From NCBI RefSeq assembly GCF_007988905.1, contig NZ_BJVA01000006.1, positions 1 through 64,000 on the forward strand: 64,000 bases of DNA. Reading direction: 5' to 3'. This DNA comes from Gluconobacter kanchanaburiensis NBRC 103587 (GTDB lineage: Bacteria > Pseudomonadota > Alphaproteobacteria > Acetobacterales > Acetobacteraceae). Shown one piece after another: positions 1 through 64,000 of the stretch (within the stretch, counting starts at the first letter, position 1; each line of letters opens with the position of its first letter). Both the position numbers and the translations under genes were made by a program. The notes below the pieces were generated by a model. That model was given only the letters and a program-made list of their open reading frames with translations, was not told the origin of the DNA and did no database searches.

Positions 1-62
1 GACTTGAACCTCTAACCCCCAGATTCGTAGTCTGGTGCTCTATCCAGTTGAGCTACGGGTGC
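1..62 (-). tRNA. tRNA-Arg(ACG), 3' part cut by window edge
   Basis: This is identical to the same region of the complete tRNA-Arg at 97–173. The acceptor arm (CGGGTGC at 56–62 on the + strand), D arm, anticodon arm with ACG and variable region are present. The T-arm 3' half and CCA end lie outside the window. It is the downstream copy of a tandem pair, 34 bp from its twin. Confidence 0.93.
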
Positions 63-96
63 GGACACATTGTATAAGTCTTTACTCAAGAAAGAC

Positions 97-173
97 TGGT
101 GCACCCGAAAGGACTTGAACCTCTAACCCCCAGATTCGTAGTCTGGTGCTCTATCCAGTTGAGCTACGGGTGC
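97..173 (-). tRNA. tRNA-Arg(ACG)
   Basis: A complete 77-nt tRNA is read on the minus strand. The acceptor stem GCACCCG/CGGGTGC pairs perfectly (101–107 with 167–173). The anticodon loop reads CTACGAA, giving anticodon ACG; A34 is normally edited to inosine by TadA to read CGU, CGC and CGA. The T loop (GGTTCAAGTCC) is standard and CCA is encoded (97–99). It is followed downstream by a second, identical copy that runs off the window. Confidence 0.96.
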
Positions 174-234
174 GCTGTGAAGCGGGGTTTTACAGAGGCT
201 TAACTGACCTGACAACCCCGGTTCGTAAAAAAAA

Positions 235-612
235 TCAGTGCCGTGTCATCGTAATGTGCGCTCGACAGGACGGGGAGCCAAACGTGCCACCAATGGCCTG
301 TCCAACAGGATAACCATTGAACACGACGGCTGTCGGATGATGGTTGAGATCCGTTATCGCGAGTTCCGCATGATAGTGGTGGCTGTCAGGTGTGTAGGTG
401 CCATGCAGTACCTGAGATCCGTCTGCGGGTGTGAAGAGGATTTCACGACCATGTATCCGCAATGTGGAGGTCCGTTCCGTCGGACAGGTTCCCTGATCCG
501 TCACGAGAGCGCCGATCCAGGACCCTGTTGGATCCTGTCCGGGGTCGGGAGTGCCGGCGCAGGCGGCCAGCAGGGCGCAGGCGGAAAGAGTTAAAAATGA
601 TCTCGAACGCAT
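235..612 (-). CDS. small secreted lipoprotein, unknown function
   Basis: The protein has 125 residues starting at [20 protein letters not shown]. It has a basic n-region, a hydrophobic core and a lipobox LLAAC, so it is predicted to be lipidated on Cys18 and exported. The mature part contains two cysteines (GTCP near residue 44 and SPSCR near the end) and looks like a small beta-rich domain; I do not recognise a named family. An upstream ATG at 657 would add 15 non-conserved residues before the signal peptide and is less likely. It is divergent from guaA, so the 76 bp at 613–688 should hold both promoters. Confidence 0.75.
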
Positions 613-688
613 GTTGGATCCTGATCCGTGTTGCACAATGGATGACGCAGACGACACAACATCTTATAGGAGAGCCTCAAAAGGCACC

Positions 689-2311
689 ATGAAACCGGAA
701 CGCGAGGCCACGACATTGACCCAGCAGGACGCCAGCACCGTCGAAAAGCTTGACGAAACCCTTCACGAAGACCGTATCCTCATCCTGGATTTCGGCAGCC
801 AGGTGACGCAGCTCATTGCGCGCCGCGTCCGCGAGAGCGGCGTCTACTGCGAAATCTGGCCATTCACTGCGAGCGATGAAAAGATCCGTGCCTTTAATCC
901 GCGCGGCATCATCCTGTCCGGAAGCCCGGCCAGCGTGCATGACGAGAATGCTCCCCCGATTCCGGATGTCGTCTTTGCCCTGAACTGTCCCGTGCTGGGA
1001 ATCTGCTACGGCCAGCAGGCGATGTGCCAGAAGCTGGGCGGCAAGGTCGAGAACCACGAACACCGTGAATTCGGTCGCGCCTATATCGATATCGCGGAAG
1101 ACTGTTCACTGTTCCGTGGCGTCTGGGCGCGCGGCAAGCGTGAACAGGTCTGGATGAGCCACGGTGACCGCGTGACGCAGCTTCCGCCGGGCTTCCGCGC
1201 TGTCGCGCATTCCGAGGGTGCGCCATTCGCGATCATCGCCGACGAAGGACGTCGCCTTTATGGTGTACAGTTCCATCCGGAAGTTGTTCATACGCCTCAC
1301 GGCGCGGCCCTGATCCGGAACTTTACGCATAATGTCGCTGGTTGCAGTGGAACATGGACCATGGCCGGCTTCCGCGATCTAGAAATTGCGCGTATTCGCA
1401 AGCAGGTTGGCACGGGTCGTGTGATCTGTGGTCTATCGGGTGGCGTGGATAGCTCCGTGGCCGCCAAGCTGATTCATGACGCGATCGGTGATCAGTTGAC
1501 GTGCATTTTCGTGGACCCCGGCATCATGCGCACGGGCGAAGCGGACGAGGTCGTCAAGACGTTTCGTGGCCGCTTCAACATCCGTCTGGTCCATCGTGAC
1601 GCCTCCGAACTGTTCCTGAAGGAACTGGCTGGCGTGACGGATCCTGAGACCAAGCGCAAGACGATCGGTCGTCTGTTCATCGAAGTGTTCGAGGAGGAAG
1701 CCGCGAAGCTGGGTGGGGCGCAGTTCCTGGCACAGGGCACACTGTATCCGGATGTGATTGAGAGCGTGAGCTTTTCGGGTGGCCCGTCCGTGACCATTAA
1801 GTCCCATCATAACGTCGGCGGTCTGCCGGACCGCATGAATATGGAACTGGTCGAGCCGCTGCGTGAGTTGTTCAAGGACGAAGTCCGCATGCTGGGTCGT
1901 GAGCTGGGTATCCCCGAGAGCATTGTCGGGCGGCATCCGTTCCCGGGGCCGGGGCTGGCCATCCGTATTCCCGGCGATGTGACCAAGGAAAAGCTCGATC
2001 TGCTGCGCAAGGTGGATGTGATCTATCTCGAGGAAATCCGTCGCGCCGGGCTTTATGATGCGATCTGGCAGGCTTTTGCGGTTCTGCTTCCGGTGCGGAC
2101 CGTCGGCGTCATGGGTGATGGCCGCACTTATGATCAGGCCTGCGCCCTGCGTGCTGTGACAAGCACGGATGGCATGACGGCGGAAGTCTATCCGTTCGAC
2201 TTCGCCTTCCTGAACCGGGTCGCGGGGCGTATCGTCAACGAGGTCCGCGGCATCAATCGCGTGACTTACGACATCACCTCCAAGCCGCCCGGTACGATCG
2301 AGTGGGAATAA
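689..2311 (+). CDS. guaA: GMP synthase (glutamine-hydrolysing)
   Basis: The enzyme converts XMP, ATP and glutamine to GMP in the cytosol, the last step of guanine nucleotide synthesis. It has 540 residues. The class I glutamine amidotransferase domain has its nucleophile in GICYGQQ (about Cys106) and the His-Pro-Glu triad partners in FHPEV. The ATP-pyrophosphatase domain has the P-loop SGGVDSS near residue 250. The C-terminal dimerisation domain ends with the highly conserved GTIEWE. The start at 689 is preceded by AGGAGA at 668–673; upstream in-frame starts lack a good ribosome site. The last 15 bases are half of the island attachment site, and the protein end is kept intact. Confidence 0.97.
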
Positions 2312-2314
2312 TCC
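2297..2314 (+). repeat. attL: left attachment repeat in guaA 3' end
   Basis: This 18-bp sequence matches 16632–16649 at 17 of 18 positions, with the first 13 bases identical. It includes the codons for the last residues and the TAA stop of guaA, so integration rebuilds the gene end. The integrase gene starts about 300 bp to its right. Confidence 0.88.
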
Positions 2315-2357
2315 CGCGTCTGGCATAAGGTGGCATCACCCGGCATGAAAGTGCCTT

Positions 2358-2386
2358 AAAGCCCGCAGAAATGCGGGCTTTTTTGT
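2358..2386 (+). terminator. Rho-independent terminator after guaA
   Basis: Stem AAAGCCCGC/GCGGGCTTT with loop AGAAAT is followed by a T-run. It lies inside the island, 47 bp past the guaA stop, so it is an island-borne replacement for the terminator now found at 16694. Confidence 0.88.
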
Positions 2387-2469
2387 TTTTTGGTCCGGCA
2401 TTGTCTGGCACAGAACGGTATCGCCAAGCAGTTATTTTTTATGGCATAGTGCGTGGCACTGACTGAGTC

Positions 2470-2594
2470 TGATGCCATGGTTTTTGTTGATACCATGTCG
2501 GACACTTTGTGGGTGTCATGGTATTAATTTCCAATAACCTGTTGAATAAAAAGGGATTTCTCTGATTATTTTGGCGGTTTTTGATCATGGTATT
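2470..2594. promoter_or_regulatory. putative integrase arm/excisionase sites (CATGGTAT repeats)
   Basis: TCATGGTATT occurs at 2516–2525 and 2585–2594, and the inverse ATACCATG at 2490–2497; a related GCCATGG lies at 2474–2480. CATGGTAT occurs again at 16566–16573 near the right end. Short repeats near both att sites are typical of arm-type sites of tyrosine integrases. The role is inferred. Confidence 0.4.
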
Positions 2595-2616
2595 GTTATG
2601 TGGGTGCCACGAACCG

Positions 2617-3813
2617 ATGCTGACCGATACCAAACTGCGCAACCTCAAGTCGATGGATAAACTCTACAAGGTGAATGACCGCGATGGGTTGTACGTTGCG
2701 GTTACGCCTGCGGGGAGCATTTCGTTTCGCTACAACTACGCGATCCACGGCAGGCAGGAGACTTTGACTTTCGGGCAGTACGGCGTTGGAGGCATCACTC
2801 TGGCCGAAGCTCGTGAGCAATTAGGAGAGGCTAAAAAGCTGATTGCAGCAGGTAAGTCACCTGCGAAGGAAAAAGCTCGCGCAAAGGCGCGTATCAAGGG
2901 CGTGGAGACGTTCGGAGCGTGGGCCGAGAAGTGGCTGCGCGGATATCAGATGGCGGACTCAACTCGTGACATGCGCAAATCCGTCTACGAGCGTGAACTG
3001 AAGCCTAAATTCGCCAGTCAGAAGCTTGTGGAGATTACCCATGAAGACCTGCGGGCGCTGACTGACGCCATCGTCGAACGTGGCGCTCCGGCGACTGCGG
3101 TTCACGCAAGAGAGGTGATGTTCCAGGTCTACCGGTGGGCTATCGAACGAGGGCAGAAGGTTGAAAATCCGGCTGAACTGGTTCGTCCGACCAGCATAGC
3201 AAAATTTGAGCCGAGGGATCGTGCTCTGACGCCTGAAGAGATCGGCCTGATGTATCAGTACATCGAGCGCATTGGCACGACCCCCTCGATCCGGGCCGCA
3301 GCCAAGCTGCTTTTGCTGACGATGGTCCGAAAGAGCGAACTGACCAACGCAACGTGGAGCGAGGTCAATTTTAGTCAGGCGCTTTGGACGATCCCCAAAG
3401 AGCGGATGAAGCGGCGCAACCCCCATTTGGTATTTCTGTCGCGACAGGCGCTCGATATTTTCATTGCCCTGAAGACGTTTTCTGGGGGCTCAGATTACAT
3501 ATTGCCATCCCGCTACGACACCGATCAGCCGATGAGCAGTGCAACGCTCAATCAGGTGCTAACGTTGACCTATAGGCTTGCTCAGAAGGAGGGGCAATCG
3601 CTCGCGAAGTTTGGGCCACATGATCTACGCCGCACGGCGAGTACTCTTTTGCACGAAGCTGGTTATAATACTGATTGGATCGAGAAGTGCCTTGCCCATG
3701 AGCAGAAGGGCGTCAGGGCCGTCTACAATAAGGCCGAATATCGCGAGCAAAGAAGCACCATGTTGCAGGATTGGGCCGACATGATCGATGAGTGGGCCAT
3801 TCGCAAGCGCTAG
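2617..3813 (+). CDS. P4-family tyrosine integrase
   Basis: A site-specific recombinase expected to catalyse island integration and excision at the guaA 3' end. The N-terminal arm-binding domain (about residues 1–85: KLRNLKSMDKLYKVNDRDGLYVAV) is of the DUF4102 type. A SAM-like core-binding domain follows (about 95–180). The catalytic domain has the Arg of VRKSEL, HDLRRT, HE and the nucleophile Tyr in VRAVYNKAEY, so it is complete. The start MLTDTKLRN (2617) fits the family; TTG 2581 and ATG 2587 would add up to 12 residues. Its 3' end is overlapped by 189 bp by a gene on the other strand. Confidence 0.93.
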   Translation: MLTDTKLRNLKSMDKLYKVNDRDGLYVAVTPAGSISFRYNYAIHGRQETLTFGQYGVGGITLAEAREQLGEAKKLIAAGKSPAKEKARAKARIKGVETFGAWAEKWLRGYQMADSTRDMRKSVYERELKPKFASQKLVEITHEDLRALTDAIVERGAPATAVHAREVMFQVYRWAIERGQKVENPAELVRPTSIAKFEPRDRALTPEEIGLMYQYIERIGTTPSIRAAAKLLLLTMVRKSELTNATWSEVNFSQALWTIPKERMKRRNPHLVFLSRQALDIFIALKTFSGGSDYILPSRYDTDQPMSSATLNQVLTLTYRLAQKEGQSLAKFGPHDLRRTASTLLHEAGYNTDWIEKCLAHEQKGVRAVYNKAEYREQRSTMLQDWADMIDEWAIRKR

Positions 3814-4662
3814 CTTTCTTGTCTGCGCACCTTTTTTTTGAGCGCGCTTTTTGACTGCTGCCGAAACAGCCTGGCGCGAAATACCCAGCTTTCGAGCTAT
3901 TTCGGATTGGTTCAGCGTACCCTCGGATAGTAAGTCGTGAATCATGCTCGCAGAAGATCGGATGGCTTGAACCTGCCTGTATGCTTCTCGTCGAACATAC
4001 ACTTGGTCTTCGATATCCCAGTGCGCGCGAGTGAGGTTGTTGATACAAAGGCTCCATATCTGCTCTATTAGGGCGCGATATTCCCAAATAAATCGCCTGT
4101 CCCTCTGATAAGCCCTTCGAGATTCTGTACTTCTTCGTGGGTTGTGATGCTCGCAATACAGTTTACTTGGCTTCGGTCCATTCGGGTCACTCCCAGATAA
4201 CCGCGTTGGCCACGCAAGATCACCATGTCGGCTGTGTTCGCTCAACCTCATCTTGGGTTCGATGTGTTCTAGAAAGCCCTCGTAAGAATAATCCGCCCTC
4301 AGTTCAGTAGAATCACAATAGCGCATAAGCATTTTCCCCACCTCGTAAGGCCCATATTTTCCAGATAAGGCGAGGCGGTAGCGCTCTGCTACTTTAAGTG
4401 AGCGGGCTCTGGCGCTTTCGATCATCTTATCGGTCAGGGGGACCAGCTTAGCGTTTCCTCGTTTTAGTTTTTTTACGACTACCGGGGAATTCGTTACCAC
4501 AGAATATTCTGTCTGGTTTTCACAGAGTTCGCAGAAGTATGCGTCAAATGCATAAAACGATCCGCTCAGTTTCGCTTTCATGCGACCTGTTGGATCTGAT
4601 TGAACAACCATGCGCTCAAGATGTGGATCGAAAGCAAGCTGTGTTTTGCGGCGTCGAGACAT
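3625..4662 (-). CDS. HTH-containing protein of unknown function, overlapping the integrase
   Basis: It has 345 residues. Near the N-terminus YFCELCENQ could be a C-x2-C zinc knuckle, and near the middle LYCEHHNPRRSTESRRAY has Cys/His followed by a basic SRRAYxRDRR segment. Around residues 250–275, LNQSEIARKLGISRQAVSAAVKKR is a clear helix-turn-helix. The last 63 residues are read antisense to the integrase catalytic domain and are probably a run-on tail. It is likely a DNA-binding protein of the island; function not assigned. It is divergent from alpA, so the 109 bp at 4663–4771 should hold both promoters. Confidence 0.62.
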   Translation of the reverse strand: MSRRRKTQLAFDPHLERMVVQSDPTGRMKAKLSGSFYAFDAYFCELCENQTEYSVVTNSPVVVKKLKRGNAKLVPLTDKMIESARARSLKVAERYRLALSGKYGPYEVGKMLMRYCDSTELRADYSYEGFLEHIEPKMRLSEHSRHGDLAWPTRLSGSDPNGPKPSKLYCEHHNPRRSTESRRAYQRDRRFIWEYRALIEQIWSLCINNLTRAHWDIEDQVYVRREAYRQVQAIRSSASMIHDLLSEGTLNQSEIARKLGISRQAVSAAVKKRAQKKGAQTRKLALANGPLIDHVGPILQHGASLLAIFGLIVDGPDALLLMGKALLDPISIITSFVQKSTRRAA

Positions 4663-4771
4663 GTTCTCAGCCTACAGTCGATGTCAACCATATTCTATCT
4701 TTTTCCCGGCATCAGCGGGCATCGGCCGATAGTGTCAAGCATAACGCTATGCTGACACAGGAATAACAGAC

Positions 4772-4993
4772 GTGGGAATGACAAGCAGAGTTCTGATCGG
4801 GCGCAAAAAGCTTCATGAGATGATTCCTCTTGCTGAACGAACCATCTTCAATATGGAGCAGCGTGGCGAGTTCCCCCGCCGTATCGCGCTGACAAGTAGA
4901 AACGTGGCGTGGGACCTTGGTGAAGTTGAGGCGTGGATTGAGGCGCGCAGGGCGCAGGGCGCTCAGGCGCAGCGTCCTGGTGTGCGCTTCTGA
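4772..4993 (+). CDS. AlpA-like MerR-type HTH regulator / excisionase
   Basis: A 73-residue protein (71 if ATG 4778 is used) with the AlpA-type winged helix: LIGRKKLHEMIPLAERTIFNMEQRGEFPRRIAL and WDLGEVEAWIEARR. Such proteins recognise island DNA and act as excisionases or activators of integrase genes. AGGA at 4759–4762 serves GTG 4772. It directly precedes repA, the usual AlpA–RepA order in integrated plasmid-like elements of Alphaproteobacteria, and may share its transcript. Confidence 0.85.
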   Translation: MGMTSRVLIGRKKLHEMIPLAERTIFNMEQRGEFPRRIALTSRNVAWDLGEVEAWIEARRAQGAQAQRPGVRF

Positions 4994-5002
4994 TTTCCGA
5001 GC

Positions 5003-5872
5003 TTGTTTGTAACGCCTGTGTCTCCCATTCGCGGGGAGCAGCATGCCGCCGGCAAGGCATCAAAATGTTCCTCAGCAGACCTCTGCCATCGGGAAGGCTT
5101 TTTCGTCGCAGACATTCTGGCCGCTGCACCAAAGGGTGACGCGGTTAGCATGGAGCATCCACTGTTTGCGTTAAAAGCGGGCGATAGGCGTGTAAGAACC
5201 TATGAGCGTAACGGTCTCTTGGTGACCGTGAAGCCCGGGGCGGATGGTTGTGCGACCATACATGACAAGGACTTGTGGATTTATTGCATCAGTCAGTTGG
5301 TGGAGGCCAAGAATCGTGGGCGCCCCATAACACCAACAGTGCGTTTTACGGCTTATGATTTTCTCCGTAGTACGAACCGCTCAACAGGGGGGCTCGGCTA
5401 CCGCCGTATAGTCGGTATGCTTGCAAGACTGAGAGGGACTGGCATCGAGACTAATATTGAGACGAACGGACAGTGTGAGCGACGCGGCTTTGGACTGATT
5501 GATTCATGGCGGATTGTAGAAAAGTCGCCAACAGATGATCGGGTGACAGCCATCGAGGTGGATTTGCCACACTGGCTATTCCGTTCTGTTGCGACCATGC
5601 GGGTTCTGACCCTGTCACGGGACTATTTCAAACTCCGCAAGCCGCTTGAGCGGCGCATATATGAACTTGCCCGTAAACATTGTGGTCTTCAGCCAAAATG
5701 GCGCGTGTCTGTGACGGTCTTGTACGCAAAAAGCGGCAGTACTGCGACTTTGAGAGAGTTTCGACGGCAGGTAAAGGAATTGTCAGGTATCAACCTGCTA
5801 CCTGATTATCAGATGTCGCTTGATACAGAACATGACCACGTAACTTTCTTTGCCAAAAGAGGGGGGCGCTGA
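5003..5872 (+). CDS. repA: plasmid replication initiator protein A (RPA family)
   Basis: A replication initiator expected to bind the iterons just downstream and open the origin. From residue 33 it follows the RPA (pfam10134) pattern: FFVADILAAAPKGD, SMEHPLFALKAGDRRVR, ATIHDKDLWIYCISQL, FTAYDFLRSTNR, LRGTGIETNI and DYFKLRKPLERRIYELARKHCG. The family N-terminus (FFVxDI…APK) lies upstream of Met50, so a start before it is needed: TTG 5003 or GTG 5018, both without a strong ribosome site. That, plus the closeness to alpA (9 bp), suggests translation coupled to alpA. It appears complete at 289 residues. Confidence 0.9.
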   Translation: MFVTPVSPIRGEQHAAGKASKCSSADLCHREGFFVADILAAAPKGDAVSMEHPLFALKAGDRRVRTYERNGLLVTVKPGADGCATIHDKDLWIYCISQLVEAKNRGRPITPTVRFTAYDFLRSTNRSTGGLGYRRIVGMLARLRGTGIETNIETNGQCERRGFGLIDSWRIVEKSPTDDRVTAIEVDLPHWLFRSVATMRVLTLSRDYFKLRKPLERRIYELARKHCGLQPKWRVSVTVLYAKSGSTATLREFRRQVKELSGINLLPDYQMSLDTEHDHVTFFAKRGGR

Positions 5873-5960
5873 AACGCGGCTGCTCGCAATCTGTAGCTAA
5901 GAAACGCTCGCTTGCTCAGTAGCAGGGCGACATTGAGGAGCTGATCCTCCCAAAACACCC

Positions 5961-6155
5961 TGTTGATAAGTGGCGATAGCTTTGTGGAATGTCACGTACC
6001 TTCACCCACGTTTTCCTGTGGATTAGCACGTACCTTTACCCACGCCCCGACACGTACTTTCACCCACACGAGTGGTATATAACACATTGAATATTATATG
6101 TTTTTCTAACCCTTAACACGCGCGCGCGTTTTAACTCAAATATATTCTTTTAACG
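5961..6155. other. plasmid-type replication origin (DnaA-like boxes, iterons, AT-rich region)
   Basis: Directly after repA are two near-consensus DnaA boxes (TGTTGATAA 5961–5969 and TGTGGATTA 6017–6025, each one mismatch from TGTGGATAA), three 18-bp iterons (5993–6068), and an AT-rich stretch with runs such as ATATTATATG (6069–6155) that would be the unwinding element. The layout Rep gene–DnaA boxes–iterons–AT-rich DNA is that of an iteron plasmid origin. Activity in the chromosome is not known. Confidence 0.8.
5993..6068. repeat. three iterons, 18 bp
   Basis: CACGTACCTTCACCCACG (5993–6010), CACGTACCTTTACCCACG (6027–6044) and CACGTACTTTCACCCACA (6051–6068). Start spacings are 34 and 24 bp. 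They are presumed RepA-binding sites. Confidence 0.88.
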
Positions 6156-6219
6156 TCTACGGGGCTCTTCCTGCTGGGGATATGTCTTCAAGGACGTCCT
6201 TCGTGCCAAGGGCGAGAGT

Positions 6220-6249
6220 GTTTAAACGCTTTGCTCGTAGCGTTTAAAC
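6220..6249. repeat. perfect 11-bp inverted repeat with 8-nt loop
   Basis: GTTTAAACGCT (6220–6230) and AGCGTTTAAAC (6239–6249). It lies between the origin and the end of traK. There is no T-run on either side, so an intrinsic terminator is unlikely; a protein-binding site or cruciform in the origin region is possible. Confidence 0.7.
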
Positions 6250-6262
6250 GGCATGCAATTCA

Positions 6263-6619
6263 TTATTTCTCTGTGCCCTCCGCAGGGGACAGCCAGTGGG
6301 CAACGAGCTCACGATCAGGGCTTGGATGGAAGTTTATCGGCCTTGGACTAAAAGTACGGCGTTTGGAAGATACCTCCGGGCTTTGTTTTTCAGTGGCTGT
6401 GGAGGAGGCAGGTGGCAGCTCTCTTTTGGGCTGCTGTGAGGGCAGTCCCAAAATAAATTTCCTCACGTGCCGCGTGAACTGACTATAGCTCATCTGAAGG
6501 AGATCGTGATGTTTTTGGAAGATATCTGACCTGTTGTAACCTTGTTCCATCTCTTCTGCGATGGCGGTTTTTAGGGCGAGAAACCTCACGCGAGCCATAC
6601 CCTTTTTATTTGGCGTCAT
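6263..6619 (-). CDS. traK: TraK-like oriT-binding protein
   Basis: A 118-residue protein. The segment RFLALKTAIAEEMEQGYNRSDIFQKHHDLLQMSYSQFTRHVRKFI matches the TraK family, whose members bind and bend oriT DNA in the IncP relaxosome. The tail (residues 65–118) is rich in Pro, Ser and basic residues and looks disordered. The start at 6619 (MTPNKKGMARV) has GGGGAG a few bases upstream; an earlier in-frame ATG at 6691 is poorly placed. It is divergent from traJ, the same arrangement as around RP4 oriT. Confidence 0.8.
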   Translation of the reverse strand: MTPNKKGMARVRFLALKTAIAEEMEQGYNRSDIFQKHHDLLQMSYSQFTRHVRKFILGLPSQQPKRELPPASSTATEKQSPEVSSKRRTFSPRPINFHPSPDRELVAHWLSPAEGTEK

Positions 6620-6843
6620 TGTAACTACTCCCCTGATTATACCTACTGCGTTAAAGCGCGGATATGCGCTAATATAATCCAATATATGCAACTATAGGCG
6701 AAAATCTTCCTGATCGTGGGGCCGATGGTACGTTCGCATATAATTGCATTTTGTCGCGTGATGGCTGAAAGCAAGATAGGTTGCCGTGTGCACGGCAACG
6801 TGCTTGTTCGCCTGTGGCTCAACGCTGGTAAAGGGGTGGTCTA
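6620..6843. other. putative oriT between traK and traJ
   Basis: In IncP-type transfer systems oriT lies between divergent traK and traJ, as here. The 224 bp contain an AT-rich part (6670–6692), a cytosine/thymine-rich ATCTTCCTG (6704–6712) that resembles MOBP nic regions but is not an exact match, and the near-perfect palindrome GTTGCCGTGTGCACGGCAAC (6780–6799; 9-bp arms), a likely TraJ site. The nic position is a guess. Confidence 0.55.
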
Positions 6844-7224
6844 GTGACCGAGATCGAGAAGAAGCGCCAAAAAAATATCGGACCGCGGTCGGGTCAACGT
6901 ATTCCGGTCAAAGTGACGGCAGCAGAAAAAGAAGCAATTGAGCTCACGGCTCGCCAAGTGAGGCTACCGGCTTCCACCCTGATGAGGAGCCTAGCTCTTG
7001 GCTATAGTCCTCCTAGTCGTGTCGATCAGGAGACTTTTCTTGAACTGTTCAGGCTGAGAGGGGATCTGGGCCGTATTGGTGGTCTTCTCAAGCTATGGCT
7101 GGTCGATCGGCCTGATGCCGTAGTGCCAAATAAGGTCGTTCGGGAGGCTTTGGTCGACATATTGGAACGACAAGAGCAGGTTGCTGATTTGATAAGTGAG
7201 ATGCGTCCTTTAATTTGCTGTTAG
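6844..7224 (+). CDS. traJ: TraJ-like relaxosome accessory protein (ribbon-helix-helix)
   Basis: A 126-residue protein. The N-terminal half, IPVKVTAAEKEAIELTARQVRLPASTLMRSLALG, is the MobC/TraJ-type ribbon-helix-helix. The core LRGDLGRIGGLLKLWL is the TraJ signature, and a helical C-terminus follows. TraJ binds oriT and helps recruit the TraI relaxase. The start is GTG, and the gene lies immediately right of the putative oriT. In intact elements a relaxase gene follows; here it is missing and the next coding DNA is a damaged resolvase. Confidence 0.8.
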   Translation: MTEIEKKRQKNIGPRSGQRIPVKVTAAEKEAIELTARQVRLPASTLMRSLALGYSPPSRVDQETFLELFRLRGDLGRIGGLLKLWLVDRPDAVVPNKVVREALVDILERQEQVADLISEMRPLICC

Positions 7225-7237
7225 AACGCCTACAGAC

Positions 7238-7264
7238 TGTCCAGAAAACGGTGGTTTCCGGACA
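7238..7264. repeat. imperfect inverted repeat upstream of the resolvase remnant
   Basis: TGTCCAGAAAAC and GGTTTCCGGACA form 12-bp arms matching at 10 positions, around GGT. It lies between traJ and the resolvase pseudogene. It may be part of a resolution site or a transposon edge brought in with the resolvase; this is not established. Confidence 0.4.
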
Positions 7265-7349
7265 CGTTGAAAATTCGCATCCGCGACTATCCGAAGCCTC
7301 CTTGGCGAGTTAATATTCTCGTCAAGTTTCCAACGTCTCGGTTGTGTCA

Positions 7350-7753
7350 ATGAAACAGCGGATCGGCTGCGCGCGGGTTTCCACAGAGGAGCAGCACCTG
7401 GACTTGCAGCGCGACGCCCTTCAGCAAGTTGATTGCCATGTCACCTACGAGGAGGCAGCAAGCGGGAAGAGCGGTGCTCGGCCAGAGCTGGATCAGTGCC
7501 GAAAGGCCCTGCGCAGCGGAGACACGCTAGTGGTATGGCGATTGGATCGGCTCGGGCGCAGCCTGATCCGCGAGCGCACCCAGCCGGCCTAGCTGCAGCG
7601 CGCGCCAGAGGCCGCTCCGGCGGCCGCAAACCCAAGCCTGGGGAGATGCAGGCCCGCGAGATCAAGGCGCTGCTTCGTGAGCCTGAGATACAGGTTGCGG
7701 ATGTGGCCCGGCGCTACGGCGTGTCCTGAACCACCCTGTACAAACATGGTTGT
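7350..7753 (+). pseudogene. serine recombinase (Tn3-type resolvase), broken
   Basis: The N-terminal catalytic part is intact: IGCARVSTEEQHLDLQRDAL (Ser nucleophile), ASGKSGARPELDQC, LVVWRLDRLGRSL. The sequence then jumps to IRERTQ, so about 60 codons between GRSL and IRERTQ are gone. A one-base loss after ACCCAG shifts the frame and gives a stop at 7590. The C-terminal part continues in another frame as GLAAARARGRSGGRKPKPGE and an HTH, but has a stop (TGA 7727–7729, probably from CGA) in front of TTLYKH. With three lesions it cannot be functional. It sits at the junction of the mobilisation and defence modules. Confidence 0.88.
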
Positions 7754-7836
7754 GTTGTCGCACCACGGCAGCCATGACCTTACGTTGCACATAACCGAAC
7801 CCAAGGAATCACAGGAATGCAGCCTCGGAGATCACG

Positions 7837-7959
7837 TTGAGCACCGAAAAAGACCTCTCGGCCGCCGCTGACAAGATGCGCCGCGCGTTGAATATCGGGG
7901 AATACAAGCAGATTACGATTGTCCTGCATAAGCACAAGAAGATAGTTCAATACCAATGA
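7837..7959 (+). CDS. 40-residue leader ORF coupled to hsdM, unknown function
   Basis: TTG start with GGAG at 7827–7830 and a 6-base gap, an ideal spacing. The product begins MSTEKDLSAAADKMRRALNI and ends HKHKKIVQYQ; it is small and basic. Its TGA (7957–7959) overlaps the hsdM ATG in an ATGA, the same coupling seen at three later junctions of the operon, while hsdM has no ribosome site of its own. This suggests real translation. I recognise no family; it could be a regulator, an inhibitor or simply a coupling leader. Confidence 0.55.
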   Translation: MSTEKDLSAAADKMRRALNIGEYKQITIVLHKHKKIVQYQ

Positions 7960-10085
7960 GCATTAACTTTCAGCAACTCGCCTATTTTATCTGGTCGGTG
8001 GCCGATCTGCTGCGCGGCCCTTACCGTCCGCCGCAATATGAGCGCGTCATGCTCCCGCTCACCGTGCTGCGCCGCTTCGATGCCGTGCTGGCACCGAGTA
8101 AGGAGGCCGTTCTCAAGCGGTACGAGCAGCTCACGGCGAAGAACATCTCAAACATCGACGCCATCCTCAATAACTTGGCTAAGGATGAGGACGGCACCCC
8201 GCTGGGTTTTCATAACCACAGCCAACTTGACTTCCAGAAGCTCAAGGGCGACCCCGATAACATCGGTCGTCATTTGGCCGACTACATCGCCAGCTTTTCA
8301 GAGAACGTCCGCAAGATATTCGAGCGGTTCGAGTTCGACAAGGAGATCGAGAAGCTCGAAGAGTCCAACCGTCTCTACCAGGTGGTTTCCCAGTTCACCG
8401 AGATCGACCTGCACCCCAACAGGGTGGACAACATTACCATGGGTCTGGTGTTCGAAGACCTGATTCGGCGCTTTAACGAAGCCGCGAACGAAACCGCCGG
8501 CGACCACTTTACCCCGCGTGAAGTTATCCAACTCATGGTCAATTTGTTGCTGGAGCCCGACACCAGCGTGCTCACTCAGGCCGGTATTATCGTCACTATC
8601 TGCGACCCCGCATGCGGCACCGGAGGCATGCTGACCGAAGCGCAAAATTGGATCCGAGCCCACAATGATCAAGCCACGGTCAAAGTCTTTGGGCAGGACT
8701 ACAACCCGCGTTCCTATGCTGTGGCAGCTTCCGACTTGTTGATCAAGGGGCACAAGGATGGTCAGGTGGTGCTGGGCAACACTCTCACCGATGACCCGTT
8801 TCCGGACCACACGTTCGACTATCTGCTGGCCAATCCGCCTTTCGGTCTGAATTGGAATACTGAGAAACAAACCATTGATCGCTGGCCCAACTTTCGTGGC
8901 TACGGCGGCAAGCTACCGCGTATCAGCGACGGTGCCCTATTGTTCCTGCTCTACATGATGAGCAAGTTCCAGGACTACAAGCCAGGCCGCCGCGACATGC
9001 CCGGCTCACGCGCCGCCATTGTGTTCAATGGCTCGCCGCTGTTTACTGGCGGTGCTGGCAGTGGCGAAAGCGAGATTCGCCGCTGGATCATCGAGCGCGA
9101 CCAGCTTGAAGCCATCGTCGCCCTACCCGAGCAGATGTTCTACAACACCGGCATCGGCACCTTCATTTGGGTGGTAAGCAACCGCAAGGCGGCAAACCGC
9201 CGGGGCAAGATCCAGCTCATTGACGCCCGCGAACGCTACACATCGATGAGGCGTAGTCTGGGTAACAAGCGCCGCTACCTTGACCCAGTTGCGCTCGGTG
9301 CCATCACCCGCGAACATGGTGCACTGGAAAACAGCCAGACCAGCCGCGTGTTTGACAACAAGGATTTCGGCTATCGCCGTATTACCGTACTGCGCCCGCT
9401 GCGCCTGCGTTTCCAGATTACCGACGAAGCCCGCGAACGTTTCCTCGACACCTGCCCCGAGCTGTACGATGCCCTGCAGGCGGTGCAGGACGAAGTTGGC
9501 ACCGAACCGCTGTTGGACTGGAGCCAAGCCTGGACCACTGTGCAACAAGTGTTCAAGACCCTGTCCGACGATATGGAAGGTTGGGCCAAGGGTGCCAAGG
9601 GCACGGCGCAGAAGAAAATCTTCCGCGACTGCTTTACCACCGTGGATCCCGATGCCTCACCGGTGATTGCCAAACATCACAAGTCAGACCCTTTGGGGGA
9701 TGCTAGCTACTTCCCTATCCAGACTCTGCCCACCGACCTCACCACACAGTGCCTGCATGTCCTGCTCGGCCTACATCGCGATGGCAAGAAGGGCTTCGTT
9801 GAGTACGAGTCCGACCCGGCGCTTAAGGATGCCGAAAACGTTCCGTTGAAAGAAGACATCGTCAGCTACTTCCTGCGTGAAGTGCAACCCTACGTGCCCG
9901 ATGCTTGGATTGACCGCGAGACGCTGGATGAGCAGGACGGCGGCATCGGCAAGGTGGGCTATGAAATCAACTTCAACCGCATTTTTTTTCAGTATCAGCC
10001 GCCACGCCCGCTGCATAAGATTGATGCGGAGCTTGCTGAAGTGGAAAAGCGGATTTTGGGTTTGCTGTCCGAGGTGACGGAGTGA
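7956..10085 (+). CDS. hsdM: type I restriction-modification system, DNA methyltransferase subunit
   Basis: Modification subunit: an N6-adenine methyltransferase that acts with HsdS to protect host DNA. It has 709 residues, longer than EcoKI HsdM (529). The N-terminal HsdM helical domain (about 1–150) is followed by the methyltransferase domain with SAM motif I DPACGTGGM (from Asp217) and catalytic motif IV NPPF (from Asn293). The C-terminal 200 residues (after about 500) are an extension found in the larger HsdM group. It is first of the hsd operon and overlaps hsdS by GTGA. Base composition and codon use look different from the neighbouring chromosome, consistent with transfer. Confidence 0.95.
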   Translation: MSINFQQLAYFIWSVADLLRGPYRPPQYERVMLPLTVLRRFDAVLAPSKEAVLKRYEQLTAKNISNIDAILNNLAKDEDGTPLGFHNHSQLDFQKLKGDPDNIGRHLADYIASFSENVRKIFERFEFDKEIEKLEESNRLYQVVSQFTEIDLHPNRVDNITMGLVFEDLIRRFNEAANETAGDHFTPREVIQLMVNLLLEPDTSVLTQAGIIVTICDPACGTGGMLTEAQNWIRAHNDQATVKVFGQDYNPRSYAVAASDLLIKGHKDGQVVLGNTLTDDPFPDHTFDYLLANPPFGLNWNTEKQTIDRWPNFRGYGGKLPRISDGALLFLLYMMSKFQDYKPGRRDMPGSRAAIVFNGSPLFTGGAGSGESEIRRWIIERDQLEAIVALPEQMFYNTGIGTFIWVVSNRKAANRRGKIQLIDARERYTSMRRSLGNKRRYLDPVALGAITREHGALENSQTSRVFDNKDFGYRRITVLRPLRLRFQITDEARERFLDTCPELYDALQAVQDEVGTEPLLDWSQAWTTVQQVFKTLSDDMEGWAKGAKGTAQKKIFRDCFTTVDPDASPVIAKHHKSDPLGDASYFPIQTLPTDLTTQCLHVLLGLHRDGKKGFVEYESDPALKDAENVPLKEDIVSYFLREVQPYVPDAWIDRETLDEQDGGIGKVGYEINFNRIFFQYQPPRPLHKIDAELAEVEKRILGLLSEVTE

Positions 10086-11362
10086 GCACCTCAACTGTAC
10101 GAATCGACCCGAACGTCTGGCGCTTGGCACGCTTAAAATTCGTTGCACCATTGCGAAACGAACGCGTGTCTGCCGGCTCCGACCATCCTAGCTACCTTGG
10201 CCTTGAGAACATCGAACCGTGGACGGGCAAGATCATCGAGATCGCATCGAAACTGGATGGCGAGACCGCCGACGAAAGCGCGGGGCTTGCCAATATATTC
10301 AGGGAAGGCGATGTACTGTTTAGCAAACTCCGCCCTTATTTGGCCAAAGCATGTTACGCACTGCATGATGGTGTCTGCTCGACCGAGTTGCTCGTCATGC
10401 GACCTTCGGAGCTTCTCGAACCGCGCTTCCTGCTTTACTCCATCTTGACTCCAGATTTCGTTGATACAGTTGCTGCATCAACATTCGGTGCCAAAATGCC
10501 CCGTGCCAACTGGGATTTCATCGGATCGCTGGAAATCAATGTTCCACCAGTCGAAGAACAGCGCCTCATCGCCAATTACCTCGACCGCGAAACCACCTGT
10601 ATCGACGGACTGATTACCGAAAAGGAACGCATGCTGGCGCTGTTGGCAGAAAAGCGTGCCGCCCTCATAAGCCGCATCGTCACCCGCGGCCTCGACCCCA
10701 ACGTCCCACTTAAGCCCTCCGGCCAGGAATGGCTGGGTGAAATTCCGGCGCATTGGAACATTTGCCAACTGAAGCGCACCTGGATCTCATCCGATTATGG
10801 GCTTTCTGAAAGCATCAGGGACGAAGGAGAAATCGCAGTCCTTCGTATGAGTTGCATTGTAGACGGGCGGATTGATGTTTCGAAGTCTGGCATGATCACA
10901 GAAGTCGACGACCACTTGCTGCTCCGGCGAAACGATCTGCTCTTTAACCGAACAAACAGTCTTGATCAGATTGCAAAGGTTGGGCTGGTGGATTTCGATC
11001 CCGACAAGCCCTTGACCTTCGCTTCCTATCTAGTTCGTATTCGTACGAATCATCGTGCGATGCCGCAGTACTTGGTTGCGCTATTGAATTCGTCACTATT
11101 TCTGGAGTTTGCCCGAAAGAATGCGATCCCGGCGATCGGTCAGGCCAATTTGAGCCCGACGCGATACGGAGAAATTCACATCCCTCTTCCGCCAAAGGTT
11201 GAGCAGGAAGAGATCGTTGTGTTCCTCGAACGAGAAGCCAACACATCAAATCCAATCCGCGAACACATAAAAAGCTCCATTGATCTATTAAAGGAGCGCC
11301 GCGCCGCGCTGATTACCGCCGCTGTTACAGGCCAGATTCCGCTAGAAGAGATGATTTCATGA
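10082..11362 (+). CDS. hsdS: type I restriction-modification system, specificity subunit
   Basis: A 426-residue DNA-recognition subunit with two target-recognition domains and two conserved helical repeats. TRD1 spans about residues 10–155. The central repeat is PPVEEQRLIANYLDRE and EKRAALISRIVTRGLD. TRD2 spans about 215–365. The C-terminal repeat is PPKVEQEEIVVFLERE and ERRAALITAAVTGQ. Both half-sites look intact, so a bipartite target is expected; the sequence recognised cannot be told. The GTG start overlaps the hsdM stop and the stop overlaps the next ATG. Confidence 0.94.
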   Translation: MSTSTVRIDPNVWRLARLKFVAPLRNERVSAGSDHPSYLGLENIEPWTGKIIEIASKLDGETADESAGLANIFREGDVLFSKLRPYLAKACYALHDGVCSTELLVMRPSELLEPRFLLYSILTPDFVDTVAASTFGAKMPRANWDFIGSLEINVPPVEEQRLIANYLDRETTCIDGLITEKERMLALLAEKRAALISRIVTRGLDPNVPLKPSGQEWLGEIPAHWNICQLKRTWISSDYGLSESIRDEGEIAVLRMSCIVDGRIDVSKSGMITEVDDHLLLRRNDLLFNRTNSLDQIAKVGLVDFDPDKPLTFASYLVRIRTNHRAMPQYLVALLNSSLFLEFARKNAIPAIGQANLSPTRYGEIHIPLPPKVEQEEIVVFLEREANTSNPIREHIKSSIDLLKERRAALITAAVTGQIPLEEMIS

Positions 11363-12774
11363 AATTGAAAAGTTTAGGATTGACGAATTTTCGTGGCTTT
11401 GACCGACTGGACATCGGCTTTGATGCGCAAATGACTGTGATTGCTGGCGTCAACGGCGTTGGTAAGTCAACAATTTTGCAAGCCATCACAGCTGCTTATT
11501 CCCATTCCTTGCCTGAGTTTACGGTTTCACGCGAAAAGCCACTGTCCCTACTCGATTCTGACGTCCAGCAAGGCAGATCTTCCTGCATCGTCGAAATGGA
11601 AAGCAATGTCTTGGGAGACGTTTCGCTGATCACTTTTCTTTCCAAGGAAAGTCTGGATCGAGACGAAAAGTTGGGGCTTGAGCACAAGCAATCCATGATG
11701 AAGAAGGGGTTGGTTATCCTTGAAAAAGGATCGCCAGACTACAGGAACCTAAAAAACGAAATTGCGTGGATAGACAAACGTCTGCAAGGCAACTTCGAGA
11801 AACGCTTGCGTTGGCTGTTTACTGATAATCATGAATCCGAAGCGCGCTTGAAGTGCCAGTTAAAAAGCAGTCCGACTCAGCCGCTGGTCGTTTACTACTC
11901 AACGCACCGTCTCCTTTCAAGGCTTCCGCCAAAGCTTCAAAAGGCACTTCCGTTCAAGCAAGCTGCGGCATTTTCAAAATCCCTTACGCAGCTGGAAATT
12001 TCCCTCAATGAGTTCGCCAAGTGGCATCGCGCCATGGGTTCATCTCGTGTAATTCAAGAAGACTCAGAACACGGCTCAAGCATTCTGCCGCTGCTTCAGA
12101 AAGCGATTTCTGGTCTGATTCCACAAATCAAAGAATTTTGGTTTCACGAGGAATACCCGCCGCGCTACGCCGTCACCAAAGATGCGACGATTGATGAGCA
12201 GATTAACGGCAACAAAAGCGACAAGCAGTTATTTTTGGAGCAGTTATCCGATGGTGAACGTGGACTGATTGCTTTAGTGTTCGACCTTACTCGTCGTCTT
12301 GCTATCGCTAATCCTAATCTGACAAATCCAATAGCAGATGGTGAGGCGTTGGTCTTGATTGATGAGGTCGAGCTGCACCTGCATCCCAAGTGGCAACGAG
12401 ATATTTTGCAGCGGCTGCAAGATACCTTCACTGCCTGCCAGTTCGTGGTGACAACCCATTCGCCTCTGGTGCTGGGAGAGGTCCCGGCACGCTGCGTGCG
12501 CTTCCTGGAATTTGTGGATGGCAAGGTGAGCATGACCGTGCCCACTGAGGCTTATGGCATGGATGTCAATCGCATCTTGCAAGAGTTCATGGGTGCGCGG
12601 GTGCGTAACCGTCAGGTGGATAGTGAGCTGAAAGCGCTCTTTGATCTGATTGACCAAGAGCGCTTCGATGACGCCCGTGCTGCGATTGTCACCCTCGAAC
12701 GCAAACTTGGTGATGAGGAACCCGAGTTGACGCGGGCTAGCTCGCTAATCCGCTTTTTAGATGGCGCCGAATAG
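11359..12774 (+). CDS. ptuA: ABC-type AAA ATPase, Septu PtuA-like
   Basis: A 471-residue ATPase of the OLD/RecF-like (COG3950) group: FRGFDRLDIGFDAQMTVIAG start, Walker A GVNGVGKST (30–38), ABC signature LSDGERG (near 296), Walker B ALVLIDEVE (near 330) and H-loop TTHSPLVL. The C-terminal region (about 395–471, MDVNRILQEFMG… to the end) is typical of ATPases paired with TIGR02646 HNH nucleases, as in Septu and in some retron effector pairs. The HNH gene follows at once (TAG–ATG). In Septu, PtuA senses or controls and PtuB cuts; that role here is inferred. The gene appears richer in A and T than hsdM and hsdR. Confidence 0.85.
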   Translation: MKLKSLGLTNFRGFDRLDIGFDAQMTVIAGVNGVGKSTILQAITAAYSHSLPEFTVSREKPLSLLDSDVQQGRSSCIVEMESNVLGDVSLITFLSKESLDRDEKLGLEHKQSMMKKGLVILEKGSPDYRNLKNEIAWIDKRLQGNFEKRLRWLFTDNHESEARLKCQLKSSPTQPLVVYYSTHRLLSRLPPKLQKALPFKQAAAFSKSLTQLEISLNEFAKWHRAMGSSRVIQEDSEHGSSILPLLQKAISGLIPQIKEFWFHEEYPPRYAVTKDATIDEQINGNKSDKQLFLEQLSDGERGLIALVFDLTRRLAIANPNLTNPIADGEALVLIDEVELHLHPKWQRDILQRLQDTFTACQFVVTTHSPLVLGEVPARCVRFLEFVDGKVSMTVPTEAYGMDVNRILQEFMGARVRNRQVDSELKALFDLIDQERFDDARAAIVTLERKLGDEEPELTRASSLIRFLDGAE

Positions 12775-13404
12775 ATGCGCACCATTAAAAAGGGGCAGGA
12801 GCCCGCCACTTTGACGCAGCACCGCAAGCAGTCGCATGCCGACTACGACAACTATGCTGACAAAAGTGCCTTGAGACAAGAATTGGTGGCGGAGCAGCAC
12901 GGTCTGTGCTGCTACTGTCAGTCGCGTATCCGTGCCACACCGGAGGGCATGAAGATCGAACACTGGCAATGCCAGGCCGACCACCCAGGGCGACAGCTCG
13001 ACTACAGTAATCTGCTCGGCGTATGCTTGGGCGGCCAGGGGCGGTCTGAACGCGAGCAGCATTGCGATACACGGAAGGGCAACAAAGCCCTGTGTTTCAG
13101 CGTGTGCGATTCCACCCACCCCATTGAGCCGCATGTCCGATTTTTAGGTGACGGTACCATTAAGGCAGTTGATAGGGACATCAATGAGGCTCTCAACGAG
13201 GTTCTTAATCTCAATCTCCCGCTCCTAGTGAGCAACCGCAAGGCGGTCCTTGCAGCGTTTCAGCAACGTCTGCAGGATGGACGCCGTGTTGACCCGGCAC
13301 GCGAGCTGCCGAAATGGGACGGTAGCGAACCCGGCGAATTGCCGGAGTTCGCGCAGGTCATTGTTTATTGGCTACGAAAAAAACAAGCGAGGTCCGCCGT
13401 ATGA
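12775..13404 (+). CDS. ptuB: HNH endonuclease (TIGR02646 type), Septu PtuB-like
   Basis: A 209-residue predicted nuclease. It has C45-x2-C48 (LCCYCQSRI), catalytic E62-H63 (KIEHWQ), DYSNLLGVCLGG (Asn79, Cys84) and HCDTRKGN (96–103), the full TIGR02646 pattern of metal-binding and HNH residues. It directly abuts the ATPase gene without a gap and overlaps hsdR by ATGA. With the ATPase it forms a Septu-like pair inside the hsd operon. Target (DNA or RNA) and trigger are not visible. Confidence 0.85.
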   Translation: MRTIKKGQEPATLTQHRKQSHADYDNYADKSALRQELVAEQHGLCCYCQSRIRATPEGMKIEHWQCQADHPGRQLDYSNLLGVCLGGQGRSEREQHCDTRKGNKALCFSVCDSTHPIEPHVRFLGDGTIKAVDRDINEALNEVLNLNLPLLVSNRKAVLAAFQQRLQDGRRVDPARELPKWDGSEPGELPEFAQVIVYWLRKKQARSAV

Positions 13405-16400
13405 AGCGCACCAGCGAAGCCGCATTCGAAACCGCCATCGAAGCCGTCTTGCTGAATGACGGATACGTACGGATGGATGCCAAAAGCTTCGATCGAGCGC
13501 GCGCGATCTTCCCTGACGAGGCCTTGGCCTTCATCCGTGCCACTCAACGCAACTTGTGGGATAAGCTGGAAGCATTGCACGGCGAGCAGACGGGCGCCCG
13601 GGTGCTGGAAACACTTTGCAAATGGCTGGACACACACGGTGTACTGGCCACGTTGCGGCACGGGTTTAAATGCTTTGGCAAGACTTTGCGGATCGCGTTC
13701 TTTCGCCCAGCACATGGCTTGAACCCGAAGTTGGAGGCGCGTTACAAAGCCAATCGGCTGGGACTAACCCGCCAACTACATTTCAGTCCTAAGTCGGAAA
13801 AATCACTGGATGTGGTGCTGTCGGTCAATGGCATCCCAGTGGTCACGCTGGAACTCAAGAATCCTTTGAGCGGCCAGTCGGCTGCCAATGCCATTCACCA
13901 GTACCGCCACGACCGCGAGCCGCGCGAGCCCATCTTCGTGTTCACCAAGCGCACGCTGGTGCATTTTGCGGTGGATACCGAAGAAGCGCACATGGCCACG
14001 CGCCTGGCGGGCACATCCACCACTTTCCTGCCTTTCAATCGCGGCCTGGACGGCGGTGCCGGCAATCCGCCCTACCGCGAGGGCCGCAACTACAAGACGG
14101 CGTATTTGTGGGAAGAAGTGCTGCGACGCGACAGCCTGCTCGACCTACTTGCCCGCTTTCTGCACCTGAATGTGGAAGAGAAGACCACAGACGACGGTAA
14201 AAAAGTGCGCAAGGAAAGTCTGATCTTTCCGCGTTACCACCAGTTGCAGGCGGTACGCCAGATGGTGGCAGTTGCCGCAAGCGAAGGCGCGGGACACAAC
14301 TATCTGGTCGAGCATTCAGCCGGTAGCGGCAAGAGCAACACCATTGCCTGGTTGGCGCACCGCCTTTCCAGCCTGCACAACGAAGGCGACGAACGGCTGT
14401 TTGACAGCGTGGTGGTCATCACCGACCGCGTGGTGCTGGACCGTCAGTTGCAAAACACGATCTACCAGTTTGATCACCGTCAGGGCGTGGTGCAGAAGAT
14501 CGACGAGGACTCACGCCAGCTCGCAGAGGCACTCGAAGCGGGTGTGCCCATCATCATCACCACGCTGCAGAAGTTCCCGTTCGTGACAGGGCAGCTGGCC
14601 AAGCTCAATGAGGAACGCGGGGAGGGCAGCCAAAGCCATCTGCCCACGCGCAGGTATGCAGTGATCATTGACGAAGCACACAGCTCGCAATCAGGCGAAA
14701 CGGCCACCGAGCTCAAGGGCGTGTTGGGCGGTGTCGAGCTGCGAAAGAAGGCGCAGGCGATGGCTGAGGAGGAAGGCGAAGTGGAACTGGAGCGGCTGTT
14801 CCGTTCCATGGCCAAGCGCGGCCACCAGCCGAACATAAGCTTCTTTGCCTTCACCGCCACGCCCAAACATAAGACGCTGGCGATCTTCGGTCGCAGCGGT
14901 GAATCCTTTCACCGCTACACCATGCGCCAGGCCATTGAGGAAGGTTTCATTGAGGACGTGCTGAAGAGCTACGTCACCTACAAGACCTATTACAAGCTGA
15001 TCAAGAAAGCCGAAGACGACCCCAACGTCGAGCGCAAGAAGGCGGCCAAAGCGCTGGCCCGCTTCATGCGCCTGCACCCGCACAACATCGGCCAGAAGAC
15101 CGAGGTAATGGTCGAGCATTTCCAGCAGTTCACCCGGCACAAGATTGGCGGACATGCCAAAGCGATGGTGGTGACCGGATCGCGTTTGGAGGCGGTGCGC
15201 TACAAGCAGGAGTTCGACCGCTACATCCAAGAAAAGGGATACCCGATCAAAAGCCTTGTGGCGTTCTCGGGTAAGGTGGAAGACGACAAGGTTCCAGATA
15301 AGTCGTACACCGAGGTGGAGATGAATGACGGCCTGAAGGAAAAGGAGTTGCCTGACACCTTCGCCAAACCAGATTTCCGCGTGCTACTGGTGGCCGAGAA
15401 ATACCAGACTGGTTTCGATCAGCCGCTGTTGCACACGATGTACGTGGACAAGCGGCTGGCGGGCATTCAAGCCGTGCAGACATTGTCGCGCTTGAACCGG
15501 ACACATCCACTCAAAGACGATACCTTCGTGCTTGATTTCGTTAACGAGCCAGACGAAATCCAAGAGGCCTTCCGGCAGTATTACGATGGCTCGGTAATGG
15601 GTGAACAGGTCGATCCAGACAAGCTCTATGAGGTGAAGGCCGAGCTGGATGCCTCGGGCATTTACCTGCAAACCGAGATTGCCGAGTTTGCTCGTGTGTT
15701 CTTTGCGCCTAAGCGCCGCCAGAGCCCCGGTGACCATAAGCTGATGAATGCTATTCTTGATCAGGCGGTCGCGCGCTTTGTGCAGTTGCAGAACAGTGAA
15801 GAGGATGAAGCTGAGTTGTGGCGCGGCAAGCTGCAGGCCTTTCGCAATCTGTACGGTTTCCTGAGCCAAGTGATTCCCTATCAGGACAGCGATCTAGAAA
15901 AACTCTTCACCTACCTGCGCCATCTCGCGCTGAAGCTGCCAAAGCGCAAGAGCGGGCCGAGCTATCAGTTCGACGAAGGAGTGGAGCTCGATTACTACCG
16001 CTTGCAGAAAATCAGTGAAGGCTCGATCAGCCTCAATGAAGGCTATGCCAAACCGCTTGACGGCCCGCGAGAGGTGGGCTCAGGCATGGTGCGTGAGGAA
16101 CCCGTTTCGCTGTCACGCCTGATCGACATCATCAATCAGCGCTTCGGCGGAGAATTGAATGATGCAGATCAATTGTTTTTTGATCAGATCACCGAAGCCG
16201 CAAGCCAGAACGAGTCCCTGCAAAAGGCAGCAGAGGTCAACTCCCTAGACAAGTTCCAGCTCGTATTTCGGCAAATCCTTGAGGCACTATTTATTGAGCG
16301 CATGGAGCTGAATGAAGAACTGTTTACTGATTACATGGGCAAGTCAGAAATGCGGGAGCTGGTGTCCAAGTGGCTGGGCACCCAAGTTTACGCTCGTCTT

Positions 16401-16424
16401 TCGAATAAGGCCCCGGGGAACTAA
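13401..16424 (+). CDS. hsdR: type I restriction-modification system, restriction subunit
   Basis: Translocating endonuclease of about 1007 residues. The N-terminal PD-(D/E)xK nuclease is seen in LDVVLSVNGIPVVTLELKNP. The SF2 motor has Walker A HSAGSGKSNT (near residue 305), DEAH motif VIIDEAHSSQ, FTATP motif III, and a second RecA domain with KYQTGFDQP and LSRLNRTHP. A C-terminal helical domain binds the methylase core. ATG 13401 overlaps the ptuB stop; TTG 13368 in frame is less likely. It is the last gene of the operon, separated from hsdS by the ptuAB pair, and appears complete, so the RM system should be active. Confidence 0.94.
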   Translation: MKRTSEAAFETAIEAVLLNDGYVRMDAKSFDRARAIFPDEALAFIRATQRNLWDKLEALHGEQTGARVLETLCKWLDTHGVLATLRHGFKCFGKTLRIAFFRPAHGLNPKLEARYKANRLGLTRQLHFSPKSEKSLDVVLSVNGIPVVTLELKNPLSGQSAANAIHQYRHDREPREPIFVFTKRTLVHFAVDTEEAHMATRLAGTSTTFLPFNRGLDGGAGNPPYREGRNYKTAYLWEEVLRRDSLLDLLARFLHLNVEEKTTDDGKKVRKESLIFPRYHQLQAVRQMVAVAASEGAGHNYLVEHSAGSGKSNTIAWLAHRLSSLHNEGDERLFDSVVVITDRVVLDRQLQNTIYQFDHRQGVVQKIDEDSRQLAEALEAGVPIIITTLQKFPFVTGQLAKLNEERGEGSQSHLPTRRYAVIIDEAHSSQSGETATELKGVLGGVELRKKAQAMAEEEGEVELERLFRSMAKRGHQPNISFFAFTATPKHKTLAIFGRSGESFHRYTMRQAIEEGFIEDVLKSYVTYKTYYKLIKKAEDDPNVERKKAAKALARFMRLHPHNIGQKTEVMVEHFQQFTRHKIGGHAKAMVVTGSRLEAVRYKQEFDRYIQEKGYPIKSLVAFSGKVEDDKVPDKSYTEVEMNDGLKEKELPDTFAKPDFRVLLVAEKYQTGFDQPLLHTMYVDKRLAGIQAVQTLSRLNRTHPLKDDTFVLDFVNEPDEIQEAFRQYYDGSVMGEQVDPDKLYEVKAELDASGIYLQTEIAEFARVFFAPKRRQSPGDHKLMNAILDQAVARFVQLQNSEEDEAELWRGKLQAFRNLYGFLSQVIPYQDSDLEKLFTYLRHLALKLPKRKSGPSYQFDEGVELDYYRLQKISEGSISLNEGYAKPLDGPREVGSGMVREEPVSLSRLIDIINQRFGGELNDADQLFFDQITEAASQNESLQKAAEVNSLDKFQLVFRQILEALFIERMELNEELFTDYMGKSEMRELVSKWLGTQVYARLSNKAPGN

Positions 16425-16631
16425 ATGTGCCGTTGAGTGCGCATGTTCTTGGTGGCTGCGGATCTAGAACCGAGACGGATAAGGACTGACTCGCGAGTGA
16501 TTTTCAACGTCACACGGCTATTGGCGTAAAAATCTCACAATCTTTCCTGTGTCAATGGCATTTTACATGGTATCAGATTTGCAAATCTACGTAAGCGTCT
16601 CATAGAAAATGAAAAATTTTCATTATCAATA
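16425..16631. other. island right-end non-coding region with palindromes
   Basis: There is no gene here. It holds CATGGTAT (16566–16573), shared with the left end, the perfect 14-bp palindrome AGATTTGCAAATCT (16575–16588), and AATGAAAAATTTTCATT (16608–16624, 8-bp arms), just before attR. It is likely a recombination arm region, by inference from position. Confidence 0.5.
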
Positions 16632-16649
16632 ATCGAGTGGGAATGATCC
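16632..16649 (+). repeat. attR: right attachment repeat
   Basis: ATCGAGTGGGAATGATCC, 17 of 18 identical to attL in guaA. It lies outside any gene, 207 bp past hsdR. The DNA to its right should be the original downstream flank of guaA. Confidence 0.87.
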
Positions 16650-16693
16650 AGCGTTCGGTCGCAGTTGACGCCATTTGGATCTGATATGCTGAG

Positions 16694-16719
16694 AACCCCG
16701 CAGTGATGCGGGGTTTTTT
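16694..16719 (+). terminator. Rho-independent terminator, probably the original guaA terminator
   Basis: Stem AACCCCGC/GCGGGGTT with loop AGTGAT, then a T-run. It lies 45 bp past attR, close to the distance at which the island terminator follows attL, which suggests it served guaA before integration. Confidence 0.85.
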
Positions 16720-16815
16720 CTGTGGAGTTTGTTTTGCGCCGGAGAGGCACGAGCAGGCTTGCCGGTCTCTCCGGGGAGTGACAGGGTGAGTCTATCTGAA
16801 AACAGGAGACTCTCG

Positions 16816-17229
16816 ATGTCGATCCGGTTCATTTCCTCTTCCGCCCCTCTGCTGCTTGCTGCTCTGGCTGTGATGCCTCTGGGAGTTGCTTCGCAGGCTA
16901 TTGCGGCTGACACGGCCGAGAAGCCCTGCGAAACCGATCTGTGCCGGACTGTGCGTCAGTCCTGGGCTGCAGTTCGTCATGACACGTCCGATGCGGCGCA
17001 ATGGACGAAGAAACAAAGCGTCAAGGGCTGGGACGCTACGAAGAACGGTGTCTCTGACGCCGCGCACTGGACCGGAAAGGAAAGCAGGAAGGGCTGGGAC
17101 GCCACCAAGAAAGGCACGAAAGAGGCCGTTCACGATACGGGCGCCTGGACGAAAAAAACTGTTCACGACATCGATCCGGGACAGCCTGCCAAGGCTCCCG
17201 AGACGAAAAATGCGAAGACTGGCGATTAA
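16816..17229 (+). CDS. secreted repeat protein, unknown function
   Basis: A 137-residue protein with a cleavable signal peptide (about 1–30, ending AIAAD). Two nearby cysteines (KPCETDLC) follow. Residues 58–115 are imperfect repeats built on W-T-x-K…KGWDATKxG and a third degenerate unit AWTKKTVHD, predicted amphipathic and helical, followed by a Pro/Lys-rich tail. AGGAG at 16804–16808 supports the start. I recognise no named family. It is the first gene right of the island and stands alone, closed by a strong terminator. Confidence 0.75.
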   Translation: MSIRFISSSAPLLLAALAVMPLGVASQAIAADTAEKPCETDLCRTVRQSWAAVRHDTSDAAQWTKKQSVKGWDATKNGVSDAAHWTGKESRKGWDATKKGTKEAVHDTGAWTKKTVHDIDPGQPAKAPETKNAKTGD

Positions 17230-17267
17230 TACCGCCTGTTCGGCAGATGCTGATCTATCTTTGATAT

Positions 17268-17305
17268 AAAAAAGGGCCTGCCCATAATCGGGCAGGCCCT
17301 TTTTT
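17268..17305. terminator. bidirectional Rho-independent terminator
   Basis: AAAAAAGGGCCTGCCC, loop ATAATC, GGGCAGGCCCTTTTTT. The A-run and T-run on the two sides serve the gene ending at 17229 and the convergent CHRD gene ending at 17326. Confidence 0.93.
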
Positions 17306-17325
17306 CATGGCTCGCGATGGGAGAT

Positions 17326-17772
17326 TTATTCCATGTGATGCTTGTGGCCTGTCAGATCGGTCGTAAGCTGGGCACGGGCTTCGCCGTCCGGGTATTTCTC
17401 GGTGTGGAGGTTGATATAGCTCTGTCCGGCCTGCACCTCCTTGACTTGCTCAGGCGTGAGCTGGAGCGTGCCTGTCATGCGGGTCGTGTACGGGCCGTCG
17501 ATTGGGGCCAGAACGCCAGCGTCCTGACCATCTGCAGCAGGACCATGCAGGTGAGCGGCCGTGACTGGCCCTGAAAGGCCGTTATCTTCAAAACGGTAAG
17601 TCAGCGTATTTTTCGTGGTGTCCAGCATTGCAGACGCCGAACCCTTGATGGGCGCAGTGGCACCATGCTCGTCCTTGAACGGGCCGAAGAGATGCAGTGT
17701 TTCGGCTGAGGCGGGGAGAGCGGTGGTGGAAAGGCCAAGGGCCAGTGTGGTCAGCAGAAGTCCGGTACGCAT
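17326..17772 (-). CDS. CHRD-domain secreted protein
   Basis: A 148-residue protein with a signal peptide (1–23, ALPASA-E). The rest is one CHRD domain: GPFKDEHGATAPIKGSASAMLD, LTYRFEDNGLSGPVTAAHLHGPA, and the ending QSYINLHTEKYPDGEARAQL. CHRD domains are periplasmic or surface beta-structures of unclear role in bacteria. The His-rich end (GHKHHME) may bind metal. AAGGA upstream of the ATG supports the start. It is encoded just downstream of the HNH gene on the same strand. Confidence 0.85.
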   Translation of the reverse strand: MRTGLLLTTLALGLSTTALPASAETLHLFGPFKDEHGATAPIKGSASAMLDTTKNTLTYRFEDNGLSGPVTAAHLHGPAADGQDAGVLAPIDGPYTTRMTGTLQLTPEQVKEVQAGQSYINLHTEKYPDGEARAQLTTDLTGHKHHME

Positions 17773-17814
17773 GGAAGTCCATCCTTGCAGAAGTTGGACT
17801 GGTAAAACGCCTGC

Positions 17815-18387
17815 TCAGGTTTCGAGTTCGGTGTTCCAGTACAGATAATCGTGCCAGCTTTCGTGAAGATAATGGGGTGGGAAGGTCCGGCCGTTTTCTT
17901 GAAGAAGACGGCTGCTGGGACGGACGGGTTTACGGTGCGGATGCATGCCCAGTTCGCTGGGGAGTTTTGAGCCTTTCAGCAGATTGCATGGGCTGCAGGC
18001 CGTTACGACGTTTTCCCAGGTCGTCCGGCCACCGCGGGCACGGGGGATGACGTGATCGAAAGTCAGTTCGTGCGTGGGTAATCGGTCATGACAGTACTGA
18101 CACGAGAAATTGTCCCGCAAAAAGACGTTGAAACGGGTGAAGGCTGGTTTGCGGGCTGTGGGAATGTAATCCTTCAGCGCTATGACACTGGGTAGACGCA
18201 TGCTCTGGCTGGGGGAGTGGACGACGGCGTCTTCATATTCGGAGAGGACTGAGACGCGGTCGAGGAAGACGGCCTTGACGGCTTCCTGCCAGGACCAGAG
18301 CGAGAGCGGGAAATAGGACAGCGGACGGAAATCCGCGTTCAGGACAAGAGCCGGAAAATGCTGACCGCTGACGGACACCACACGCAT
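17815..18387 (-). CDS. HNH endonuclease
   Basis: About 190 residues. The N-terminal half (LVLNADFRPLSYFPLSLWSWQEA) is the conserved lead of a common proteobacterial HNH family. The nuclease core has CQYCHDRLP, LTFDHVIPRARGGRTTWENVV and CSPCNLLKGSK, that is, two CxxC knuckles plus the D-H…N…H-type site. The start is ATG 18387, which has AAAGG directly adjoining it; GTG 18381 would be better spaced. Its role, DNA repair or defence, is not known; such genes are common on chromosomes and not necessarily mobile. Confidence 0.88.
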   Translation of the reverse strand: MRVVSVSGQHFPALVLNADFRPLSYFPLSLWSWQEAVKAVFLDRVSVLSEYEDAVVHSPSQSMRLPSVIALKDYIPTARKPAFTRFNVFLRDNFSCQYCHDRLPTHELTFDHVIPRARGGRTTWENVVTACSPCNLLKGSKLPSELGMHPHRKPVRPSSRLLQENGRTFPPHYLHESWHDYLYWNTELET

Positions 18388-18530
18388 CCTTTCTGCAAGG
18401 ACGACACATGCGGGGTTACGGCGCCGAATGAAAACGGGACAAACAGCGGGAAAACACGTGTCGTCGGCTTCTTTGAAGAAACTATTCCAGTAAACTGCGC
18501 AGACCGCAAGCAAACGCTGGTGACACATTC

Positions 18531-19382
18531 ATGACGATTCCCGTAACGACACGATTTGCGCCGAGTCCCACGGGATTTCTACATTTGGGGCATGTCGTTT
18601 CGGGCCGCTACTCGCGGATCATGGCGGGTGACGGCGGAAAGTTTCTGATTCGTATCGAGGATATTGATACGACGCGCTGTACGCCGGCACTGACGCAGGC
18701 TTTGCGTGAGGATCTGGAGTGGCTTGGACTGTCGTCAGACGGGCCGGTCCGGCAGCAATCGGCGCATCTGGCGGAGTATCAAGCCGTGTTGGCCAATCTG
18801 CGGGAGAGAGGGGTGCTGTACCCGTGTTTCTGCACGCGGCGGGAAATTGCTGATGCAGCGACGCAGGTCGCACCAGATGGGAGTCTTGTTTATCCGGGGA
18901 TATGTCGCCACAGCGTGGCGCGGAAAGTGCAGGGGCGTGATCCGGCTTGGAGGCTTGATATGGGCCGGGCGCTGGATGTGTTGCAGGACGTGCCGGGCTG
19001 GTATGAGGTCGGGCACGGTCGCGTTGCCGGGAAGGCTGACGCGTTCGGCGATATTGTTCTGGCGCGGAGGGATACGGGCGTTTCGTATCATCTGTGTGTC
19101 ACGCATGACGATGCGCTTGAGGGCGTGACGACCGTGACGCGGGGGCGGGATCTGTATGAGGCGACGTCAGTCCAGCGTGTGTTGCAGGAACTGATGGGCT
19201 GGCCAGAGCTGACATACGCGCATCATGCACTCATTCTGGATGCAGACGGGCAGAAACTCTCCAAGCGTGACGGCGCGGAGGGCGTGCGGGTTTTGCGGCA
19301 GGAGGGGTGGACGGCCCGGCAGGTTCTGGACCATCCACGCGTGCTGCAGGCTCTGGAAGCAAGCGCTTATTCCGGTGGATAA
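18531..19382 (+). CDS. gluQ: glutamyl-Q tRNA(Asp) synthetase
   Basis: Attaches glutamate to the queuosine base at position 34 of tRNA(Asp). It has 283 residues, the size of the truncated GluRS-like enzyme without an anticodon-binding domain. FAPSPTGFLHLGH carries the HIGH-type motif (residues 9–21), Cys residues in PCFCTRR and YPGICR form the zinc site, and KLSKRD (about 242–247) is the KMSKS loop. Its 3' end overlaps the small lipoprotein gene on the other strand by 16 bp. Confidence 0.93.
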   Translation: MTIPVTTRFAPSPTGFLHLGHVVSGRYSRIMAGDGGKFLIRIEDIDTTRCTPALTQALREDLEWLGLSSDGPVRQQSAHLAEYQAVLANLRERGVLYPCFCTRREIADAATQVAPDGSLVYPGICRHSVARKVQGRDPAWRLDMGRALDVLQDVPGWYEVGHGRVAGKADAFGDIVLARRDTGVSYHLCVTHDDALEGVTTVTRGRDLYEATSVQRVLQELMGWPELTYAHHALILDADGQKLSKRDGAEGVRVLRQEGWTARQVLDHPRVLQALEASAYSGG

Positions 19383-19498
19383 GTTCCCGGATAGGTGATG
19401 TCCTGCGACGGGCCGGGGGCGTGTGGGGCGCCTTTCTTGCCGCAGGCGGTCAGGCCAAGAGCCACGACCGTCATGCCGACGAGCAGCAGTTTTTTCAT
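19367..19498 (-). CDS. LptM-like small lipoprotein
   Basis: A 43-residue lipoprotein beginning [20 protein letters not shown], then [10 protein letters not shown]. The lipobox LTAC is followed by GKKGAP, the hallmark of the LptM (YifL) family, which assists disulfide rearrangement of the LPS transporter LptD. Its ATG overlaps the argH stop (ATGA), matching the argH–small lipoprotein order known in Alphaproteobacteria. GluQ ends on the opposite strand within its last codons. The role in LptD assembly is inferred from the family only. Confidence 0.82.
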
Positions 19499-20940
19499 GC
19501 GGTTTCTCCGAGTTTTGCGAGCCAGGCTTCGGCCTGATGCGTCACATTGGCCGGTGCGGTGCCGCCTTCACTGGTGCGGGATGCCAGAGAGGCCTCGACG
19601 GTCAGAACATCGAAAACACCCGCGTTGATCTGCGGTTCGACGGACTGCATGTCTTCCAGCGACAGATCCGCCAGATCGCAACCTTTCTGTTCCGCCATGC
19701 CGACCAGACGGCCCGTGACGTGATGGGCGGTGCGGAAAGGAACGCGCAACTCGCGGACCAGCCAGTCGGCGAGGTCCGTCGCGGTGGAGAAGCCCATTCC
19801 CGCGACTTCGCGCATCCGGGGAGCGTTAGCTTTCAGATCCCGGATCATGCCGTCCATGGCGGCGAGGGAAAGCGTCATGGCTTCGGTGGCATCGAAGACG
19901 GGCTCCTTGTCTTCCTGCGTGTCTTTGGCATAGGCGAGGGGCAGACCCTTCATGACCGTCAGCAGGCCTACGAAATCGCCCATGATTCGGCCGATTTTGG
20001 CGCGTACCAGTTCGGCGGCGTCCGGGTTACGCTTCTGCGGCATGATGGAAGAACCGGTCGTGAAGGCATCTGACAGCGTGACGAAACCGAAGGGCGCGGA
20101 GGCCCACATCACGATTTCTTCGGCCAGACGCGACAGGTGCATGGCCTGAAGCGAGAGGGCGGACAGGAATTCGAGTGCGAAGTCACGGTCCGACACGGCG
20201 TCGAGCGAATTGGCGGTCGGTCGGTCAAAGTCCAACGCTGCGGCCGTCATGCGGCGGTCGATCGGAAAGGACGTGCCTGCAAGGGCGGCCGAACCGAGCG
20301 GGCATTCGTTCAGCCGCGCGCGGGCGTCACGCAGACGGCCGCGATCACGCGATAGCATCTCGACATAGGCCAGAAGGTGATGGCCAAACGTGACCGGCTG
20401 GGCGACCTGAAGATGGGTGAAGCCCGGCATCGGCGTTGCGGTATGTTCCAGCGCACGGGTGGCGAGGGAGCGCATCAGGGCGGTGGTCTGGTCCTGAAGG
20501 CCGTCGATGGCATCACGCACCCAGAGGCGGAAATCGGTGGCGACCTGATCGTTGCGTGAGCGGGCCGTGTGCAGACGCTTGCCTGCCTCACCAATCCGCT
20601 CGGACAGGCGCGCCTCAATGTTCATATGGATGTCTTCGAGGGCCGGGGAGAACTCGAAGCGGCCTTCGCCGATTTCCTGCGCGATGTCCCCAAGGCCCTG
20701 ACGGATTTCGGCAAGTTCTGTCTCGGTCAGCAGGCCGACTTTCTGGAGCATGGCGGCATGGGCGAGGGAGCCACGGATGTCCTGTCGCCACAGGATCTTG
20801 TCAAATCCGATGGAGGCGTTGATCTCACCCATGATGGCGGCCGGACCTGAGGCAAAGCGGCCACCCCATTGTGGATTGGCAGCTGTGCCCTCAAAGGACG
20901 TGGCGGCATCTGATTGTGTGTCGACAGGAGCGTTTTTCAT
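19495..20940 (-). CDS. argH: argininosuccinate lyase
   Basis: Splits argininosuccinate to arginine and fumarate, the last step of arginine synthesis, as a cytosolic homotetramer. It has 481 residues, about 20 more at the N-terminus than usual. The signature loop [12 protein letters not shown] carries the catalytic Ser; TARSRNDQ and FTHLQVAQP are also present. It is first of a two-gene unit with the LptM-like lipoprotein. Its start is 15 bp from the divergent tlpA-like operon, so their promoters must overlap within the genes. Confidence 0.96.
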
Positions 20941-20955
20941 GATAACCGTAAGCAG

Positions 20956-21561
20956 ATGATTCGGAAGCAGATCGACCGGCGAACCCTTCTTGGAGGAGCT
21001 GCCAGCCTAGCTGCGGCAGCTTCCCTCTGCAATTGCGGGCTGGGGACTTCCGCCCGCGCAGAGGATGCAGAAGCCGTGCATCCTGTATTGCCTGCGCTCG
21101 CTCCAGGAGCGCCGACCCTCGTGCCCGTCAATCTGAGACTGGCGGGGCCGGATGGTACGGCGCTCGATCTTTCTACACTGCGCGGGCGGCCGTTTATCCT
21201 GCATTTATGGGCGACATGGTGTCCGCCATGTCGCCTGGAACTGCCCGCTCTGAACATGTTTCTTGAAAAAACGGGAGCAGAAGTTCCCGTTATTCCTGTC
21301 GCCGTGGCCAGTCCGCTGCCCAAGGTCATGATGTTTCTGGCACAGGGGCATCTGCCCCATATTGCACCCTGGACACTGACGCAGCACGAGTTTTCCCAGT
21401 GGTTCACGTCCGGTGAACCCAGCCTTCCGATGACCTGTGTGATTGATGCGCAGGGCCGTCTGCGGTCGCGCGTCGAAGGCGAAATGGCGTGGAATGCTCC
21501 GGAGGCCCGGTCCGCTTTCGAAAAAATCCTGTCTGGGCTTCAGTCTTCCGGGCCTGCTTGA
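20956..21561 (+). CDS. TlpA-like thioredoxin-fold protein, twin-arginine type (1 of 3)
   Basis: A 201-residue periplasmic thiol:disulfide protein. The N-terminus [17 protein letters not shown] resembles a Tat signal. The thioredoxin domain has the active site WATWCPPC (about residues 90–97) and a cis-Pro loop SLPMT. It is probably an oxidoreductase for cytochrome c maturation or thiol repair; the substrate is not known. The stop overlaps the TTG start of the second copy. It shares the order RR-signal, HLWATWC and VAVAS-P-KV with its two neighbours, so they arose by tandem duplication. Confidence 0.85.
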
Positions 21562-22133
21562 ACAGGCGGATTTTCAACAGACGTACCTTTATTCTTGGTA
21601 CGGCGGGGCTCGCAGCCCTGACCGGCGTGGGCGCGTCGCGTCTGGCGGGGTTGGTCGTGCGTCGTGGAGCACCGCTTGCTAGTCTTGTCCCGGACAAACC
21701 AGTCGGCGAGCCGGTTCGCTTTTCCCTTTCCGGACTGGACGGAATAAATCAGTCGCTGCCTCTTCACAGGCCTTTTCTGCTGCATCTCTGGGCAACATGG
21801 TGTTCACCCTGTCGACATGAACTGCCCGCTCTTGCCGCCTTCATGAGGGACTGGGGAGCAGATTGTCCCGTGGTCCCTGTTGCGGTGTCCAGCGGGTCGC
21901 CGGAAAAGGTCAGAGCTTTTCTGACACAGAGCGGTGTGTCGGGCCTGCCGGTCTGGACGGTGGAGGATGCGGATCTGAAAGCATGGGTCGGGACGGAGCA
22001 GCTTGCCATCCCCGTAACATTCCTGATTGATGGTGACGGACGTGTTCGTGCTTCGGCTTCCGGACCGCAGGACTGGAGCGGAGCGGGTGGCGCTGAAGCC
22101 CTGCGTAAGATTTTCGCCGGGATGCGTGGCTGA
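21558..22133 (+). CDS. TlpA-like thioredoxin-fold protein, twin-arginine type (2 of 3)
   Basis: A 191-residue protein starting at TTG 21558 (TTGA overlap with the previous stop), [21 protein letters not shown], with a Tat-like NRRTFI motif. The active site is WATWCSPC, differing from the CPPC of the two neighbours, which should alter the redox potential. The cis-Pro loop is AIPVTF. The remaining features match copy 1. It is translated by coupling, having no separate ribosome site. Confidence 0.82.
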   Translation: MNRRIFNRRTFILGTAGLAALTGVGASRLAGLVVRRGAPLASLVPDKPVGEPVRFSLSGLDGINQSLPLHRPFLLHLWATWCSPCRHELPALAAFMRDWGADCPVVPVAVSSGSPEKVRAFLTQSGVSGLPVWTVEDADLKAWVGTEQLAIPVTFLIDGDGRVRASASGPQDWSGAGGAEALRKIFAGMRG

Positions 22134-22179
22134 GACCCGCTATCCGGATTCTGATGCTGACGAGAAGGACTTTTGCGAT

Positions 22180-22836
22180 ATGACTATTTTTCTGACACGA
22201 CGACATCTGCTGGGTGGTGCCGGCGCCGTGATGGGGGCTGCTCTGCTTTCAGGGCAGGCCTTTGCTGCGGCCGAGAAAGAAGAGGCTTCTCACGGACTAG
22301 CTTTCGAGCCGAATTCTTTTGGCAGGCTTGCCGTTCCGAAAATTCTGCCGGCGCTGAGCGTTAAAAATGAACAGGACCAGGACGTGCCGCTGTCTCACTG
22401 GTACGGCAAACCCTTCATTCTGCATTTCTGGGCAACGTGGTGCCCGCCCTGCATCCGCGAACTGCCTTCGGTGAATGCGACGGCAAAGGCCCTGGGTGCG
22501 GAAGGACCACAGATCGTGCCTGTAGCTGTGCGTGGCAGCACGATTCCAAAGGTGCGGGCTTTCTATGACAGTCATGGAATCGATACGCTGCCGGTGCTGG
22601 TCGATCCGGTATCGGGCGTGATGATGGAAACCGCGGATCAGACGGCTCTGGTCCAGTCGGTCCGGCAGGTCCGTCCTGAGGACCTTAAGGGCCTGACAGG
22701 CGACATCATGTCCCTTCATGGCGTGCCGCGGTCGCTGATCCTGAATGCGAAAGGCGAGGTCGTGGCAGAGTCCATCGGGAACATGGACTGGTCTGCGGAC
22801 GCCGTGAGGCATACTGTGCAGGCTCTGGCTGGATAG
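22180..22836 (+). CDS. TlpA-like thioredoxin-fold protein, twin-arginine type (3 of 3)
   Basis: A 218-residue protein. The signal LTRRHLLGGAGAVMGAALL ends AFAA, again twin-arginine. The active site is FWATWCPPC. Compared with copies 1 and 2 it has a longer middle insert (VSGVMMETADQTALVQSV) before the cis-Pro loop GVPRSL. GAGAAGGA at 22161–22168 is the ribosome site. It is followed after 16 bp by the N-formylglutamate amidohydrolase-type gene, so the operon may run on through aroE. Confidence 0.85.
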   Translation: MTIFLTRRHLLGGAGAVMGAALLSGQAFAAAEKEEASHGLAFEPNSFGRLAVPKILPALSVKNEQDQDVPLSHWYGKPFILHFWATWCPPCIRELPSVNATAKALGAEGPQIVPVAVRGSTIPKVRAFYDSHGIDTLPVLVDPVSGVMMETADQTALVQSVRQVRPEDLKGLTGDIMSLHGVPRSLILNAKGEVVAESIGNMDWSADAVRHTVQALAG

Positions 22837-22852
22837 TAAGAGTAAGATTCTG

Positions 22853-23617
22853 ATGTCTGTTCCCCTTCTCGGCGCCGGTGATCCGGCGCCCTTCCTTCTG
22901 TTTCCGGAAAAAACGCCGTCTCCGTTCGTGTTCGTGAGTGATCACGCAGGACGGGCGGTTCCGGATGCGCTGGGGGATATGGGGGTGCGGACGGAGGACT
23001 GGGATCGGCATATCGCCTGGGATATCGGCATCGTAGGTGTGGGGCGCATTCTGCACGAAACGCTTGGGTCCGCGCTGATCGAGCAGGTCTATTCCCGCCT
23101 CGTGATAGACTGCAACCGGGCGCCGGGCCATCCGACGTCCATGCCGCTTGTAAGTGATGGAACGCCGGTTCCGGCCAATCAGACGGCGCAGGAGGTATGT
23201 CGTGCGAAGCGGGAACGGGAGATCCTGCATCCGTATCATGACACGATCGCCGAAGTTCTGGCCGAACGCGGCTCTCGTCCCACAGCTCTGATTGCACTGC
23301 ATAGTTTTACGCCGCAGATGAACGGCAAAGACCGACCGTGGCAGATCGGTATTCTGCACAATCAGGACAGCCGCATGGCGTCGATCGCGCTGGATCTTCT
23401 GCGTGAGGATAAGACGTTGTGCGTGGGCGATAACGAGCCTTACGTCCTGACTGATACGTCCGATTATACAGTGCCACGCCATGCAGAAGCCGCGGGACTT
23501 CCTTATCTTGAGATTGAAATCCGGCAGGATCTGATTTCCGGGAAAGACGGACAGCGGGACTGGGCGGGACGTCTGGCGCTTTTGCTGCCGAAAGTCTGGG
23601 AAAGGCTGGCGGCATGA
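22853..23617 (+). CDS. N-formylglutamate amidohydrolase family protein
   Basis: A 254-residue predicted zinc hydrolase. Family segments are SPFVFVSDHAGRAVP, DIGIVGVGR, SRLVIDCNR, ALHSFTPQMNG and YLEIEIRQD. Family members release formate from N-formylglutamate in histidine breakdown, but no hut genes are near, and stand-alone members often act on other N-acyl amino acids. The exact substrate is therefore open. It overlaps aroE by ATGA. Confidence 0.85.
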   Translation: MSVPLLGAGDPAPFLLFPEKTPSPFVFVSDHAGRAVPDALGDMGVRTEDWDRHIAWDIGIVGVGRILHETLGSALIEQVYSRLVIDCNRAPGHPTSMPLVSDGTPVPANQTAQEVCRAKREREILHPYHDTIAEVLAERGSRPTALIALHSFTPQMNGKDRPWQIGILHNQDSRMASIALDLLREDKTLCVGDNEPYVLTDTSDYTVPRHAEAAGLPYLEIEIRQDLISGKDGQRDWAGRLALLLPKVWERLAA

Positions 23618-24444
23618 TTGACGGTCATACGAAACTTGCAGGCGTCATGGGCTGGCCGGTCGAACATTCGCGCTCTCCGCGGATGCACAATCACTGGTGT
23701 CGGGTGAATGGGGTAAATGGCGCATATGTGCCGTTGCCAACGCGGCCTGAAGGGTTTGATCAGGCGCTACGCGGATTGGCTGCCGCGGGTTTTCAGGGCG
23801 TAAACATCACGATTCCGCATAAGGAAGCGGCAATGATGGCCTGCGATGAACTGACCCCGACCGCAAAACGTGCCGGTGCGGTCAATACGATCTGTTTCGT
23901 GGCAGGACGCATTATCGGCGACTGTACGGATGGCACGGGTTTTTGTGACAATCTAAGTGCGCATGACGTGCAGATCGATGGACGCGCCATGATTCTGGGA
24001 GCGGGCGGCGCTGCGCGAGCGGTTGCGGCGGCGCTTCTGGATCATGGCTGTGAAGTCGTGATTGCCAACAGGACGCTCGAGCGTGCTGAAGCGCTGGTCG
24101 ACGCGCTGGGCGGAGGCGAAGCCGTCGCGTGGTACGAATGGCCGTCGTTGCTGTCGGGTTGTTCGCTTCTGGTGAATGCCACCTCCATGGGAATGGGTGG
24201 GAAACCTGGCCTGGACTGGGACGCGGCTCTTCGTGAAGCTGCACCGGGGCTGTGCGTGACGGATATCGTCTATACGCCGCGCGAGACACCGTTGCTGCTG
24301 GCGGCTCAGGCGCGTGGCCTGCGAACGGTGGACGGTCTGGGTATGCTTGTCCATCAGGCGCGTGCCGGTTTCCGGGCCTGGTTCGGTGTTGACCCGCAGG
24401 CAGATCAGACAACGTTTGATCTTCTGGCTGCCAGCCTGCGCTAG
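23614..24444 (+). CDS. aroE: shikimate dehydrogenase
   Basis: NADPH-dependent reduction of 3-dehydroshikimate to shikimate, step 4 of the chorismate pathway. It has 276 residues. VEHSRSPRMHN is the substrate site, NITIPHKE carries the catalytic Lys, GAGGAARAV is the dinucleotide loop with NRT for NADP specificity, and NATSMGM and DGLGMLVHQA follow. It is in the order aroE–coaE–dnaQ that is widespread in Alphaproteobacteria, with overlaps or gaps of only a few bases. Confidence 0.96.
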   Translation: MIDGHTKLAGVMGWPVEHSRSPRMHNHWCRVNGVNGAYVPLPTRPEGFDQALRGLAAAGFQGVNITIPHKEAAMMACDELTPTAKRAGAVNTICFVAGRIIGDCTDGTGFCDNLSAHDVQIDGRAMILGAGGAARAVAAALLDHGCEVVIANRTLERAEALVDALGGGEAVAWYEWPSLLSGCSLLVNATSMGMGGKPGLDWDAALREAAPGLCVTDIVYTPRETPLLLAAQARGLRTVDGLGMLVHQARAGFRAWFGVDPQADQTTFDLLAASLR

Positions 24445-24447
24445 AGC

Positions 24448-25053
24448 GTGAAAATCATTGGTCTGACGGGCGGAATGGCGGCCGGGAAGAGCACGGTCGC
24501 GGCCCTGTTCCGCAGGGCCGGAGTGCCGGTTTTCGATGCTGATGCGTGCGTTCGCACGCTTCAGGGTGAACAGGGCAGGGCGTTGCCGCTGATCGGAAAA
24601 ACGTTTCCCGGAACAGTAAGGAACGGCCATCTGGATCGTGGTGCCTTGCGAGAGGCTGTACGGACACGGCCCGGTGCACTGAAACGTCTGGAAGCCATCA
24701 TGCATCCGCTGGTGCGGGCCGAGCGCGTGCGTTTTCTGAAACAGTGTCAGGCACGGCAGGAGCCGTTCTGCGTGCTGGATATTCCGCTACTGATGGAAAT
24801 CGGCGAGGACCGGCGCTGCGATGTGGTTGTCGTTGCGGAAGCTCCGATGGGCACGCGCCTGTCGCGTATCCGCCAGCGGGGACGCAGCGGGGGCAGTATG
24901 AGCGTTGTTGATGCCAAAGGGTTGCTGGCGCGCCAGATGAGCGACCATGAGCGCAGACGCCGGGCCGACATCGTGATACGAACCGGCCTGTCACGTGGAC
25001 AGGCCGCCCGGCAGGTCCATGCCCTGTTGCACCGGCTGCGTGAGGCGTCATGA
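24448..25053 (+). CDS. coaE: dephospho-CoA kinase
   Basis: Final step of coenzyme A synthesis. It has 201 residues. The P-loop GGMAAGKST lies at 8–16, VFDADAC is present at about 30–36, and the lid region GTRLSRIRQRG is at about 133–143. The start is GTG (MKIIGLTGG), 3 bp after the aroE stop, and its end overlaps dnaQ by ATGA. Confidence 0.95.
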   Translation: MKIIGLTGGMAAGKSTVAALFRRAGVPVFDADACVRTLQGEQGRALPLIGKTFPGTVRNGHLDRGALREAVRTRPGALKRLEAIMHPLVRAERVRFLKQCQARQEPFCVLDIPLLMEIGEDRRCDVVVVAEAPMGTRLSRIRQRGRSGGSMSVVDAKGLLARQMSDHERRRRADIVIRTGLSRGQAARQVHALLHRLREAS

Positions 25054-25736
25054 AACGATCCATCCTGTTCGATACGGAAACCACGGGATTCGACCCCGAT
25101 ATGGGCGACCGCATCATCGAGATCGCGGCGCTCGAACTGATCGATGATCTTCCGACGGGAGAGGCCTATCACGTCCTGATCCATCCCGAGCGTGATATTC
25201 CGCCCGAGGCGACCAAGGTGCATGGGTTCCGGATCGAGGATCTGGAAGGAAAGCCGAAATTCGCCGAGGTGGCGGACGGTTTTCTGGAGTTCATCGGGGA
25301 CAGCCCGATGATCGCGCATAACGCTCGGTTCGATTTTAAATTCGTCAATGCAGAACTGGTCGCCTGCGGTCGTGAGCCTCTCGACTATGCCAGCCGGGCC
25401 ATCGACACGGTGGAAATGGCACGGAAGAAATATCCCGGTCTACCTGCCAGTCTCGATGCGCTATGCCGCCGGTTCGGAATCGATCTGTCTCAGCGTGGGA
25501 CACATAACGCCCTTCTGGACTGCAAGCTTCTAGCGGAAGTTTATGTTGAGCTGATGGGCGGCAGGCAGCGCGGACTGGGTCTCGCCGGCCCGTCACGGGC
25601 CCAGGAGATGATGGAGGGCAGCACGTTTCTCGCCAACCGTCAGCCCCGGAAAATGGCCCCGCCTAGCGTTGAGGAACTTGAAGCGCATGCGGTGTTCATG
25701 AGCACCATTAAGGACCCGGTGTGGTCCCGCAGCTGA
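25050..25736 (+). CDS. dnaQ: DNA polymerase III epsilon subunit (3'-5' exonuclease)
   Basis: Proofreading exonuclease of the replicative polymerase. It has 228 residues. The DEDDh motifs are FDTETTG (Asp8, Glu10), HNARFDFKFVN and GTHNALLDCKLL. The short C-terminus (about 185–228) would contact the alpha subunit. It is part of the aroE–coaE–dnaQ run and overlaps the following glycosyltransferase by one base (TGATG). Confidence 0.95.
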   Translation: MKRSILFDTETTGFDPDMGDRIIEIAALELIDDLPTGEAYHVLIHPERDIPPEATKVHGFRIEDLEGKPKFAEVADGFLEFIGDSPMIAHNARFDFKFVNAELVACGREPLDYASRAIDTVEMARKKYPGLPASLDALCRRFGIDLSQRGTHNALLDCKLLAEVYVELMGGRQRGLGLAGPSRAQEMMEGSTFLANRQPRKMAPPSVEELEAHAVFMSTIKDPVWSRS

Positions 25737-26656
25737 TGCGGATCCTGTTTGTTACTGCCAACCGGCTTGGGGACGCGGTCATTTCCACAGGTGTTCTCGA
25801 CGCACTGCAGAAACGGTATCCGGCGGCGCTTTTTACTGTAGTCTGCGGGCCAGTGGCGGCAGGTCTTTTCGAAGCTGATCCTCGATGCGAACGCATCATC
25901 GTTATGACCAAACGCCGACATGACCGGCACTGGCTGGATCTCTGGCGCGACTGCTTTCCCACGCGCTGGTTCATGGTCGTGGACCTGAGAGGCTCGCTTC
26001 TGGGGCTGACCTTGAGGGCTCGGCGGCGCGTTATCGTGCGCGGTGGTCGTCGTCCGGGACGCCGGATCGAGCAACTCGGCCATGCGCTCGGATATCGGCG
26101 GACGCCGATGCCACGTGTGTGGACAACTGCCACACAGCGCGAGCAGGCTATGCGCCTCCTGCCGGAAAGGGGTTGGCTGGCATTGGGGCCGACGGCGAAC
26201 TGGGATGGCAAGATCTGGCCAGCGGAACGGTTTGTGGAACTGGCGAAGGCCCTGAGGCCCCTACATCTGCGTCCTGTCGTGCTTTACGGTCCCGGTGACG
26301 CGGAGCGGGAGCGCGCGCTTCCGGTATTAGGGGCGCTTCCGGACGCTCTGGATCTTGGAGGAAGCCCCTCTCTGGGAGAGGTTGCGGCCCTTCTGATGCG
26401 CTGTACGCTCTTCATTGGAAATGATTCCGGTCTGATGCATCTGGCTGCGGCGGCCGGCACGCCTACGCTGGGGCTGTTCGGACCTTCCCGTGCCTCGGAA
26501 TATGCGCCAGCGGGCCGGATGGCGCGTTATGTGGAAGCGCCCGGGCCCGAGGGTCATGCGCCGATAAGCGGACTGTCCGTTGCGACAGTCCTTTCGGCCG
26601 CCCGGAAAATCCTGAGTGAAAAAGACGTTTCCGTCTCCTGCATTGGTGCTGACTGA
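25736..26656 (+). CDS. glycosyltransferase family 9 (heptosyltransferase-like)
   Basis: A 306-residue protein starting MRILFVTANRLGDAVISTG, the GT9 N-terminus. The second Rossmann domain has LALGPTANWDGKIWPAERF, VVLYGPGD, and FIGNDSGLMHLAAAAGTPTLGLFGPS, the GT9 donor-site signature. GT9 enzymes add heptose or related sugars to the LPS core. The neighbouring GT4 and amidotransferase suggest a small core or exopolysaccharide modification set. An upstream ATG at 25721 would overlap dnaQ more and is less likely. Confidence 0.9.
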   Translation: MRILFVTANRLGDAVISTGVLDALQKRYPAALFTVVCGPVAAGLFEADPRCERIIVMTKRRHDRHWLDLWRDCFPTRWFMVVDLRGSLLGLTLRARRRVIVRGGRRPGRRIEQLGHALGYRRTPMPRVWTTATQREQAMRLLPERGWLALGPTANWDGKIWPAERFVELAKALRPLHLRPVVLYGPGDAERERALPVLGALPDALDLGGSPSLGEVAALLMRCTLFIGNDSGLMHLAAAAGTPTLGLFGPSRASEYAPAGRMARYVEAPGPEGHAPISGLSVATVLSAARKILSEKDVSVSCIGAD

Positions 26657-26674
26657 CTTGATGCCCTGTCGGTC

Positions 26675-27742
26675 ATGGCCGATAGAAGAGAGATGAATTC
26701 TGCATCGCCCAATGGGGACCGGGGCCGCGTGGCCCATGTGATGGCTGGCGCTCCAATGGGGGGCGCAGAGTTATTCTTCGAGCGTCTGGCCATTGCGCAA
26801 ACGCAGGACGGGCGTTCCGTGCAGGCTTTGATCCGGCATGATGACGCCCGGCGGGAGCGCCTCGAAGCGTCAGGCGTCGAAACCTTAACCTATCGCTTTG
26901 GCGGCCTTCTCGATCTGGGGACGAGACCAGGATTGCGGCGCAGTCTTGCGGCGTTCGGGCCGGATACTGTCGTGGCCTGGATGAGCCGTGCGGCTCGGAT
27001 GGTGCCGTCAGGCCCCTGGCGGATTGCGGGGCGTCTTGGAGGGTATTATGACCTGTCCAACTATCGCCGCTGCGATCATCTGATCGGAAATACCCGTGGT
27101 CTGGCGGACTGGATGCGGGCTGAGGGCTGGCCGGCGGACAAGGTCCATTATCTGCCTAATTTCGTGACTGACTTCTCATCTGTAATGCCGCAGCGTCCGG
27201 AGTTTCTTCCGCCGGACGTTCCGTTTGTGCTGTCACTTGGACGACTGCATGAAAACAAGGCCTTTGATGTTCTGATCCGGTCCATGAAGCATCTGCCTGG
27301 TGTGCATCTCGTCATTGCGGGTGAAGGGCCGGAGCGCGAGGCGCTGGAGACACTGGTGCGTGCCGAAGGTGTGTCGGATCGTGTGCATCTTCCCGGCTGG
27401 ATCGCGCAGAGTGGCCCCTGGCTTCGGGCCTGCGATGTGCTGGTCTGTCCGTCACGCGTCGAACCGCTGGGCAATGTCGTGATCGAGGCCCTGTCCGCGG
27501 GCGTGCCGGTTGTTGCGAGCAGCATTCAGGGGCCGCGGGAAATTCTGGAAGGAACGGAAGATGGGCTTCTGGCTACGGTCGAGGATGAGCGGGATTTTGC
27601 GGCGCAGATCGGGACCGTTCTTGAAGATGGTGCGATAGCGAAACGGCTTGCCGGGAATGGCCGCAAAAGATTTGAACGTGAATTCGCGCAGGAGGTCGTC
27701 ATGCGGCGATGGTCGACCTTTCTCGATGGGGTGCGGGGCTGA
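26675..27742 (+). CDS. glycosyltransferase family 4
   Basis: A 355-residue GT-B retaining glycosyltransferase. The acceptor domain begins RVAHVMAGAPMGGAELFFERLA. The donor domain (about 180–340) has SLGRLHENKAFDVLI, VIAGEGPERE, LPGWIAQSG and VCPSRVEPLGNVVIEALSAGVPVVAS, the E-x7-E motif. ATG 26693 (MNSASPNG), with AGAAGAG close by, is an alternative start. It overlaps the next gene by one base. Likely LPS or polysaccharide assembly at the inner membrane; sugar unknown. Confidence 0.9.
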   Translation: MADRREMNSASPNGDRGRVAHVMAGAPMGGAELFFERLAIAQTQDGRSVQALIRHDDARRERLEASGVETLTYRFGGLLDLGTRPGLRRSLAAFGPDTVVAWMSRAARMVPSGPWRIAGRLGGYYDLSNYRRCDHLIGNTRGLADWMRAEGWPADKVHYLPNFVTDFSSVMPQRPEFLPPDVPFVLSLGRLHENKAFDVLIRSMKHLPGVHLVIAGEGPEREALETLVRAEGVSDRVHLPGWIAQSGPWLRACDVLVCPSRVEPLGNVVIEALSAGVPVVASSIQGPREILEGTEDGLLATVEDERDFAAQIGTVLEDGAIAKRLAGNGRKRFEREFAQEVVMRRWSTFLDGVRG

Positions 27743-29502
27743 TGTGTGGAATCGCAGGTCTGTCCTGTCTGCCTGGACATCACCCGGATCAGGATGCGCT
27801 GGATCGGATGTCACGGGCGATTTTCCATCGCGGTCCGGATGGCGAAGGGAGGCTGGATCTTTCAGGCGCCGCTTTGCGACACAGGCGGCTGTCGATTGTC
27901 GATATCGCAGGTGGAGCACAGCCGTTTCGCCTCGGAACTTCAGCCCTGATTGCGAATGGCGAAATCTATAATGATCAGGCCATTCGCAGGCGTTTTCCCG
28001 AGACATGTTTCAAAACGAAAAGCGACTGCGAGCCCCCGCTGCATCTGTGGTTGCAGGACGGTGCCGGATATACGCATGAACTTCGGGGCATGTATGCGAT
28101 CGCCATCGTGGAGAACGAGCACGGGCGCCATGAAATGGTGCTTTCCCGCGATCCGTTCGGGATCAAACCGCTCTATATCGCGGCCTATGAAGGGGGCATT
28201 GCCTTCGCGTCGGAGCCGCAGGCCCTTCTGGCCGGTGGTTTTGGCAGGCGCAGTGTGCGCGAAGGCGTCCGCGATGAGTTGATGCAGCTTCAGTTCACGA
28301 CGGGGCAGGACATCATTTTCGAAGGTATCCGTCGTCTGCTGCCCGGCGAGACGCTGCGGATCGTGGATGGCAGGATTGTAGAGTCGCGCAGGCGACACGT
28401 TCTGCATGAAGCCCGCGATATCGTACCCGCCCACCTGACTGATACTCAGGCGTTGGCGAGGCTGGAAACCGCGCTTCTGGACAGCGTTGAGGCGCATCTG
28501 CGCGCGGATGTGCCGCTTGGGCTGTTCCTGTCCGGTGGTATCGACAGTTCGGTTATTCTGGCTGCGGCCCATCGGCTGGGGCTGCCTCATCCGCGGACAT
28601 GGACGGCCCGTTTTGATAGCGGAAAAGCGGATGAATCCTCCGATGCAGCATTTCTCGCCGCTGCGGTCGGCGCGGAGCATCATGTCCTGACCGTGACCGA
28701 GGGCATGGTCTGGAAGGATCTTCCCGCCATTGTGGCGAGCATGGACGATCCTGCTGCTGATTATGCGGTGATCCCGACATGGTTTCTCGCACGGGAAGCC
28801 CGCAGGGACGTCACCGTCATTCTCAGCGGGGAGGGGGGGGACGAGTTGTTTGCGGGATATGGCCGATATCGACGGATCATGAAGCCCTGGTGGAAAGGGG
28901 GACGTGCGCCGTACCGTTCGGGGACTTTCGGGCGGCGCTTTTTGAAAAATGGTCGGCAGTGGCGGCGTGGTATTGCCATGACGGAGCTTGCGGTTGGCCT
29001 GTCCGGGTTGGAAGGTGCGCAGGCACTGGATATCGCCGAATGGCTCCCCAATGATCTGCTGCTCAAGCTGGATCGCTGCCTGATGGCGCATTCTCTTGAG
29101 GGACGTACCCCTCTGCTGGATCCCGTCGTGGCAAAAGCCGTCTGGCCCCTTCCAGCGCATTTCAAGGTGCGGGACGGTTACGGGAAGTGGCTGCTGCGTC
29201 GCTGGCTTTCAGAGGCCTTGCCGCAGGCGCGGCCGTTTGCCCCCAAACAGGGATTTACGGTGCCTGTAGGGCAGTGGATCGAGGCACAGTCCCCTCGCCT
29301 TGGGCCGCTTGTGGGACGCCAGCCCTGCATCAGGGCCATGATGCCGGAAACAGATGTAGAGCGCCTGTTTGCAAAAGCCGGACAGCGCGGCATGGCCAGG
29401 CAGGCCTGGACGCTGCTGTTTTTCGCGCTTTGGCATCGCCATCACATCGAAGGGGTTTCCGTAGACGGTGATACGTTCGAAACTCTGGCACGCGCTTCAT
29501 AA
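27742..29502 (+). CDS. asnB: asparagine synthase (glutamine-hydrolysing) family amidotransferase
   Basis: A 586-residue protein. The N-terminal Ntn glutaminase begins MCGIAGLSCLPGHH (Cys2 nucleophile) with HRGPDGEG, RLSIVD, NGEIYN and SRDPFGIKPLY. The synthetase domain has the PPi loop SGGIDSS (about 263–269), SGEGGDELFAGYGRY and EGRTPLLDP. It may make asparagine from aspartate; its placement with two glycosyltransferases also fits sugar amidation, as in some polysaccharide clusters. The start overlaps the GT4 stop (TGATG). Confidence 0.9.
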   Translation: MCGIAGLSCLPGHHPDQDALDRMSRAIFHRGPDGEGRLDLSGAALRHRRLSIVDIAGGAQPFRLGTSALIANGEIYNDQAIRRRFPETCFKTKSDCEPPLHLWLQDGAGYTHELRGMYAIAIVENEHGRHEMVLSRDPFGIKPLYIAAYEGGIAFASEPQALLAGGFGRRSVREGVRDELMQLQFTTGQDIIFEGIRRLLPGETLRIVDGRIVESRRRHVLHEARDIVPAHLTDTQALARLETALLDSVEAHLRADVPLGLFLSGGIDSSVILAAAHRLGLPHPRTWTARFDSGKADESSDAAFLAAAVGAEHHVLTVTEGMVWKDLPAIVASMDDPAADYAVIPTWFLAREARRDVTVILSGEGGDELFAGYGRYRRIMKPWWKGGRAPYRSGTFGRRFLKNGRQWRRGIAMTELAVGLSGLEGAQALDIAEWLPNDLLLKLDRCLMAHSLEGRTPLLDPVVAKAVWPLPAHFKVRDGYGKWLLRRWLSEALPQARPFAPKQGFTVPVGQWIEAQSPRLGPLVGRQPCIRAMMPETDVERLFAKAGQRGMARQAWTLLFFALWHRHHIEGVSVDGDTFETLARAS

Positions 29503-29551
29503 GCAAACCGAATTCCGGCCTGACGGGCCTGCTGATTTGTGAGGACAGACC

Positions 29552-30871
29552 ATGCATTACGATCTGATTATCCGTGGCGGACGCTGCGTTTTCCCCTGGG
29601 GTGAGGCTGAGGCGGATATCGGGGTACGGAACGGCAAAGTGGCATCGCTTTGCGCTCGCGCAACGGACGAAGCGGATCGCGTCATTGACGCACGTGGGCT
29701 GCATGTTTTGCCGGGACTGATCGATGCGCATGTCCATCTGCGGGACCCGGGCAAGCCGGAAGTCGAAACCCTCGAGACGGGAACCCGCGCTGCGGCATTG
29801 GGCGGAATCGCGACTGTTTTCGACATGCCCAACACGTCGCCAAGCGTTACCGACGTGACGATGATTGACTGGAAGCGCGATCATATCCGCAAGACAGCTC
29901 ATGTGGATGTGGGGATGTATGTTGGCGCGACCCGCGAGAATACGCCGGAACTGGCGGTTCTTGAACAACAGCCGGGGATCTGTGCCATCAAGGTCTTCGC
30001 CGGATCGTCAACGGGCAATCTTATGATTGAGGACGATGCAGGGCTGGAGGCCGTCATGCGGTCGGGACATCGCCGGATCGCCTACCACTCCGAGGACGAA
30101 TACCGTCTTCAGGCCCGTAAACCGATGTTCCATGAAGGTCAGCCTTACGAAACGCACAGCGTATGGCGAGATGTGGAATGTGCGTTTCTCGGAACGAGAC
30201 GTATCATGGCGCTGGCCCGCAAGACCAACCGTCCGGCACATATTCTGCATGTCTCGACTGCTGAGGAACTGGAATATCTGGCGGATTATCGCGATATTTC
30301 TACGGTGGAGGTTCTGGTCAATCATCTCACGCAGGTCGCACCGGAATGTTATGAAAAGCTCGGTGGTCTGGCTGTCATGAACCCCCCGCTGCGGGACCGG
30401 CCGCACTGGGAAGCAAGCTGGCAGGCCGTGCGGGATGGTCGGGTAGACGTGGTGTCGTCCGATCATGCTCCGCATCCGCTTGAGGCAAAAAAGCTACCCT
30501 GGCCGAAGTGTCCGGCGGGTCTGACGGGAACGCAGACGATCGTTCCCGTGATGCTCGACCATGTAAATGCGGGGCGTCTGTCGCTTTCACGTCTGGTCGA
30601 TCTGATGGCGGCGGGACCGGCACGGGTTTACGGATTGCAGACCAAAGGTCGTATGGCCGTCGGATTCGATGCCGATTTCACGCTTGTGGATATGAAGGCC
30701 GAGCGCGAGATTACCAACGACTGGATCGTCACGCCTGCGGGCTGGACCCCGTTTGATGGAACGCGGGTGACGGGCTGGCCCATGGCGACGATCGTGCGTG
30801 GAACGGTCGTAATGGAAAATGATGAAGTTCCTGGAACGCCCACAGGCGAACCTGCCAAATTTGCGCCTTGA
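29552..30871 (+). CDS. pyrC: dihydroorotase
   Basis: Ring closure of carbamoyl-aspartate in pyrimidine synthesis. It has 439 residues and is the long, class I-like form. LPGLIDAHVHLRDPG carries the first metal ligands (His60, His62), the carboxylated Lys is in CAIKVFAGSSTG, and YHSEDE, HILHVST and SSDHAPH provide the other ligands and the catalytic Asp. GGTVVMEN-type ends are typical. Allantoinase-like members are related, but the motifs fit dihydroorotase. It has AGGA upstream (29541–29544). Confidence 0.9.
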   Translation: MHYDLIIRGGRCVFPWGEAEADIGVRNGKVASLCARATDEADRVIDARGLHVLPGLIDAHVHLRDPGKPEVETLETGTRAAALGGIATVFDMPNTSPSVTDVTMIDWKRDHIRKTAHVDVGMYVGATRENTPELAVLEQQPGICAIKVFAGSSTGNLMIEDDAGLEAVMRSGHRRIAYHSEDEYRLQARKPMFHEGQPYETHSVWRDVECAFLGTRRIMALARKTNRPAHILHVSTAEELEYLADYRDISTVEVLVNHLTQVAPECYEKLGGLAVMNPPLRDRPHWEASWQAVRDGRVDVVSSDHAPHPLEAKKLPWPKCPAGLTGTQTIVPVMLDHVNAGRLSLSRLVDLMAAGPARVYGLQTKGRMAVGFDADFTLVDMKAEREITNDWIVTPAGWTPFDGTRVTGWPMATIVRGTVVMENDEVPGTPTGEPAKFAP

Positions 30872-30916
30872 TCTGGGCGTAGGGCGCGCATCGCTTCGAT
30901 CAGGAAAGGGAGCTTT

Positions 30917-31312
30917 ATGAGACGTTGGGTTGCCGCCAGTCGCAGAGCGGTTCTGTCCGGCCTGTTTTTCACGGGCGTTGTCTCCACAGGTGTTGCTGGT
31001 GCGGCTGACACGGCTTGGACCGCGTCAAAATGCGGATCTGAACCGCAGGCGCCCGCGGTGAAGGCCGCGACTGTCGCCCAGTATAACGAGAGCGTCGACC
31101 GGGTGACGGCTTATGAAAAAGCGGCCCGTGTTTACAACACCTGCGTGGCGGCGCAGGCCAATCGGGAAGAGACGGCGATTAGCCAGGATGCCAGTGCGCG
31201 GATTTCGCACATCCATGCTGGAAGTGCCGCCGTCCAGTCCCATATCGCGGCCTCTTTTCAGGTTCTCTCGGCCAACCTCGCGACTGCAGGCCATAAGCTT
31301 AGTCATCATTGA
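30917..31312 (+). CDS. secreted protein, unknown function
   Basis: A 131-residue protein. Its signal peptide (about 1–29, GVAGAAD) has arginine pairs near the start. The mature part holds two cysteines (SKCG and NTCV) that could form a disulfide, and is otherwise helical and rich in Ala and Gln. AAAGGGAG directly upstream supports the start. No family is recognised. Confidence 0.72.
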   Translation: MRRWVAASRRAVLSGLFFTGVVSTGVAGAADTAWTASKCGSEPQAPAVKAATVAQYNESVDRVTAYEKAARVYNTCVAAQANREETAISQDASARISHIHAGSAAVQSHIAASFQVLSANLATAGHKLSHH

Positions 31313-31372
31313 GGCTGCAAGGGCTGGCGAAAGGGTTCCGGCCTTGTGCTACGACCACTTCGGCATCTGCGT

Positions 31373-31675
31373 TTACTGGCCCATACGGGTCTGATTCTGT
31401 CCGGGAGTCAGGCCCGTTGGCCCTTCGTAGGTCTGGCGTGCCACATTGGGCATGAGGTCCGGTCGCGCCCAGCATGTCGTGCCCTCGAAGCTGGTCGTAC
31501 AGTAAGGCTGCGGAGGTGGCGGCCCGACCGGACGGGAGCAGAAGCTTTCGTCATCATACAGATAGGCCGTGCTACAGTCCTTGCCGGTAATGGCTGATGC
31601 GATACGATCTGGCGCGCAGCCTTCAAGTGCGCAGAACATCAGTGAAAACAGCAGAAGCGGGACGGGTTTTTTCAT
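31373..31675 (-). CDS. small cysteine-containing lipoprotein, unknown function
   Basis: A 100-residue lipoprotein: signal MKKPVPLLLFSLMFCALEGC with lipid attachment at Cys20. The mature part has four further cysteines (KDCS, SFCS, PYCT, TTCW), probably two disulfides, a Pro-rich linker (GPPPPQP) and a Gly/Gln-rich end. It is probably held in the outer membrane. It is divergent from the TPR gene. Confidence 0.72.
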   Translation of the reverse strand: MKKPVPLLLFSLMFCALEGCAPDRIASAITGKDCSTAYLYDDESFCSRPVGPPPPQPYCTTSFEGTTCWARPDLMPNVARQTYEGPTGLTPGQNQTRMGQ

Positions 31676-31873
31676 GACGCTCAGGATGCGTCCGTCGCCG
31701 TTAAGGAAGTCTGAATGTGAGCGGAGTTTTCCGTTCCGATATCATTTTCGCCGGCTATTTCCCGGGCATACGATTCTTCACGGCTCTCCTGAACGCGTGA
31801 AGCGTTTGCCGCAAAGGTGCGCCGTCTGTATGGTTGGGCGAATAGCGTGAAGACCGATCCAGCAGGGGACCAG

Positions 31874-32554
31874 GTGGCAGACGATTTCATCACTCAGGTG
31901 AACGAGGAAATGCAGGCGCAGAGGCTACGGGCCATGGCACGGCGGATTGGCGCTGTCGTCGGGGTCGTGGCGCTGGTGGGTGCCGTTGGCGGCGGGATAT
32001 GGGGCTGGAACAGTCATGCCCGTCATGTTGCGCAGAAGGCGGCCTCGGCGCGGTATTTTACCGCTACCACGGCTTTGTCTGATCCCAAGCACGACGCCGC
32101 GGCCACGCGGAAGGCGACTGAAACCTTTCAGGATCTTGCGGATCACGGACCAGTAGGTGTGCGCTCTTATGCGGCCCTGCGTCTGGCGGATCTTCAAAGC
32201 CAGAACGGACAGACGGACGCAGCTCTGAAGACATGGCAGAGCGTTGCGGACGACACGGCTGCAGAGCCGGCTCTGCGCGACATGGCGCGTTATATGCGTC
32301 TCAATGCACAGACCGCGACCGCTGACCCAAAGACGCTGCGCCCGGGCTATGAGGCGCTGGCACAGAGCGGTGGTGCATGGGCTTCCCTTGCCCAGGAAGG
32401 ACTTGTCGCACTGGATCTGCGTTCTGGGGCCACGGATGATCAGCAGAAGGAGGCCCGGCGCATCCTGACCCAGATCGTCGGTAGTGCAACCGCGACCGAA
32501 GGGGTACGTGCCCGCGCGCAGGCCCTGCTCGAGACATTTGGAGACGCCGGCTGA
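31874..32554 (+). CDS. YfgM-like membrane-anchored TPR protein
   Basis: A 226-residue protein. A short cytosolic start (VADDFITQVNEEMQAQRLRAM) is followed by one transmembrane helix (about 27–48) and then tetratricopeptide-like helices (AALRLADLQSQNGQTDAALKTW, RDMARYMRLNA). YfgM-type proteins assist the Sec translocon and periplasmic chaperones. GTG 31874 has AGGGGA (31864–31869) in front; GTG at 31817 or 31847 would add up to 19 residues. It is in the order TPR–bamB–der, usual in Proteobacteria. Confidence 0.82.
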   Translation: MADDFITQVNEEMQAQRLRAMARRIGAVVGVVALVGAVGGGIWGWNSHARHVAQKAASARYFTATTALSDPKHDAAATRKATETFQDLADHGPVGVRSYAALRLADLQSQNGQTDAALKTWQSVADDTAAEPALRDMARYMRLNAQTATADPKTLRPGYEALAQSGGAWASLAQEGLVALDLRSGATDDQQKEARRILTQIVGSATATEGVRARAQALLETFGDAG

Positions 32555-33966
32555 TGCGCCGTCCTGTTCTTTCCCGACCTTCCTTCTCCGCAGGCTCTCC
32601 GATGGCGCGCAGAAGTCTTCTGCGGACGGCCTGCACCGGGAGTGCTCTTGCCGTACTCGGTGGTTGCAGCCTGTTCGAAGATGACAAGAAGCCGCCTCTG
32701 GCCGGGCATCGCGTCAACGTGCTGTCCACCGGTGCCGGCCTGACGGTGGATCATGACGATCATACCCCGATCACCCTCGGGTCGGCCCAGCCCGTTCGGG
32801 AGTGGTTGCAGGAAGGGGGACGTCCGTCACATGTGTCCGTGAATGCGGCGTGGAACGGCCCGAATCTCGCCTGGAGCCAGTCGGTCGGTACGCCGACTGA
32901 TCCGTCCAGCTTTCTGTCGATGATCGCCATCATGCCGACAAACCGGGGGGCTATCCAGTCGCCGCCGGTTATTGGCAATGGTCATCTTTTTACGACGGAT
33001 GCGCAGGGCGTGGTTAAGGCATGGACATGGCCTGAACGCCGCCATGTCTGGACACGTCAGCCTGCCTCGACAGCCAGTCGCTCCACCAATATCGGTGGTG
33101 GTCTCGCACTGGACGGAGACACGCTCTATATCGTAGACGGTGTTGCGCAGGCTCTGGCGGTCGAGGCGCTGACGGGCAAGGTCAAATGGCGTGTCAGCAC
33201 CGGAACGCCGGGACGGTCCGCACCGACCATTGCTGAAGGTCTGATGGTGTTCGGGACGATCGACGAACGTCTGATCGCGCTGAACGCCAACACCGGTCAT
33301 CAGGTCTGGACCTATCAGGCGACTGCTTCCGATACGGTGATTTTCGGTCAGTCCGCTCCGGCCTTCGTGGATGGCGTCATCCTCGCGGGTTTCGGAAGTG
33401 GCGATCTGGTCGCACTTCGTGCGGCATCGGGCGAGATGGTCTGGAGTGACAGTCTCGGTGGGTCCAACGGCATGGGTGCGATGCTCGATTTTTCCTGCAT
33501 CCGCGGCGCTCCTGTTATTATGGACGGGACGGCATATGCCGTATCCATGTCCCGCGTTCTGGTCGCGATCGACATGCGCTCCGGCCGGCGTCTCTGGGAA
33601 CGCGAGGTGAGTGGCCAGAGCCCTATGGCGATCTGTGGAGACTGGATGTATGTCCTGTCCACGGATCAGCAGATTGCCTGTCTTGACCGTCTTTCCGGCC
33701 ATGTCCGCTGGATCACGCAGCTTCGCCGTTTCATCCGCGAAGATGCGGAAAAAGATGCCATTGCATGGGTGGGACCGCTCCTCGTGGACGGCAAACTGAT
33801 CTGTTTCTCCACTTTCCCGAAAGAAGGCATGGCGGTTCTGAACGCTGTGACCGGAAAACTTGAACTGACCCGTAAGACTACCGCGTCGTGTCAGGTTCAG
33901 CCGATCGTTTGCGACGGTCAGGTGCTGACCCTGTCCCAGGACGCCGTTCTGCGGGCCTATGGCTGA
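32554..33966 (+). CDS. bamB: outer-membrane assembly factor BamB-like lipoprotein
   Basis: A 470-residue lipoprotein. The signal with lipobox AVLGGC ends near residue 37; earlier twin arginines (ARRSLLRTA) precede it. The rest is a PQQ-like eight-bladed propeller with repeats such as LYIVDGVAQALAVEALTGKVKW, LIALNANTGHQVWTY, LVALRAASGEMVW and LVAIDMRSGRRLWE. BamB helps the BAM complex insert outer-membrane proteins. The start overlaps the TPR stop by one base and its end overlaps der by 8 bases. Confidence 0.9.
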   Translation: MRRPVLSRPSFSAGSPMARRSLLRTACTGSALAVLGGCSLFEDDKKPPLAGHRVNVLSTGAGLTVDHDDHTPITLGSAQPVREWLQEGGRPSHVSVNAAWNGPNLAWSQSVGTPTDPSSFLSMIAIMPTNRGAIQSPPVIGNGHLFTTDAQGVVKAWTWPERRHVWTRQPASTASRSTNIGGGLALDGDTLYIVDGVAQALAVEALTGKVKWRVSTGTPGRSAPTIAEGLMVFGTIDERLIALNANTGHQVWTYQATASDTVIFGQSAPAFVDGVILAGFGSGDLVALRAASGEMVWSDSLGGSNGMGAMLDFSCIRGAPVIMDGTAYAVSMSRVLVAIDMRSGRRLWEREVSGQSPMAICGDWMYVLSTDQQIACLDRLSGHVRWITQLRRFIREDAEKDAIAWVGPLLVDGKLICFSTFPKEGMAVLNAVTGKLELTRKTTASCQVQPIVCDGQVLTLSQDAVLRAYG

Positions 33967-35350
33967 ACGAATGACCTCTGAGAACCTGCCCGTCGTTGTT
34001 ATCGCCGGGCGCCCGAATGTCGGGAAATCTACACTCTTCAATCGGCTCGTCGGCCGTCGTCAGGCCATTGTGTCCGACATGCCCGGCGTCACGCGCGATC
34101 GCAAGGAAGGCGAAGCTCTCCTGCGTGGTCGTCGCGTGAAGCTGATCGACACGGCCGGACTGGAAGAGGCCGCGCCGGATACGCTGTATGGGCGAATGCG
34201 GGCCTCGTCCGAATCCGCTGTGGCCATGGCGGATCTGGTGCTGTTCTGCATCGATGCGCGTTCTGGCATCACGCCGGCGGATGCCCATTTCGCAAGCTGG
34301 CTCCGTCGCCAGAACCGTCCGGTTCTGCTGATTGCCAACAAGGCGGAAGGGCAGGCGGGGACGAATGCGGCTCTTGAAGCCTATTCGCTGGGACTTGGCA
34401 CGCCACTCGCGCTCTCTGCCGAGCATGGTGAGGGCATCGCGGATCTCATGGGCGAGATTGCTGAGCGCCTGCCGCCTGCCGAGAAAAACCGCCGTCGCGA
34501 AGCGCCGAAGACTGAGGGGGAGGAAGAAGAGCGTCCGGCAGGGCCGCTTCGTCTTGCCATTATCGGTCGGCCAAATGCGGGGAAATCCACACTCCTGAAC
34601 TGCCTGCTGGGCGAAGAGCGGATGATCACCGGTCCCGAAGCCGGTCTGACGCGCGATTCCATTGCGGTAGAACTGCATGACGAGCATGGACCTATCCAGC
34701 TTGTAGACACAGCCGGTATGCGCAAGCGCGCTCGTGTTGAGCAGCATCTTGAGAAAATGTCGGTCTCGGCTTCCATCGAAGCGCTGAAGATGGCCGAGGT
34801 GGTCGTGCTCGTTATTGATGCAACACTGGGGGTGCATGAGCAGGATCTCCAGATCGGCCGTCTTATTGAGCGCGAGGGCAGGGCCTGCGTCATAGCGCTG
34901 AACAAATGGGACGCGGTTGAGGACCGGAACGCGACGAAAAAAGCGATTCTGGACCGTCTGGAAATCTCGCTTGCGCAGGTTCGTGGTATTCCGGTCGTGA
35001 CGTTCTCTGCTCTGACCGGGGCGGGCGTGCACCGTCTGTTGCCTGCGGTGCGGGATGTCTATGAAATCTGGAATTCGCGGGTCTCCACAGGCGAACTGAA
35101 CCGGTGGTTCGAGGACGCGCTTGAGCGTCACCAGCCGCCTCTCGTGGACGGTCGTCGCCTCAAGCTGCGCTACATGACGCAGGTCAAAGCCCGTCCTCCG
35201 ACATTCCTTCTGTTCGGGACGCGGGCCGAGCAGCTTCCGGATTCGTACAAGCGATATCTGGTGAATGGTCTGCGTGAAACGTTCCACATGCCGGGCGTTC
35301 CGGTGCGGTTACAATTGCGGGGAACGAAAAATCCTTACGCGGAAAAGTGA
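33959..35350 (+). CDS. der: ribosome biogenesis GTPase Der (EngA)
   Basis: A 463-residue GTPase with two tandem G domains needed for 50S maturation. G1 motifs are GRPNVGKST (about 19–27) and GRPNAGKST (near 204); switch regions DTAGLEE and DTAGMRK; NKxE in the first domain (ANKAEG) and NKWD in the second. The C-terminal KH-like domain contains NRWFEDALERHQPP and TRAEQLPDSYKRYLVNGLRE. A short acidic linker (TEGEEEERPAG) joins the domains. It starts within the end of bamB. Confidence 0.96.
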   Translation: MAERMTSENLPVVVIAGRPNVGKSTLFNRLVGRRQAIVSDMPGVTRDRKEGEALLRGRRVKLIDTAGLEEAAPDTLYGRMRASSESAVAMADLVLFCIDARSGITPADAHFASWLRRQNRPVLLIANKAEGQAGTNAALEAYSLGLGTPLALSAEHGEGIADLMGEIAERLPPAEKNRRREAPKTEGEEEERPAGPLRLAIIGRPNAGKSTLLNCLLGEERMITGPEAGLTRDSIAVELHDEHGPIQLVDTAGMRKRARVEQHLEKMSVSASIEALKMAEVVVLVIDATLGVHEQDLQIGRLIEREGRACVIALNKWDAVEDRNATKKAILDRLEISLAQVRGIPVVTFSALTGAGVHRLLPAVRDVYEIWNSRVSTGELNRWFEDALERHQPPLVDGRRLKLRYMTQVKARPPTFLLFGTRAEQLPDSYKRYLVNGLRETFHMPGVPVRLQLRGTKNPYAEK

Positions 35351-35402
35351 TTTTCCATTCGTTTGGATGTAGACCACGTCCCTGATTGATCATTAAGACA
35401 GG

Positions 35403-35433
35403 ACCGAATGTTTCCGTTTTCGGAATGTTCGGT
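35403..35433. repeat. interrupted inverted repeat in front of the sugar MFS gene
   Basis: ACCGAA (35403–35408) pairs with TTCGGT (35428–35433), and TTCCG (35412–35416) with CGGAA (35421–35425). There is no T-run, so it is not a standard terminator. It lies 33 bp before the transporter start and may be an operator or a 5'-leader hairpin. Confidence 0.4.
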
Positions 35434-35465
35434 TCTGTAGCTCCGCTTCCGGCGGAAATGTTTCA

Positions 35466-36896
35466 GTGAGGGTATCCAGGACTATGGTAGGGGTTGCTTC
35501 GTCTTCCAGTGAGGGGCCGTCAGACGAACGGGTCCGCAGTACGGTAAGGGCGACGACCCTCGGTATTCTGGCCGCGCTGGCCGGGCTCATGTTCGGACTC
35601 GATACCGGTGTCGTGGCGGGGGCTCTTCCCTTTATCGCAACGGACTTTCATGCCGGTGATGTGCTTCAGGGATGGATCGTTTCATCCATGATGGCTGGTG
35701 CCACTGTGGGTTCCCTGTTTGCCGGTCGGATTTCCGTCCGTTTTGGCCGAACCGGTGCGATGCTCGGCGCTGCCGCGCTGTTTCTGCTCGGAACTCTCTT
35801 CTGCGCTCTGGCTCCCGGCGCGGCGATCATGATCATCGGACGGATCTTCCTCGGGCTTGCGGTTGGTGTGGCTGCTTTTGCCGCCCCGCTCTATATTTCT
35901 GAAATCACGGTTGAGTCCGTGCGCGGCGCGATGATTTCGTTTTACCAGCTCATGGTATCTTTAGGCATTTTCCTCGCTTTCGTTTCTGACAGTCTGCTGG
36001 CCTCAGGCGCGCACTGGCGCTGGATGCTGGGCATCATGGTCGTTCCGGCAGGTCTTTTTCTTGGGATCGTACTGATTCTTCCGCATAGTCCACGCTGGTT
36101 GATGATGCGCGGCGACAAAGAGCGGGCAAGACGGGTTCTGCAAAGTCTTCGCTCGGATGAAGAGGTCGCTGAGGCTGAACTCATCGATATTCAGGCCCGT
36201 CTCCAGAAAAGCAGCGATGCTGGCATTGGTCTTTTCAGAAGCAATCCTAATTTCAGGCGTACGGTCTTTTTCGGCATGCTGTTGCAGATCATGCAGCAGC
36301 TCAGCGGGATCAACGCGCTGCTGTATTATGCGCCCCGCGTCTTTCAGGCTGCGCATTTCGGAACGAACGCTGCGGTCTGGGCGACGACACTTGTGGGTTT
36401 GACCAATATGACGCTGACGGGCGTTGCAATTGTCTGTGTCGATCGTTGGGGGCGTCGACCGCTTCTGATTCTGAGCTGTTCGATCGCGGCTTTTGCACTG
36501 GCCGGAGTAGGAACGCTTCTGGCGATTGGCGCGCAGAGTTTCGCGTTGCAGTTGCTGCTCTGCGGTTTTGTCATCCTGTTCGTTGCCGGATTCGCTATTG
36601 GCGAAGGACCGCTTGTCTGGACGCTGTGTTCGGAAGTCCAGCCTACCCGTGGGCGCGATTTTGGTATCGGCTGCTCAACAGTGACGAATTGGGCCGCCAA
36701 CTGGGCCATTTCCAATGTCTTTCCGGTCGGCATGGCAGTGATGGGGGCGTCTTCGACGTTCCTGATGTTTGCCGCCTTCAATGGTCTGTTTATTCTGGTG
36801 ACGGTTTTCTTCGTTCCGGAAACAAAGGGCGTCTCTTTGGAGAGGCTCGAAGCCAATCTTTTTGCAGGCAGACGTCTGCGCGAGCTGGGACGCTGA
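35466..36896 (+). CDS. MFS sugar transporter (sugar porter family)
   Basis: A 476-residue, 12-helix proton symporter of the GalP/XylE type. Family motifs are DTGVVAGALPFI in helix 1, RFGRTGAMLG in loop 2–3, YISEITVESVRGAMISFYQL, HSPRWLMMRGD (PESPR loop), QQLSGINALLYYAP, DRWGRRPLLI and VPETKGVSLERLE. It probably imports a hexose or a sugar acid. GTG 35466 or ATG 35484 may be the start; CCAGGA in front of the ATG favours the latter. Confidence 0.92.
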   Translation: MRVSRTMVGVASSSSEGPSDERVRSTVRATTLGILAALAGLMFGLDTGVVAGALPFIATDFHAGDVLQGWIVSSMMAGATVGSLFAGRISVRFGRTGAMLGAAALFLLGTLFCALAPGAAIMIIGRIFLGLAVGVAAFAAPLYISEITVESVRGAMISFYQLMVSLGIFLAFVSDSLLASGAHWRWMLGIMVVPAGLFLGIVLILPHSPRWLMMRGDKERARRVLQSLRSDEEVAEAELIDIQARLQKSSDAGIGLFRSNPNFRRTVFFGMLLQIMQQLSGINALLYYAPRVFQAAHFGTNAAVWATTLVGLTNMTLTGVAIVCVDRWGRRPLLILSCSIAAFALAGVGTLLAIGAQSFALQLLLCGFVILFVAGFAIGEGPLVWTLCSEVQPTRGRDFGIGCSTVTNWAANWAISNVFPVGMAVMGASSTFLMFAAFNGLFILVTVFFVPETKGVSLERLEANLFAGRRLRELGR

Positions 36897-36900
36897 GACG

Positions 36901-38289
36901 ATGAGTGCGACAACGGATGATGCCCCTCAGGACGAATACGATGCGCAACGTCATGCGGGGCTGTACGGGGCGCAGCGTTTCAAGGCGATGTCCGCTGTCC
37001 TGCTAGCTCTTCTTCTGTCTGTGCTGGACTATGCCATCGCCAATGTGGCGCTGCCCCTTATCGCACAAGATCTGCATGCTTCGTCCTCGCGGGCCATCTG
37101 GGTCGTCAACGCCTATCAGCTCGCAAACCTGTCCTGCCTTCTTCCGCTGGCTTCCCTGGGCGCGCGTGTGGGGTTCGGGCGTCTGAGCCAGGTCGGCATT
37201 TTCCTCTTCCTGATTGCATCCGTTGCCTGTGCCCTTTCGCAGAATCTTTTGGAACTGTCGCTTGCCCGTGCCTTGCAGGGCGTGGGTGGCGCCTGCATCA
37301 TGAGCGTGAACATTGCTCTTGTGCGTTTCATTTATCCTCACAAGGAGCTGGGACGAGGTATTGCGCTCAATGGATTGTTCGTCGGGCTGGGCGTGGCGCT
37401 GGGGCCATCGTTAGGGTCCTTGATCCTGTCGATTGCGAGTTGGCCCTGGATTTTCTGGATCAATCTTCCCCTTGCGCTGGCGGCTCTGGTTCTCGCACAT
37501 GCTGCGCTGCCCCAGACCCCGCGCAGCGATATTCCAACGGATATGGTTGGCTCTCTTCTCACCGTGGCATCTTTTGCACTGACCGGTGTGGGACTCGACG
37601 GGCTGATGCACGCGGATTTTCTCTCCGGTGGGATCGTAACCGTGGCGGGTATCCTGTGCTGGGCCATGCTCCTGCGTTACCAGCGAGAGCGGCTGGAGCC
37701 GATCGTTCCTGTCGATCTGTTGGCGCGGCGTCCGTTTCTCCTGGCGGTTCTCGTCGGGTTTCTGGGATTTGTGGCCTCTAATCTTTATATTGTGGCCATG
37801 CCGTTCACATTGGCTTCCGTTTTTCATCGGGAAGCGGGTACGATCGGTCTGCTTATTGCCCCTTGGGCCGTTGGCGTGGCGACCATGTCCTTCGTGGTTA
37901 GTCGTCTTGCAGATCGGTTCCCGGCGTCAACACTGTCCTCGATCGGGTTGTTCATCACGGCGAGCGGATTCTGCCTGTTGTGGCTTCTGCCGACGGATGC
38001 AGGGAACTGGGATATTGCCTGGCGGACCCTGTTCGCGGGATTTGGGTTCGGCCTGTTCCAGCCGCCTAACAATCGCGCCATTATGGTGGCGGCGCCTCCC
38101 GGTCGGGAAGGTGGGGCGAGCGGCATGCTGTCTGTTGCCCGGCTGGCGGGCCAGACGACGGGTGCTCTTCTTGTCGCCGCGTTGTTCACCGTATTTGCTC
38201 ATCCGGCGTTCATCTGTCTGGGCGCCGCGATGGTGACAGCTTTTACCGGATCGGCGCTCAGCCTCGGGCGGAAATATATCGCAGTCTGA
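36901..38289 (+). CDS. MFS multidrug exporter, DHA2 type
   Basis: A 462-residue membrane protein with about 12–14 helices. LLSVLDYAIANVALPLIAQDL and NAYQLANLSCLLPLASLGARVGFGR are the EmrB/QacA start motifs; RALQGVGGACIMSVNIALV and GLFVGLGVALGPSLGS (motif C, typical of exporters) follow. The substrate is unknown. The gene begins 4 bp after the sugar transporter. Its 3' end overlaps the methyltransferase on the other strand by 32 bp. Confidence 0.88.
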   Translation: MSATTDDAPQDEYDAQRHAGLYGAQRFKAMSAVLLALLLSVLDYAIANVALPLIAQDLHASSSRAIWVVNAYQLANLSCLLPLASLGARVGFGRLSQVGIFLFLIASVACALSQNLLELSLARALQGVGGACIMSVNIALVRFIYPHKELGRGIALNGLFVGLGVALGPSLGSLILSIASWPWIFWINLPLALAALVLAHAALPQTPRSDIPTDMVGSLLTVASFALTGVGLDGLMHADFLSGGIVTVAGILCWAMLLRYQRERLEPIVPVDLLARRPFLLAVLVGFLGFVASNLYIVAMPFTLASVFHREAGTIGLLIAPWAVGVATMSFVVSRLADRFPASTLSSIGLFITASGFCLLWLLPTDAGNWDIAWRTLFAGFGFGLFQPPNNRAIMVAAPPGREGGASGMLSVARLAGQTTGALLVAALFTVFAHPAFICLGAAMVTAFTGSALSLGRKYIAV

Positions 38290-38926
38290 ACAGCGTGGTC
38301 GAGCGCTGGTCGGCACTTTCGAGTTCCTGCGTGACGGGAACGGCCTGCCGTGTCAGAATTTCCAGGGGCATTGAAGGGGCATAATGCCTGCCGGGGTCGC
38401 AGAGCCAGACCTCGCAGGATTTCGAACACTCCAGAAGCCAGGGAATGATTCGCGCGGCCATCGTCTCGTTGTAGCAGACATCTCCAATGACCAGCAGGTC
38501 GCAGTCGGGCGTGGTGCCGATCAGGTCTCCGCAAACCGATGCGATTCTGACGTCGTTCAGTGAGGCGTTCAGCGTCGTGGCCGTGAGCGCCATAGGATCG
38601 ATGTCGTTCGCCTGAACTTCTGATGCCCCCGACATTGCGGCTGCGATCGCAGCGAGACCACAGCCACAGGCAACATCTAGCACGCGGCGTTCCCGGACGA
38701 ATTCCGGATTGTCGAGAATAAAGCGGGCGATAAGCTGGCTGCCCGGCCATGCGAAGGCCCAGAAAGGCGGCTCTATGCCGATCTGTTCGAGGTAGGCCTC
38801 GCTGGCCTGCCAGATAGGAGTGATTTCGGTCGCCAGATGGAGCGAAATCTCGGACACGAGTGGGGCCTGCGCAACGGCGGTGTTGTCACGGATAAAACGG
38901 GTCGGGTCGTTCAAAGCCGGCTTCAT
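38258..38926 (-). CDS. class I SAM methyltransferase, ETFB-lysine methyltransferase-like
   Basis: A 222-residue protein. FIRDNTAVAQAPLVSEISLHLA, PPFWAFAWPGSQLIARFILD, VLDVACGCGLAAIAA (SAM motif I), VQANDIDPMAL, and GDVCYNETMAA follow the METTL20/ETFB lysine methyltransferase pattern; PrmA is a more distant relative. The family modifies electron-transfer flavoprotein beta in some Alphaproteobacteria, so this may tune respiratory electron flow; the target is inferred. It overlaps ubiA by ATGA. Confidence 0.8.
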   Translation of the reverse strand: MKPALNDPTRFIRDNTAVAQAPLVSEISLHLATEITPIWQASEAYLEQIGIEPPFWAFAWPGSQLIARFILDNPEFVRERRVLDVACGCGLAAIAAAMSGASEVQANDIDPMALTATTLNASLNDVRIASVCGDLIGTTPDCDLLVIGDVCYNETMAARIIPWLLECSKSCEVWLCDPGRHYAPSMPLEILTRQAVPVTQELESADQRSTTLFRLRYISARG

Positions 38927-39840
38927 CCCAGCAGTCGTGCAAAAACGAATCCCGCCGCAAGCACGATTCCGATAGGAACGTTGCGTCGGAATTCTCGCAG
39001 ACAGGCCGGGGCATCATGAGGGTTGAGGAGGCGCACCTGTCTCATGAGCATCCCAGCAGCAAGAATGAAAAACGGCCAGAAGCTCCAGTGCAGATCCGCA
39101 TGAATGGCAACGAGAGCAAGGGCCAGCAGCATAAGAGTGTAGCAGGTGCCAACGAAAGGACGGGCGCTCTTTTCCATAAGCCGGGATGTGGACCGGACGC
39201 CGATGCGGGCGTCGTCTTCCATATCCTGAAAGCCATAGATCGTATCAAAGCCGAGCTGCCAGAGGATGACGGCGCCATAAAGAAGCAGGCCATTGCCATC
39301 CAGCGTTCCTGCGGCGGCGGCATATCCCATGGGAGCTCCGAACCCGAAGGTGAAGCCCATGACGAGCTGGGGCCACCATGTGACCCGCTTGGCGGCTGGA
39401 TAAAGAGCAACCAAGAAAAGGGCCAGCGGAGCGAGCGCCCAGCACACGGGCGGAAGGCAGGCAAGCACAGCCAGCCCCAGCAGCAGCAGGATGCTTAGCA
39501 GTAGCAGTCCCTGTTTTAGTGACAGCGAACCGCTGGCGAGAGGGCGACCGGCAGTGCGGGCGACCTTCGCATCGATATCGCGGTCCCAGATATCGTTCAC
39601 GACACAGCCCGCGGAACGCATGACAAGGGAGCCGAAAGCGAACAGGATCGTGTCGATCAGTTTGGTCTGAAGGGACGCGGCAGGCGCGAGAAACAGTCCC
39701 CATACGCCAGGGAGGAAAAGTAGCCATGTCCCGACCGGTCGGTCGAGCCGCGCAAGCAGTGCATAGGAGCGCCAGGGCTCGGGCAGGCGCGCGATGCGGC
39801 CGGTCAGGTGAATATCGGTATGGGCGCGGGTCTGGCTCAT
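38923..39840 (-). CDS. ubiA: 4-hydroxybenzoate polyprenyltransferase
   Basis: Attaches the polyprenyl tail to 4-hydroxybenzoate in ubiquinone synthesis, in the inner membrane. It has 305 residues and about 8–9 helices. The two Mg-binding motifs are NDIWDRDID (82–90) and DMEDDARIG (near 207). RPLASGSLS and LLARLDRPVGTWLL are family segments. It works downstream of a polyprenyl diphosphate synthase such as the one at 60341. Confidence 0.95.
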   Translation of the reverse strand: MSQTRAHTDIHLTGRIARLPEPWRSYALLARLDRPVGTWLLFLPGVWGLFLAPAASLQTKLIDTILFAFGSLVMRSAGCVVNDIWDRDIDAKVARTAGRPLASGSLSLKQGLLLLSILLLLGLAVLACLPPVCWALAPLALFLVALYPAAKRVTWWPQLVMGFTFGFGAPMGYAAAAGTLDGNGLLLYGAVILWQLGFDTIYGFQDMEDDARIGVRSTSRLMEKSARPFVGTCYTLMLLALALVAIHADLHWSFWPFFILAAGMLMRQVRLLNPHDAPACLREFRRNVPIGIVLAAGFVFARLLG

Positions 39841-39903
39841 GGAAAGATGTGATGCTTTGCCGACATGCTTCCGTCAATGGGCGAGGCGCGCTATCGGAGA
39901 AAG

Positions 39904-40629
39904 ATGAGCCGATCAGACCCCCGACTTTATCTTCCCGCTTCCGAAAGTGCTTTCGCAGAGGGCAGGATCATACCGCTTCTTCCCGGGCAGGCCCATTATC
40001 TGGGCAATGTGATGCGACAGTCGGTGGGCAGTTCCGTCCGTGTGTTTAACGAACGCGACGGGGAATGGGCAGGAGAGATTTCCGTTCTGAAAAAGGATCG
40101 TGGCAATGTTCTGCTCCATTCCTGCGAACGGCCTGCTGTTGCCACCAGAGGAGTGGAGCTGCTGTTTGCCCCTCTCAAGCGGGATGCGACCGAGTTGGTC
40201 ATCCGTATGGGAACCGAGCTTGGCGTGACGCGATTCAGGCCGGTGATTACGGAACGGACCAATACCCATCGTCTCAATCTGGAGCGTCTGTCAGTCATTG
40301 CGACGGAAGCCGCCGAACAATGCGAACGGCTGGATGTTCCTGAAATTCGTGTCCCGGTGCCGCTGCGTGTTGCCTTGTCGGAATGGCCGGAGGACCGGGT
40401 GCTGTTCGCCGCGCTGGAGCGTCGACCGGGCGAGGGCGCAGACATGCAGGCAGCGGCTCTGCTGATTGGACCGGAAGGAGGATTTTCCGGGCCCGAAGTC
40501 GAGATGCTTCACAGACACAAGGCCGTTCATGCGCTGACGCTCGGGCCGCTTGTGCTGCGGGCGGAGACTGCCGTCTGTGCGGGTCTGGCCCGGCTGGCAG
40601 GGGGAGGCGAGGGGATGGCCCGAGGGTGA
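39904..40629 (+). CDS. rsmE: 16S rRNA m3U1498 methyltransferase
   Basis: A 241-residue SPOUT methyltransferase that methylates U1498 in the decoding site. The N-terminal PUA-like part (RLYLP…HYLGNVMRQSVGSSVRVF) precedes the knot domain with LLIGPEGGFSGPEVEML and LTLGPLVLRAETA, the RsmE signature. The start at 39904 has GGAGA (39896–39900) in front. It is divergent from ubiA. Confidence 0.93.
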   Translation: MSRSDPRLYLPASESAFAEGRIIPLLPGQAHYLGNVMRQSVGSSVRVFNERDGEWAGEISVLKKDRGNVLLHSCERPAVATRGVELLFAPLKRDATELVIRMGTELGVTRFRPVITERTNTHRLNLERLSVIATEAAEQCERLDVPEIRVPVPLRVALSEWPEDRVLFAALERRPGEGADMQAAALLIGPEGGFSGPEVEMLHRHKAVHALTLGPLVLRAETAVCAGLARLAGGGEGMARG

Positions 40630-40696
40630 CAGAACTGTCGGACCTGCTACAGTTCAATCATTGTCGAACAACGAATACAGACCGAGGCCAAACGTC

Positions 40697-42073
40697 ATGT
40701 CCAATCCCGGCACGTCCAATACTGCGTCGATCGAAAGCCGGGCGCAGCTCGTCGAGGTTCTCTCAAGAGGCTGCAAACCCCAATCCGACTGGAAAATCGG
40801 GACTGAACATGAAAAATTCGGCTTCGTTCTGCCGCAGGCTGCTGACGGGCGGGAACCCCTTTCGGCCCCTCCTTACGAGCCGCGCGGAATTGGTGCGCTG
40901 CTTGAGAAACTTCAGGGGCCGGACTGGTCTCCCATCATGGACGGCGAGAGCCTGATTGGGCTGAAAGGCCAGAACGCCCAGTCGGGCCGTGCCATTTCTC
41001 TGGAACCGGCCGGACAGTTTGAGCTTTCCGGTGCGCCTGTCGTTTCGCTTCAGGAAACCGAAGCGGAGATGCAGGCGCATTTCGATCAGGTTCGTGGGCC
41101 GGCAGCGGAACTGGGACTCGGCTTTCTGCCGTTCGGGTTCCAGCCGCTCTGGTCGCGCGATGCGATGCCATGGATGCCCAAGAGCCGCTATGCGATCATG
41201 CGTAACTACATGCCGAAAGTCGGGACGCTCGGCCTCGATATGATGACGCGGACCTGCACGGTTCAGGTCAATCTCGATTTTAGTGATGAAGCGGATATGG
41301 CGCGCAAGATGCGGGTCTCGCTCGCGCTTCAGCCGGTCGCGACGGCACTGTTTGCGAACTCGCCCTTCGTCGAAGGGAAGGCGAACGGTCTACTGTCCAA
41401 CCGGGCACGCATCTGGACCGATACGGACAATCAGCGTTCGGGCCAGCCTTCGGTCTTTTTCGAGGACGGGTTTGGCTTTGAGCAGTATGTCGACTGGGCG
41501 CTCGACGTGCCGATGTATTTCGTCTCGCGCGATGGAAAAAATCTGGATGTAGCCGGATGCTCGTTCCGGCGCTGGCTGGCCGGAGACATTCAGGAACCGT
41601 TGAAAGGCCTGACGCCCACGATCGGAGATTTCGAAGACCATCTGACGACGGTATTTCCGGATGTGCGCCTCAAGCAGTTCCTGGAAATGCGGGGCGCGGA
41701 TGCCGGAAAGCTCGAAATGATGGTGGCGCAGTCGGCTCTGTGGGTCGGTCTGCTTTACGATCCCGCAACGCTGGAAGCAGCCGAAAAGCTCGTCAGGGAA
41801 CAGCCCTGGAGCGTGTATCAGCAGCTTCGGGCCGAGGTGCCGTCTGTTGGGCTGGATGCTGTTTTCCCTGGCGGATTGAAGCCATTTGCCAAGCGTGTGC
41901 TCCAGTTGGCGGAGCAGGGGCTGCGGGCGCGCGTCCGCAATGAGGCCGGCTATCTCGATCCTCTGCATCTGATTGCCGATGGCGGTCCGAATCAGGCACA
42001 GTACTGGTTGGATCTGTACAATGGAGCTTGGGGAAGGAGCGTGAAGCCGCTTTTCACCGAAGCCGCTATCTGA
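40697..42073 (+). CDS. gshA: glutamate-cysteine ligase (plant/alphaproteobacterial type)
   Basis: First step of glutathione synthesis. It has 458 residues. [12 protein letters not shown] is the ATP/Mg start motif of the class III (plant-like) ligases, followed by [41 protein letters not shown], and [23 protein letters not shown] 40697 follows GAGGCCAAACGTC; longer in-frame starts run into rsmE. It is in a run of + strand genes with mbfA and lolA. Confidence 0.93.
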
Positions 42074-42113
42074 TTTTGCGAGTGCATTTTCTGGCGAGGG
42101 ATCTGCTGCCTGC

Positions 42114-43070
42114 GTGACAAAGCTTTCTGAGTTGACCGAACGAGAAATTCTCGCTCTGGCCATCGCCAGTGAAGAGGAAGACGGTCATATTTACGCGGAT
42201 TTCGGCCAGATGCTGGCTGAAGACTATCCCGATAGCGCTGCCATTTTTCAGGATATGGCGGAAGAGGAAAATCATCATCGTCGGGCGCTGATCGATCTTT
42301 TCGTAAGACGTTTTGGCAATCACATTCCCCTTGTGAGGCGGCAGGACGTACAGGGTTTTCCATCCAGGAAATCCGCCTGGCAGATGCAGAACCGTGGCAT
42401 TGAGGCCATTCGAGCGCAGGCCGCCGATATGGAGCGGCAGGCCGCCCGCTTTTATCGGCAGGCTGCGGGCCAGACGCAGGATGCCGAAATTCGCAAACTG
42501 CTTGGCGATTTGGCGACGGAGGAAGACCGGCATCAGCGTGAGGCAAAACGTCTCGAAGATGCCCATCTGAATGATACCACCCGGGACCGCGAAGACGAGC
42601 ACAGTCGCCGCGATTTCGTCCTGCGGATCGTGCAGCCAGGGCTGGTCGGGCTCATGGATGGGTCCGTCTCGACGCTGGCTCCGGTTTTTGCAGCAGCATT
42701 CGCCACGCATAGCCCGCATGCGGCTTTTCTGGTCGGGCTTGCGGCCTCGCTCGGGGCCGGGATTTCCATGGGGCTTGCGGAAGGGCTTGCCGATGACGGA
42801 AAGCTGTCGGGAAGAGGCGCGCCTCTTCTTCGTGGGCTGATCTGCGGCGCCATGACATTTGGCGGCGGTATCGGGCACACGCTGCCGTTCCTGGTGCCGG
42901 ACTTCCATCTGGCTTTCGGCGTGGCGCTCGTCGCGGTGGCGATTGAGCTTCTCTTGATTTCATGGATTCGCTGGCGCTATCAGGACACCCCGTTCGGATC
43001 TGCGATGGTGCAGGTTTTTCTCGGCGGGGCGCTTGTTTTTGCAACCGGTGTGCTGATTGGCAGTTCCTGA
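42114..43070 (+). CDS. mbfA: membrane-bound ferritin-like iron exporter MbfA
   Basis: A 318-residue protein. An N-terminal ferritin-like domain (about 1–165) has E-x-x-H sites: [29 protein letters not shown] and [15 protein letters not shown]. The C-terminal part is a VIT1/CCC1-type membrane domain of about five helices: [22 protein letters not shown] and [10 protein letters not shown]. MbfA exports iron and protects against peroxide and acid stress in Alphaproteobacteria, often under Irr control; no Irr box was recognised here. The start is GTG. Confidence 0.92.
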
Positions 43071-43073
43071 GAC

Positions 43074-43700
43074 ATGATGAACCGTTCCTTTTTCCGTGCT
43101 GCCGCTTTGGGGACACTGTTTTCAAGCGCTCTTCCGGCCATGGCATTTGCTCAGGCCACGCCTGCTACGCTTCGTCCTGCAGATCAGGGATGGATTTCCC
43201 GGATTGAGGAGATGCTTGGAAAGATCACAACCCTTCAGGCGCGATTTCGTCAGACCGCTGTGGATGGCGGCACGACGCTCGGGACCGCGACGCTCGATCG
43301 GCCCGGGCGCATGCGCTTCGACTATGACAAGCCGAGTCCGCTGCTGCTGGTTGCCAATGATGGCCGCGTGGTGTTTCAGGATCGCAGCGTCGATCAGGTT
43401 ACGACGCTTCCACTGGACCGGACGCCGCTGGGGCTGCTGTTGCGACCGGATCTCCGGCTTTCGGGAGACGTAACCGTCACGGGTTTCGAGCACCAGAACG
43501 GTCAGGTGCGTGTGCAGCTCGTGCGCACGCAGAGCGCGGGTGAAGGTAATCTGACGCTTGTGTTCTCTGATGTGCCCCTGGCCCTTCTGGGCTGGAGCGT
43601 CGTGGACGCTCAGGGACGTACGACCACGATCGCCCTTTCCGATGTCCGTCTGGGCGGCAATGTCTCGCAGTCGCTATTCGCCCTGCCGAAAGCCGACTGA
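43074..43700 (+). CDS. lolA: outer-membrane lipoprotein carrier LolA-like
   Basis: A 208-residue periplasmic protein. The signal peptide ends AFAQ-A (about residue 27). The mature part is a LolA-type half barrel: KITTLQARFRQTAVDGGTTLGTATLDRPGRMRFDYDKPSPLLLVANDGRVVFQD. LolA carries lipoproteins across the periplasm. It starts 3 bp after mbfA and ends 6 bp before the convergent rsmI. Confidence 0.88.
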   Translation: MMNRSFFRAAALGTLFSSALPAMAFAQATPATLRPADQGWISRIEEMLGKITTLQARFRQTAVDGGTTLGTATLDRPGRMRFDYDKPSPLLLVANDGRVVFQDRSVDQVTTLPLDRTPLGLLLRPDLRLSGDVTVTGFEHQNGQVRVQLVRTQSAGEGNLTLVFSDVPLALLGWSVVDAQGRTTTIALSDVRLGGNVSQSLFALPKAD

Positions 43701-43706
43701 GGAATT

Positions 43707-44642
43707 TCAGTCTTTCAGTTCGCGGGATAGTTCCAGCGCGCGGGCATAAACCGTACGCTTGGGAAGCTTGACGATACCTGCCACGAGGGCGGCGGCGTCC
43801 TTTACGGAATGCGTGTGCAGGGCCTCGCGTAAATGCGTATCCAGATCCGCCGCCCCGCTGTCGTCTTCGGCTGAGGGGCCGATCAGGAGGGTGATTTCCC
43901 CTCGGGGCGCGGTCGTGCGGAAATGGTTCAGAACGTCCGCCAGGGTGCCACGCACCATTTCCTCGAACCGTTTTGTCAGTTCCCGTCCCACGGCTGCTTC
44001 CCGCTCCGGGCCGAAGACATCAATCAGATCTTCAAGCGTTTCGACCAGACGATGAGGCGCCTCGTACCAGATCAGGGTTGAATGAAGGCCCGCCTGTTCG
44101 GCGGCCCGTAAAGTGGAAAACCCCGTTTTGCGTGCTTCACTGCGCGGTGCGGGAAAGCCGAGGAACATGAAAGGAAGAGGTGGCAGGCCGGACAGTGTGA
44201 GGGCCGTGACGACAGCGTTTGGCCCGGGGATGGCGGTGACGTAAACTCCGGCTGCAATGGCAGCGCGGACCAGCCTGTATCCAGGGTCGGAGACCAGAGG
44301 TGTACCGGCATCGGACACCACGGCATAACGCGCGCCCTGCTGAAGTTTTTCGATCAGGAACGGAGTGCGGTCCTGTTCGTTATGGTCGTGCAGCGTTCGG
44401 GTCGGTGTGGCAATATTGCGCGAAAGAAGGAGCTTTGCTGTAACGCGCGTGTCTTCGCACAGGATTGCGTCTACGGTTTTGAGGGCCTCGATCGCGCGTT
44501 CGCTGATATCGGCCAGGTTGCCGATAGGCGTTGCAACCAATATCAGACATCCACCCTCGACCTGTCCTAGCGCTGGCGGGGCCGGTAACGTTTCAGCCGC
44601 ATCGCTCAAGGGAGTTTCAGCGGAACATGACTTTTCGGACAT
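43707..44642 (-). CDS. rsmI: 16S rRNA 2'-O-ribose C1402 methyltransferase
   Basis: A 311-residue tetrapyrrole-methylase-fold enzyme. LILVATPIGNLADISERAIEAL, CEDTRVT, HNEQDR, AVVSDAGTPLVSDPGYRLV, IPGPNAVVTALTLSGLP and WYEAPHRLVETLEDL are RsmI hallmarks. The ATG at 44642 has GAGG six bases upstream; the reading frame stays open far beyond it, but those residues lie antisense to the LpoA-like gene and are not family-like. It overlaps that gene head to head by 16 bp. Confidence 0.93.
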   Translation of the reverse strand: MSEKSCSAETPLSDAAETLPAPPALGQVEGGCLILVATPIGNLADISERAIEALKTVDAILCEDTRVTAKLLLSRNIATPTRTLHDHNEQDRTPFLIEKLQQGARYAVVSDAGTPLVSDPGYRLVRAAIAAGVYVTAIPGPNAVVTALTLSGLPPLPFMFLGFPAPRSEARKTGFSTLRAAEQAGLHSTLIWYEAPHRLVETLEDLIDVFGPEREAAVGRELTKRFEEMVRGTLADVLNHFRTTAPRGEITLLIGPSAEDDSGAADLDTHLREALHTHSVKDAAALVAGIVKLPKRTVYARALELSRELKD

Positions 44643-45964
44643 CTGCATCCTCGGTGACAAAATCTGGGACGCATTGTCGCCCGTTGAGCCGTCTGCGCAA
44701 GGGTGTAAGCACCAGCGTTGCCGCGGGAACCTTTCTGACACTTGCCGCGTGCTCGGGAGGAGGCTCGCCTCCGGTTGCCGGTGTGGGTGGTGTTCCGGGC
44801 ATGTCCGAGGGGCCGGGCGCGCATGATGTTGGCCTGATTCTGCCTCTGACGGGCCGGAACGCGGCCTATGGTTTGCGGATGCGTGATGCTGCCAGACTGG
44901 CGCTTTCCGCGAAAGGATCGCCTGCGCTGGACGTACATGACACCAACGCTCCAGGTGGAGCGGAACAGGCCGCTCGTGATGCTCTGGCGCGTGGTGACGC
45001 CATTCTGCTTGGGCCGCTGACCGCAACGGAGACAGGTCTTGCTGCCCCTCTTGCAGTGAATGCCGGTAAGCCAGAACTGGCGTTCACCAGCGATTCCACG
45101 CAGGCTCGCCCTGGCGTGTGGGTCATGGGGCTGACGCCTGAACAGCAGGTTCGCCGGATGGTAGATGCTGCGCGTGCGACAGGGCGCAAGACTTTTGCGG
45201 CCTTTCTGCCGGATACGGCTTTCGGGCACGCAATGGGCGAGGGACTCGCACGCGCCTGTCGGGATGCCGGGCTGAAAGATCCGCAGATCGTGTTTCATAC
45301 GATGGATGCCCAGAACATCGATGATGAGCTGAAGACACTTTCAGCGATTGAAACCCGTCAGCCCCCCGCGCCTGCGATGGATGCCTCCCAGTCCGGACCA
45401 TCGGCAATTGATCCTACCGGGGAGGCATCCTCCCAGACTGCTGCTGCTCAGGCAACGGCACCTGCTCCCCAGCCGGTTCCAGTGGCTCCACCGCCCTTTG
45501 ACGCACTGGTTCTGGCGGATACAGGGCTGGAGCTCGGCCGCGTGATTACGGCGCTTCAGGCGGATCACATCGATTCGTCTCAGGTGCAGATCATGGGGCC
45601 AGCTCTGTGGAAGGCATTCGATGGCAAGCTCGGCGCACTGCATGGCGCCTGGTATGCGGCGCCGGACGCTCATGACCGTCTGGGCTATGTGGCCCAGTAC
45701 CGCGCCGTCTATAAGCAGGCTCCGTCACCCGTGAGCGATTTTGCCTATGATGCGGCGGCTCTTGCCGGAAGCCTGATCCGTCAGGGTGGCGTTGCCGTGA
45801 ACGCACTTACGCGTCCGGATGGCTATATGGGAGTTGACGGCCTGTTTCGACTGCGGCCCGACGGGCATGTCACCCGGGCTCTGGCGATCTATCAGGTCCA
45901 GAGGGGCGGCGGTGCACGGATCGTGGTTCCTGCCTCTAGGGACGTGGCCATTCATCCGGGCTGA
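44627..45964 (+). CDS. LpoA-like lipoprotein (penicillin-binding protein activator family)
   Basis: A 445-residue lipoprotein with lipobox FLTLAACSGG (Cys near 39). A periplasmic-binding fold follows: HDVGLILPLTGRNAAYGLRMRDAARLAL, AILLGPLTATETGLAAPLA, ELAFTSDSTQARPGVWVMG and FDALVLADTGLELGRVITALQ. A low-complexity Ala/Pro/Gln linker (about 250–285) splits the fold. LpoA activates PBP1a; the alphaproteobacterial forms lack its N-terminal TPR part, as here. It stands divergent from rsmI, a common pairing. Confidence 0.82.
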   Translation: MTFRTSASSVTKSGTHCRPLSRLRKGVSTSVAAGTFLTLAACSGGGSPPVAGVGGVPGMSEGPGAHDVGLILPLTGRNAAYGLRMRDAARLALSAKGSPALDVHDTNAPGGAEQAARDALARGDAILLGPLTATETGLAAPLAVNAGKPELAFTSDSTQARPGVWVMGLTPEQQVRRMVDAARATGRKTFAAFLPDTAFGHAMGEGLARACRDAGLKDPQIVFHTMDAQNIDDELKTLSAIETRQPPAPAMDASQSGPSAIDPTGEASSQTAAAQATAPAPQPVPVAPPPFDALVLADTGLELGRVITALQADHIDSSQVQIMGPALWKAFDGKLGALHGAWYAAPDAHDRLGYVAQYRAVYKQAPSPVSDFAYDAAALAGSLIRQGGVAVNALTRPDGYMGVDGLFRLRPDGHVTRALAIYQVQRGGGARIVVPASRDVAIHPG

Positions 45965-45980
45965 GCTGTCATTGAGACCG

Positions 45981-46018
45981 AAAGGCGCGTTCGTTCTTTT
46001 GAGCGGCGCGCTTTTTTT
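45981..46018 (+). terminator. probable Rho-independent terminator
   Basis: AAAGGCGCG and CGCGCTTTTTTT form a stem with one G·T pair and a long loop (about 17 nt), followed by the T-run. It lies 17 bp past the LpoA-like gene. The long loop makes it weaker than the others in the window. Confidence 0.5.
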
Positions 46019-46050
46019 ATGTGTTGTCGCGAATCAGTAGTGGTGCGGTA

Positions 46051-46434
46051 TCAGGCCGCGCAGGTTTCGGCCAGCGGTAGAACTGGACGGATGACGTGGA
46101 GCGCGAGCTCGAAACTTGCATAGCTGCCCAGTTCATGGTCGCGAATCTGGTCGATCAGGATCCAGCGCATTCCCTGAGGACGCAGCATATAGGCCGGATC
46201 CGGATTTTCACGAACCCATACCAGAACATGATCGACAGGCGCGGAACCGTCCAGATTGACGACATCATGAGCGGTACCCGCGATTTCCGCGTCAAACACT
46301 CCCATGCGCTGTCCGGCTTCCAGCCAGCGCAGCAGATACTCACGATGACGTGGCAGAAGACCCTGACGCAGAGGCACGATATTGCATGCGTTACGGTCAC
46401 GAGGGAGGTCGTGAAGGTGAGTTACCTGCGCCAT
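46051..46434 (-). CDS. hypothetical protein
   Basis: A 127-residue protein beginning MAQVTHLHDLPRDRN, no signal peptide, no membrane helix. It contains YLLRWLEAGQRMGVFDAEI and DHVLVWVRENPDPAYMLRPQGMRWILIDQIR. A Met at 46560 in frame would add 42 poor-quality residues; GAGGA before 46434 favours the short form. No family recognised. Confidence 0.65.
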   Translation of the reverse strand: MAQVTHLHDLPRDRNACNIVPLRQGLLPRHREYLLRWLEAGQRMGVFDAEIAGTAHDVVNLDGSAPVDHVLVWVRENPDPAYMLRPQGMRWILIDQIRDHELGSYASFELALHVIRPVLPLAETCAA

Positions 46435-46599
46435 CAGGAAGTCCTCATCAAAAGGCCGGGTAATGTCCCCGGATCGTGGTGATGAATTCAGGCTATGGTC
46501 CGAAAGGGGCGTTTCACAATCTTTAATAACGCCAGAAGACGGTTTTGCGACATAAACCATCCTTACTGTGGCAAATCTGCCATGCTAAAAACGCATAGC

Positions 46600-47514
46600 T
46601 TAACGTTTTGTTGTCATGTCCCGATACAGGGACTTGTCCCATCTGCGGTGCAACCAAAGCCACGAGCCGGGAATTGCGCGGATCCATGATTCGAGCCGGT
46701 CGTTAAAGATCTGTGTGAGAGCCTGCGTATCCGCAGTGCGGTTTCCGGTCTTTTCGGGCAGGAATGGGGCGTCCACCACCAGAACCAGTCTGGCGGGACC
46801 ATCACGGCGGACATGCCCTGTCACGACAAGGGCGTCATGGCGCAGCGCGAAAACGGCGGCTGCGGAGGCGGTCATCGCAGGCCGCCCGAACAGACGGGCC
46901 TCGATTCCGTCATTCATCTTCTGATCGCCCAGCACGCCCAGATGGCCACCGCCAGCCAGATATTTCAGTGCGGATCGTGCTCCCCTCGCGCCTTTTGGGA
47001 ACATCGGTACGGTTTGCCCCATGGCGTCCTGCCGCAGGCTATGGATCAGCCCGTCCACACCAGGATTGCTGGCCGCGCGGTAAAAGGAGGCAAACGGCAT
47101 CCCATATCGGGCGACGACCGGGGGCATGAGTTCCCAGTTGCCGATATGACCGGAAAAGAAAATGATAGGTCTGCCGGACAGTCTTGCAGTTTCAAGATGT
47201 TCCGCACCTTCCACGCTCCATCCCGGCCCGGAAAGCGTATCCTGTTGCAGCTGTCCTATATGGGGAAATTCGGCGACTGTCCGTCCCAGATTGTCCCAAC
47301 ACTCCCGGACGATCTGTTTGCGCGCGGAGGGGCCATATTCGGGGAGAGCCAGTTGCAGATTATGGTCGGCAATTTTCGAGACTGGCAGAAGGGGGCCGAT
47401 CAGTCGGGCGAGCCCCCCTCCAAGATTGGAGGCTGTTGCGGGCGGAAGGCTGCGGACGAGCGCGAGTAAACTACGGACGATCAGGGTTTCGGCGCGGGAG
47501 AGGAGCGAGGTCAT
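46600..47514 (-). CDS. lpxL: lipid A biosynthesis acyltransferase (LpxL/HtrB-like)
   Basis: A 304-residue membrane-bound acyltransferase that adds a secondary acyl chain to lipid A. It has one N-terminal hydrophobic helix, the HxxxxE site in FSGHIGNWELM, then GDQKMNDGIEARLFGRPAMT and the end SWLWLHRRWD. It is the last of a three-gene unit and overlaps lpxK by ATGA, so lipid A and Kdo steps are expressed together. Confidence 0.92.
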   Translation of the reverse strand: MTSLLSRAETLIVRSLLALVRSLPPATASNLGGGLARLIGPLLPVSKIADHNLQLALPEYGPSARKQIVRECWDNLGRTVAEFPHIGQLQQDTLSGPGWSVEGAEHLETARLSGRPIIFFSGHIGNWELMPPVVARYGMPFASFYRAASNPGVDGLIHSLRQDAMGQTVPMFPKGARGARSALKYLAGGGHLGVLGDQKMNDGIEARLFGRPAMTASAAAVFALRHDALVVTGHVRRDGPARLVLVVDAPFLPEKTGNRTADTQALTQIFNDRLESWIRAIPGSWLWLHRRWDKSLYRDMTTKR

Positions 47515-48494
47515 ACCGTGCGAAATAGCAGGTCGAGCAGTCTTTCGGGAGAGCGAGGATCGGCCCAGAGCAGTTCGACGCCGATGACCCTGACCTGGGT
47601 CCGGAAAGGAAAGGGTAGTTTTACGGCATCCTTTGCTGTCGTCACGAGTGTGGTTCCGGATTCCCGGCTGAGCGTTTCTAGACGCTGGATATCCCGCGAT
47701 GTATAAAAATGATGGTCCGGAAACGGCAGGGCGCGGACAGGGTCGACACCTGCGTCGCGCAGCATGTCGAAAAACTTTTCCGGACGTCCGATTCCTGCGA
47801 AGGCCACGACGCGACGCCCCTGCAGGGCACGGATTTCCGGTCCCGGGACGAGTTTTGCCTGCAGAGTCAGCAATTTGGATGGGAAGGCCGGAAGAAGGTT
47901 ATGCCTGTCGTCTCCAATGACGACGACGGCCTGTGCCCGTAGAAGGGCATCGCTCAGCGGTTCACGCAGAGGGCCTGCAGGAAGAACGCAGGCATTTCCG
48001 AAACCGCTTGGGCCGTCCACGACCAGAATGGACACGTCTTTATGGAGGGTCGGGTTCTGGAACCCGTCATCCATGATCAGACAGTCCGCCCCGTGTGAAA
48101 TGGCGAGCCGGGCCGTCTGCGCGCGATCGGCGCCGATCCAGGTCGGGGCGGCCTGTGCGAGGAGGAGCGGTTCGTCTCCAACATCCCGTGCTGTGCTCTG
48201 ACCGGGTGTGACGGCGACGGGGCCGCGCTGGCGACCGCGGTGGCCGCGGCTGAGAATATGAGGATGGTACCCCCGGTCCCGCAGACGCTGGACAAGATCG
48301 AGGGCTAGGGGCGTTTTGCCTGTGCCACCTGTCGTGATGTTGCCGCAGCACAGAACAGGTACCGAGGCGTGAAACATGGGGCGTTTAAGGCGACGGCGCG
48401 TCAGGAATGTCGCCACAACGGAAAAGGGACGCAGCAGGCGTGCCGCAGGACTGCGGGTAGGGTGAAGCCAGAATTTGGGCGGCTGGCGTTTCAT
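47511..48494 (-). CDS. lpxK: tetraacyldisaccharide 4'-kinase
   Basis: Adds the 4'-phosphate in lipid A synthesis, at the inner membrane. It has 327 residues. The N-terminal membrane-associated segment comes first, then VPVLCCGNITTGGTGKTPLALDLV (P-loop), LSRGHRG, DVGDEPLLLA, CLIMDDGFQNPTL, and AFAGIGRPEKFF. The start overlaps the waaA stop by ATGA. Confidence 0.95.
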   Translation of the reverse strand: MKRQPPKFWLHPTRSPAARLLRPFSVVATFLTRRRLKRPMFHASVPVLCCGNITTGGTGKTPLALDLVQRLRDRGYHPHILSRGHRGRQRGPVAVTPGQSTARDVGDEPLLLAQAAPTWIGADRAQTARLAISHGADCLIMDDGFQNPTLHKDVSILVVDGPSGFGNACVLPAGPLREPLSDALLRAQAVVVIGDDRHNLLPAFPSKLLTLQAKLVPGPEIRALQGRRVVAFAGIGRPEKFFDMLRDAGVDPVRALPFPDHHFYTSRDIQRLETLSRESGTTLVTTAKDAVKLPFPFRTQVRVIGVELLWADPRSPERLLDLLFRTV

Positions 48495-50356
48495 TGCTCA
48501 ACCGTGGCGAGGATGCGGTCCCGCAGGGTCGCAACGACGGTGCGTTGCAGACCCGACGTCCTGACCGGCGCGGGAGGCGATTCGAGCCATTCTTTCAGAC
48601 AGTCCCCATCGTTTACGACGCATATCGTATCAGAAACCATCGTCATTGCCTCGCGCCAGTTCTCCATTCGCGGCCCCGTTGCGGTAGGAATGCCCAGACG
48701 CAACGGTTCGAACGGATTATGGCCACCGCCTTTCCCGATCAGGGAATTTCCCACGAAACATTGTTCGGCCAGCCTGTAGAACAGCCCGAGTTCTCCCAGC
48801 GTGTCCGCAAGCCAGACGGCTGTCTCAGGCGTGGGATCAGAACCCTGCGATCGCCGGGGGAGGGCAAACTGCACCGCCAGTTCTTCTCCCCGTGCCGGAT
48901 GGCGCGGAACCAGAATGGTCAGCAGATCGGGACGGGTTTTGCGGGCGGCTTGCGCGGCCCGAAGAACGATCTCTTCTTCGCCGGGATGGGTTGAGGCGGC
49001 GACAAAAACCGGGCGGTTACCAATCAGGGTTCTGAGGCGCAGATATTCCGCTTCGTCAAAAGGTAAGGGCGGGGCGTCCTGTTTGAGATCGCCGTCCTCA
49101 TAAACGGGACCCGCTCCGAGCGCCCGAAAGTGCTTGGCGTCTTCGGGGCCGCGTGCCGCAACCCATGTAAGACGTTTCATCATGTTGTGGGCCGGACCTG
49201 ACAGACGGCGCCATCGCCGGGCTGACCGGTCTGACAGGCGTCCATTGACCAGCATGACCGGAATGTCGCGACGGGCACACGCAGCGATGATCCCAGGCCA
49301 GAGCTCGCTTTCAACAAAGATGGCCCCCTGCGGTCGCCACCGGTCCAGAAAGCGGTTCAGCCATCGTGGAACGTCATGGGGAATGAAGCGGTGAATGATG
49401 CGGTGCCCGAATAGTGGATGGCGGCCGACGATCTCGCTTCCGGTTACGGTGGCCGTCGTAAAAAGGATGCTCAGTTCGGGGCGGGCGTTGAGAAGAGCCT
49501 CTGCAAGCGGCAGGGCGCAGAGCGTTTCGCCGACGCTGGCGGCATGAAGCCAGAGGAGTTGGCCTTCCGGTCGTTGGCCCGTTTCAATGCCCATGCGTTC
49601 GCGATGACGGCCCGGCAGTTCCCGGCCGCGATGGAGACGCACACGCAACATTGTCGTCAGGGCGGGGGCGAGTGCTGTTCCGACCAGACGCCAGATGCGG
49701 TCGGTCTGCTTGGTTGCCTTCCGGCCCGCCATGTTTTCCGCGCGACGCGAGACCGTATTCAGTGCGGCCTGAAGGGTTGGAGCATCGGGTTGAAACAGCG
49801 GTGTGCCCGCGACAATTGCGCCCTTTCCAAAGGGCAACGGCAAAACCAGCCCATCCCACGATGGGAGGCGAAGACCGGAACTGGCCAGTCCGATGGGAAC
49901 GACGGCGCAATCTGCAAGACGGGAGAGAACAACGGCTCCGGGTTGGACCTGCTCCGCCGGACCTCTGGGGCCATCTGGCGTAATTCCAACCACGGATCCG
50001 GCTTCAAGCTCTTTGAGTGCAGTTCGGAGAACGGCTGCTCCGCCCTTGTTCTTGCCTTTCTTGCTGGAAGATCCGTGGATGCCGATGATCCCCCAGGGCC
50101 TGACGACGTCCGCAATCAGCATGCCATCCGGATTGCGGGAGATCAGGACCCGCAGGGTCAGGTCGGGCTGTTTGTCCTTTGCCCAGAACCACAAAGCGGG
50201 AGTCAGGGTCAGGGAACGGTGCCAGAAGGCGACGACAACTCCCTGATGCGCAGTTGTCAGGGCCTCAAGGCCACGTGGAGAGCCACCAATCGTCCAACGG
50301 GTAGAGCGCAGGCAGGTCCCCAGCCACAGTCTCAGGAGACGCGGAAACAGTGTCAT
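48491..50356 (-). CDS. waaA: DUF374 (lysophospholipid acyltransferase-like) – Kdo transferase fusion
   Basis: A 621-residue two-domain protein. Residues 1–215 form a DUF374 domain: TRWTIGGSPRGLEAL, VVAFWHRSLTLTPALW, GIIGIHGSSSKKGKNKGGAAVLRTAL and GITPDGPRGPAEQVQPGAVVLS. Residues 240–621 form the WaaA/KdtA Kdo transferase: LLWLHAASVGE, FIPHDVPRWLNRFLDRWRP, FVESELWPG, GRLSDRS, ASTHPGEEE and GGHNPFEP. WaaA puts Kdo on lipid IVA. In many Alphaproteobacteria the two are neighbouring separate genes. The start at 50356 (MTLFPRLLRL) is preferred to an upstream ATG. Confidence 0.9.
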   Translation of the reverse strand: MTLFPRLLRLWLGTCLRSTRWTIGGSPRGLEALTTAHQGVVVAFWHRSLTLTPALWFWAKDKQPDLTLRVLISRNPDGMLIADVVRPWGIIGIHGSSSKKGKNKGGAAVLRTALKELEAGSVVGITPDGPRGPAEQVQPGAVVLSRLADCAVVPIGLASSGLRLPSWDGLVLPLPFGKGAIVAGTPLFQPDAPTLQAALNTVSRRAENMAGRKATKQTDRIWRLVGTALAPALTTMLRVRLHRGRELPGRHRERMGIETGQRPEGQLLWLHAASVGETLCALPLAEALLNARPELSILFTTATVTGSEIVGRHPLFGHRIIHRFIPHDVPRWLNRFLDRWRPQGAIFVESELWPGIIAACARRDIPVMLVNGRLSDRSARRWRRLSGPAHNMMKRLTWVAARGPEDAKHFRALGAGPVYEDGDLKQDAPPLPFDEAEYLRLRTLIGNRPVFVAASTHPGEEEIVLRAAQAARKTRPDLLTILVPRHPARGEELAVQFALPRRSQGSDPTPETAVWLADTLGELGLFYRLAEQCFVGNSLIGKGGGHNPFEPLRLGIPTATGPRMENWREAMTMVSDTICVVNDGDCLKEWLESPPAPVRTSGLQRTVVATLRDRILATVEQ

Positions 50357-50441
50357 AGCGTGTCGGGTAGCATGCGAGGTCTCCCGTGGCCAAGGTCTCT
50401 GGACCAAAGAGCGGGGAGACCTCTTTCCGGCAAGAAAGACG

Positions 50442-51182
50442 TCATTGCACCGGATGCTGGATGTCGAGAGCGGTAAACGTCACGCGCGCGATATCGTGAT
50501 GGCATGGCATATGCCATCCCGTCTGTCCGGAAACGGCCTCAAACCACATAGCCGGTGTAGTTGCGGCCGGGGGCATCGGCAGTATGCTTCTTGTGCCGTT
50601 GACAACGGTCTGAAGGGCCCCGCTGGGGTTCGACGAAATTTCGTAGCTGATGCGACGGTCTGGAAAGATCGTACCTGCCGTGATGTGACGGGTACGGCTC
50701 CCGTCATGCACGAGTGCAATAACCTGCGAGCGTTTTCCATCCGCTACCAGCTCCACAACTGGCCCGTTCGCACTCTGGATCCGTCCGATGATGACACGCT
50801 GATCGGCAGGCCATGTGTCGATACGAAGGCTGGCGTTCATGATCGCGGGCGTCTGCTGGGCGTACCAGGCGTGTCCTTCACGAAGGACCGTTGCAGGAGC
50901 CGTCTGTCCGCGAATAGAAGGCTGAAGACCATCCGTTTGCAGGGTGACGGCCCCTGTCGTCGTGTCCTGAAAATAGAAAGCGCTGTGATAGCCGGTCGCA
51001 AGCGTGCTGCCGGGAACAAGGCGCAGTTTCAGGCGAGCCTGAGGTTCCTGAAGGGTTAAACCGCTTGTCTGCGGCCGAGAAGAGACGTCCATCGCACACG
51101 CGGGAAGTATGGCGATTCCTGTCAGGGCGAGGGTCAGGCCGAGAGACAGGCAGGTCACACATGTGAAGCGGGAGATGGTCAT
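50442..51182 (-). CDS. secreted protein with possible alginate-lyase-2 (PL7-like) fold
   Basis: A 246-residue protein with a signal peptide (about 1–30, LPACA-M). The segments YHSAFYFQDTTTGAVTLQTDG, REGHAWYAQQ, QRVIIGRIQSANGPVVELV and ISYEISSNPSGALQTVVNG resemble the beta-jelly-roll of PL7 lyases (R-E, Q-I-H and Y strands). The second strand reads GRIQS instead of the QIH of active enzymes, so catalytic activity is doubtful. Binding or degradation of a surface polysaccharide is possible. The family call is tentative. Confidence 0.6.
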   Translation of the reverse strand: MTISRFTCVTCLSLGLTLALTGIAILPACAMDVSSRPQTSGLTLQEPQARLKLRLVPGSTLATGYHSAFYFQDTTTGAVTLQTDGLQPSIRGQTAPATVLREGHAWYAQQTPAIMNASLRIDTWPADQRVIIGRIQSANGPVVELVADGKRSQVIALVHDGSRTRHITAGTIFPDRRISYEISSNPSGALQTVVNGTRSILPMPPAATTPAMWFEAVSGQTGWHMPCHHDIARVTFTALDIQHPVQ

Positions 51183-51226
51183 GTCAGTTCCTTCAGGGGG
51201 CAGAATGGAGACGGAGCGACAGGGGG

Positions 51227-52111
51227 TTAGCGGCTCATGAGAACCGTAAGCTGGGCCTGTTCCAGAATGTGGCGGGTGACTCCGCCCAGAATCATCTGAC
51301 GCAGCCGGGAATGGGAGTATGCGCCCATGCCGAGCATGTCGGCTTCAAACTCGGTCGCGGCTTTCAGCAGACCGGCACCAATGTCGCGGTTGACCGCCTC
51401 GAACTCGCGGGATGTGGCGGAAATCCCGTGCATCCGCAGATAGGTCACGACTTCATCTGCGCCCGGTCCACGACGCTGGTAGTCCTGACAGGTCAGGACC
51501 TGAACGGCTTCGGCCTTGTGTGCCCAGGGAAGAATACACCGCAGGGCAAGAGATGCTTCCGGTGTGCCGTTCCATGCAATGGCAATACGTCGCCCCACCG
51601 ACTTCGGCGGCGTGGGCGGCGCGATGACGAGTGGACGTCCGCTGTCAAACAGGATGGCGTGGAGCGTTTCGGACCCACGCGGGTCACTATCTTTGGCCAA
51701 ATTCGGGACCAGCGTCATATCTGCCAGACGCGAACGCCATGTCAGGGAGTCATGCTCCGTACCGTTGAGGACATCCAGACTGGCACTGATACCCTCACCC
51801 GCAGACGACCCAATCCTGGAGGGTTCAACGCGGCGGATACCATGTTCCTGAACGAAAGTGTCGAATGTCTTGCGGATCGCGATCGTACGACGCTGCGCTT
51901 CCGTCATGGCCGTATCGATCATTTCATTGACCATCCCGGCAGAAATGCCTTCGCCAGCGAGCGTTGCGACTTCTGAGGGATCTGATCCGACCACGACAGC
52001 CGAGAGGTGGGCATCGAAGCGGCGAGCAAAATCGAGCGCGACCTGCATGACGGCGTTGAGATCGCCGGATCCGTTGAGGGGGAGAAGGATGTTCTTGATG
52101 TCTATAAGCAT
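51227..52111 (-). CDS. universal stress protein, two-domain
   Basis: A 294-residue protein with two UspA domains. The N-terminal one (IKNILLPLNGSGDLNAVMQVALDFARRF) lacks a clear ATP loop. The C-terminal one has RRIAIAWNGTPEASLAL and the end GMGAYSHSRLRQMILGGVTRHIL, close to the G-x2-G-x9-G(S/T) ATP site. It is an AdcyL-like tandem form common in Acetobacteraceae. The start MLIDIKN (52111) avoids an 11-residue extension. Confidence 0.88.
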   Translation of the reverse strand: MLIDIKNILLPLNGSGDLNAVMQVALDFARRFDAHLSAVVVGSDPSEVATLAGEGISAGMVNEMIDTAMTEAQRRTIAIRKTFDTFVQEHGIRRVEPSRIGSSAGEGISASLDVLNGTEHDSLTWRSRLADMTLVPNLAKDSDPRGSETLHAILFDSGRPLVIAPPTPPKSVGRRIAIAWNGTPEASLALRCILPWAHKAEAVQVLTCQDYQRRGPGADEVVTYLRMHGISATSREFEAVNRDIGAGLLKAATEFEADMLGMGAYSHSRLRQMILGGVTRHILEQAQLTVLMSR

Positions 52112-52171
52112 TGGTGAAGGCTCCCCTGGCATTGTGACTACCAAAATGACTTTAACGTCGTTCTGATGTAT

Positions 52172-52774
52172 TTACGGATAAAGCCGCGTGACGTTCCATT
52201 CGTTTTCATCACGTGTCCAGACGGCGCGGTCGTGCAGACGGTAGGGCCGGTCCTGCCAGAACTCGATGGTCTCCGGGAGGACACGGAAACCGGACCAGTT
52301 GGCCGGACGCGGGATCGGCCCGGTAGTGTATTTTTCGTCTGTTGTTTTCAGTCGCTCTTCGAAAACGCTGCGGTCGCTCAGAGGACGTGACTGGTCCGAT
52401 GCGATGGCACCGAGACGGGACATGCGCGAACGACTGGCGAAATAAGCATCGGCTTCAGCGGCGGTTACGGCTTCGACCGGGCCTTCGATCCTGACCTGAC
52501 GGCGAAGCGATTTCCAGTGAAACAGCAGGGCAGCATGCGGATTGGCCAGCAGTTCGCTACCTTTGCGGCTTTCCAGATTGGTATAGAAAACGAAGCCACG
52601 TTTATCCACGCCCTTGAGAAGAAGCATGCGAACCGAGGGGCGTCCGTCAGGTGTGGCGGTTGCAACTGCCATGGCGTTGGGATCATTCGGCTCAGAAGCT
52701 TCCGCGTCCGACATCCAAGCATCAAACAGTGTAAATGGATCGGCCTTCAGGTCAATCAAAGGTGTGTCGGACAT
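52172..52774 (-). CDS. pdxH: pyridoxamine 5'-phosphate oxidase
   Basis: FMN-dependent last step of pyridoxal phosphate synthesis. It has 200 residues. PSVRMLLLKGVDKRGFVFYTNLESRKGSELLANP, FHWKSLRRQVRIEGPVE, YFASRSRMSRLGAIASDQSRPL and the C-terminal RDENEWNVTRLYP fit the family throughout. GAGGAGA in front of ATG 52774 sets the start. It is near fabI and aroC as in many Alphaproteobacteria. Confidence 0.95.
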   Translation of the reverse strand: MSDTPLIDLKADPFTLFDAWMSDAEASEPNDPNAMAVATATPDGRPSVRMLLLKGVDKRGFVFYTNLESRKGSELLANPHAALLFHWKSLRRQVRIEGPVEAVTAAEADAYFASRSRMSRLGAIASDQSRPLSDRSVFEERLKTTDEKYTTGPIPRPANWSGFRVLPETIEFWQDRPYRLHDRAVWTRDENEWNVTRLYP

Positions 52775-52900
52775 CGGTATCTCCTCGGAACAGGACAGCA
52801 TCGGTAGGGGCAGGCGCAGGGCGGGTTCTCCTACTTCTGACAGGATCATAACGCGGCTGGCATGTTCCAGCTATCGGGTCAGTCCAGACTGCTGCCATTC

Positions 52901-53458
52901 CTACACGCTCTGTTCGCTGCGTGCCTTGATCTGGGACAGCATCCGACGTCGCAGAAGTCCGCTGACAGGGCGGATCAGAAGCCAGTAAGGCAGAAAGAGA
53001 CGCCGGATGCGGCGCGTGGGACATAGGATATCCGTTCTGGTGACAAGATATGTCCGGCTCTCCGTGACTGAACTGATTCTGAAGGACAAAATCAGGGTTG
53101 CAACGGACGCATCCCTGTCCCCAAGAAATTCCGTGGGTGTATTAAAACGGAGCAGACCGTAATCCGTCTCCCAGAATGCCCCCTTCAGGCCGTACACCAG
53201 CCTCTGATGGTCCGCTAACAGAAGCGTGAAATCATCTAGATCCAGCGCGGGGAGCGGTCTCCGCATTAAGCGGGCAGGCAGTGAGCGTAGGTAAAGAGCA
53301 GGGCGAAAGAGCGTGTCGTCACCCAGACGGTAATGCCGGACGCAGTTCAGGATGACGTCGGACGGGGCGTTGATGAATATGGAATGGCGTTCGGAAAAAT
53401 CGAATGGAGTATCGTTGAGGTGATCGGATCGGGAACACATAAGGGAGAATGTCTCCAT
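52901..53458 (-). CDS. SRPBCC-like hypothetical protein
   Basis: A 185-residue protein. It begins FSERHSIFINAPSDVILNCVRHYRLGDD, then RSLPARLMRR, LVYGLKGAFWETDYG, and ends IRRLFLPYWLLIRPVSGLLRRRMLSQIKARSEQSV. This pattern occurs in a START/SRPBCC-fold family of unknown ligand, with an amphipathic C-terminal helix. Function not assigned. Confidence 0.68.
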   Translation of the reverse strand: METFSLMCSRSDHLNDTPFDFSERHSIFINAPSDVILNCVRHYRLGDDTLFRPALYLRSLPARLMRRPLPALDLDDFTLLLADHQRLVYGLKGAFWETDYGLLRFNTPTEFLGDRDASVATLILSFRISSVTESRTYLVTRTDILCPTRRIRRLFLPYWLLIRPVSGLLRRRMLSQIKARSEQSV

Positions 53459-53585
53459 CGCCTGAGTGATGCCTTAATGCCCGTATAGAGGTCAAAAAAC
53501 GGTGCCGTGATCTCAAACTCTTGTCTGTAGCGGGCGCTTGTGCAACCACGGCCTTCAATACGCCAACGCGATTCAGGAAATCACC

Positions 53586-54437
53586 ATGTCTGAAACGGAA
53601 GACAACATCCCGGCACCCGTGACCGGAACCCTCATGAAGGGCAAGCGCGGTGTGATCATGGGTGTTGCCAACAAGCACTCTATTGCCTGGGCCATTGCCA
53701 GTGCCTGTGCTGCACAGGGCGCGGAGCTTGCTTTCACCTATCAGGGCGAAGCGCTGGGCAAGCGCGTCCGTCCGCTGGCTGAGAGTGTCGGGTCCGAACT
53801 CGTCATCTCCTGTGATGTTAGCGATGACGACGCCATCAACAGCACGTTCGACGAGATCGAGAAGGTCTGGGGTAAGATTGACTTCGTGCTCCACGCCATC
53901 GCTTTTGCGGACAAGCAGTATCTTCGCGGCCGCTATATCGATACGCCGCGCGATGCCTTCCTGCAGGCCATGGACATCTCCTGCTATTCCTTTGTGAGCG
54001 TTGCTCGTCGTGCATCTGCGATGATGAATCCGGGCGGGTCATTCCTGAGCATGACCTATCTTGGCGCCGAGCGCGTCATGCCGCACTATAATGTAATGGG
54101 CGTGGCCAAGGCAGCTCTGGAAGCATCCGTGCGCTACATGGCTGCCGATCTGGGTCGCGACGATATCCGCGTGAACGGGATATCCGCAGGGCCGATCATG
54201 ACGCTGGCTGCCAACGGAATCAGCGATTTCCGCTATATCCTGCGCTGGAACCAGCTCAATGCTCCGATGGAGCGCAATGTGACGCTCAAGGATGTTGGCG
54301 GTTCGGGCATGTATCTGCTCTCCGACCTGTCCAGCGGCGTGACGGGCGAGATCCATCATGTGGATTGTGGCTACCACACGGTCGGCATGAAGAACCCGGA
54401 CGCTCCGGACATCGCAGCGGTCGGCTCCGGGACCTGA
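53586..54437 (+). CDS. fabI: enoyl-[acyl-carrier-protein] reductase (NADH)
   Basis: Last reductive step of fatty acid elongation. It has 283 residues. The FabI form of the short-chain dehydrogenase fold shows [20 protein letters not shown] (NADH loop), [18 protein letters not shown], and Y168-x6-K175 (YNVMGVAK). AGGAA before ATG 53586 sets the start; the N-terminus is about 20 residues longer than in E. coli. It directly precedes aroC with a one-base gap. Confidence 0.94.
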
Positions 54438-54438
54438 C

Positions 54439-55521
54439 ATGTCGGACAACAGCTTCGGGAAGCTTTTTCGCGTCACTACCTGGGGTGAAAGTCACGGGCC
54501 GGCGATCGGCTGTGTCATCGATGGCTGTCCACCTCGCCTGAAGCTGTCCGAGCAGGACATCCAGCCCTGGCTCGACCGTCGTCGGCCGGGGCAGTCCCGC
54601 TTTACCACGCAGCGCCGGGAGGCGGATCAGGTCCGCATTTTGTCGGGCGTGTTTGAAGGTCAGACGACCGGCACCCCCATTTCGCTGATGATCGAGAATA
54701 CCGATCAGCGGTCGAAGGATTACGGTGATATCGCAACACGGTATCGCCCCGGCCATGCCGACATTGCCTATGACATGAAATACGGCATCCGCGATTATCG
54801 CGGGGGCGGGCGCTCTTCGGCGCGCGAGACGGCCATGCGCGTTGCAGCAGGGGCCGTGGCGCGTGTGCTGCTGAAAATGCTCGTAGGTGAGGGGGTAAAG
54901 ATTCGCGCCGCCCTGACGGGCATTGGCGGTCAGACTATCGATCCGTCCCGCTGGGATTGGGACGAGGTCGAGCGCAATCCGCTCTGGTGTCCCGATGCGG
55001 GCTCCGTGGGTACCTGGGAGGATCTGCTCGACTCCGTTCGCAAGAATGGGTCGTCGATTGGGGCGACTGTCGAGGTCGTTGCGGAAGGTCTGCCCGCCGG
55101 ACTCGGTGCGCCCGTCTATGGCAAGCTGGATGCCGATCTGGCCGGAGCCATGATGGGTATCAATGGCGTCAAGGGGGTCGAGATCGGGGATGGTTTCGCC
55201 GTAGCTGCTTTGCGTGGTGAACAAAACGCCGATCCGATCGCACCGGGCCCGCAGTTCGCCTCCAACCATGCCGGCGGCATTCTGGGCGGCATCTCAACAG
55301 GACAGCCCATTGTGGCGCGTTTCGCGATCAAGCCGACTAGCTCGATCCTCACGCCTGTCCCGAGCATCACGCGTGATGGTCAGTCTGTCGACGTGATGAC
55401 GAAGGGGCGGCATGATCCCTGTATTGGGATCCGCGCCGTTCCCGTAGCAGAGGCGATGATGGCCTGTGTGCTGGCCGATCATCTATTGCGCGACCATGCG
55501 CAGTGTGGCTGGGGCCGTTAG
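54439..55521 (+). CDS. aroC: chorismate synthase
   Basis: FMN-dependent final step of the shikimate pathway. It has 360 residues. The signatures [49 protein letters not shown] and [17 protein letters not shown] are complete. It is transcribed with fabI. Confidence 0.96.
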
Positions 55522-55537
55522 ACCCCAGGCCGGCTGC

Positions 55538-55969
55538 TCAGCCTTCGAACGTGGCGTCGAGCGTGATTTTGGCCTTGATGACCTGAGAGAGCGGGCAGCC
55601 TTCTTTCGCTTTGTTGGCGATTTCCAGAAACTGCAACTCTGAGGCTCCCGGCACCCTGCCGCGCAGGGTCAGGTGAGACTGGGTGATGGCAAAGCCTTCG
55701 CCGGACTTGTCCAGCGATACGGTTGCCTTCGTGTCGAGGGATTCGGCTTTGAAGCCCGCCTGTTCGAGCATCATGGAGAGCGCCATCGTGAAACACCCGG
55801 CATGGGCCGCGCCCAGAAGCTCTTCCGGGTTGGTACCAGGCTTGTCTTCAAAACGGGTGTTGAAGCCGTAAGGCTGATCGTGCAGGGCGTTGCTCTGGGT
55901 CGAAATCGTGCCTTTGCCGTCCTTGAGACCGCCGCTCCAGTGTGCCGAAGCTGTCTTGTTGATCGTCAT
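55538..55969 (-). CDS. osmC: OsmC family peroxiredoxin
   Basis: A 143-residue thiol peroxidase. The two redox cysteines are in GAAHAGCFTMALSMML and EGCPLSQVIKAKITLDATF. The conserved Arg is in TRFEDKPGTNPEEL, the OsmC rather than the Ohr pattern. It detoxifies organic hydroperoxides in the cytosol. It is convergent with aroC with a 16-bp gap. An ATG at 55984 would add five residues. Confidence 0.92.
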   Translation of the reverse strand: MTINKTASAHWSGGLKDGKGTISTQSNALHDQPYGFNTRFEDKPGTNPEELLGAAHAGCFTMALSMMLEQAGFKAESLDTKATVSLDKSGEGFAITQSHLTLRGRVPGASELQFLEIANKAKEGCPLSQVIKAKITLDATFEG

Positions 55970-56308
55970 GATGGGCTCTTCCATGTTGTCGATTCATCCG
56001 TTCAAACGCGATGTGTCGGGGAATGTTGCCGGCATCGGTGTTCACGAAATTTCCCAATCCTGTGACCGGCATCCCACAGTGGAAAAAGGCGTCCGGGGAA
56101 AACTCTTGGGATAACAGCCTGATAGGGGCGGTTTTCCGCGATCGGCACTATATCTAGGGGCATTAACGAATTCCTTCCCTAGATATGGGAAAGTGCAAAT
56201 TCACAGCTCATCGAAATTTGCAAGCGAACTTCGTGCTTGCGGTCGGGTTCGGAGTGATGGAAATGAGTGCTCAAGACTTCAGAAATAGATGCCCGGCGGA
56301 GACAGCGA
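55970..56308. other. osmC–nrdA intergenic region
   Basis: Divergent promoter region of 339 bp. It contains the NrdR box pair (56145–56191). I see no further gene; TTG 56267 in the nrdA frame is a possible but less likely start. Confidence 0.6.
56145..56191. promoter_or_regulatory. tandem NrdR boxes
   Basis: GCACTATATCTAGGGG (56145–56160) and TCCCTAGATATGGGAA (56176–56191) resemble the NrdR consensus (ACACTATATATAGTGT-like). Their starts are 31 bp apart, the spacing of true NrdR pairs (three helical turns). They lie 118 bp upstream of nrdA, so repression by NrdR with dATP/ATP is expected. Confidence 0.75.
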
Positions 56309-58285
56309 ATGACCCTTCATGACGTGACGATGGATGTGTCCGACGAGGCCGATCGCGCCCATGACGTGCGCCCTCCGATTGATCACCCCATTGGTGAGGC
56401 TCCGCTTCCGGGAGATGCCGATTCTGCGGACATGTTTGACGATGTCGTGCAACTTCCAGGGCATCACGCCGTACGTGTGGATCGTTCGCGCGATTCCCTG
56501 CTGACGGATTTCGGCAAGGCCACGCTGAACAACCGCTATCTGCTTCCGGGCGAGGACTATCAGTCGCTTTTTGCGCGTGTAGCCTCCTATTACGGCGCCG
56601 ATGCGGGCCATGCGCAGCGGATCTACGACTACATTTCCCGCCACTGGTTCATGCCGGCCACGCCTGTTCTGTCCAATGGAGGCACTGAGCGCGGTCTTCC
56701 AATTTCCTGCTTCCTGAACGAGGCTGAAGACAGCCTTTCGGGAATCGTGGGGCTGTGGAACGAGAATGTCTGGCTGGCGTCCAAGGGCGGCGGCATCGGG
56801 TCGTACTGGGGCAATCTGCGCTCCATCGGCGAGAATATTGGTCGTAACGGCAAGACGTCCGGTGTCATTCCCTTTATCCGCGTTATGGACAGCCTGACGC
56901 TTGCGATTTCGCAGGGCTCGCTCCGTCGAGGCTCGGCAGCCGTGTATCTGCCGGTCTGGCATCCGGAAGTGGAAGAATTCGTCGAGATGCGCCGTCCGAC
57001 GGGCGGTGATCCGAACCGCAAGGCGCTGAACCTCCATCACGGTGTGCTCGTGACGGATGCGTTCATGCGTGCGGTCGAGGCGGACGAAGAATGGGCGCTG
57101 CTCTCTCCGAAGGATCACAGCACGATCCGCAAGGTATCGGCGCGGGGTCTGTGGATTCGGATCCTGACGGCGCGGATGGAGCAGGGCGAGCCCTACATCA
57201 TCTATTCCGATCATGTGAACCGCGCCCGTCCGGAGCATCACAAGCTGGCTGGGCTGGAAGTGAAGACCTCCAATCTCTGCGCCGAGATTACGCTGCCGAC
57301 CGGTATTGACCATCATGGCAAGAACCGGACAGCCGTGTGCTGCCTGTCCTCGCTCAATCTTGAGACCTGGGACGAGTGGAAGGATGACCCGCAGTTCATC
57401 GAGGACGTCATGCTGTTCCTCGACAATGTGCTGCAGGACTTCATCGACCGCGCACCGGACGACATGGCGCGCGCCAAATACGCGGCTGCCCGCGAGCGTT
57501 CGGTCGGTCTGGGCGTGATGGGGTTCCATTCCTTTCTGCAGGCCCGGATGATCCCGTTCGAGTCCGTGATGGCGAAGGTCTGGAACCGGAAGATTTTTGA
57601 ACATATCCGCAAGCAGGCCGATGCTGCATCGAAGCATCTGGCAGAAGTGCGCGGGCCGTGCCCAGATGCCGCCGAATACGGCTTTATGGAGCGCTTTTCG
57701 CACAAGCTTGCCATTGCGCCGACGGCCTCGATTTCCATCATCACGGGCAATGCCAGCCCGGGCATTGAGCCGATTAGCGCCAATGTATTCCTGCAGAAAA
57801 CGCTTTCGGGCTCGTTCTCGGTGCGCAATCGCCACCTGAAGAAAATTCTGGAAGAGCGCGGGCAGGACACGGACGAAGTCTGGTCGGCGATTACGCTGAA
57901 CAAGGGCTCGGTGCAGAACCTCGAGTTCCTGACACAGGACGAGAAGGACGTGTTCAAGACGGCGTTCGAGCTTGATCAGCGCTGGGTCGTGGAACATGCC
58001 GCAGACCGTGCACCGTTCATCTGTCAGGCGCAGTCGGTCAATCTGTTCCTGCCCGCTGACGTGCACAAGCGTGACCTGCATCAGATCCATTTTCAGGCCT
58101 GGAAGAAGGGCCTGAAGTCTCTCTATTACTGCCGCTCCCTGTCCGTGCAGCGCGCTGATGCGGTGTCCACGCTGGCGGTAAAGAGCGACATTCTGGAAGA
58201 CGAAAAATACGAAGCCACGGCTCAGGCCGCCCCGCGCGGCGAAATGAGCAGCGGCGATTACGAAGAGTGCCTGTCCTGCCAGTAA
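56309..58285 (+). CDS. nrdA: ribonucleoside-diphosphate reductase, alpha subunit
   Basis: Class Ia large subunit, 658 residues, making dNTP precursors. The active site is SNLCAEITLP (radical Cys), with the redox pair Cys in LPISCFLN and AVCCLSSLNLE. Other motifs are ASKGGGIGSYWGNLRSIG, PTASISIITGNASPGIEP and the C-terminal shuttle ECLSCQ. The usual N-terminal ATP-cone is absent: the family core begins near residue 60. The start ATG 56309 has GGAG seven bases before it. It sits behind NrdR boxes and in front of nrdB. Confidence 0.94.
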   Translation: MTLHDVTMDVSDEADRAHDVRPPIDHPIGEAPLPGDADSADMFDDVVQLPGHHAVRVDRSRDSLLTDFGKATLNNRYLLPGEDYQSLFARVASYYGADAGHAQRIYDYISRHWFMPATPVLSNGGTERGLPISCFLNEAEDSLSGIVGLWNENVWLASKGGGIGSYWGNLRSIGENIGRNGKTSGVIPFIRVMDSLTLAISQGSLRRGSAAVYLPVWHPEVEEFVEMRRPTGGDPNRKALNLHHGVLVTDAFMRAVEADEEWALLSPKDHSTIRKVSARGLWIRILTARMEQGEPYIIYSDHVNRARPEHHKLAGLEVKTSNLCAEITLPTGIDHHGKNRTAVCCLSSLNLETWDEWKDDPQFIEDVMLFLDNVLQDFIDRAPDDMARAKYAAARERSVGLGVMGFHSFLQARMIPFESVMAKVWNRKIFEHIRKQADAASKHLAEVRGPCPDAAEYGFMERFSHKLAIAPTASISIITGNASPGIEPISANVFLQKTLSGSFSVRNRHLKKILEERGQDTDEVWSAITLNKGSVQNLEFLTQDEKDVFKTAFELDQRWVVEHAADRAPFICQAQSVNLFLPADVHKRDLHQIHFQAWKKGLKSLYYCRSLSVQRADAVSTLAVKSDILEDEKYEATAQAAPRGEMSSGDYEECLSCQ

Positions 58286-58310
58286 TGGCGGGATTTGAAA
58301 GGACGCGATC

Positions 58311-59330
58311 ATGAGCGACACCACCCCGATCTCCGGCACGCCGGACGAACAGCATTTCGACCTGATGACCGCCAATCCGGTCTACAAGCCGTTCCGCTAT
58401 CCTTGGGCCTATGATGCCTGGCTGACCCAGCAGCGCGTTCACTGGCTGCCTGAGGAAGTGCCGCTGGCGGATGATGTGAAGGACTGGCACCGGACGCTGA
58501 CGGAAGCCGAGCGTCATCTCGTGACGCAGATCTTCCGCTTCTTCACGCAGTCGGACGTGGAGGTGAACTCCGCGTACATGAAGTATTACAGTCAGGTCTT
58601 TAAACCGACCGAAGTGCTGATGATGCTGTCCGCGTTCTCGAATATCGAGACGATTCACATCGCCGCGTATTCTCATCTCCTTGACACCATCGGAATGCCC
58701 GAGACCGAGTATTCGGCTTTCCTGAAATACAAGGAGATGAAGGACAAATACGATTTCATGCAGTCGTTTAACATCGACAACAAGCGTGAAATCGCCAAGA
58801 CCATGGCGGCCTTCGGGGCGTTCATGGAAGGGCTTCAGCTTTTTGCGTCCTTCGCGATCCTGCTGAACTTCCCGCGCTTCAACAAGCTCAAGGGCATGGG
58901 GCAGATCGTGTCCTGGTCGGTGCGTGACGAGACGCTGCACTGCCTGTCCATGATCCGCCTGTTCCGTACCTTCGTCCGCGAAAACAGCGAAATCTGGACG
59001 CCGGATTTCCGTGAGGAACTGACGCAGATCTGCCGCACCACGGTTGAGCATGAAGATGCGTTTATTGATCTGTGTTTCGAGATGGGGCCGGTCGAAGGCA
59101 TGTCCTCCGAGGACGTGAAGAAGTACATCCGCTTCATTGCTGATCGCCGCCTGACGCAGCTGGGTCTTGATCCGGTTTATGGGCAGGAGAGCAATCCTCT
59201 GCCGTGGATCGACGACATGCTGAATGCCGTCGAGCATGCCAATTTCTTCGAAAACCGTTCAACTGAATATTCCCGTGCCTCCACCTCTGGTACTTGGGAA
59301 GAAGCATTTGAGGGAAATGTTTTCAGCTAA
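58311..59330 (+). CDS. nrdB: ribonucleoside-diphosphate reductase, beta subunit
   Basis: The radical-bearing small subunit, 339 residues. Diiron ligands are in EAERHLVTQIF, EVNSAYMKYYSQVF, NIETIHIAAYSHL and RDETLHCLSMIRLF, EHEDAFIDLCFE. The radical Tyr is in the segment AAYSHLL. There is no ATP-cone at its N-terminus either. A GAAAGGA ribosome site precedes the ATG; the gene follows nrdA by 25 bp and overlaps the convergent methyltransferase by 4 bp. Confidence 0.95.
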   Translation: MSDTTPISGTPDEQHFDLMTANPVYKPFRYPWAYDAWLTQQRVHWLPEEVPLADDVKDWHRTLTEAERHLVTQIFRFFTQSDVEVNSAYMKYYSQVFKPTEVLMMLSAFSNIETIHIAAYSHLLDTIGMPETEYSAFLKYKEMKDKYDFMQSFNIDNKREIAKTMAAFGAFMEGLQLFASFAILLNFPRFNKLKGMGQIVSWSVRDETLHCLSMIRLFRTFVRENSEIWTPDFREELTQICRTTVEHEDAFIDLCFEMGPVEGMSSEDVKKYIRFIADRRLTQLGLDPVYGQESNPLPWIDDMLNAVEHANFFENRSTEYSRASTSGTWEEAFEGNVFS

Positions 59331-60190
59331 AACCCGTTTGGAGAGGTCTGGCTTTCAGGGAGGGCCTCTCCATTACGAAGAACGCGTTCGGCTGCCGGTG
59401 TGAAACGGCCATCTGTCTCGTGCAGAATCAGGCCGGATCGTAGCCGGAAGACCCCTCGGCCGCCGTGTATGGCGCGAACAAGCACAAGCTTAGCTTCGCG
59501 TCCCGGTCGGGGCCAGAAGGGATAGAGCTGGATCGAGCCGCATCCGTTCTCTTTCAGGGTCTGACAGGCCCCCTCTATGCTTGCTGTGGACAAAACGAAT
59601 GTGAGTGATCCACCTGGGAGCACCCATTTCGTCAAAACGCGGATCCAGTCTTCTGGAAGACCGCTTTCTGCGCTGAGGGCGAGGCGCCTCCTGAGGTCAG
59701 GCGAAGGTGTGCCGTGCGGGCTGTGCCATGGGGGGTTGGCCATCACATGATGAAAGCGCCCGTTGACCGTCGGGGTAAGCCCTCGCAACGATTTCGGGAT
59801 GTGGGGAAGCTCACCCTGTACGATCTGGAGGGCGGGTCTATCTGTGGAGATGGGATTGTTCCGGATATTCTGACGGGCAAGTTCCGCGGTTGCAGGATCG
59901 GCTTCCAGTCCGACTCCACGAACACCGGGAATGCGGGCACAGAGGCACAGCAGTCCGGCGCCGGCACCGCATCCCGCTTCCAGAACCGTCTCCCCCGCTC
60001 TGGCGGGAATGGAGGCTGCCATCAGCACGGGTTCAAGCCCGGTGCGGTATCCGTCGCTGAACTGGTCGTACCGAACCCGTCCACCAAGCAGAAATCCCTC
60101 TTCCGTCCGGGGGGGCGGGATGCAAGGGAGGGTGTTGGAGAAGGGGGCTGGGGCCTGCAATGGGTTGACCGTCTTCCTGCTGCCGCTCAT
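59327..60190 (-). CDS. TrmN6-like methyltransferase (tRNA1(Val) A37 type)
   Basis: A 287-residue class I methyltransferase. EEGFLLGGRVRYDQFSDGYRTGLEPVLMAA, VLEAGCGAGAGLLCL (SAM motif I), GVGLEADPATAELARQNI and HHVMANPPWHSP (N-P-P-W catalytic motif for amino-group methylation). The lead-in and motif set match the alphaproteobacterial YfiC/TrmN6 group. The last 80 residues are family-typical. It is placed divergent from the polyprenyl synthase, a known association. Confidence 0.85.
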   Translation of the reverse strand: MSGSRKTVNPLQAPAPFSNTLPCIPPPRTEEGFLLGGRVRYDQFSDGYRTGLEPVLMAASIPARAGETVLEAGCGAGAGLLCLCARIPGVRGVGLEADPATAELARQNIRNNPISTDRPALQIVQGELPHIPKSLRGLTPTVNGRFHHVMANPPWHSPHGTPSPDLRRRLALSAESGLPEDWIRVLTKWVLPGGSLTFVLSTASIEGACQTLKENGCGSIQLYPFWPRPGREAKLVLVRAIHGGRGVFRLRSGLILHETDGRFTPAAERVLRNGEALPESQTSPNGF

Positions 60191-60340
60191 ATGGTCATTC
60201 CAACCTGTCGTCCGGCGTTACATCGTCCGTTCGATCTTCCCATCACGGGCAGAAAAGAACGGCACCTCGCCACATCATATCGTGCCCGTGTGGATCTGGG
60301 CCAGTGTCCGGATCCGCTGCGGGAACTGGAGTAATGACCC

Positions 60341-61396
60341 TTGGATTCTGCCGCATCGGACGTTTCCGCGACCGTTGACAAAGCTGTGGTCGGAGATGCC
60401 GGGGGCGAGAGCGCCCTTTCTGCTCTGTCCGCCTATCTGGAACAGGACATGCAGGCCTGCAACCGTGCGATTATCGCGCGTATGGAGAGCCCGGTTCCGC
60501 TCATTCCGCAGCTTGGCGCCCATCTTGTCGCTGCTGGCGGCAAGCGGCTTCGTCCGTTGCTGACGCTCGCCTCGTCACGCCTGTGCGGCTATCAGTCGAC
60601 TCCGCAAAACCAGCGTCATGTCGGTCTGGCGGCCTGTGTCGAGTTTATCCATACCGCAACCCTGCTCCACGATGATGTCGTCGATGAGAGCAGCCTGCGG
60701 CGTGGACTGGCCTCGGCCAATGCGGTTTTCGGGAATAAGGCATCGGTTCTGGTTGGCGACTTTCTGTTCGCGCGTTCCTTCCAGTTGATGACGGCGGATG
60801 GCTCACTCAAGGTCATGGCGATTCTGTCCGACGCTTCGGCGACCATCGCGGAAGGCGAAGTCCTGCAGATGGTGACGCAGAACGATCTGTCCACACCGGT
60901 CGATCGTTATCTGGAAGTCATTCACGGCAAGACGGCTGCCCTATTTGCGGCGGCGTGTCGGGTTGGCGCGGTTGTCGCTGATCGGCCGGAAAGCGAAGAG
61001 GAGGCGCTTGATCGGTTTGGGACCAATCTGGGGATGGCGTTCCAGCTCGTGGACGATGCTCTGGATTATGCTGCTGATCAGCAGGTTCTGGGCAAGACGG
61101 TTGGCGATGACATGCGTGAAGGAAAAATCACGCTCCCGGTTCTGGCAGCCTATGAGGCTGGGTCTGCAGAAGATAGGGTTTTCTGGGAACGGGTCATCGA
61201 AAAGGGAGAGCAGACGGAAGCTGATCTGCCACATGCCCTGGCCCTGATCGAAAAAACTGGGGCTATCGCCACCACCATTGAGCGTGCCCGTGTCTATGCG
61301 GCTCAGGCGGTCGAGGCGCTTGCGATATTTCCGGACTGTGAACTGCGACGTCTTATGATCGAGACAGTCCAGTACACGGTTGATCGCGCACGCTGA
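60341..61396 (+). CDS. polyprenyl diphosphate synthase (probably decaprenyl, for ubiquinone)
   Basis: A 351-residue trans-prenyltransferase. GGKRLRPLLTLASS, the first Asp-rich motif LLHDDVVDES (near 110) and the second DDALDYAAD (near 240) are intact. VLVGDFLFARSFQLM fits long-chain synthases, which in Gluconobacter would make the C50 tail of UQ-10; chain length cannot be read directly. It starts at TTG 60341 with GGAG ten bases before. The nearby ATG 60334 is out of frame. It pairs functionally with ubiA. Confidence 0.9.
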   Translation: MDSAASDVSATVDKAVVGDAGGESALSALSAYLEQDMQACNRAIIARMESPVPLIPQLGAHLVAAGGKRLRPLLTLASSRLCGYQSTPQNQRHVGLAACVEFIHTATLLHDDVVDESSLRRGLASANAVFGNKASVLVGDFLFARSFQLMTADGSLKVMAILSDASATIAEGEVLQMVTQNDLSTPVDRYLEVIHGKTAALFAAACRVGAVVADRPESEEEALDRFGTNLGMAFQLVDDALDYAADQQVLGKTVGDDMREGKITLPVLAAYEAGSAEDRVFWERVIEKGEQTEADLPHALALIEKTGAIATTIERARVYAAQAVEALAIFPDCELRRLMIETVQYTVDRAR

Positions 61397-61404
61397 TCAG
61401 GGTT

Positions 61405-61437
61405 GCGCCCTGTCTTCGATGAAGGCAGGGCGCCTTT
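61405..61437 (+). terminator. Rho-independent terminator
   Basis: GCGCCCTGTCTTC/GAAGGCAGGGCGC stem with one G·T pair, loop GAT, then CTTTTCT. It lies 8 bp past the polyprenyl synthase gene and 16 bp before the convergent murI end. Confidence 0.85.
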
Positions 61438-61453
61438 TCTGAAAGGACTGCTC

Positions 61454-62299
61454 TCAGGGTTCGATCTTCTGAAGTGCAGCATTCCCAAACAACTCCCATT
61501 CCGCAAAGCCGAGCCGCTCCGCTGCCGTTAGAAGCTTTTGTGCTTCGGGGGGGGCGCTCGTTACGAGAAGTCTGCCGGAATGTGGTGTTCTGGCTGGCCA
61601 GTCTGCTGTTTGCAGAACAGTCCGAATCTGTCTGGCCACCGCAGGGGCAGGATCAAGCCAGGTTATAGCCGCGGGCGAAAGGCGCTCGAATGCATCCATC
61701 AGGAATGTGTAATGGGTGCAGCCCAAGCCTACGGTGTCGATTTCGTCTCCGTAAGGCTGGCTGAAAAGACAGTCCAGTTCGTGGCGGATATCGGCATCGG
61801 GAATATTTTCACCGAGAAAAGCACGTTCCGCCAGATCCGCGAGGCGACGGGCACCATGTGTCACAAGGCGGCAGTCGGAAGCAAAATCTTCGTGGAGCTG
61901 AAGAATATAGGGACGACGCGCAGTCGCGGAGGTCGACAGAAGGCCAATGACCCGGCTTGTTGAAACGCGTCCTGCCCAGCGGATCGGCGGTACGCAACCC
62001 ACTACAGGAATGCTGAGTTTCTGACGAAGGGCGGGAAGGGCGATCGTGCTTGCCGTGTTGCAGGCAATGACCAGAACGTCGGGCTTCAGTCTGTCGCAGG
62101 CTTCGCTCAGCAGGCTGACGATACGCGATGTGAGCGCATCATCTGGCTGCTCCCCGTAAGGGAACAGGGCCGTATCAGCGAGATAATCGATATGAAGGGC
62201 AGGCAGGAGGTCGCGCAGGGCCTGCACGACGCCCATTCCGCCAATGCCGGAGTCAAAGACCAGACCCCGGTAGCCTGGCACGGATGCGCCAGTTTTCAT
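61454..62299 (-). CDS. murI: glutamate racemase
   Basis: Makes D-glutamate for peptidoglycan. It has 281 residues. VFDSGIGGMGVVQAL, FPYGEQPDD, VIACNTASTIALPALR (first catalytic Cys) and VGLGCTHYTFL (second catalytic Cys) are all present. It overlaps pyrE by one base (TGATG). Confidence 0.95.
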   Translation of the reverse strand: MKTGASVPGYRGLVFDSGIGGMGVVQALRDLLPALHIDYLADTALFPYGEQPDDALTSRIVSLLSEACDRLKPDVLVIACNTASTIALPALRQKLSIPVVGCVPPIRWAGRVSTSRVIGLLSTSATARRPYILQLHEDFASDCRLVTHGARRLADLAERAFLGENIPDADIRHELDCLFSQPYGDEIDTVGLGCTHYTFLMDAFERLSPAAITWLDPAPAVARQIRTVLQTADWPARTPHSGRLLVTSAPPEAQKLLTAAERLGFAEWELFGNAALQKIEP

Positions 62300-63045
62300 C
62301 AGGCTTCCGCTTTGGCCTTGAGAGCGAGCGCTTCTTCGGCACTGCTCACGCCACCATGTTTTTTCGACCAGCCACAGGGATCTTCAAGGAAGCGGCGGAC
62401 TTCGGCGCTGTCTTTTTCCGAAAAATAATCGCCTCCCGCGCAGGCTTCGAGCACGTCCCACCAGGTGCAGAGCGAATGCAGGGAAATGTCCATGTCCGCC
62501 AGTGTCTTGTGGGCGCCAGGGAACACGCCATAGAAAAAGACAACGAAGGTATGGTTGACGATTGCCCCGGCGTCACGCAGCGCATTGGCAAAGCGGATCT
62601 TTGAGGCGCCGTCCGTGGTCAGATCTTCGACCAGCAGGGTGCGCATGCCCTCGGGGACATCACCCTCGATCTGCGCGTTGCGGCCAAAGCCCTTGGGCTT
62701 TTTGCGGACATACGCCATCGGGGTCATCATCCGGTCGGCAATCCAGGCTGCAAATGGAATGCCGGCGGTTTCGCCACCCACAACAGCGTCAATGCTTTCA
62801 TAGCCGATGTGACGCCCGATCTTTTCAACGGCGAGTTCCATGATTTTGGTTCGTGCGCGCGGAAAAAAGATAATCTTACGGCAATCGATATAGACAGGCG
62901 ATTTCCAGCCGGATGTCAGGGTGTAGGGATCTTCCGGACGGAAATTGATGGCTTTGATCTCAAGCAGGATACGGGCTGTCGTGAGGGCCGCGTCGCGGTC
63001 CCACTGGGTGCGGCCTGCCATGGGGCCATCGGCAAACTGGGTCAT
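62299..63045 (-). CDS. pyrE: orotate phosphoribosyltransferase
   Basis: Joins orotate to PRPP in pyrimidine synthesis. It has 248 residues, the longer form of Acetobacteraceae and relatives, with an extra C-terminus (about 180–248) that reads HSLCTWWDVLEACAGG. Core: TLTSGWKSPVYIDCRKI, VVGGETAGIPFAAWIADR, YVRKKPKGFGRNAQIEG and the PRPP loop LLVEDLTTDGASK. It is co-transcribed with murI. Confidence 0.93.
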   Translation of the reverse strand: MTQFADGPMAGRTQWDRDAALTTARILLEIKAINFRPEDPYTLTSGWKSPVYIDCRKIIFFPRARTKIMELAVEKIGRHIGYESIDAVVGGETAGIPFAAWIADRMMTPMAYVRKKPKGFGRNAQIEGDVPEGMRTLLVEDLTTDGASKIRFANALRDAGAIVNHTFVVFFYGVFPGAHKTLADMDISLHSLCTWWDVLEACAGGDYFSEKDSAEVRRFLEDPCGWSKKHGGVSSAEEALALKAKAEA

Positions 63046-63263
63046 GCGTGTCTCCGCTCACATCGTTTTATCGTGGTTTACCGGGCCGTCGCGAGGAAGG
63101 GTAGAGGCAATATGACGGAGCCTTTCCTGAATAAGCTCGAGGGGATAACGCCAGTATTTCCTGTCAGTGTTTTCGGGTGAGCCGATCTTCGGGCTTGCGT
63201 GTAAGCCCGGAGAGTTCTAGGGAGAGATATCGATATTCATTCTCATTTACGGCAGGATCAGAA

Positions 63264-63500
63264 GTGAGCATAGAAACCAGCCGGATCGGCCGGAAATGCG
63301 AACGCGCTGTTGTGACGGCCTATCAGGAACTGCGGGAGGTCGGACAGCAGGACATGCAGGCTTTCGCAGCCTGCACGACGCTTTACCGTATCCATCATCC
63401 CGAATCCTCAGTCACGGAAGCCCGGCGCCTGGTTGCGGAGTGGATTGATCATCACGTCGTTCGTCAGGCCAGAGGCCAGACCCCCGGCTGCGACTGCTGA
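63264..63500 (+). CDS. hypothetical protein
   Basis: A 78-residue protein from GTG 63264 with AGGA nearby (63254–63257); a longer form from 63177 adds 29 residues unlike a natural N-terminus. It contains CERAVVTAYQELREVGQQDMQAFAACTTLYRIHHPESS and ARRLVAEWIDHHV, all helical. Three or more cysteines, no signal or membrane helix. No family recognised; it resembles small conserved Acetobacteraceae proteins. Confidence 0.65.
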   Translation: MSIETSRIGRKCERAVVTAYQELREVGQQDMQAFAACTTLYRIHHPESSVTEARRLVAEWIDHHVVRQARGQTPGCDC

Positions 63501-63515
63501 ATTTGCGGAGGGGCT

Positions 63516-64000
63516 TCAGCCCCTCTCACTCATGGGAACGAATGCTCTTTCCGCCGCGCCTGTATAGAGCTGTCTTGGGCGGCTGATCCGAACCGACGGC
63601 TCCTCGATCATTTCCTTCCACTGACTGACCCATCCCGCGGTGCGTGCGACCGCAAAGAGGACGGTGAACATGCTCTTGGGAATTCCCAGAGCCTTGAGAA
63701 TCAGCCCCGAATAAAAATCAACGTTCGGATAGAGGCGACGGCTGACGAAGTAGTCATCCTCCATTGCCACACGTTCCAGCTCCATCGCCAGATCCAGCAA
63801 GGGATCCCGCTTGAGGCCCAGCTCCTCAATCACTTCATGGCAGGTCGCCTGCAGGATCTTCGCGCGCGGATCGAAATTCTTGTAGACGCGATGGCCAAAG
63901 CCCATCAGGCGTACGCCGGAATTGCGGTTTTTGACCTCGTTGAGGAAGGCCGGGATACCGTCCCGGGTACCTATGGTTTCCAGCATGCCGAGTGCGGCCT
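63516..64000 (-). CDS. gltA: citrate synthase, C-terminal part (runs off the window)
   Basis: The visible 161 codons encode the end of citrate synthase: [32 protein letters not shown] (catalytic His in GHRVY), [29 protein letters not shown] (catalytic Asp in NVDFYSG) and [10 protein letters not shown]…RPRQLYTG. It condenses acetyl-CoA with oxaloacetate to open the TCA cycle. This is the hexameric proteobacterial type. The start lies beyond 64000. Confidence 0.95.

Follow-up and report, generated by a model that had tools for sequence, protein, structure and literature searches.

A type I restriction–modification operon of Gluconobacter kanchanaburiensis with a Septu-type PtuAB pair between hsdS and hsdR

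The window analysed here is a 64,000-nucleotide stretch of Gluconobacter kanchanaburiensis NBRC 103587 (contig NZ_BJVA01000006.1, positions 1 to 64,000), in which five genes, hsdM–hsdS–ptuA–ptuB–hsdR, all lie on the + strand with every junction overlapping or abutting. The hsdM gene (7956-10085, +) encodes a 709-aa type I methyltransferase (N6_Mtase, 2.5e-51; HsdM_N, 5.6e-24) and shares a GTGA overlap with hsdS (10082-11362, +), the gene for the 426-aa specificity subunit. An ATGA overlap joins hsdS to ptuA (11359-12774, +), encoding a 471-aa ABC-type ATPase; ptuA touches ptuB (12775-13404, +; a 209-aa HNH nuclease) through a TAG-ATG junction, and ptuB overlaps hsdR (13401-16424, +; the 1007-aa motor/endonuclease subunit) by a further ATGA. 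These overlaps and this contact had been claimed in a preliminary description and were all borne out on the window sequence; its proposal of a PtuAB-type pair within a type I operon, forming one translational unit, is supported by the gene order and the junctions. The unit had been drawn with six genes, which held for the five above but not for the leader ORF preceding hsdM.

This leader ORF (7837-7959, +) has a TTG start and 40 codons for amino acids, and its stop overlaps hsdM in an ATGA junction. It is not conserved: tblastn, in a comparison that covered other hsd loci, gave nothing above noise. Having no relatives there, it has no support as a gene of the unit, and it is probably not part of the system; a role as regulator was dropped on the same ground. 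Its 40 aa compare with the 79 aa of the RptR-like repressor gene found upstream of hsdM in RptR-controlled islands. At two other loci (L161 and L284), a different ORF, HTH-like by eye, ends at hsdM.

Scanning 7600–16750 for internal promoters and terminators gave no promoter-like site on the + strand and a single + strand terminator-like site, at 16425–16444. Since the scan counts were at or under those of shuffled sequence (1 vs 3.9 and 10 vs 10.4), internal promoters and terminators are neither supported nor opposed. The operon is carried by an integrative island at the 3' end of guaA (2297-16644, no strand assigned), with a 13-bp repeat, ATCGAGTGGGAAT, at 2297 and 16632. When window positions 1–24000 were compared with plasmid records by megablast, nine matched, solely through guaA and the tRNA-bearing first 186 bases.

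The domain content of hsdM, hsdS and hsdR, placed in one operon, points to type I restriction-modification. HsdM matches PADLOC MTase_I (1.4e-256), and HsdS has a profile match of 6.4e-109, with Methylase_S in two stretches. HsdR matches TIGR00348 at 3e-62 with 211.1 bits, under the cut-off of 284.55; Pfam HSDR_N and T1R_D3-like were over cut-off, and SWI2_SNF2/ResIII were also matched.

PtuA matches PADLOC PtuA1 (2.1e-116) and PtuB matches PADLOC PtuB1 (7.5e-76). The NCBIfam equivalog models, which were built for retron Ec78, were matched under cut-off by both proteins (PtuA, 8.5e-72 and 242.7 bits against 500; PtuB, 106.6 bits against 150), and PtuB was over cut-off for TIGR02646 (56.2 bits against 52.15), with no Pfam family at 0.01. 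PtuA also matches RecF/RecN/SMC-type ATPase models. In PtuA, we take K36 to be the Walker A lysine, S297/G299 the signature, D335-E336 Walker B, and H367 a further motif residue; K36, D335 and E336 are invariant in all 17 loci in which PtuAB is embedded in this way. Septu EcB88 requires K43/D316, according to the available text of PMC13096335, and K36/D335 are taken, by motif, as their putative equivalents. PtuB H63 and N79 are invariant in 20 aligned PtuB, and in a second set of 20, H63 is invariant and N79 present in at least 90%; their spacing of 16 matches that of H75/N91 in EcB88 as given there (PMC13096335). The motifs described beforehand as intact were, where checked, present. The pair combines what defines a Septu, namely an ATPase with Walker A and B motifs and an adjoining HNH PtuB with its H and N. 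Structure prediction (pLDDT 86.6 for PtuA and 95.1 for PtuB) followed by Foldseek led to 8eea_D (E 1.1e-25) and 8eea_G (E 3.6e-8), respectively, and the predicted folds are those of solved Septu complexes. The C-terminal end of PtuA, modelled with helices at 418-432, 436-450 and 455-467, aligns with solved PtuA.

Genome searches with HsdR and with PtuA of the window's clade were run on samples drawn from the phylum and class of the window, and plasmids and viral contigs were searched as well. An order found only here had been named as one outcome that would undo the proposal; instead, it turned up in named Alpha- as well as Gammaproteobacteria, and also in other genomes belonging to the same class or phylum. 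Counting the window, 17 loci show this order with equally tight junctions, which rules out a chance arrangement, and the hsdS/ptuA ATGA overlap is present in 17/17. Of 18 loci whose HsdR shares 65% identity or more with that of the window and whose upstream sequence is present, 17 have PtuAB in the hsdS-hsdR slot. Seven of these 17 loci (the window, L002, L015, L016, L017, L020 and L032) were found by routes other than HsdR; among loci found via HsdR alone, the count is 10 of 11. PtuAB was in the slot at 0/21 loci with HsdR 46–60% identical and at 0/62 below that. The association count covers 112 HsdR loci, 104 of them in the HsdR tree, including near copies (L161/L284, 96%; L149/L002, 93%), and in that tree a 21-row clade (support 100) contains the 17 PtuAB loci, one other and three unknown. 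HsdR matches lacking wide flanks were G343 and G359, both fragments, and G510, in whose short locus hsdS and hsdR are separated by 576 bp and PtuAB is absent.

The association also holds in reverse. In two overlapping genome draws (398 and 385 genomes), all nine clade PtuA, the window's own excluded, directly follow hsdM-hsdS; seven of these loci were already among the 17 and two (L330 and L331) were new. The score gap separating clade PtuA from the rest lay between 541 and 292 bits, and 13 of 37 second-tier PtuA matches were retrieved. Loci from a GTDB scan that fall inside the clade in the PtuA tree are likewise embedded (5/5). Weak PtuB-profile matches at same-genus loci (1e-6 to 1e-7) were set aside, as they map approximately to a flanking chromosomal HNH gene (17815–18528). 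Across the genomes compared, almost all members of one HsdR subfamily carry PtuAB, even where HsdR identity falls to 65%. Such near-constant placement in close HsdR relatives suggests one combined defence instead of two neighbours.

In the PtuA tree, from which 3 of 106 rows were dropped by length, the 17 embedded PtuA form one branch (support 99) that contains neither stand-alone nor retron sequences. PtuA distances track those of HsdR (Mantel r 0.80) and HsdM (r 0.84), with 0/2000 permutations each, while PtuB distances do not track HsdR (r 0.08, 287/2000). Within each half of the clade, PtuA core and HsdR were not correlated beyond chance (r 0.29, 156/2000; r 0.35, 249/2000), so the whole-clade correlation is mostly one deep split, which the PtuA C-terminal part shows too (r 0.47 with HsdR). 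That C-terminal part (residues ~412-471; 12592-12771, +), which is swapped along with PtuB in relatives, tracks PtuB in the clade (r 0.89), and the core does not track PtuB there (r 0.16, 140/2000). In 32 pairs outside the clade, core and PtuB distances go together (r 0.86), against r 0.19 inside it. The decoupling depends on five loci with other PtuB types, r being 0.73 for type 1 alone. We infer that PtuB was replaced on two or more occasions along with the C-terminal helices of PtuA, the ATPase core being retained.

The slot itself is permissive. Among the 104 HsdR tree rows, it held other cargo in 49, nothing in 26, PtuAB in 17 and unknown content in 12. Other cargos include DarT/DarG, FRG, TIR-like, GIY-YIG-like and Fic-like genes, and several are matched by PADLOC PDC families, which derive from guilt-by-embedding according to the accessible part of PMC12988326. 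A 4-bp overlap also occurs at 21/51 other-cargo loci and 14/28 empty slots; because the slot accepts many cargos with the same overlap, the overlap was rejected as proof of partnership. Another HsdR family is represented by an Enterobacter locus (L003), which likewise carries PtuAB between hsdS and hsdR, though from a PtuAB lineage that elsewhere lies mostly outside hsd operons. Five relatives of this locus with HsdR 83-85% identical have other cargo or none (PtuAB 0/5), and a megablast search for E. coli carrying the Enterobacter version had no match in 5,426 genomes.

Gene order, near-fixed association, a single embedded-PtuA clade, overlapping genes and modular exchange are established at the level of sequence, and our best reading of them is a dedicated restriction–Septu hybrid, whose core would be tied to the Hsd enzyme and whose PtuB would be an exchangeable nuclease. 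Joint control and layered action, raised in the preliminary description, are conjectural, but the evolutionary pattern speaks for a tie between the PtuA core and the Hsd frame. We put at about even odds the view that all five genes work as one system, in which a type I enzyme from one HsdR subfamily carries its own Septu effector. HsdM, HsdS and HsdR would modify and restrict DNA, and PtuA would assemble with PtuB as in solved PtuAB complexes, its core presumably tuned to the Hsd enzyme. The restriction complex, whether bound, engaged or inhibited, would replace the RT and msDNA of retron Eco7 in holding PtuAB silent, and a phage that blocks or overruns the restriction enzyme would cause PtuAB to fire. 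PtuB and the PtuA C-terminal helices, which are likely the PtuB dock, would serve as an exchangeable warhead, whose substrate may vary among loci and could be DNA or a tRNA, the latter being the target of retron Eco7 and Septu EcB88. The physical Hsd–PtuAB coupling, the trigger and the substrate are what we infer here. Linkage alone could hold a PtuA core in place, a point against coupling. In its most specific form, the type I enzyme would be both sensor and lock of a Septu toxin: HsdM, HsdS and HsdR would hold the PtuA core, phage anti-restriction would free PtuAB, and lineages would swap PtuB and the PtuA C-terminal helices as a plug-in warhead to change target. We hold this tentatively, as somewhat less probable than its opposite. 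If true, PtuAB would be an effector of general use, recruited by sensors as different as retrons, type I restriction-modification and, as L060 suggests, BREX. Embedding can be read as mere clustering or co-expression; here, where the PtuA core is a private lineage in the sample and exchange of the nuclease follows a constant boundary within the protein, whether embedding is functional becomes testable, and the embedded loci provide natural chimeras for testing the PtuA–PtuB dock.

Another explanation is that PtuAB is an ordinary Septu that shares only transcript and translation with hsd, sensing phage alone as a second layer without contact. Stand-alone Septu EcB88 works without hsd (as stated in the available text of PMC13096335), co-expression most simply accounts for the unrelated genes that occupy the slot, and L003 shows that PtuAB of a mostly non-hsd lineage can occupy another hsd operon. 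This explanation predicts whole-pair swaps with outside PtuAB, but such exchange was not seen in the clade, where PtuB and the PtuA tail are swapped instead and none of the 17 embedded loci has acquired a PtuA from elsewhere; the near-constant presence of PtuAB with a single HsdR subfamily is also unlike the cargo turnover of the L003 family. We regard this explanation as rather unlikely.

It is considerably less probable that PtuAB is a processing nuclease attacking the nicked or broken products left once HsdR has translocated along and broken phage DNA, so that repair becomes harder. One Septu is reported to act on nicked DNA, in the portion of PMC11555353 available, and the RecF/RecN/SMC-type matches of PtuA and its overall tracking of HsdR/HsdM would fit; yet both PtuAB whose RNA substrate has been mapped act on tRNA-Tyr, as far as PMC11555353 and PMC13096335 were accessible, and exchange of PtuB type within one HsdR family is less expected of a tuned DNA-processing partner. 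The hsdS-hsdR junction could also be a recombination hotspot, a potential role named in the available text of PMC12255303 and one that its many cargos would allow, with PtuAB merely passing through in this strain. The single PtuA clade, the 17/18 association and the 9/9 reverse test rule out chance adjacency, and we disfavour the hotspot account as very improbable.

A second defence module between hsdS and hsdR is already known. In RptR-controlled RRDM islands of E. coli, DarTG2 lies in the hsdS-hsdR junction under the hsd promoter, and toxin-antitoxin cargo was counted in 12/54 RMS-associated loci (both from the accessible text of PMC12255303). The window is like these islands in having a second module exactly in that junction, but instead of toxin-antitoxin cargo it carries an ATPase/HNH pair that is near-fixed in one HsdR subfamily and has an exchangeable nuclease. 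Compared with stand-alone Septu type I, PtuA and PtuB are homologous over their full length, retain the catalytic residues and match the folds of E. coli Septu 8eea, whereas here the pair is embedded in hsd, belongs to a separate PtuA clade and has core and PtuB decoupled across loci. Retron type I-A/Septu type II (Eco7/Ec78), which gave the best structural matches of both models, likewise joins a PtuAB effector to another module in one operon; unlike its order RT-PtuA-PtuB, Hsd subunits stand here in the place of the RT. A profile seeded with two retron RTs had no match in the slots of the window or the clade loci, and found RT at L007, L067, L344 and, both retrieved as retrons, L095 and L096. 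Growth arrest is the effect of PtuAB in retron Eco7, where RT and msDNA are the proposed antitoxins (PMC11555353, as far as available). A retron PtuAB and Septu EcB88 act on tRNA-Tyr in the accessible parts of PMC11555353 and PMC13096335. The PtuAB target varies among systems, which counts against the hybrid reading: PtuAB of retron Eco4 caused no tRNA loss, and one Septu is reported to act on nicked DNA (PMC11555353, as far as available). The comparison with PrrC in the preliminary description is apt in logic, given the tRNA-Tyr targets, but does not extend to family membership: no PrrC-type family was among the 12/12 Pfam and best 25 of 27 NCBIfam matches of PtuA. PrrC170 is an hsd operon with an anticodon nuclease (PMC11555353, available part). 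The window shares with PrrC and PrrC170 an ATPase-linked toxin inside a type I operon and possibly a tRNA nuclease, and differs from PrrC in that its nuclease is a separate HNH protein placed at hsdS-hsdR. PrrC, nested with EcoprrI in a type I operon, is an NTPase with its own C-terminal nuclease domain and is fired by anti-restriction. Payne et al. (2024) reportedly set out the principle of embedding defence systems, and may list Septu within type I restriction-modification; the present locus follows that principle, with one defence system embedded in another.

The preliminary description had read a leader ORF and the operon hsdM-hsdS-ptuA-ptuB-hsdR as a series of overlapping or touching genes, and re-reading of the ORFs and junction sequences returned the same six ORFs (leader ORF 7837-7959, 40 aa; operon 7956-16424, + strand) and every junction. 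Profile searches assigned the five main products to HsdM, HsdS, PtuA, PtuB and HsdR. PtuA matched PADLOC PtuA1 (2.1e-116), and PtuB matched PADLOC PtuB1 (7.5e-76) and exceeded the TIGR02646 cut-off; both scored under the cut-offs of the stricter NCBIfam PtuA/PtuB models, which are named for retron Ec78. No second match of ptuA's kind was detected in the source genome at E 0.001. AlphaFold models of PtuA (pLDDT 86.6) and PtuB (pLDDT 95.1) matched solved structures of their counterparts in retron Eco7/Ec78/Ec83 and E. coli Septu. K36, D335 and E336 of PtuA were invariant in 17/17 PtuA of the embedded clade, and H63 and N79 in all 20 PtuB aligned, the spacing of 16 being that of H75/N91, described as essential in Septu EcB88 (PMC13096335).

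The operon is cargo of an integrative island at the guaA 3' end (2297-16644), which carries an integrase-like ORF (2581-3813, by eye), a NikA-like mobilisation protein, 13-bp repeats and, upstream of the operon, a resolvase/invertase remnant (7344-7729) with an internal loss and a frame change. Among 13 same-genus loci examined, of 25 other genus genomes with a match, a related island was absent from 11; in one of these the site held other DNA, about 2 kb long. L361 and L363 carried a related island in which the resolvase ORF was intact and was followed by another type I operon, made up of genes for a 1125-aa HsdR-like protein, a 488-aa HsdM, HsdS and a 305-aa product, so whole restriction systems are exchanged on this island.

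The gene order noted in the window was also found elsewhere when genomes were searched for it, both on plasmids and in GTDB-scan loci. Plasmid records showed it in Ketogulonicigenium vulgare and on Enterobacter plasmids, the latter with an unlike Hsd family. The GTDB scan used a PtuA alignment, with neighbours labelled by profiles; among the best 80 of 106 relatives, L015, L016, L017, L020 and L032 had the complete order. PtuAB lay downstream of hsdR in L049 and between hsdR and an opposite-strand hsdS-hsdM in L072, and a retron reverse transcriptase was present at L007 and L067, as well as at L095 and L096, which had been chosen as retrons. In L094 (5348-11129, with a 10-bp hsdS/ptuA overlap) and L074 (7116-12118), hsdM-hsdS-ptuA-ptuB had no hsdR among the downstream ORFs listed; PtuAB perhaps stands in place of HsdR there. 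In L060 (Hominisplanchenecus, 3163-16430), a BREX-like operon contained PtuAB, flanked on one side by a methyltransferase and on the other by a PglZ-like protein (labels by eye).

We then read the hsdS-hsdR slot from HsdR. Profile A3 (7 rows) matched at 1e-150 in 53 of 398 phylum genomes and 21 of 385 class genomes, two overlapping draws, and at 31 loci in viral contigs; the slot was read in regions fetched around the matches, with 3 matches left out. HsdR was >=65% identical to that of the window in 21 of 112 loci, 3 of them without upstream DNA, and PtuAB occupied the slot in 17 of the remaining 18 (10/11 for loci found through HsdR alone). The lone exception, L153, had an AAA ATPase (PF00004) and an S8 peptidase (PF00082) alone in the slot (3913-7522). 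PtuAB was found in the slot of 0/21 loci with HsdR 46-60% identical (fragments L165 and L215 counted) and of 0/62 loci below 46% with upstream DNA, 7 more being without it. The last of the 112, Enterobacter L003, had PtuAB, and its HsdR gave no blastp match to the window HsdR at 1e-20. Other cargos tested included DarT/DarG, FRG (PDC-S15), TIR-like (PDC-S35), GIY-YIG-like (PDC-S14), Fic-like and Orf5/HEC-06-like genes, FRG and GIY-YIG being domain names given in this analysis beside the PDC labels. In the HsdR tree (104 rows: 17 PtuAB, 49 other, 26 empty and 12 unknown slots), a 21-row clade (support 100) contained all 17 PtuAB loci, and 2 changes sufficed for PtuAB versus the rest, unknowns excluded.

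Some slots held further genes. Sequence clustering placed the ATPase/peptidase pair of L153 also in L152, after PtuAB (5820-9435, strand of hsdR). In L015 a Fic-like gene (11971-13131, judged by eye from its motif) separated ptuB from hsdR, and an hsdM end fragment (8437-8718) adjoined hsdS, about 2 kb downstream of hsdM, which points to insertion. At loci whose HsdR shared 54-59% identity with that of the window, a family of 195-215-aa slot genes (33-91% mutual identity) was seen, in L164 (8448-9035), L165 (793-1428), L287 (7344-7991), and L292 and L303 (7386-7997 in both); the L164 member had no PADLOC match, and the family is a candidate unknown defence gene.

The loci were next examined from the side of PtuA. 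A length filter left 103/106 sequences for a tree, and in it the 17 embedded PtuA formed a single branch (support 99) with no outside row; shuffled labels required 16 changes on average, and 0/500 shuffles were as low as observed. With clade profile A6, searched in both draws, no match scored between 292 and 541 bits. All nine clade PtuA in the draws, own ones excluded, lay directly downstream of hsdM-hsdS. Seven had ptuB and hsdR (L149-L152 and L160-L162, already in the HsdR count); the L330 contig stopped after ptuB, and L331 had transposase-like ORFs (by eye) at the expected ptuB position. The gene order was found in none of the 13 weaker matches examined of 37, one of which, L344, was a retron. 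In another, the 3.4-kb contig L343, hsdS lay about 0.3 kb upstream of PtuAB, possibly a further independent capture. L003 PtuA fell outside the clade, grouping with PtuA from plasmids and from Pseudomonas and Nitrosomonas, and L003 is therefore a second capture of PtuAB. Of 441 plasmid records matching L003 HsdR, five relatives (83-85% identical) were examined, and by annotation PtuAB was in the slot of 0/5. L368 had a hypothetical gene in the slot, L369 had no annotated gene there, L370 had two GTPases and a PD-(D/E)XK protein, and L371 and L372 each had an ATP-binding protein and a small gene. PtuAB looks like passing cargo in the L003 family and is near-fixed in the window HsdR subfamily.

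Within the 17 clade loci, a 4-bp hsdS/ptuA overlap was available in 17/17 and a 4-bp ptuB/hsdR overlap in 10/17, the script favouring starts near a 4-bp overlap, so that these counts mean that an overlapping start exists. The other seven ptuB/hsdR junctions overlapped by 1 bp (L002, L032) or 11 bp (L016), or were separated by 5 bp (L020) or by a long gap (L015, L152, L162). Other cargos had the 4-bp overlap with hsdS in 21/51 cases and empty slots in 14/28.

These operons are modular. Identities to the window were 91% (HsdR), 41% (PtuA) and 25% (PtuB) for L016, and 90%, 57% and 73% for L015. Across the 17 loci, Mantel correlations were 0.96 for HsdM-HsdR, 0.84 for PtuA-HsdM and 0.80 for PtuA-HsdR, and 0.28 for HsdS-PtuA, 0.20 for PtuA-PtuB and 0.08 for PtuB-HsdR. 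From residue 400 on, the C-terminal part of PtuA followed PtuB (r 0.89 overall, 0.95/0.97 in the 11- and 6-member clade halves), whereas the core did not (0.16 overall, -0.02/0.05 within halves). The C-terminal part correlated with HsdR at 0.47 overall, but at 0.10/0.06 within halves. The core also had no significant tie to HsdR within the halves, so PtuA may be exchanged among close operons too. Outside the clade, the sister group supplied 32 PtuA/PtuB pairs, one of them L003, and in these core-PtuB r was 0.86; inside the clade it was 0.19, or 0.73 with only the 12 type-1 loci. The clade had three PtuB lineages: type 1 (12 loci, support 98), type 2 (4 loci, support 100) and a third represented by L016, whose long branch had no support. 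L032 PtuA was a chimera of an L286-like front and an L002-like end: through window residue about 378 it was 53-85% identical to L286 and 17-65% to L002, and thereafter 55%, 20% and 6% to L286 and 53%, 80% and 90% to L002 (PtuB 69-85%). The comparison of L016 with L161 broke at the same boundary, which just precedes helices 418-467 of the PtuA model.

EcoprrI keeps PrrC silent until anti-restriction releases it, and the model that we followed would have PtuAB silenced and released in a like manner. DarTG2 is already known between hsdS and hsdR, a place called a 'potential recombination hotspot' (PMC12255303), and Septu with a reverse transcriptase and Hma beside Septu have been reported (PMC8565338). 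Among the matches listed, in a literature without preprints, most subscription papers and Payne 2024, no title or abstract placed PtuAB in hsd operons. The composition of the PrrC170 operon is given in PMC11555353, which describes growth arrest by PtuAB of retron Eco7, with loss of tRNA-Tyr and with the reverse transcriptase and msDNA as antitoxins, and growth arrest without tRNA loss by PtuAB of retron Eco4. Because of this behaviour of retron PtuAB and of the modularity seen here, we infer that the tie to the Hsd enzyme would lie in the PtuA core, and that PtuB together with the PtuA tail would form the effector unit.
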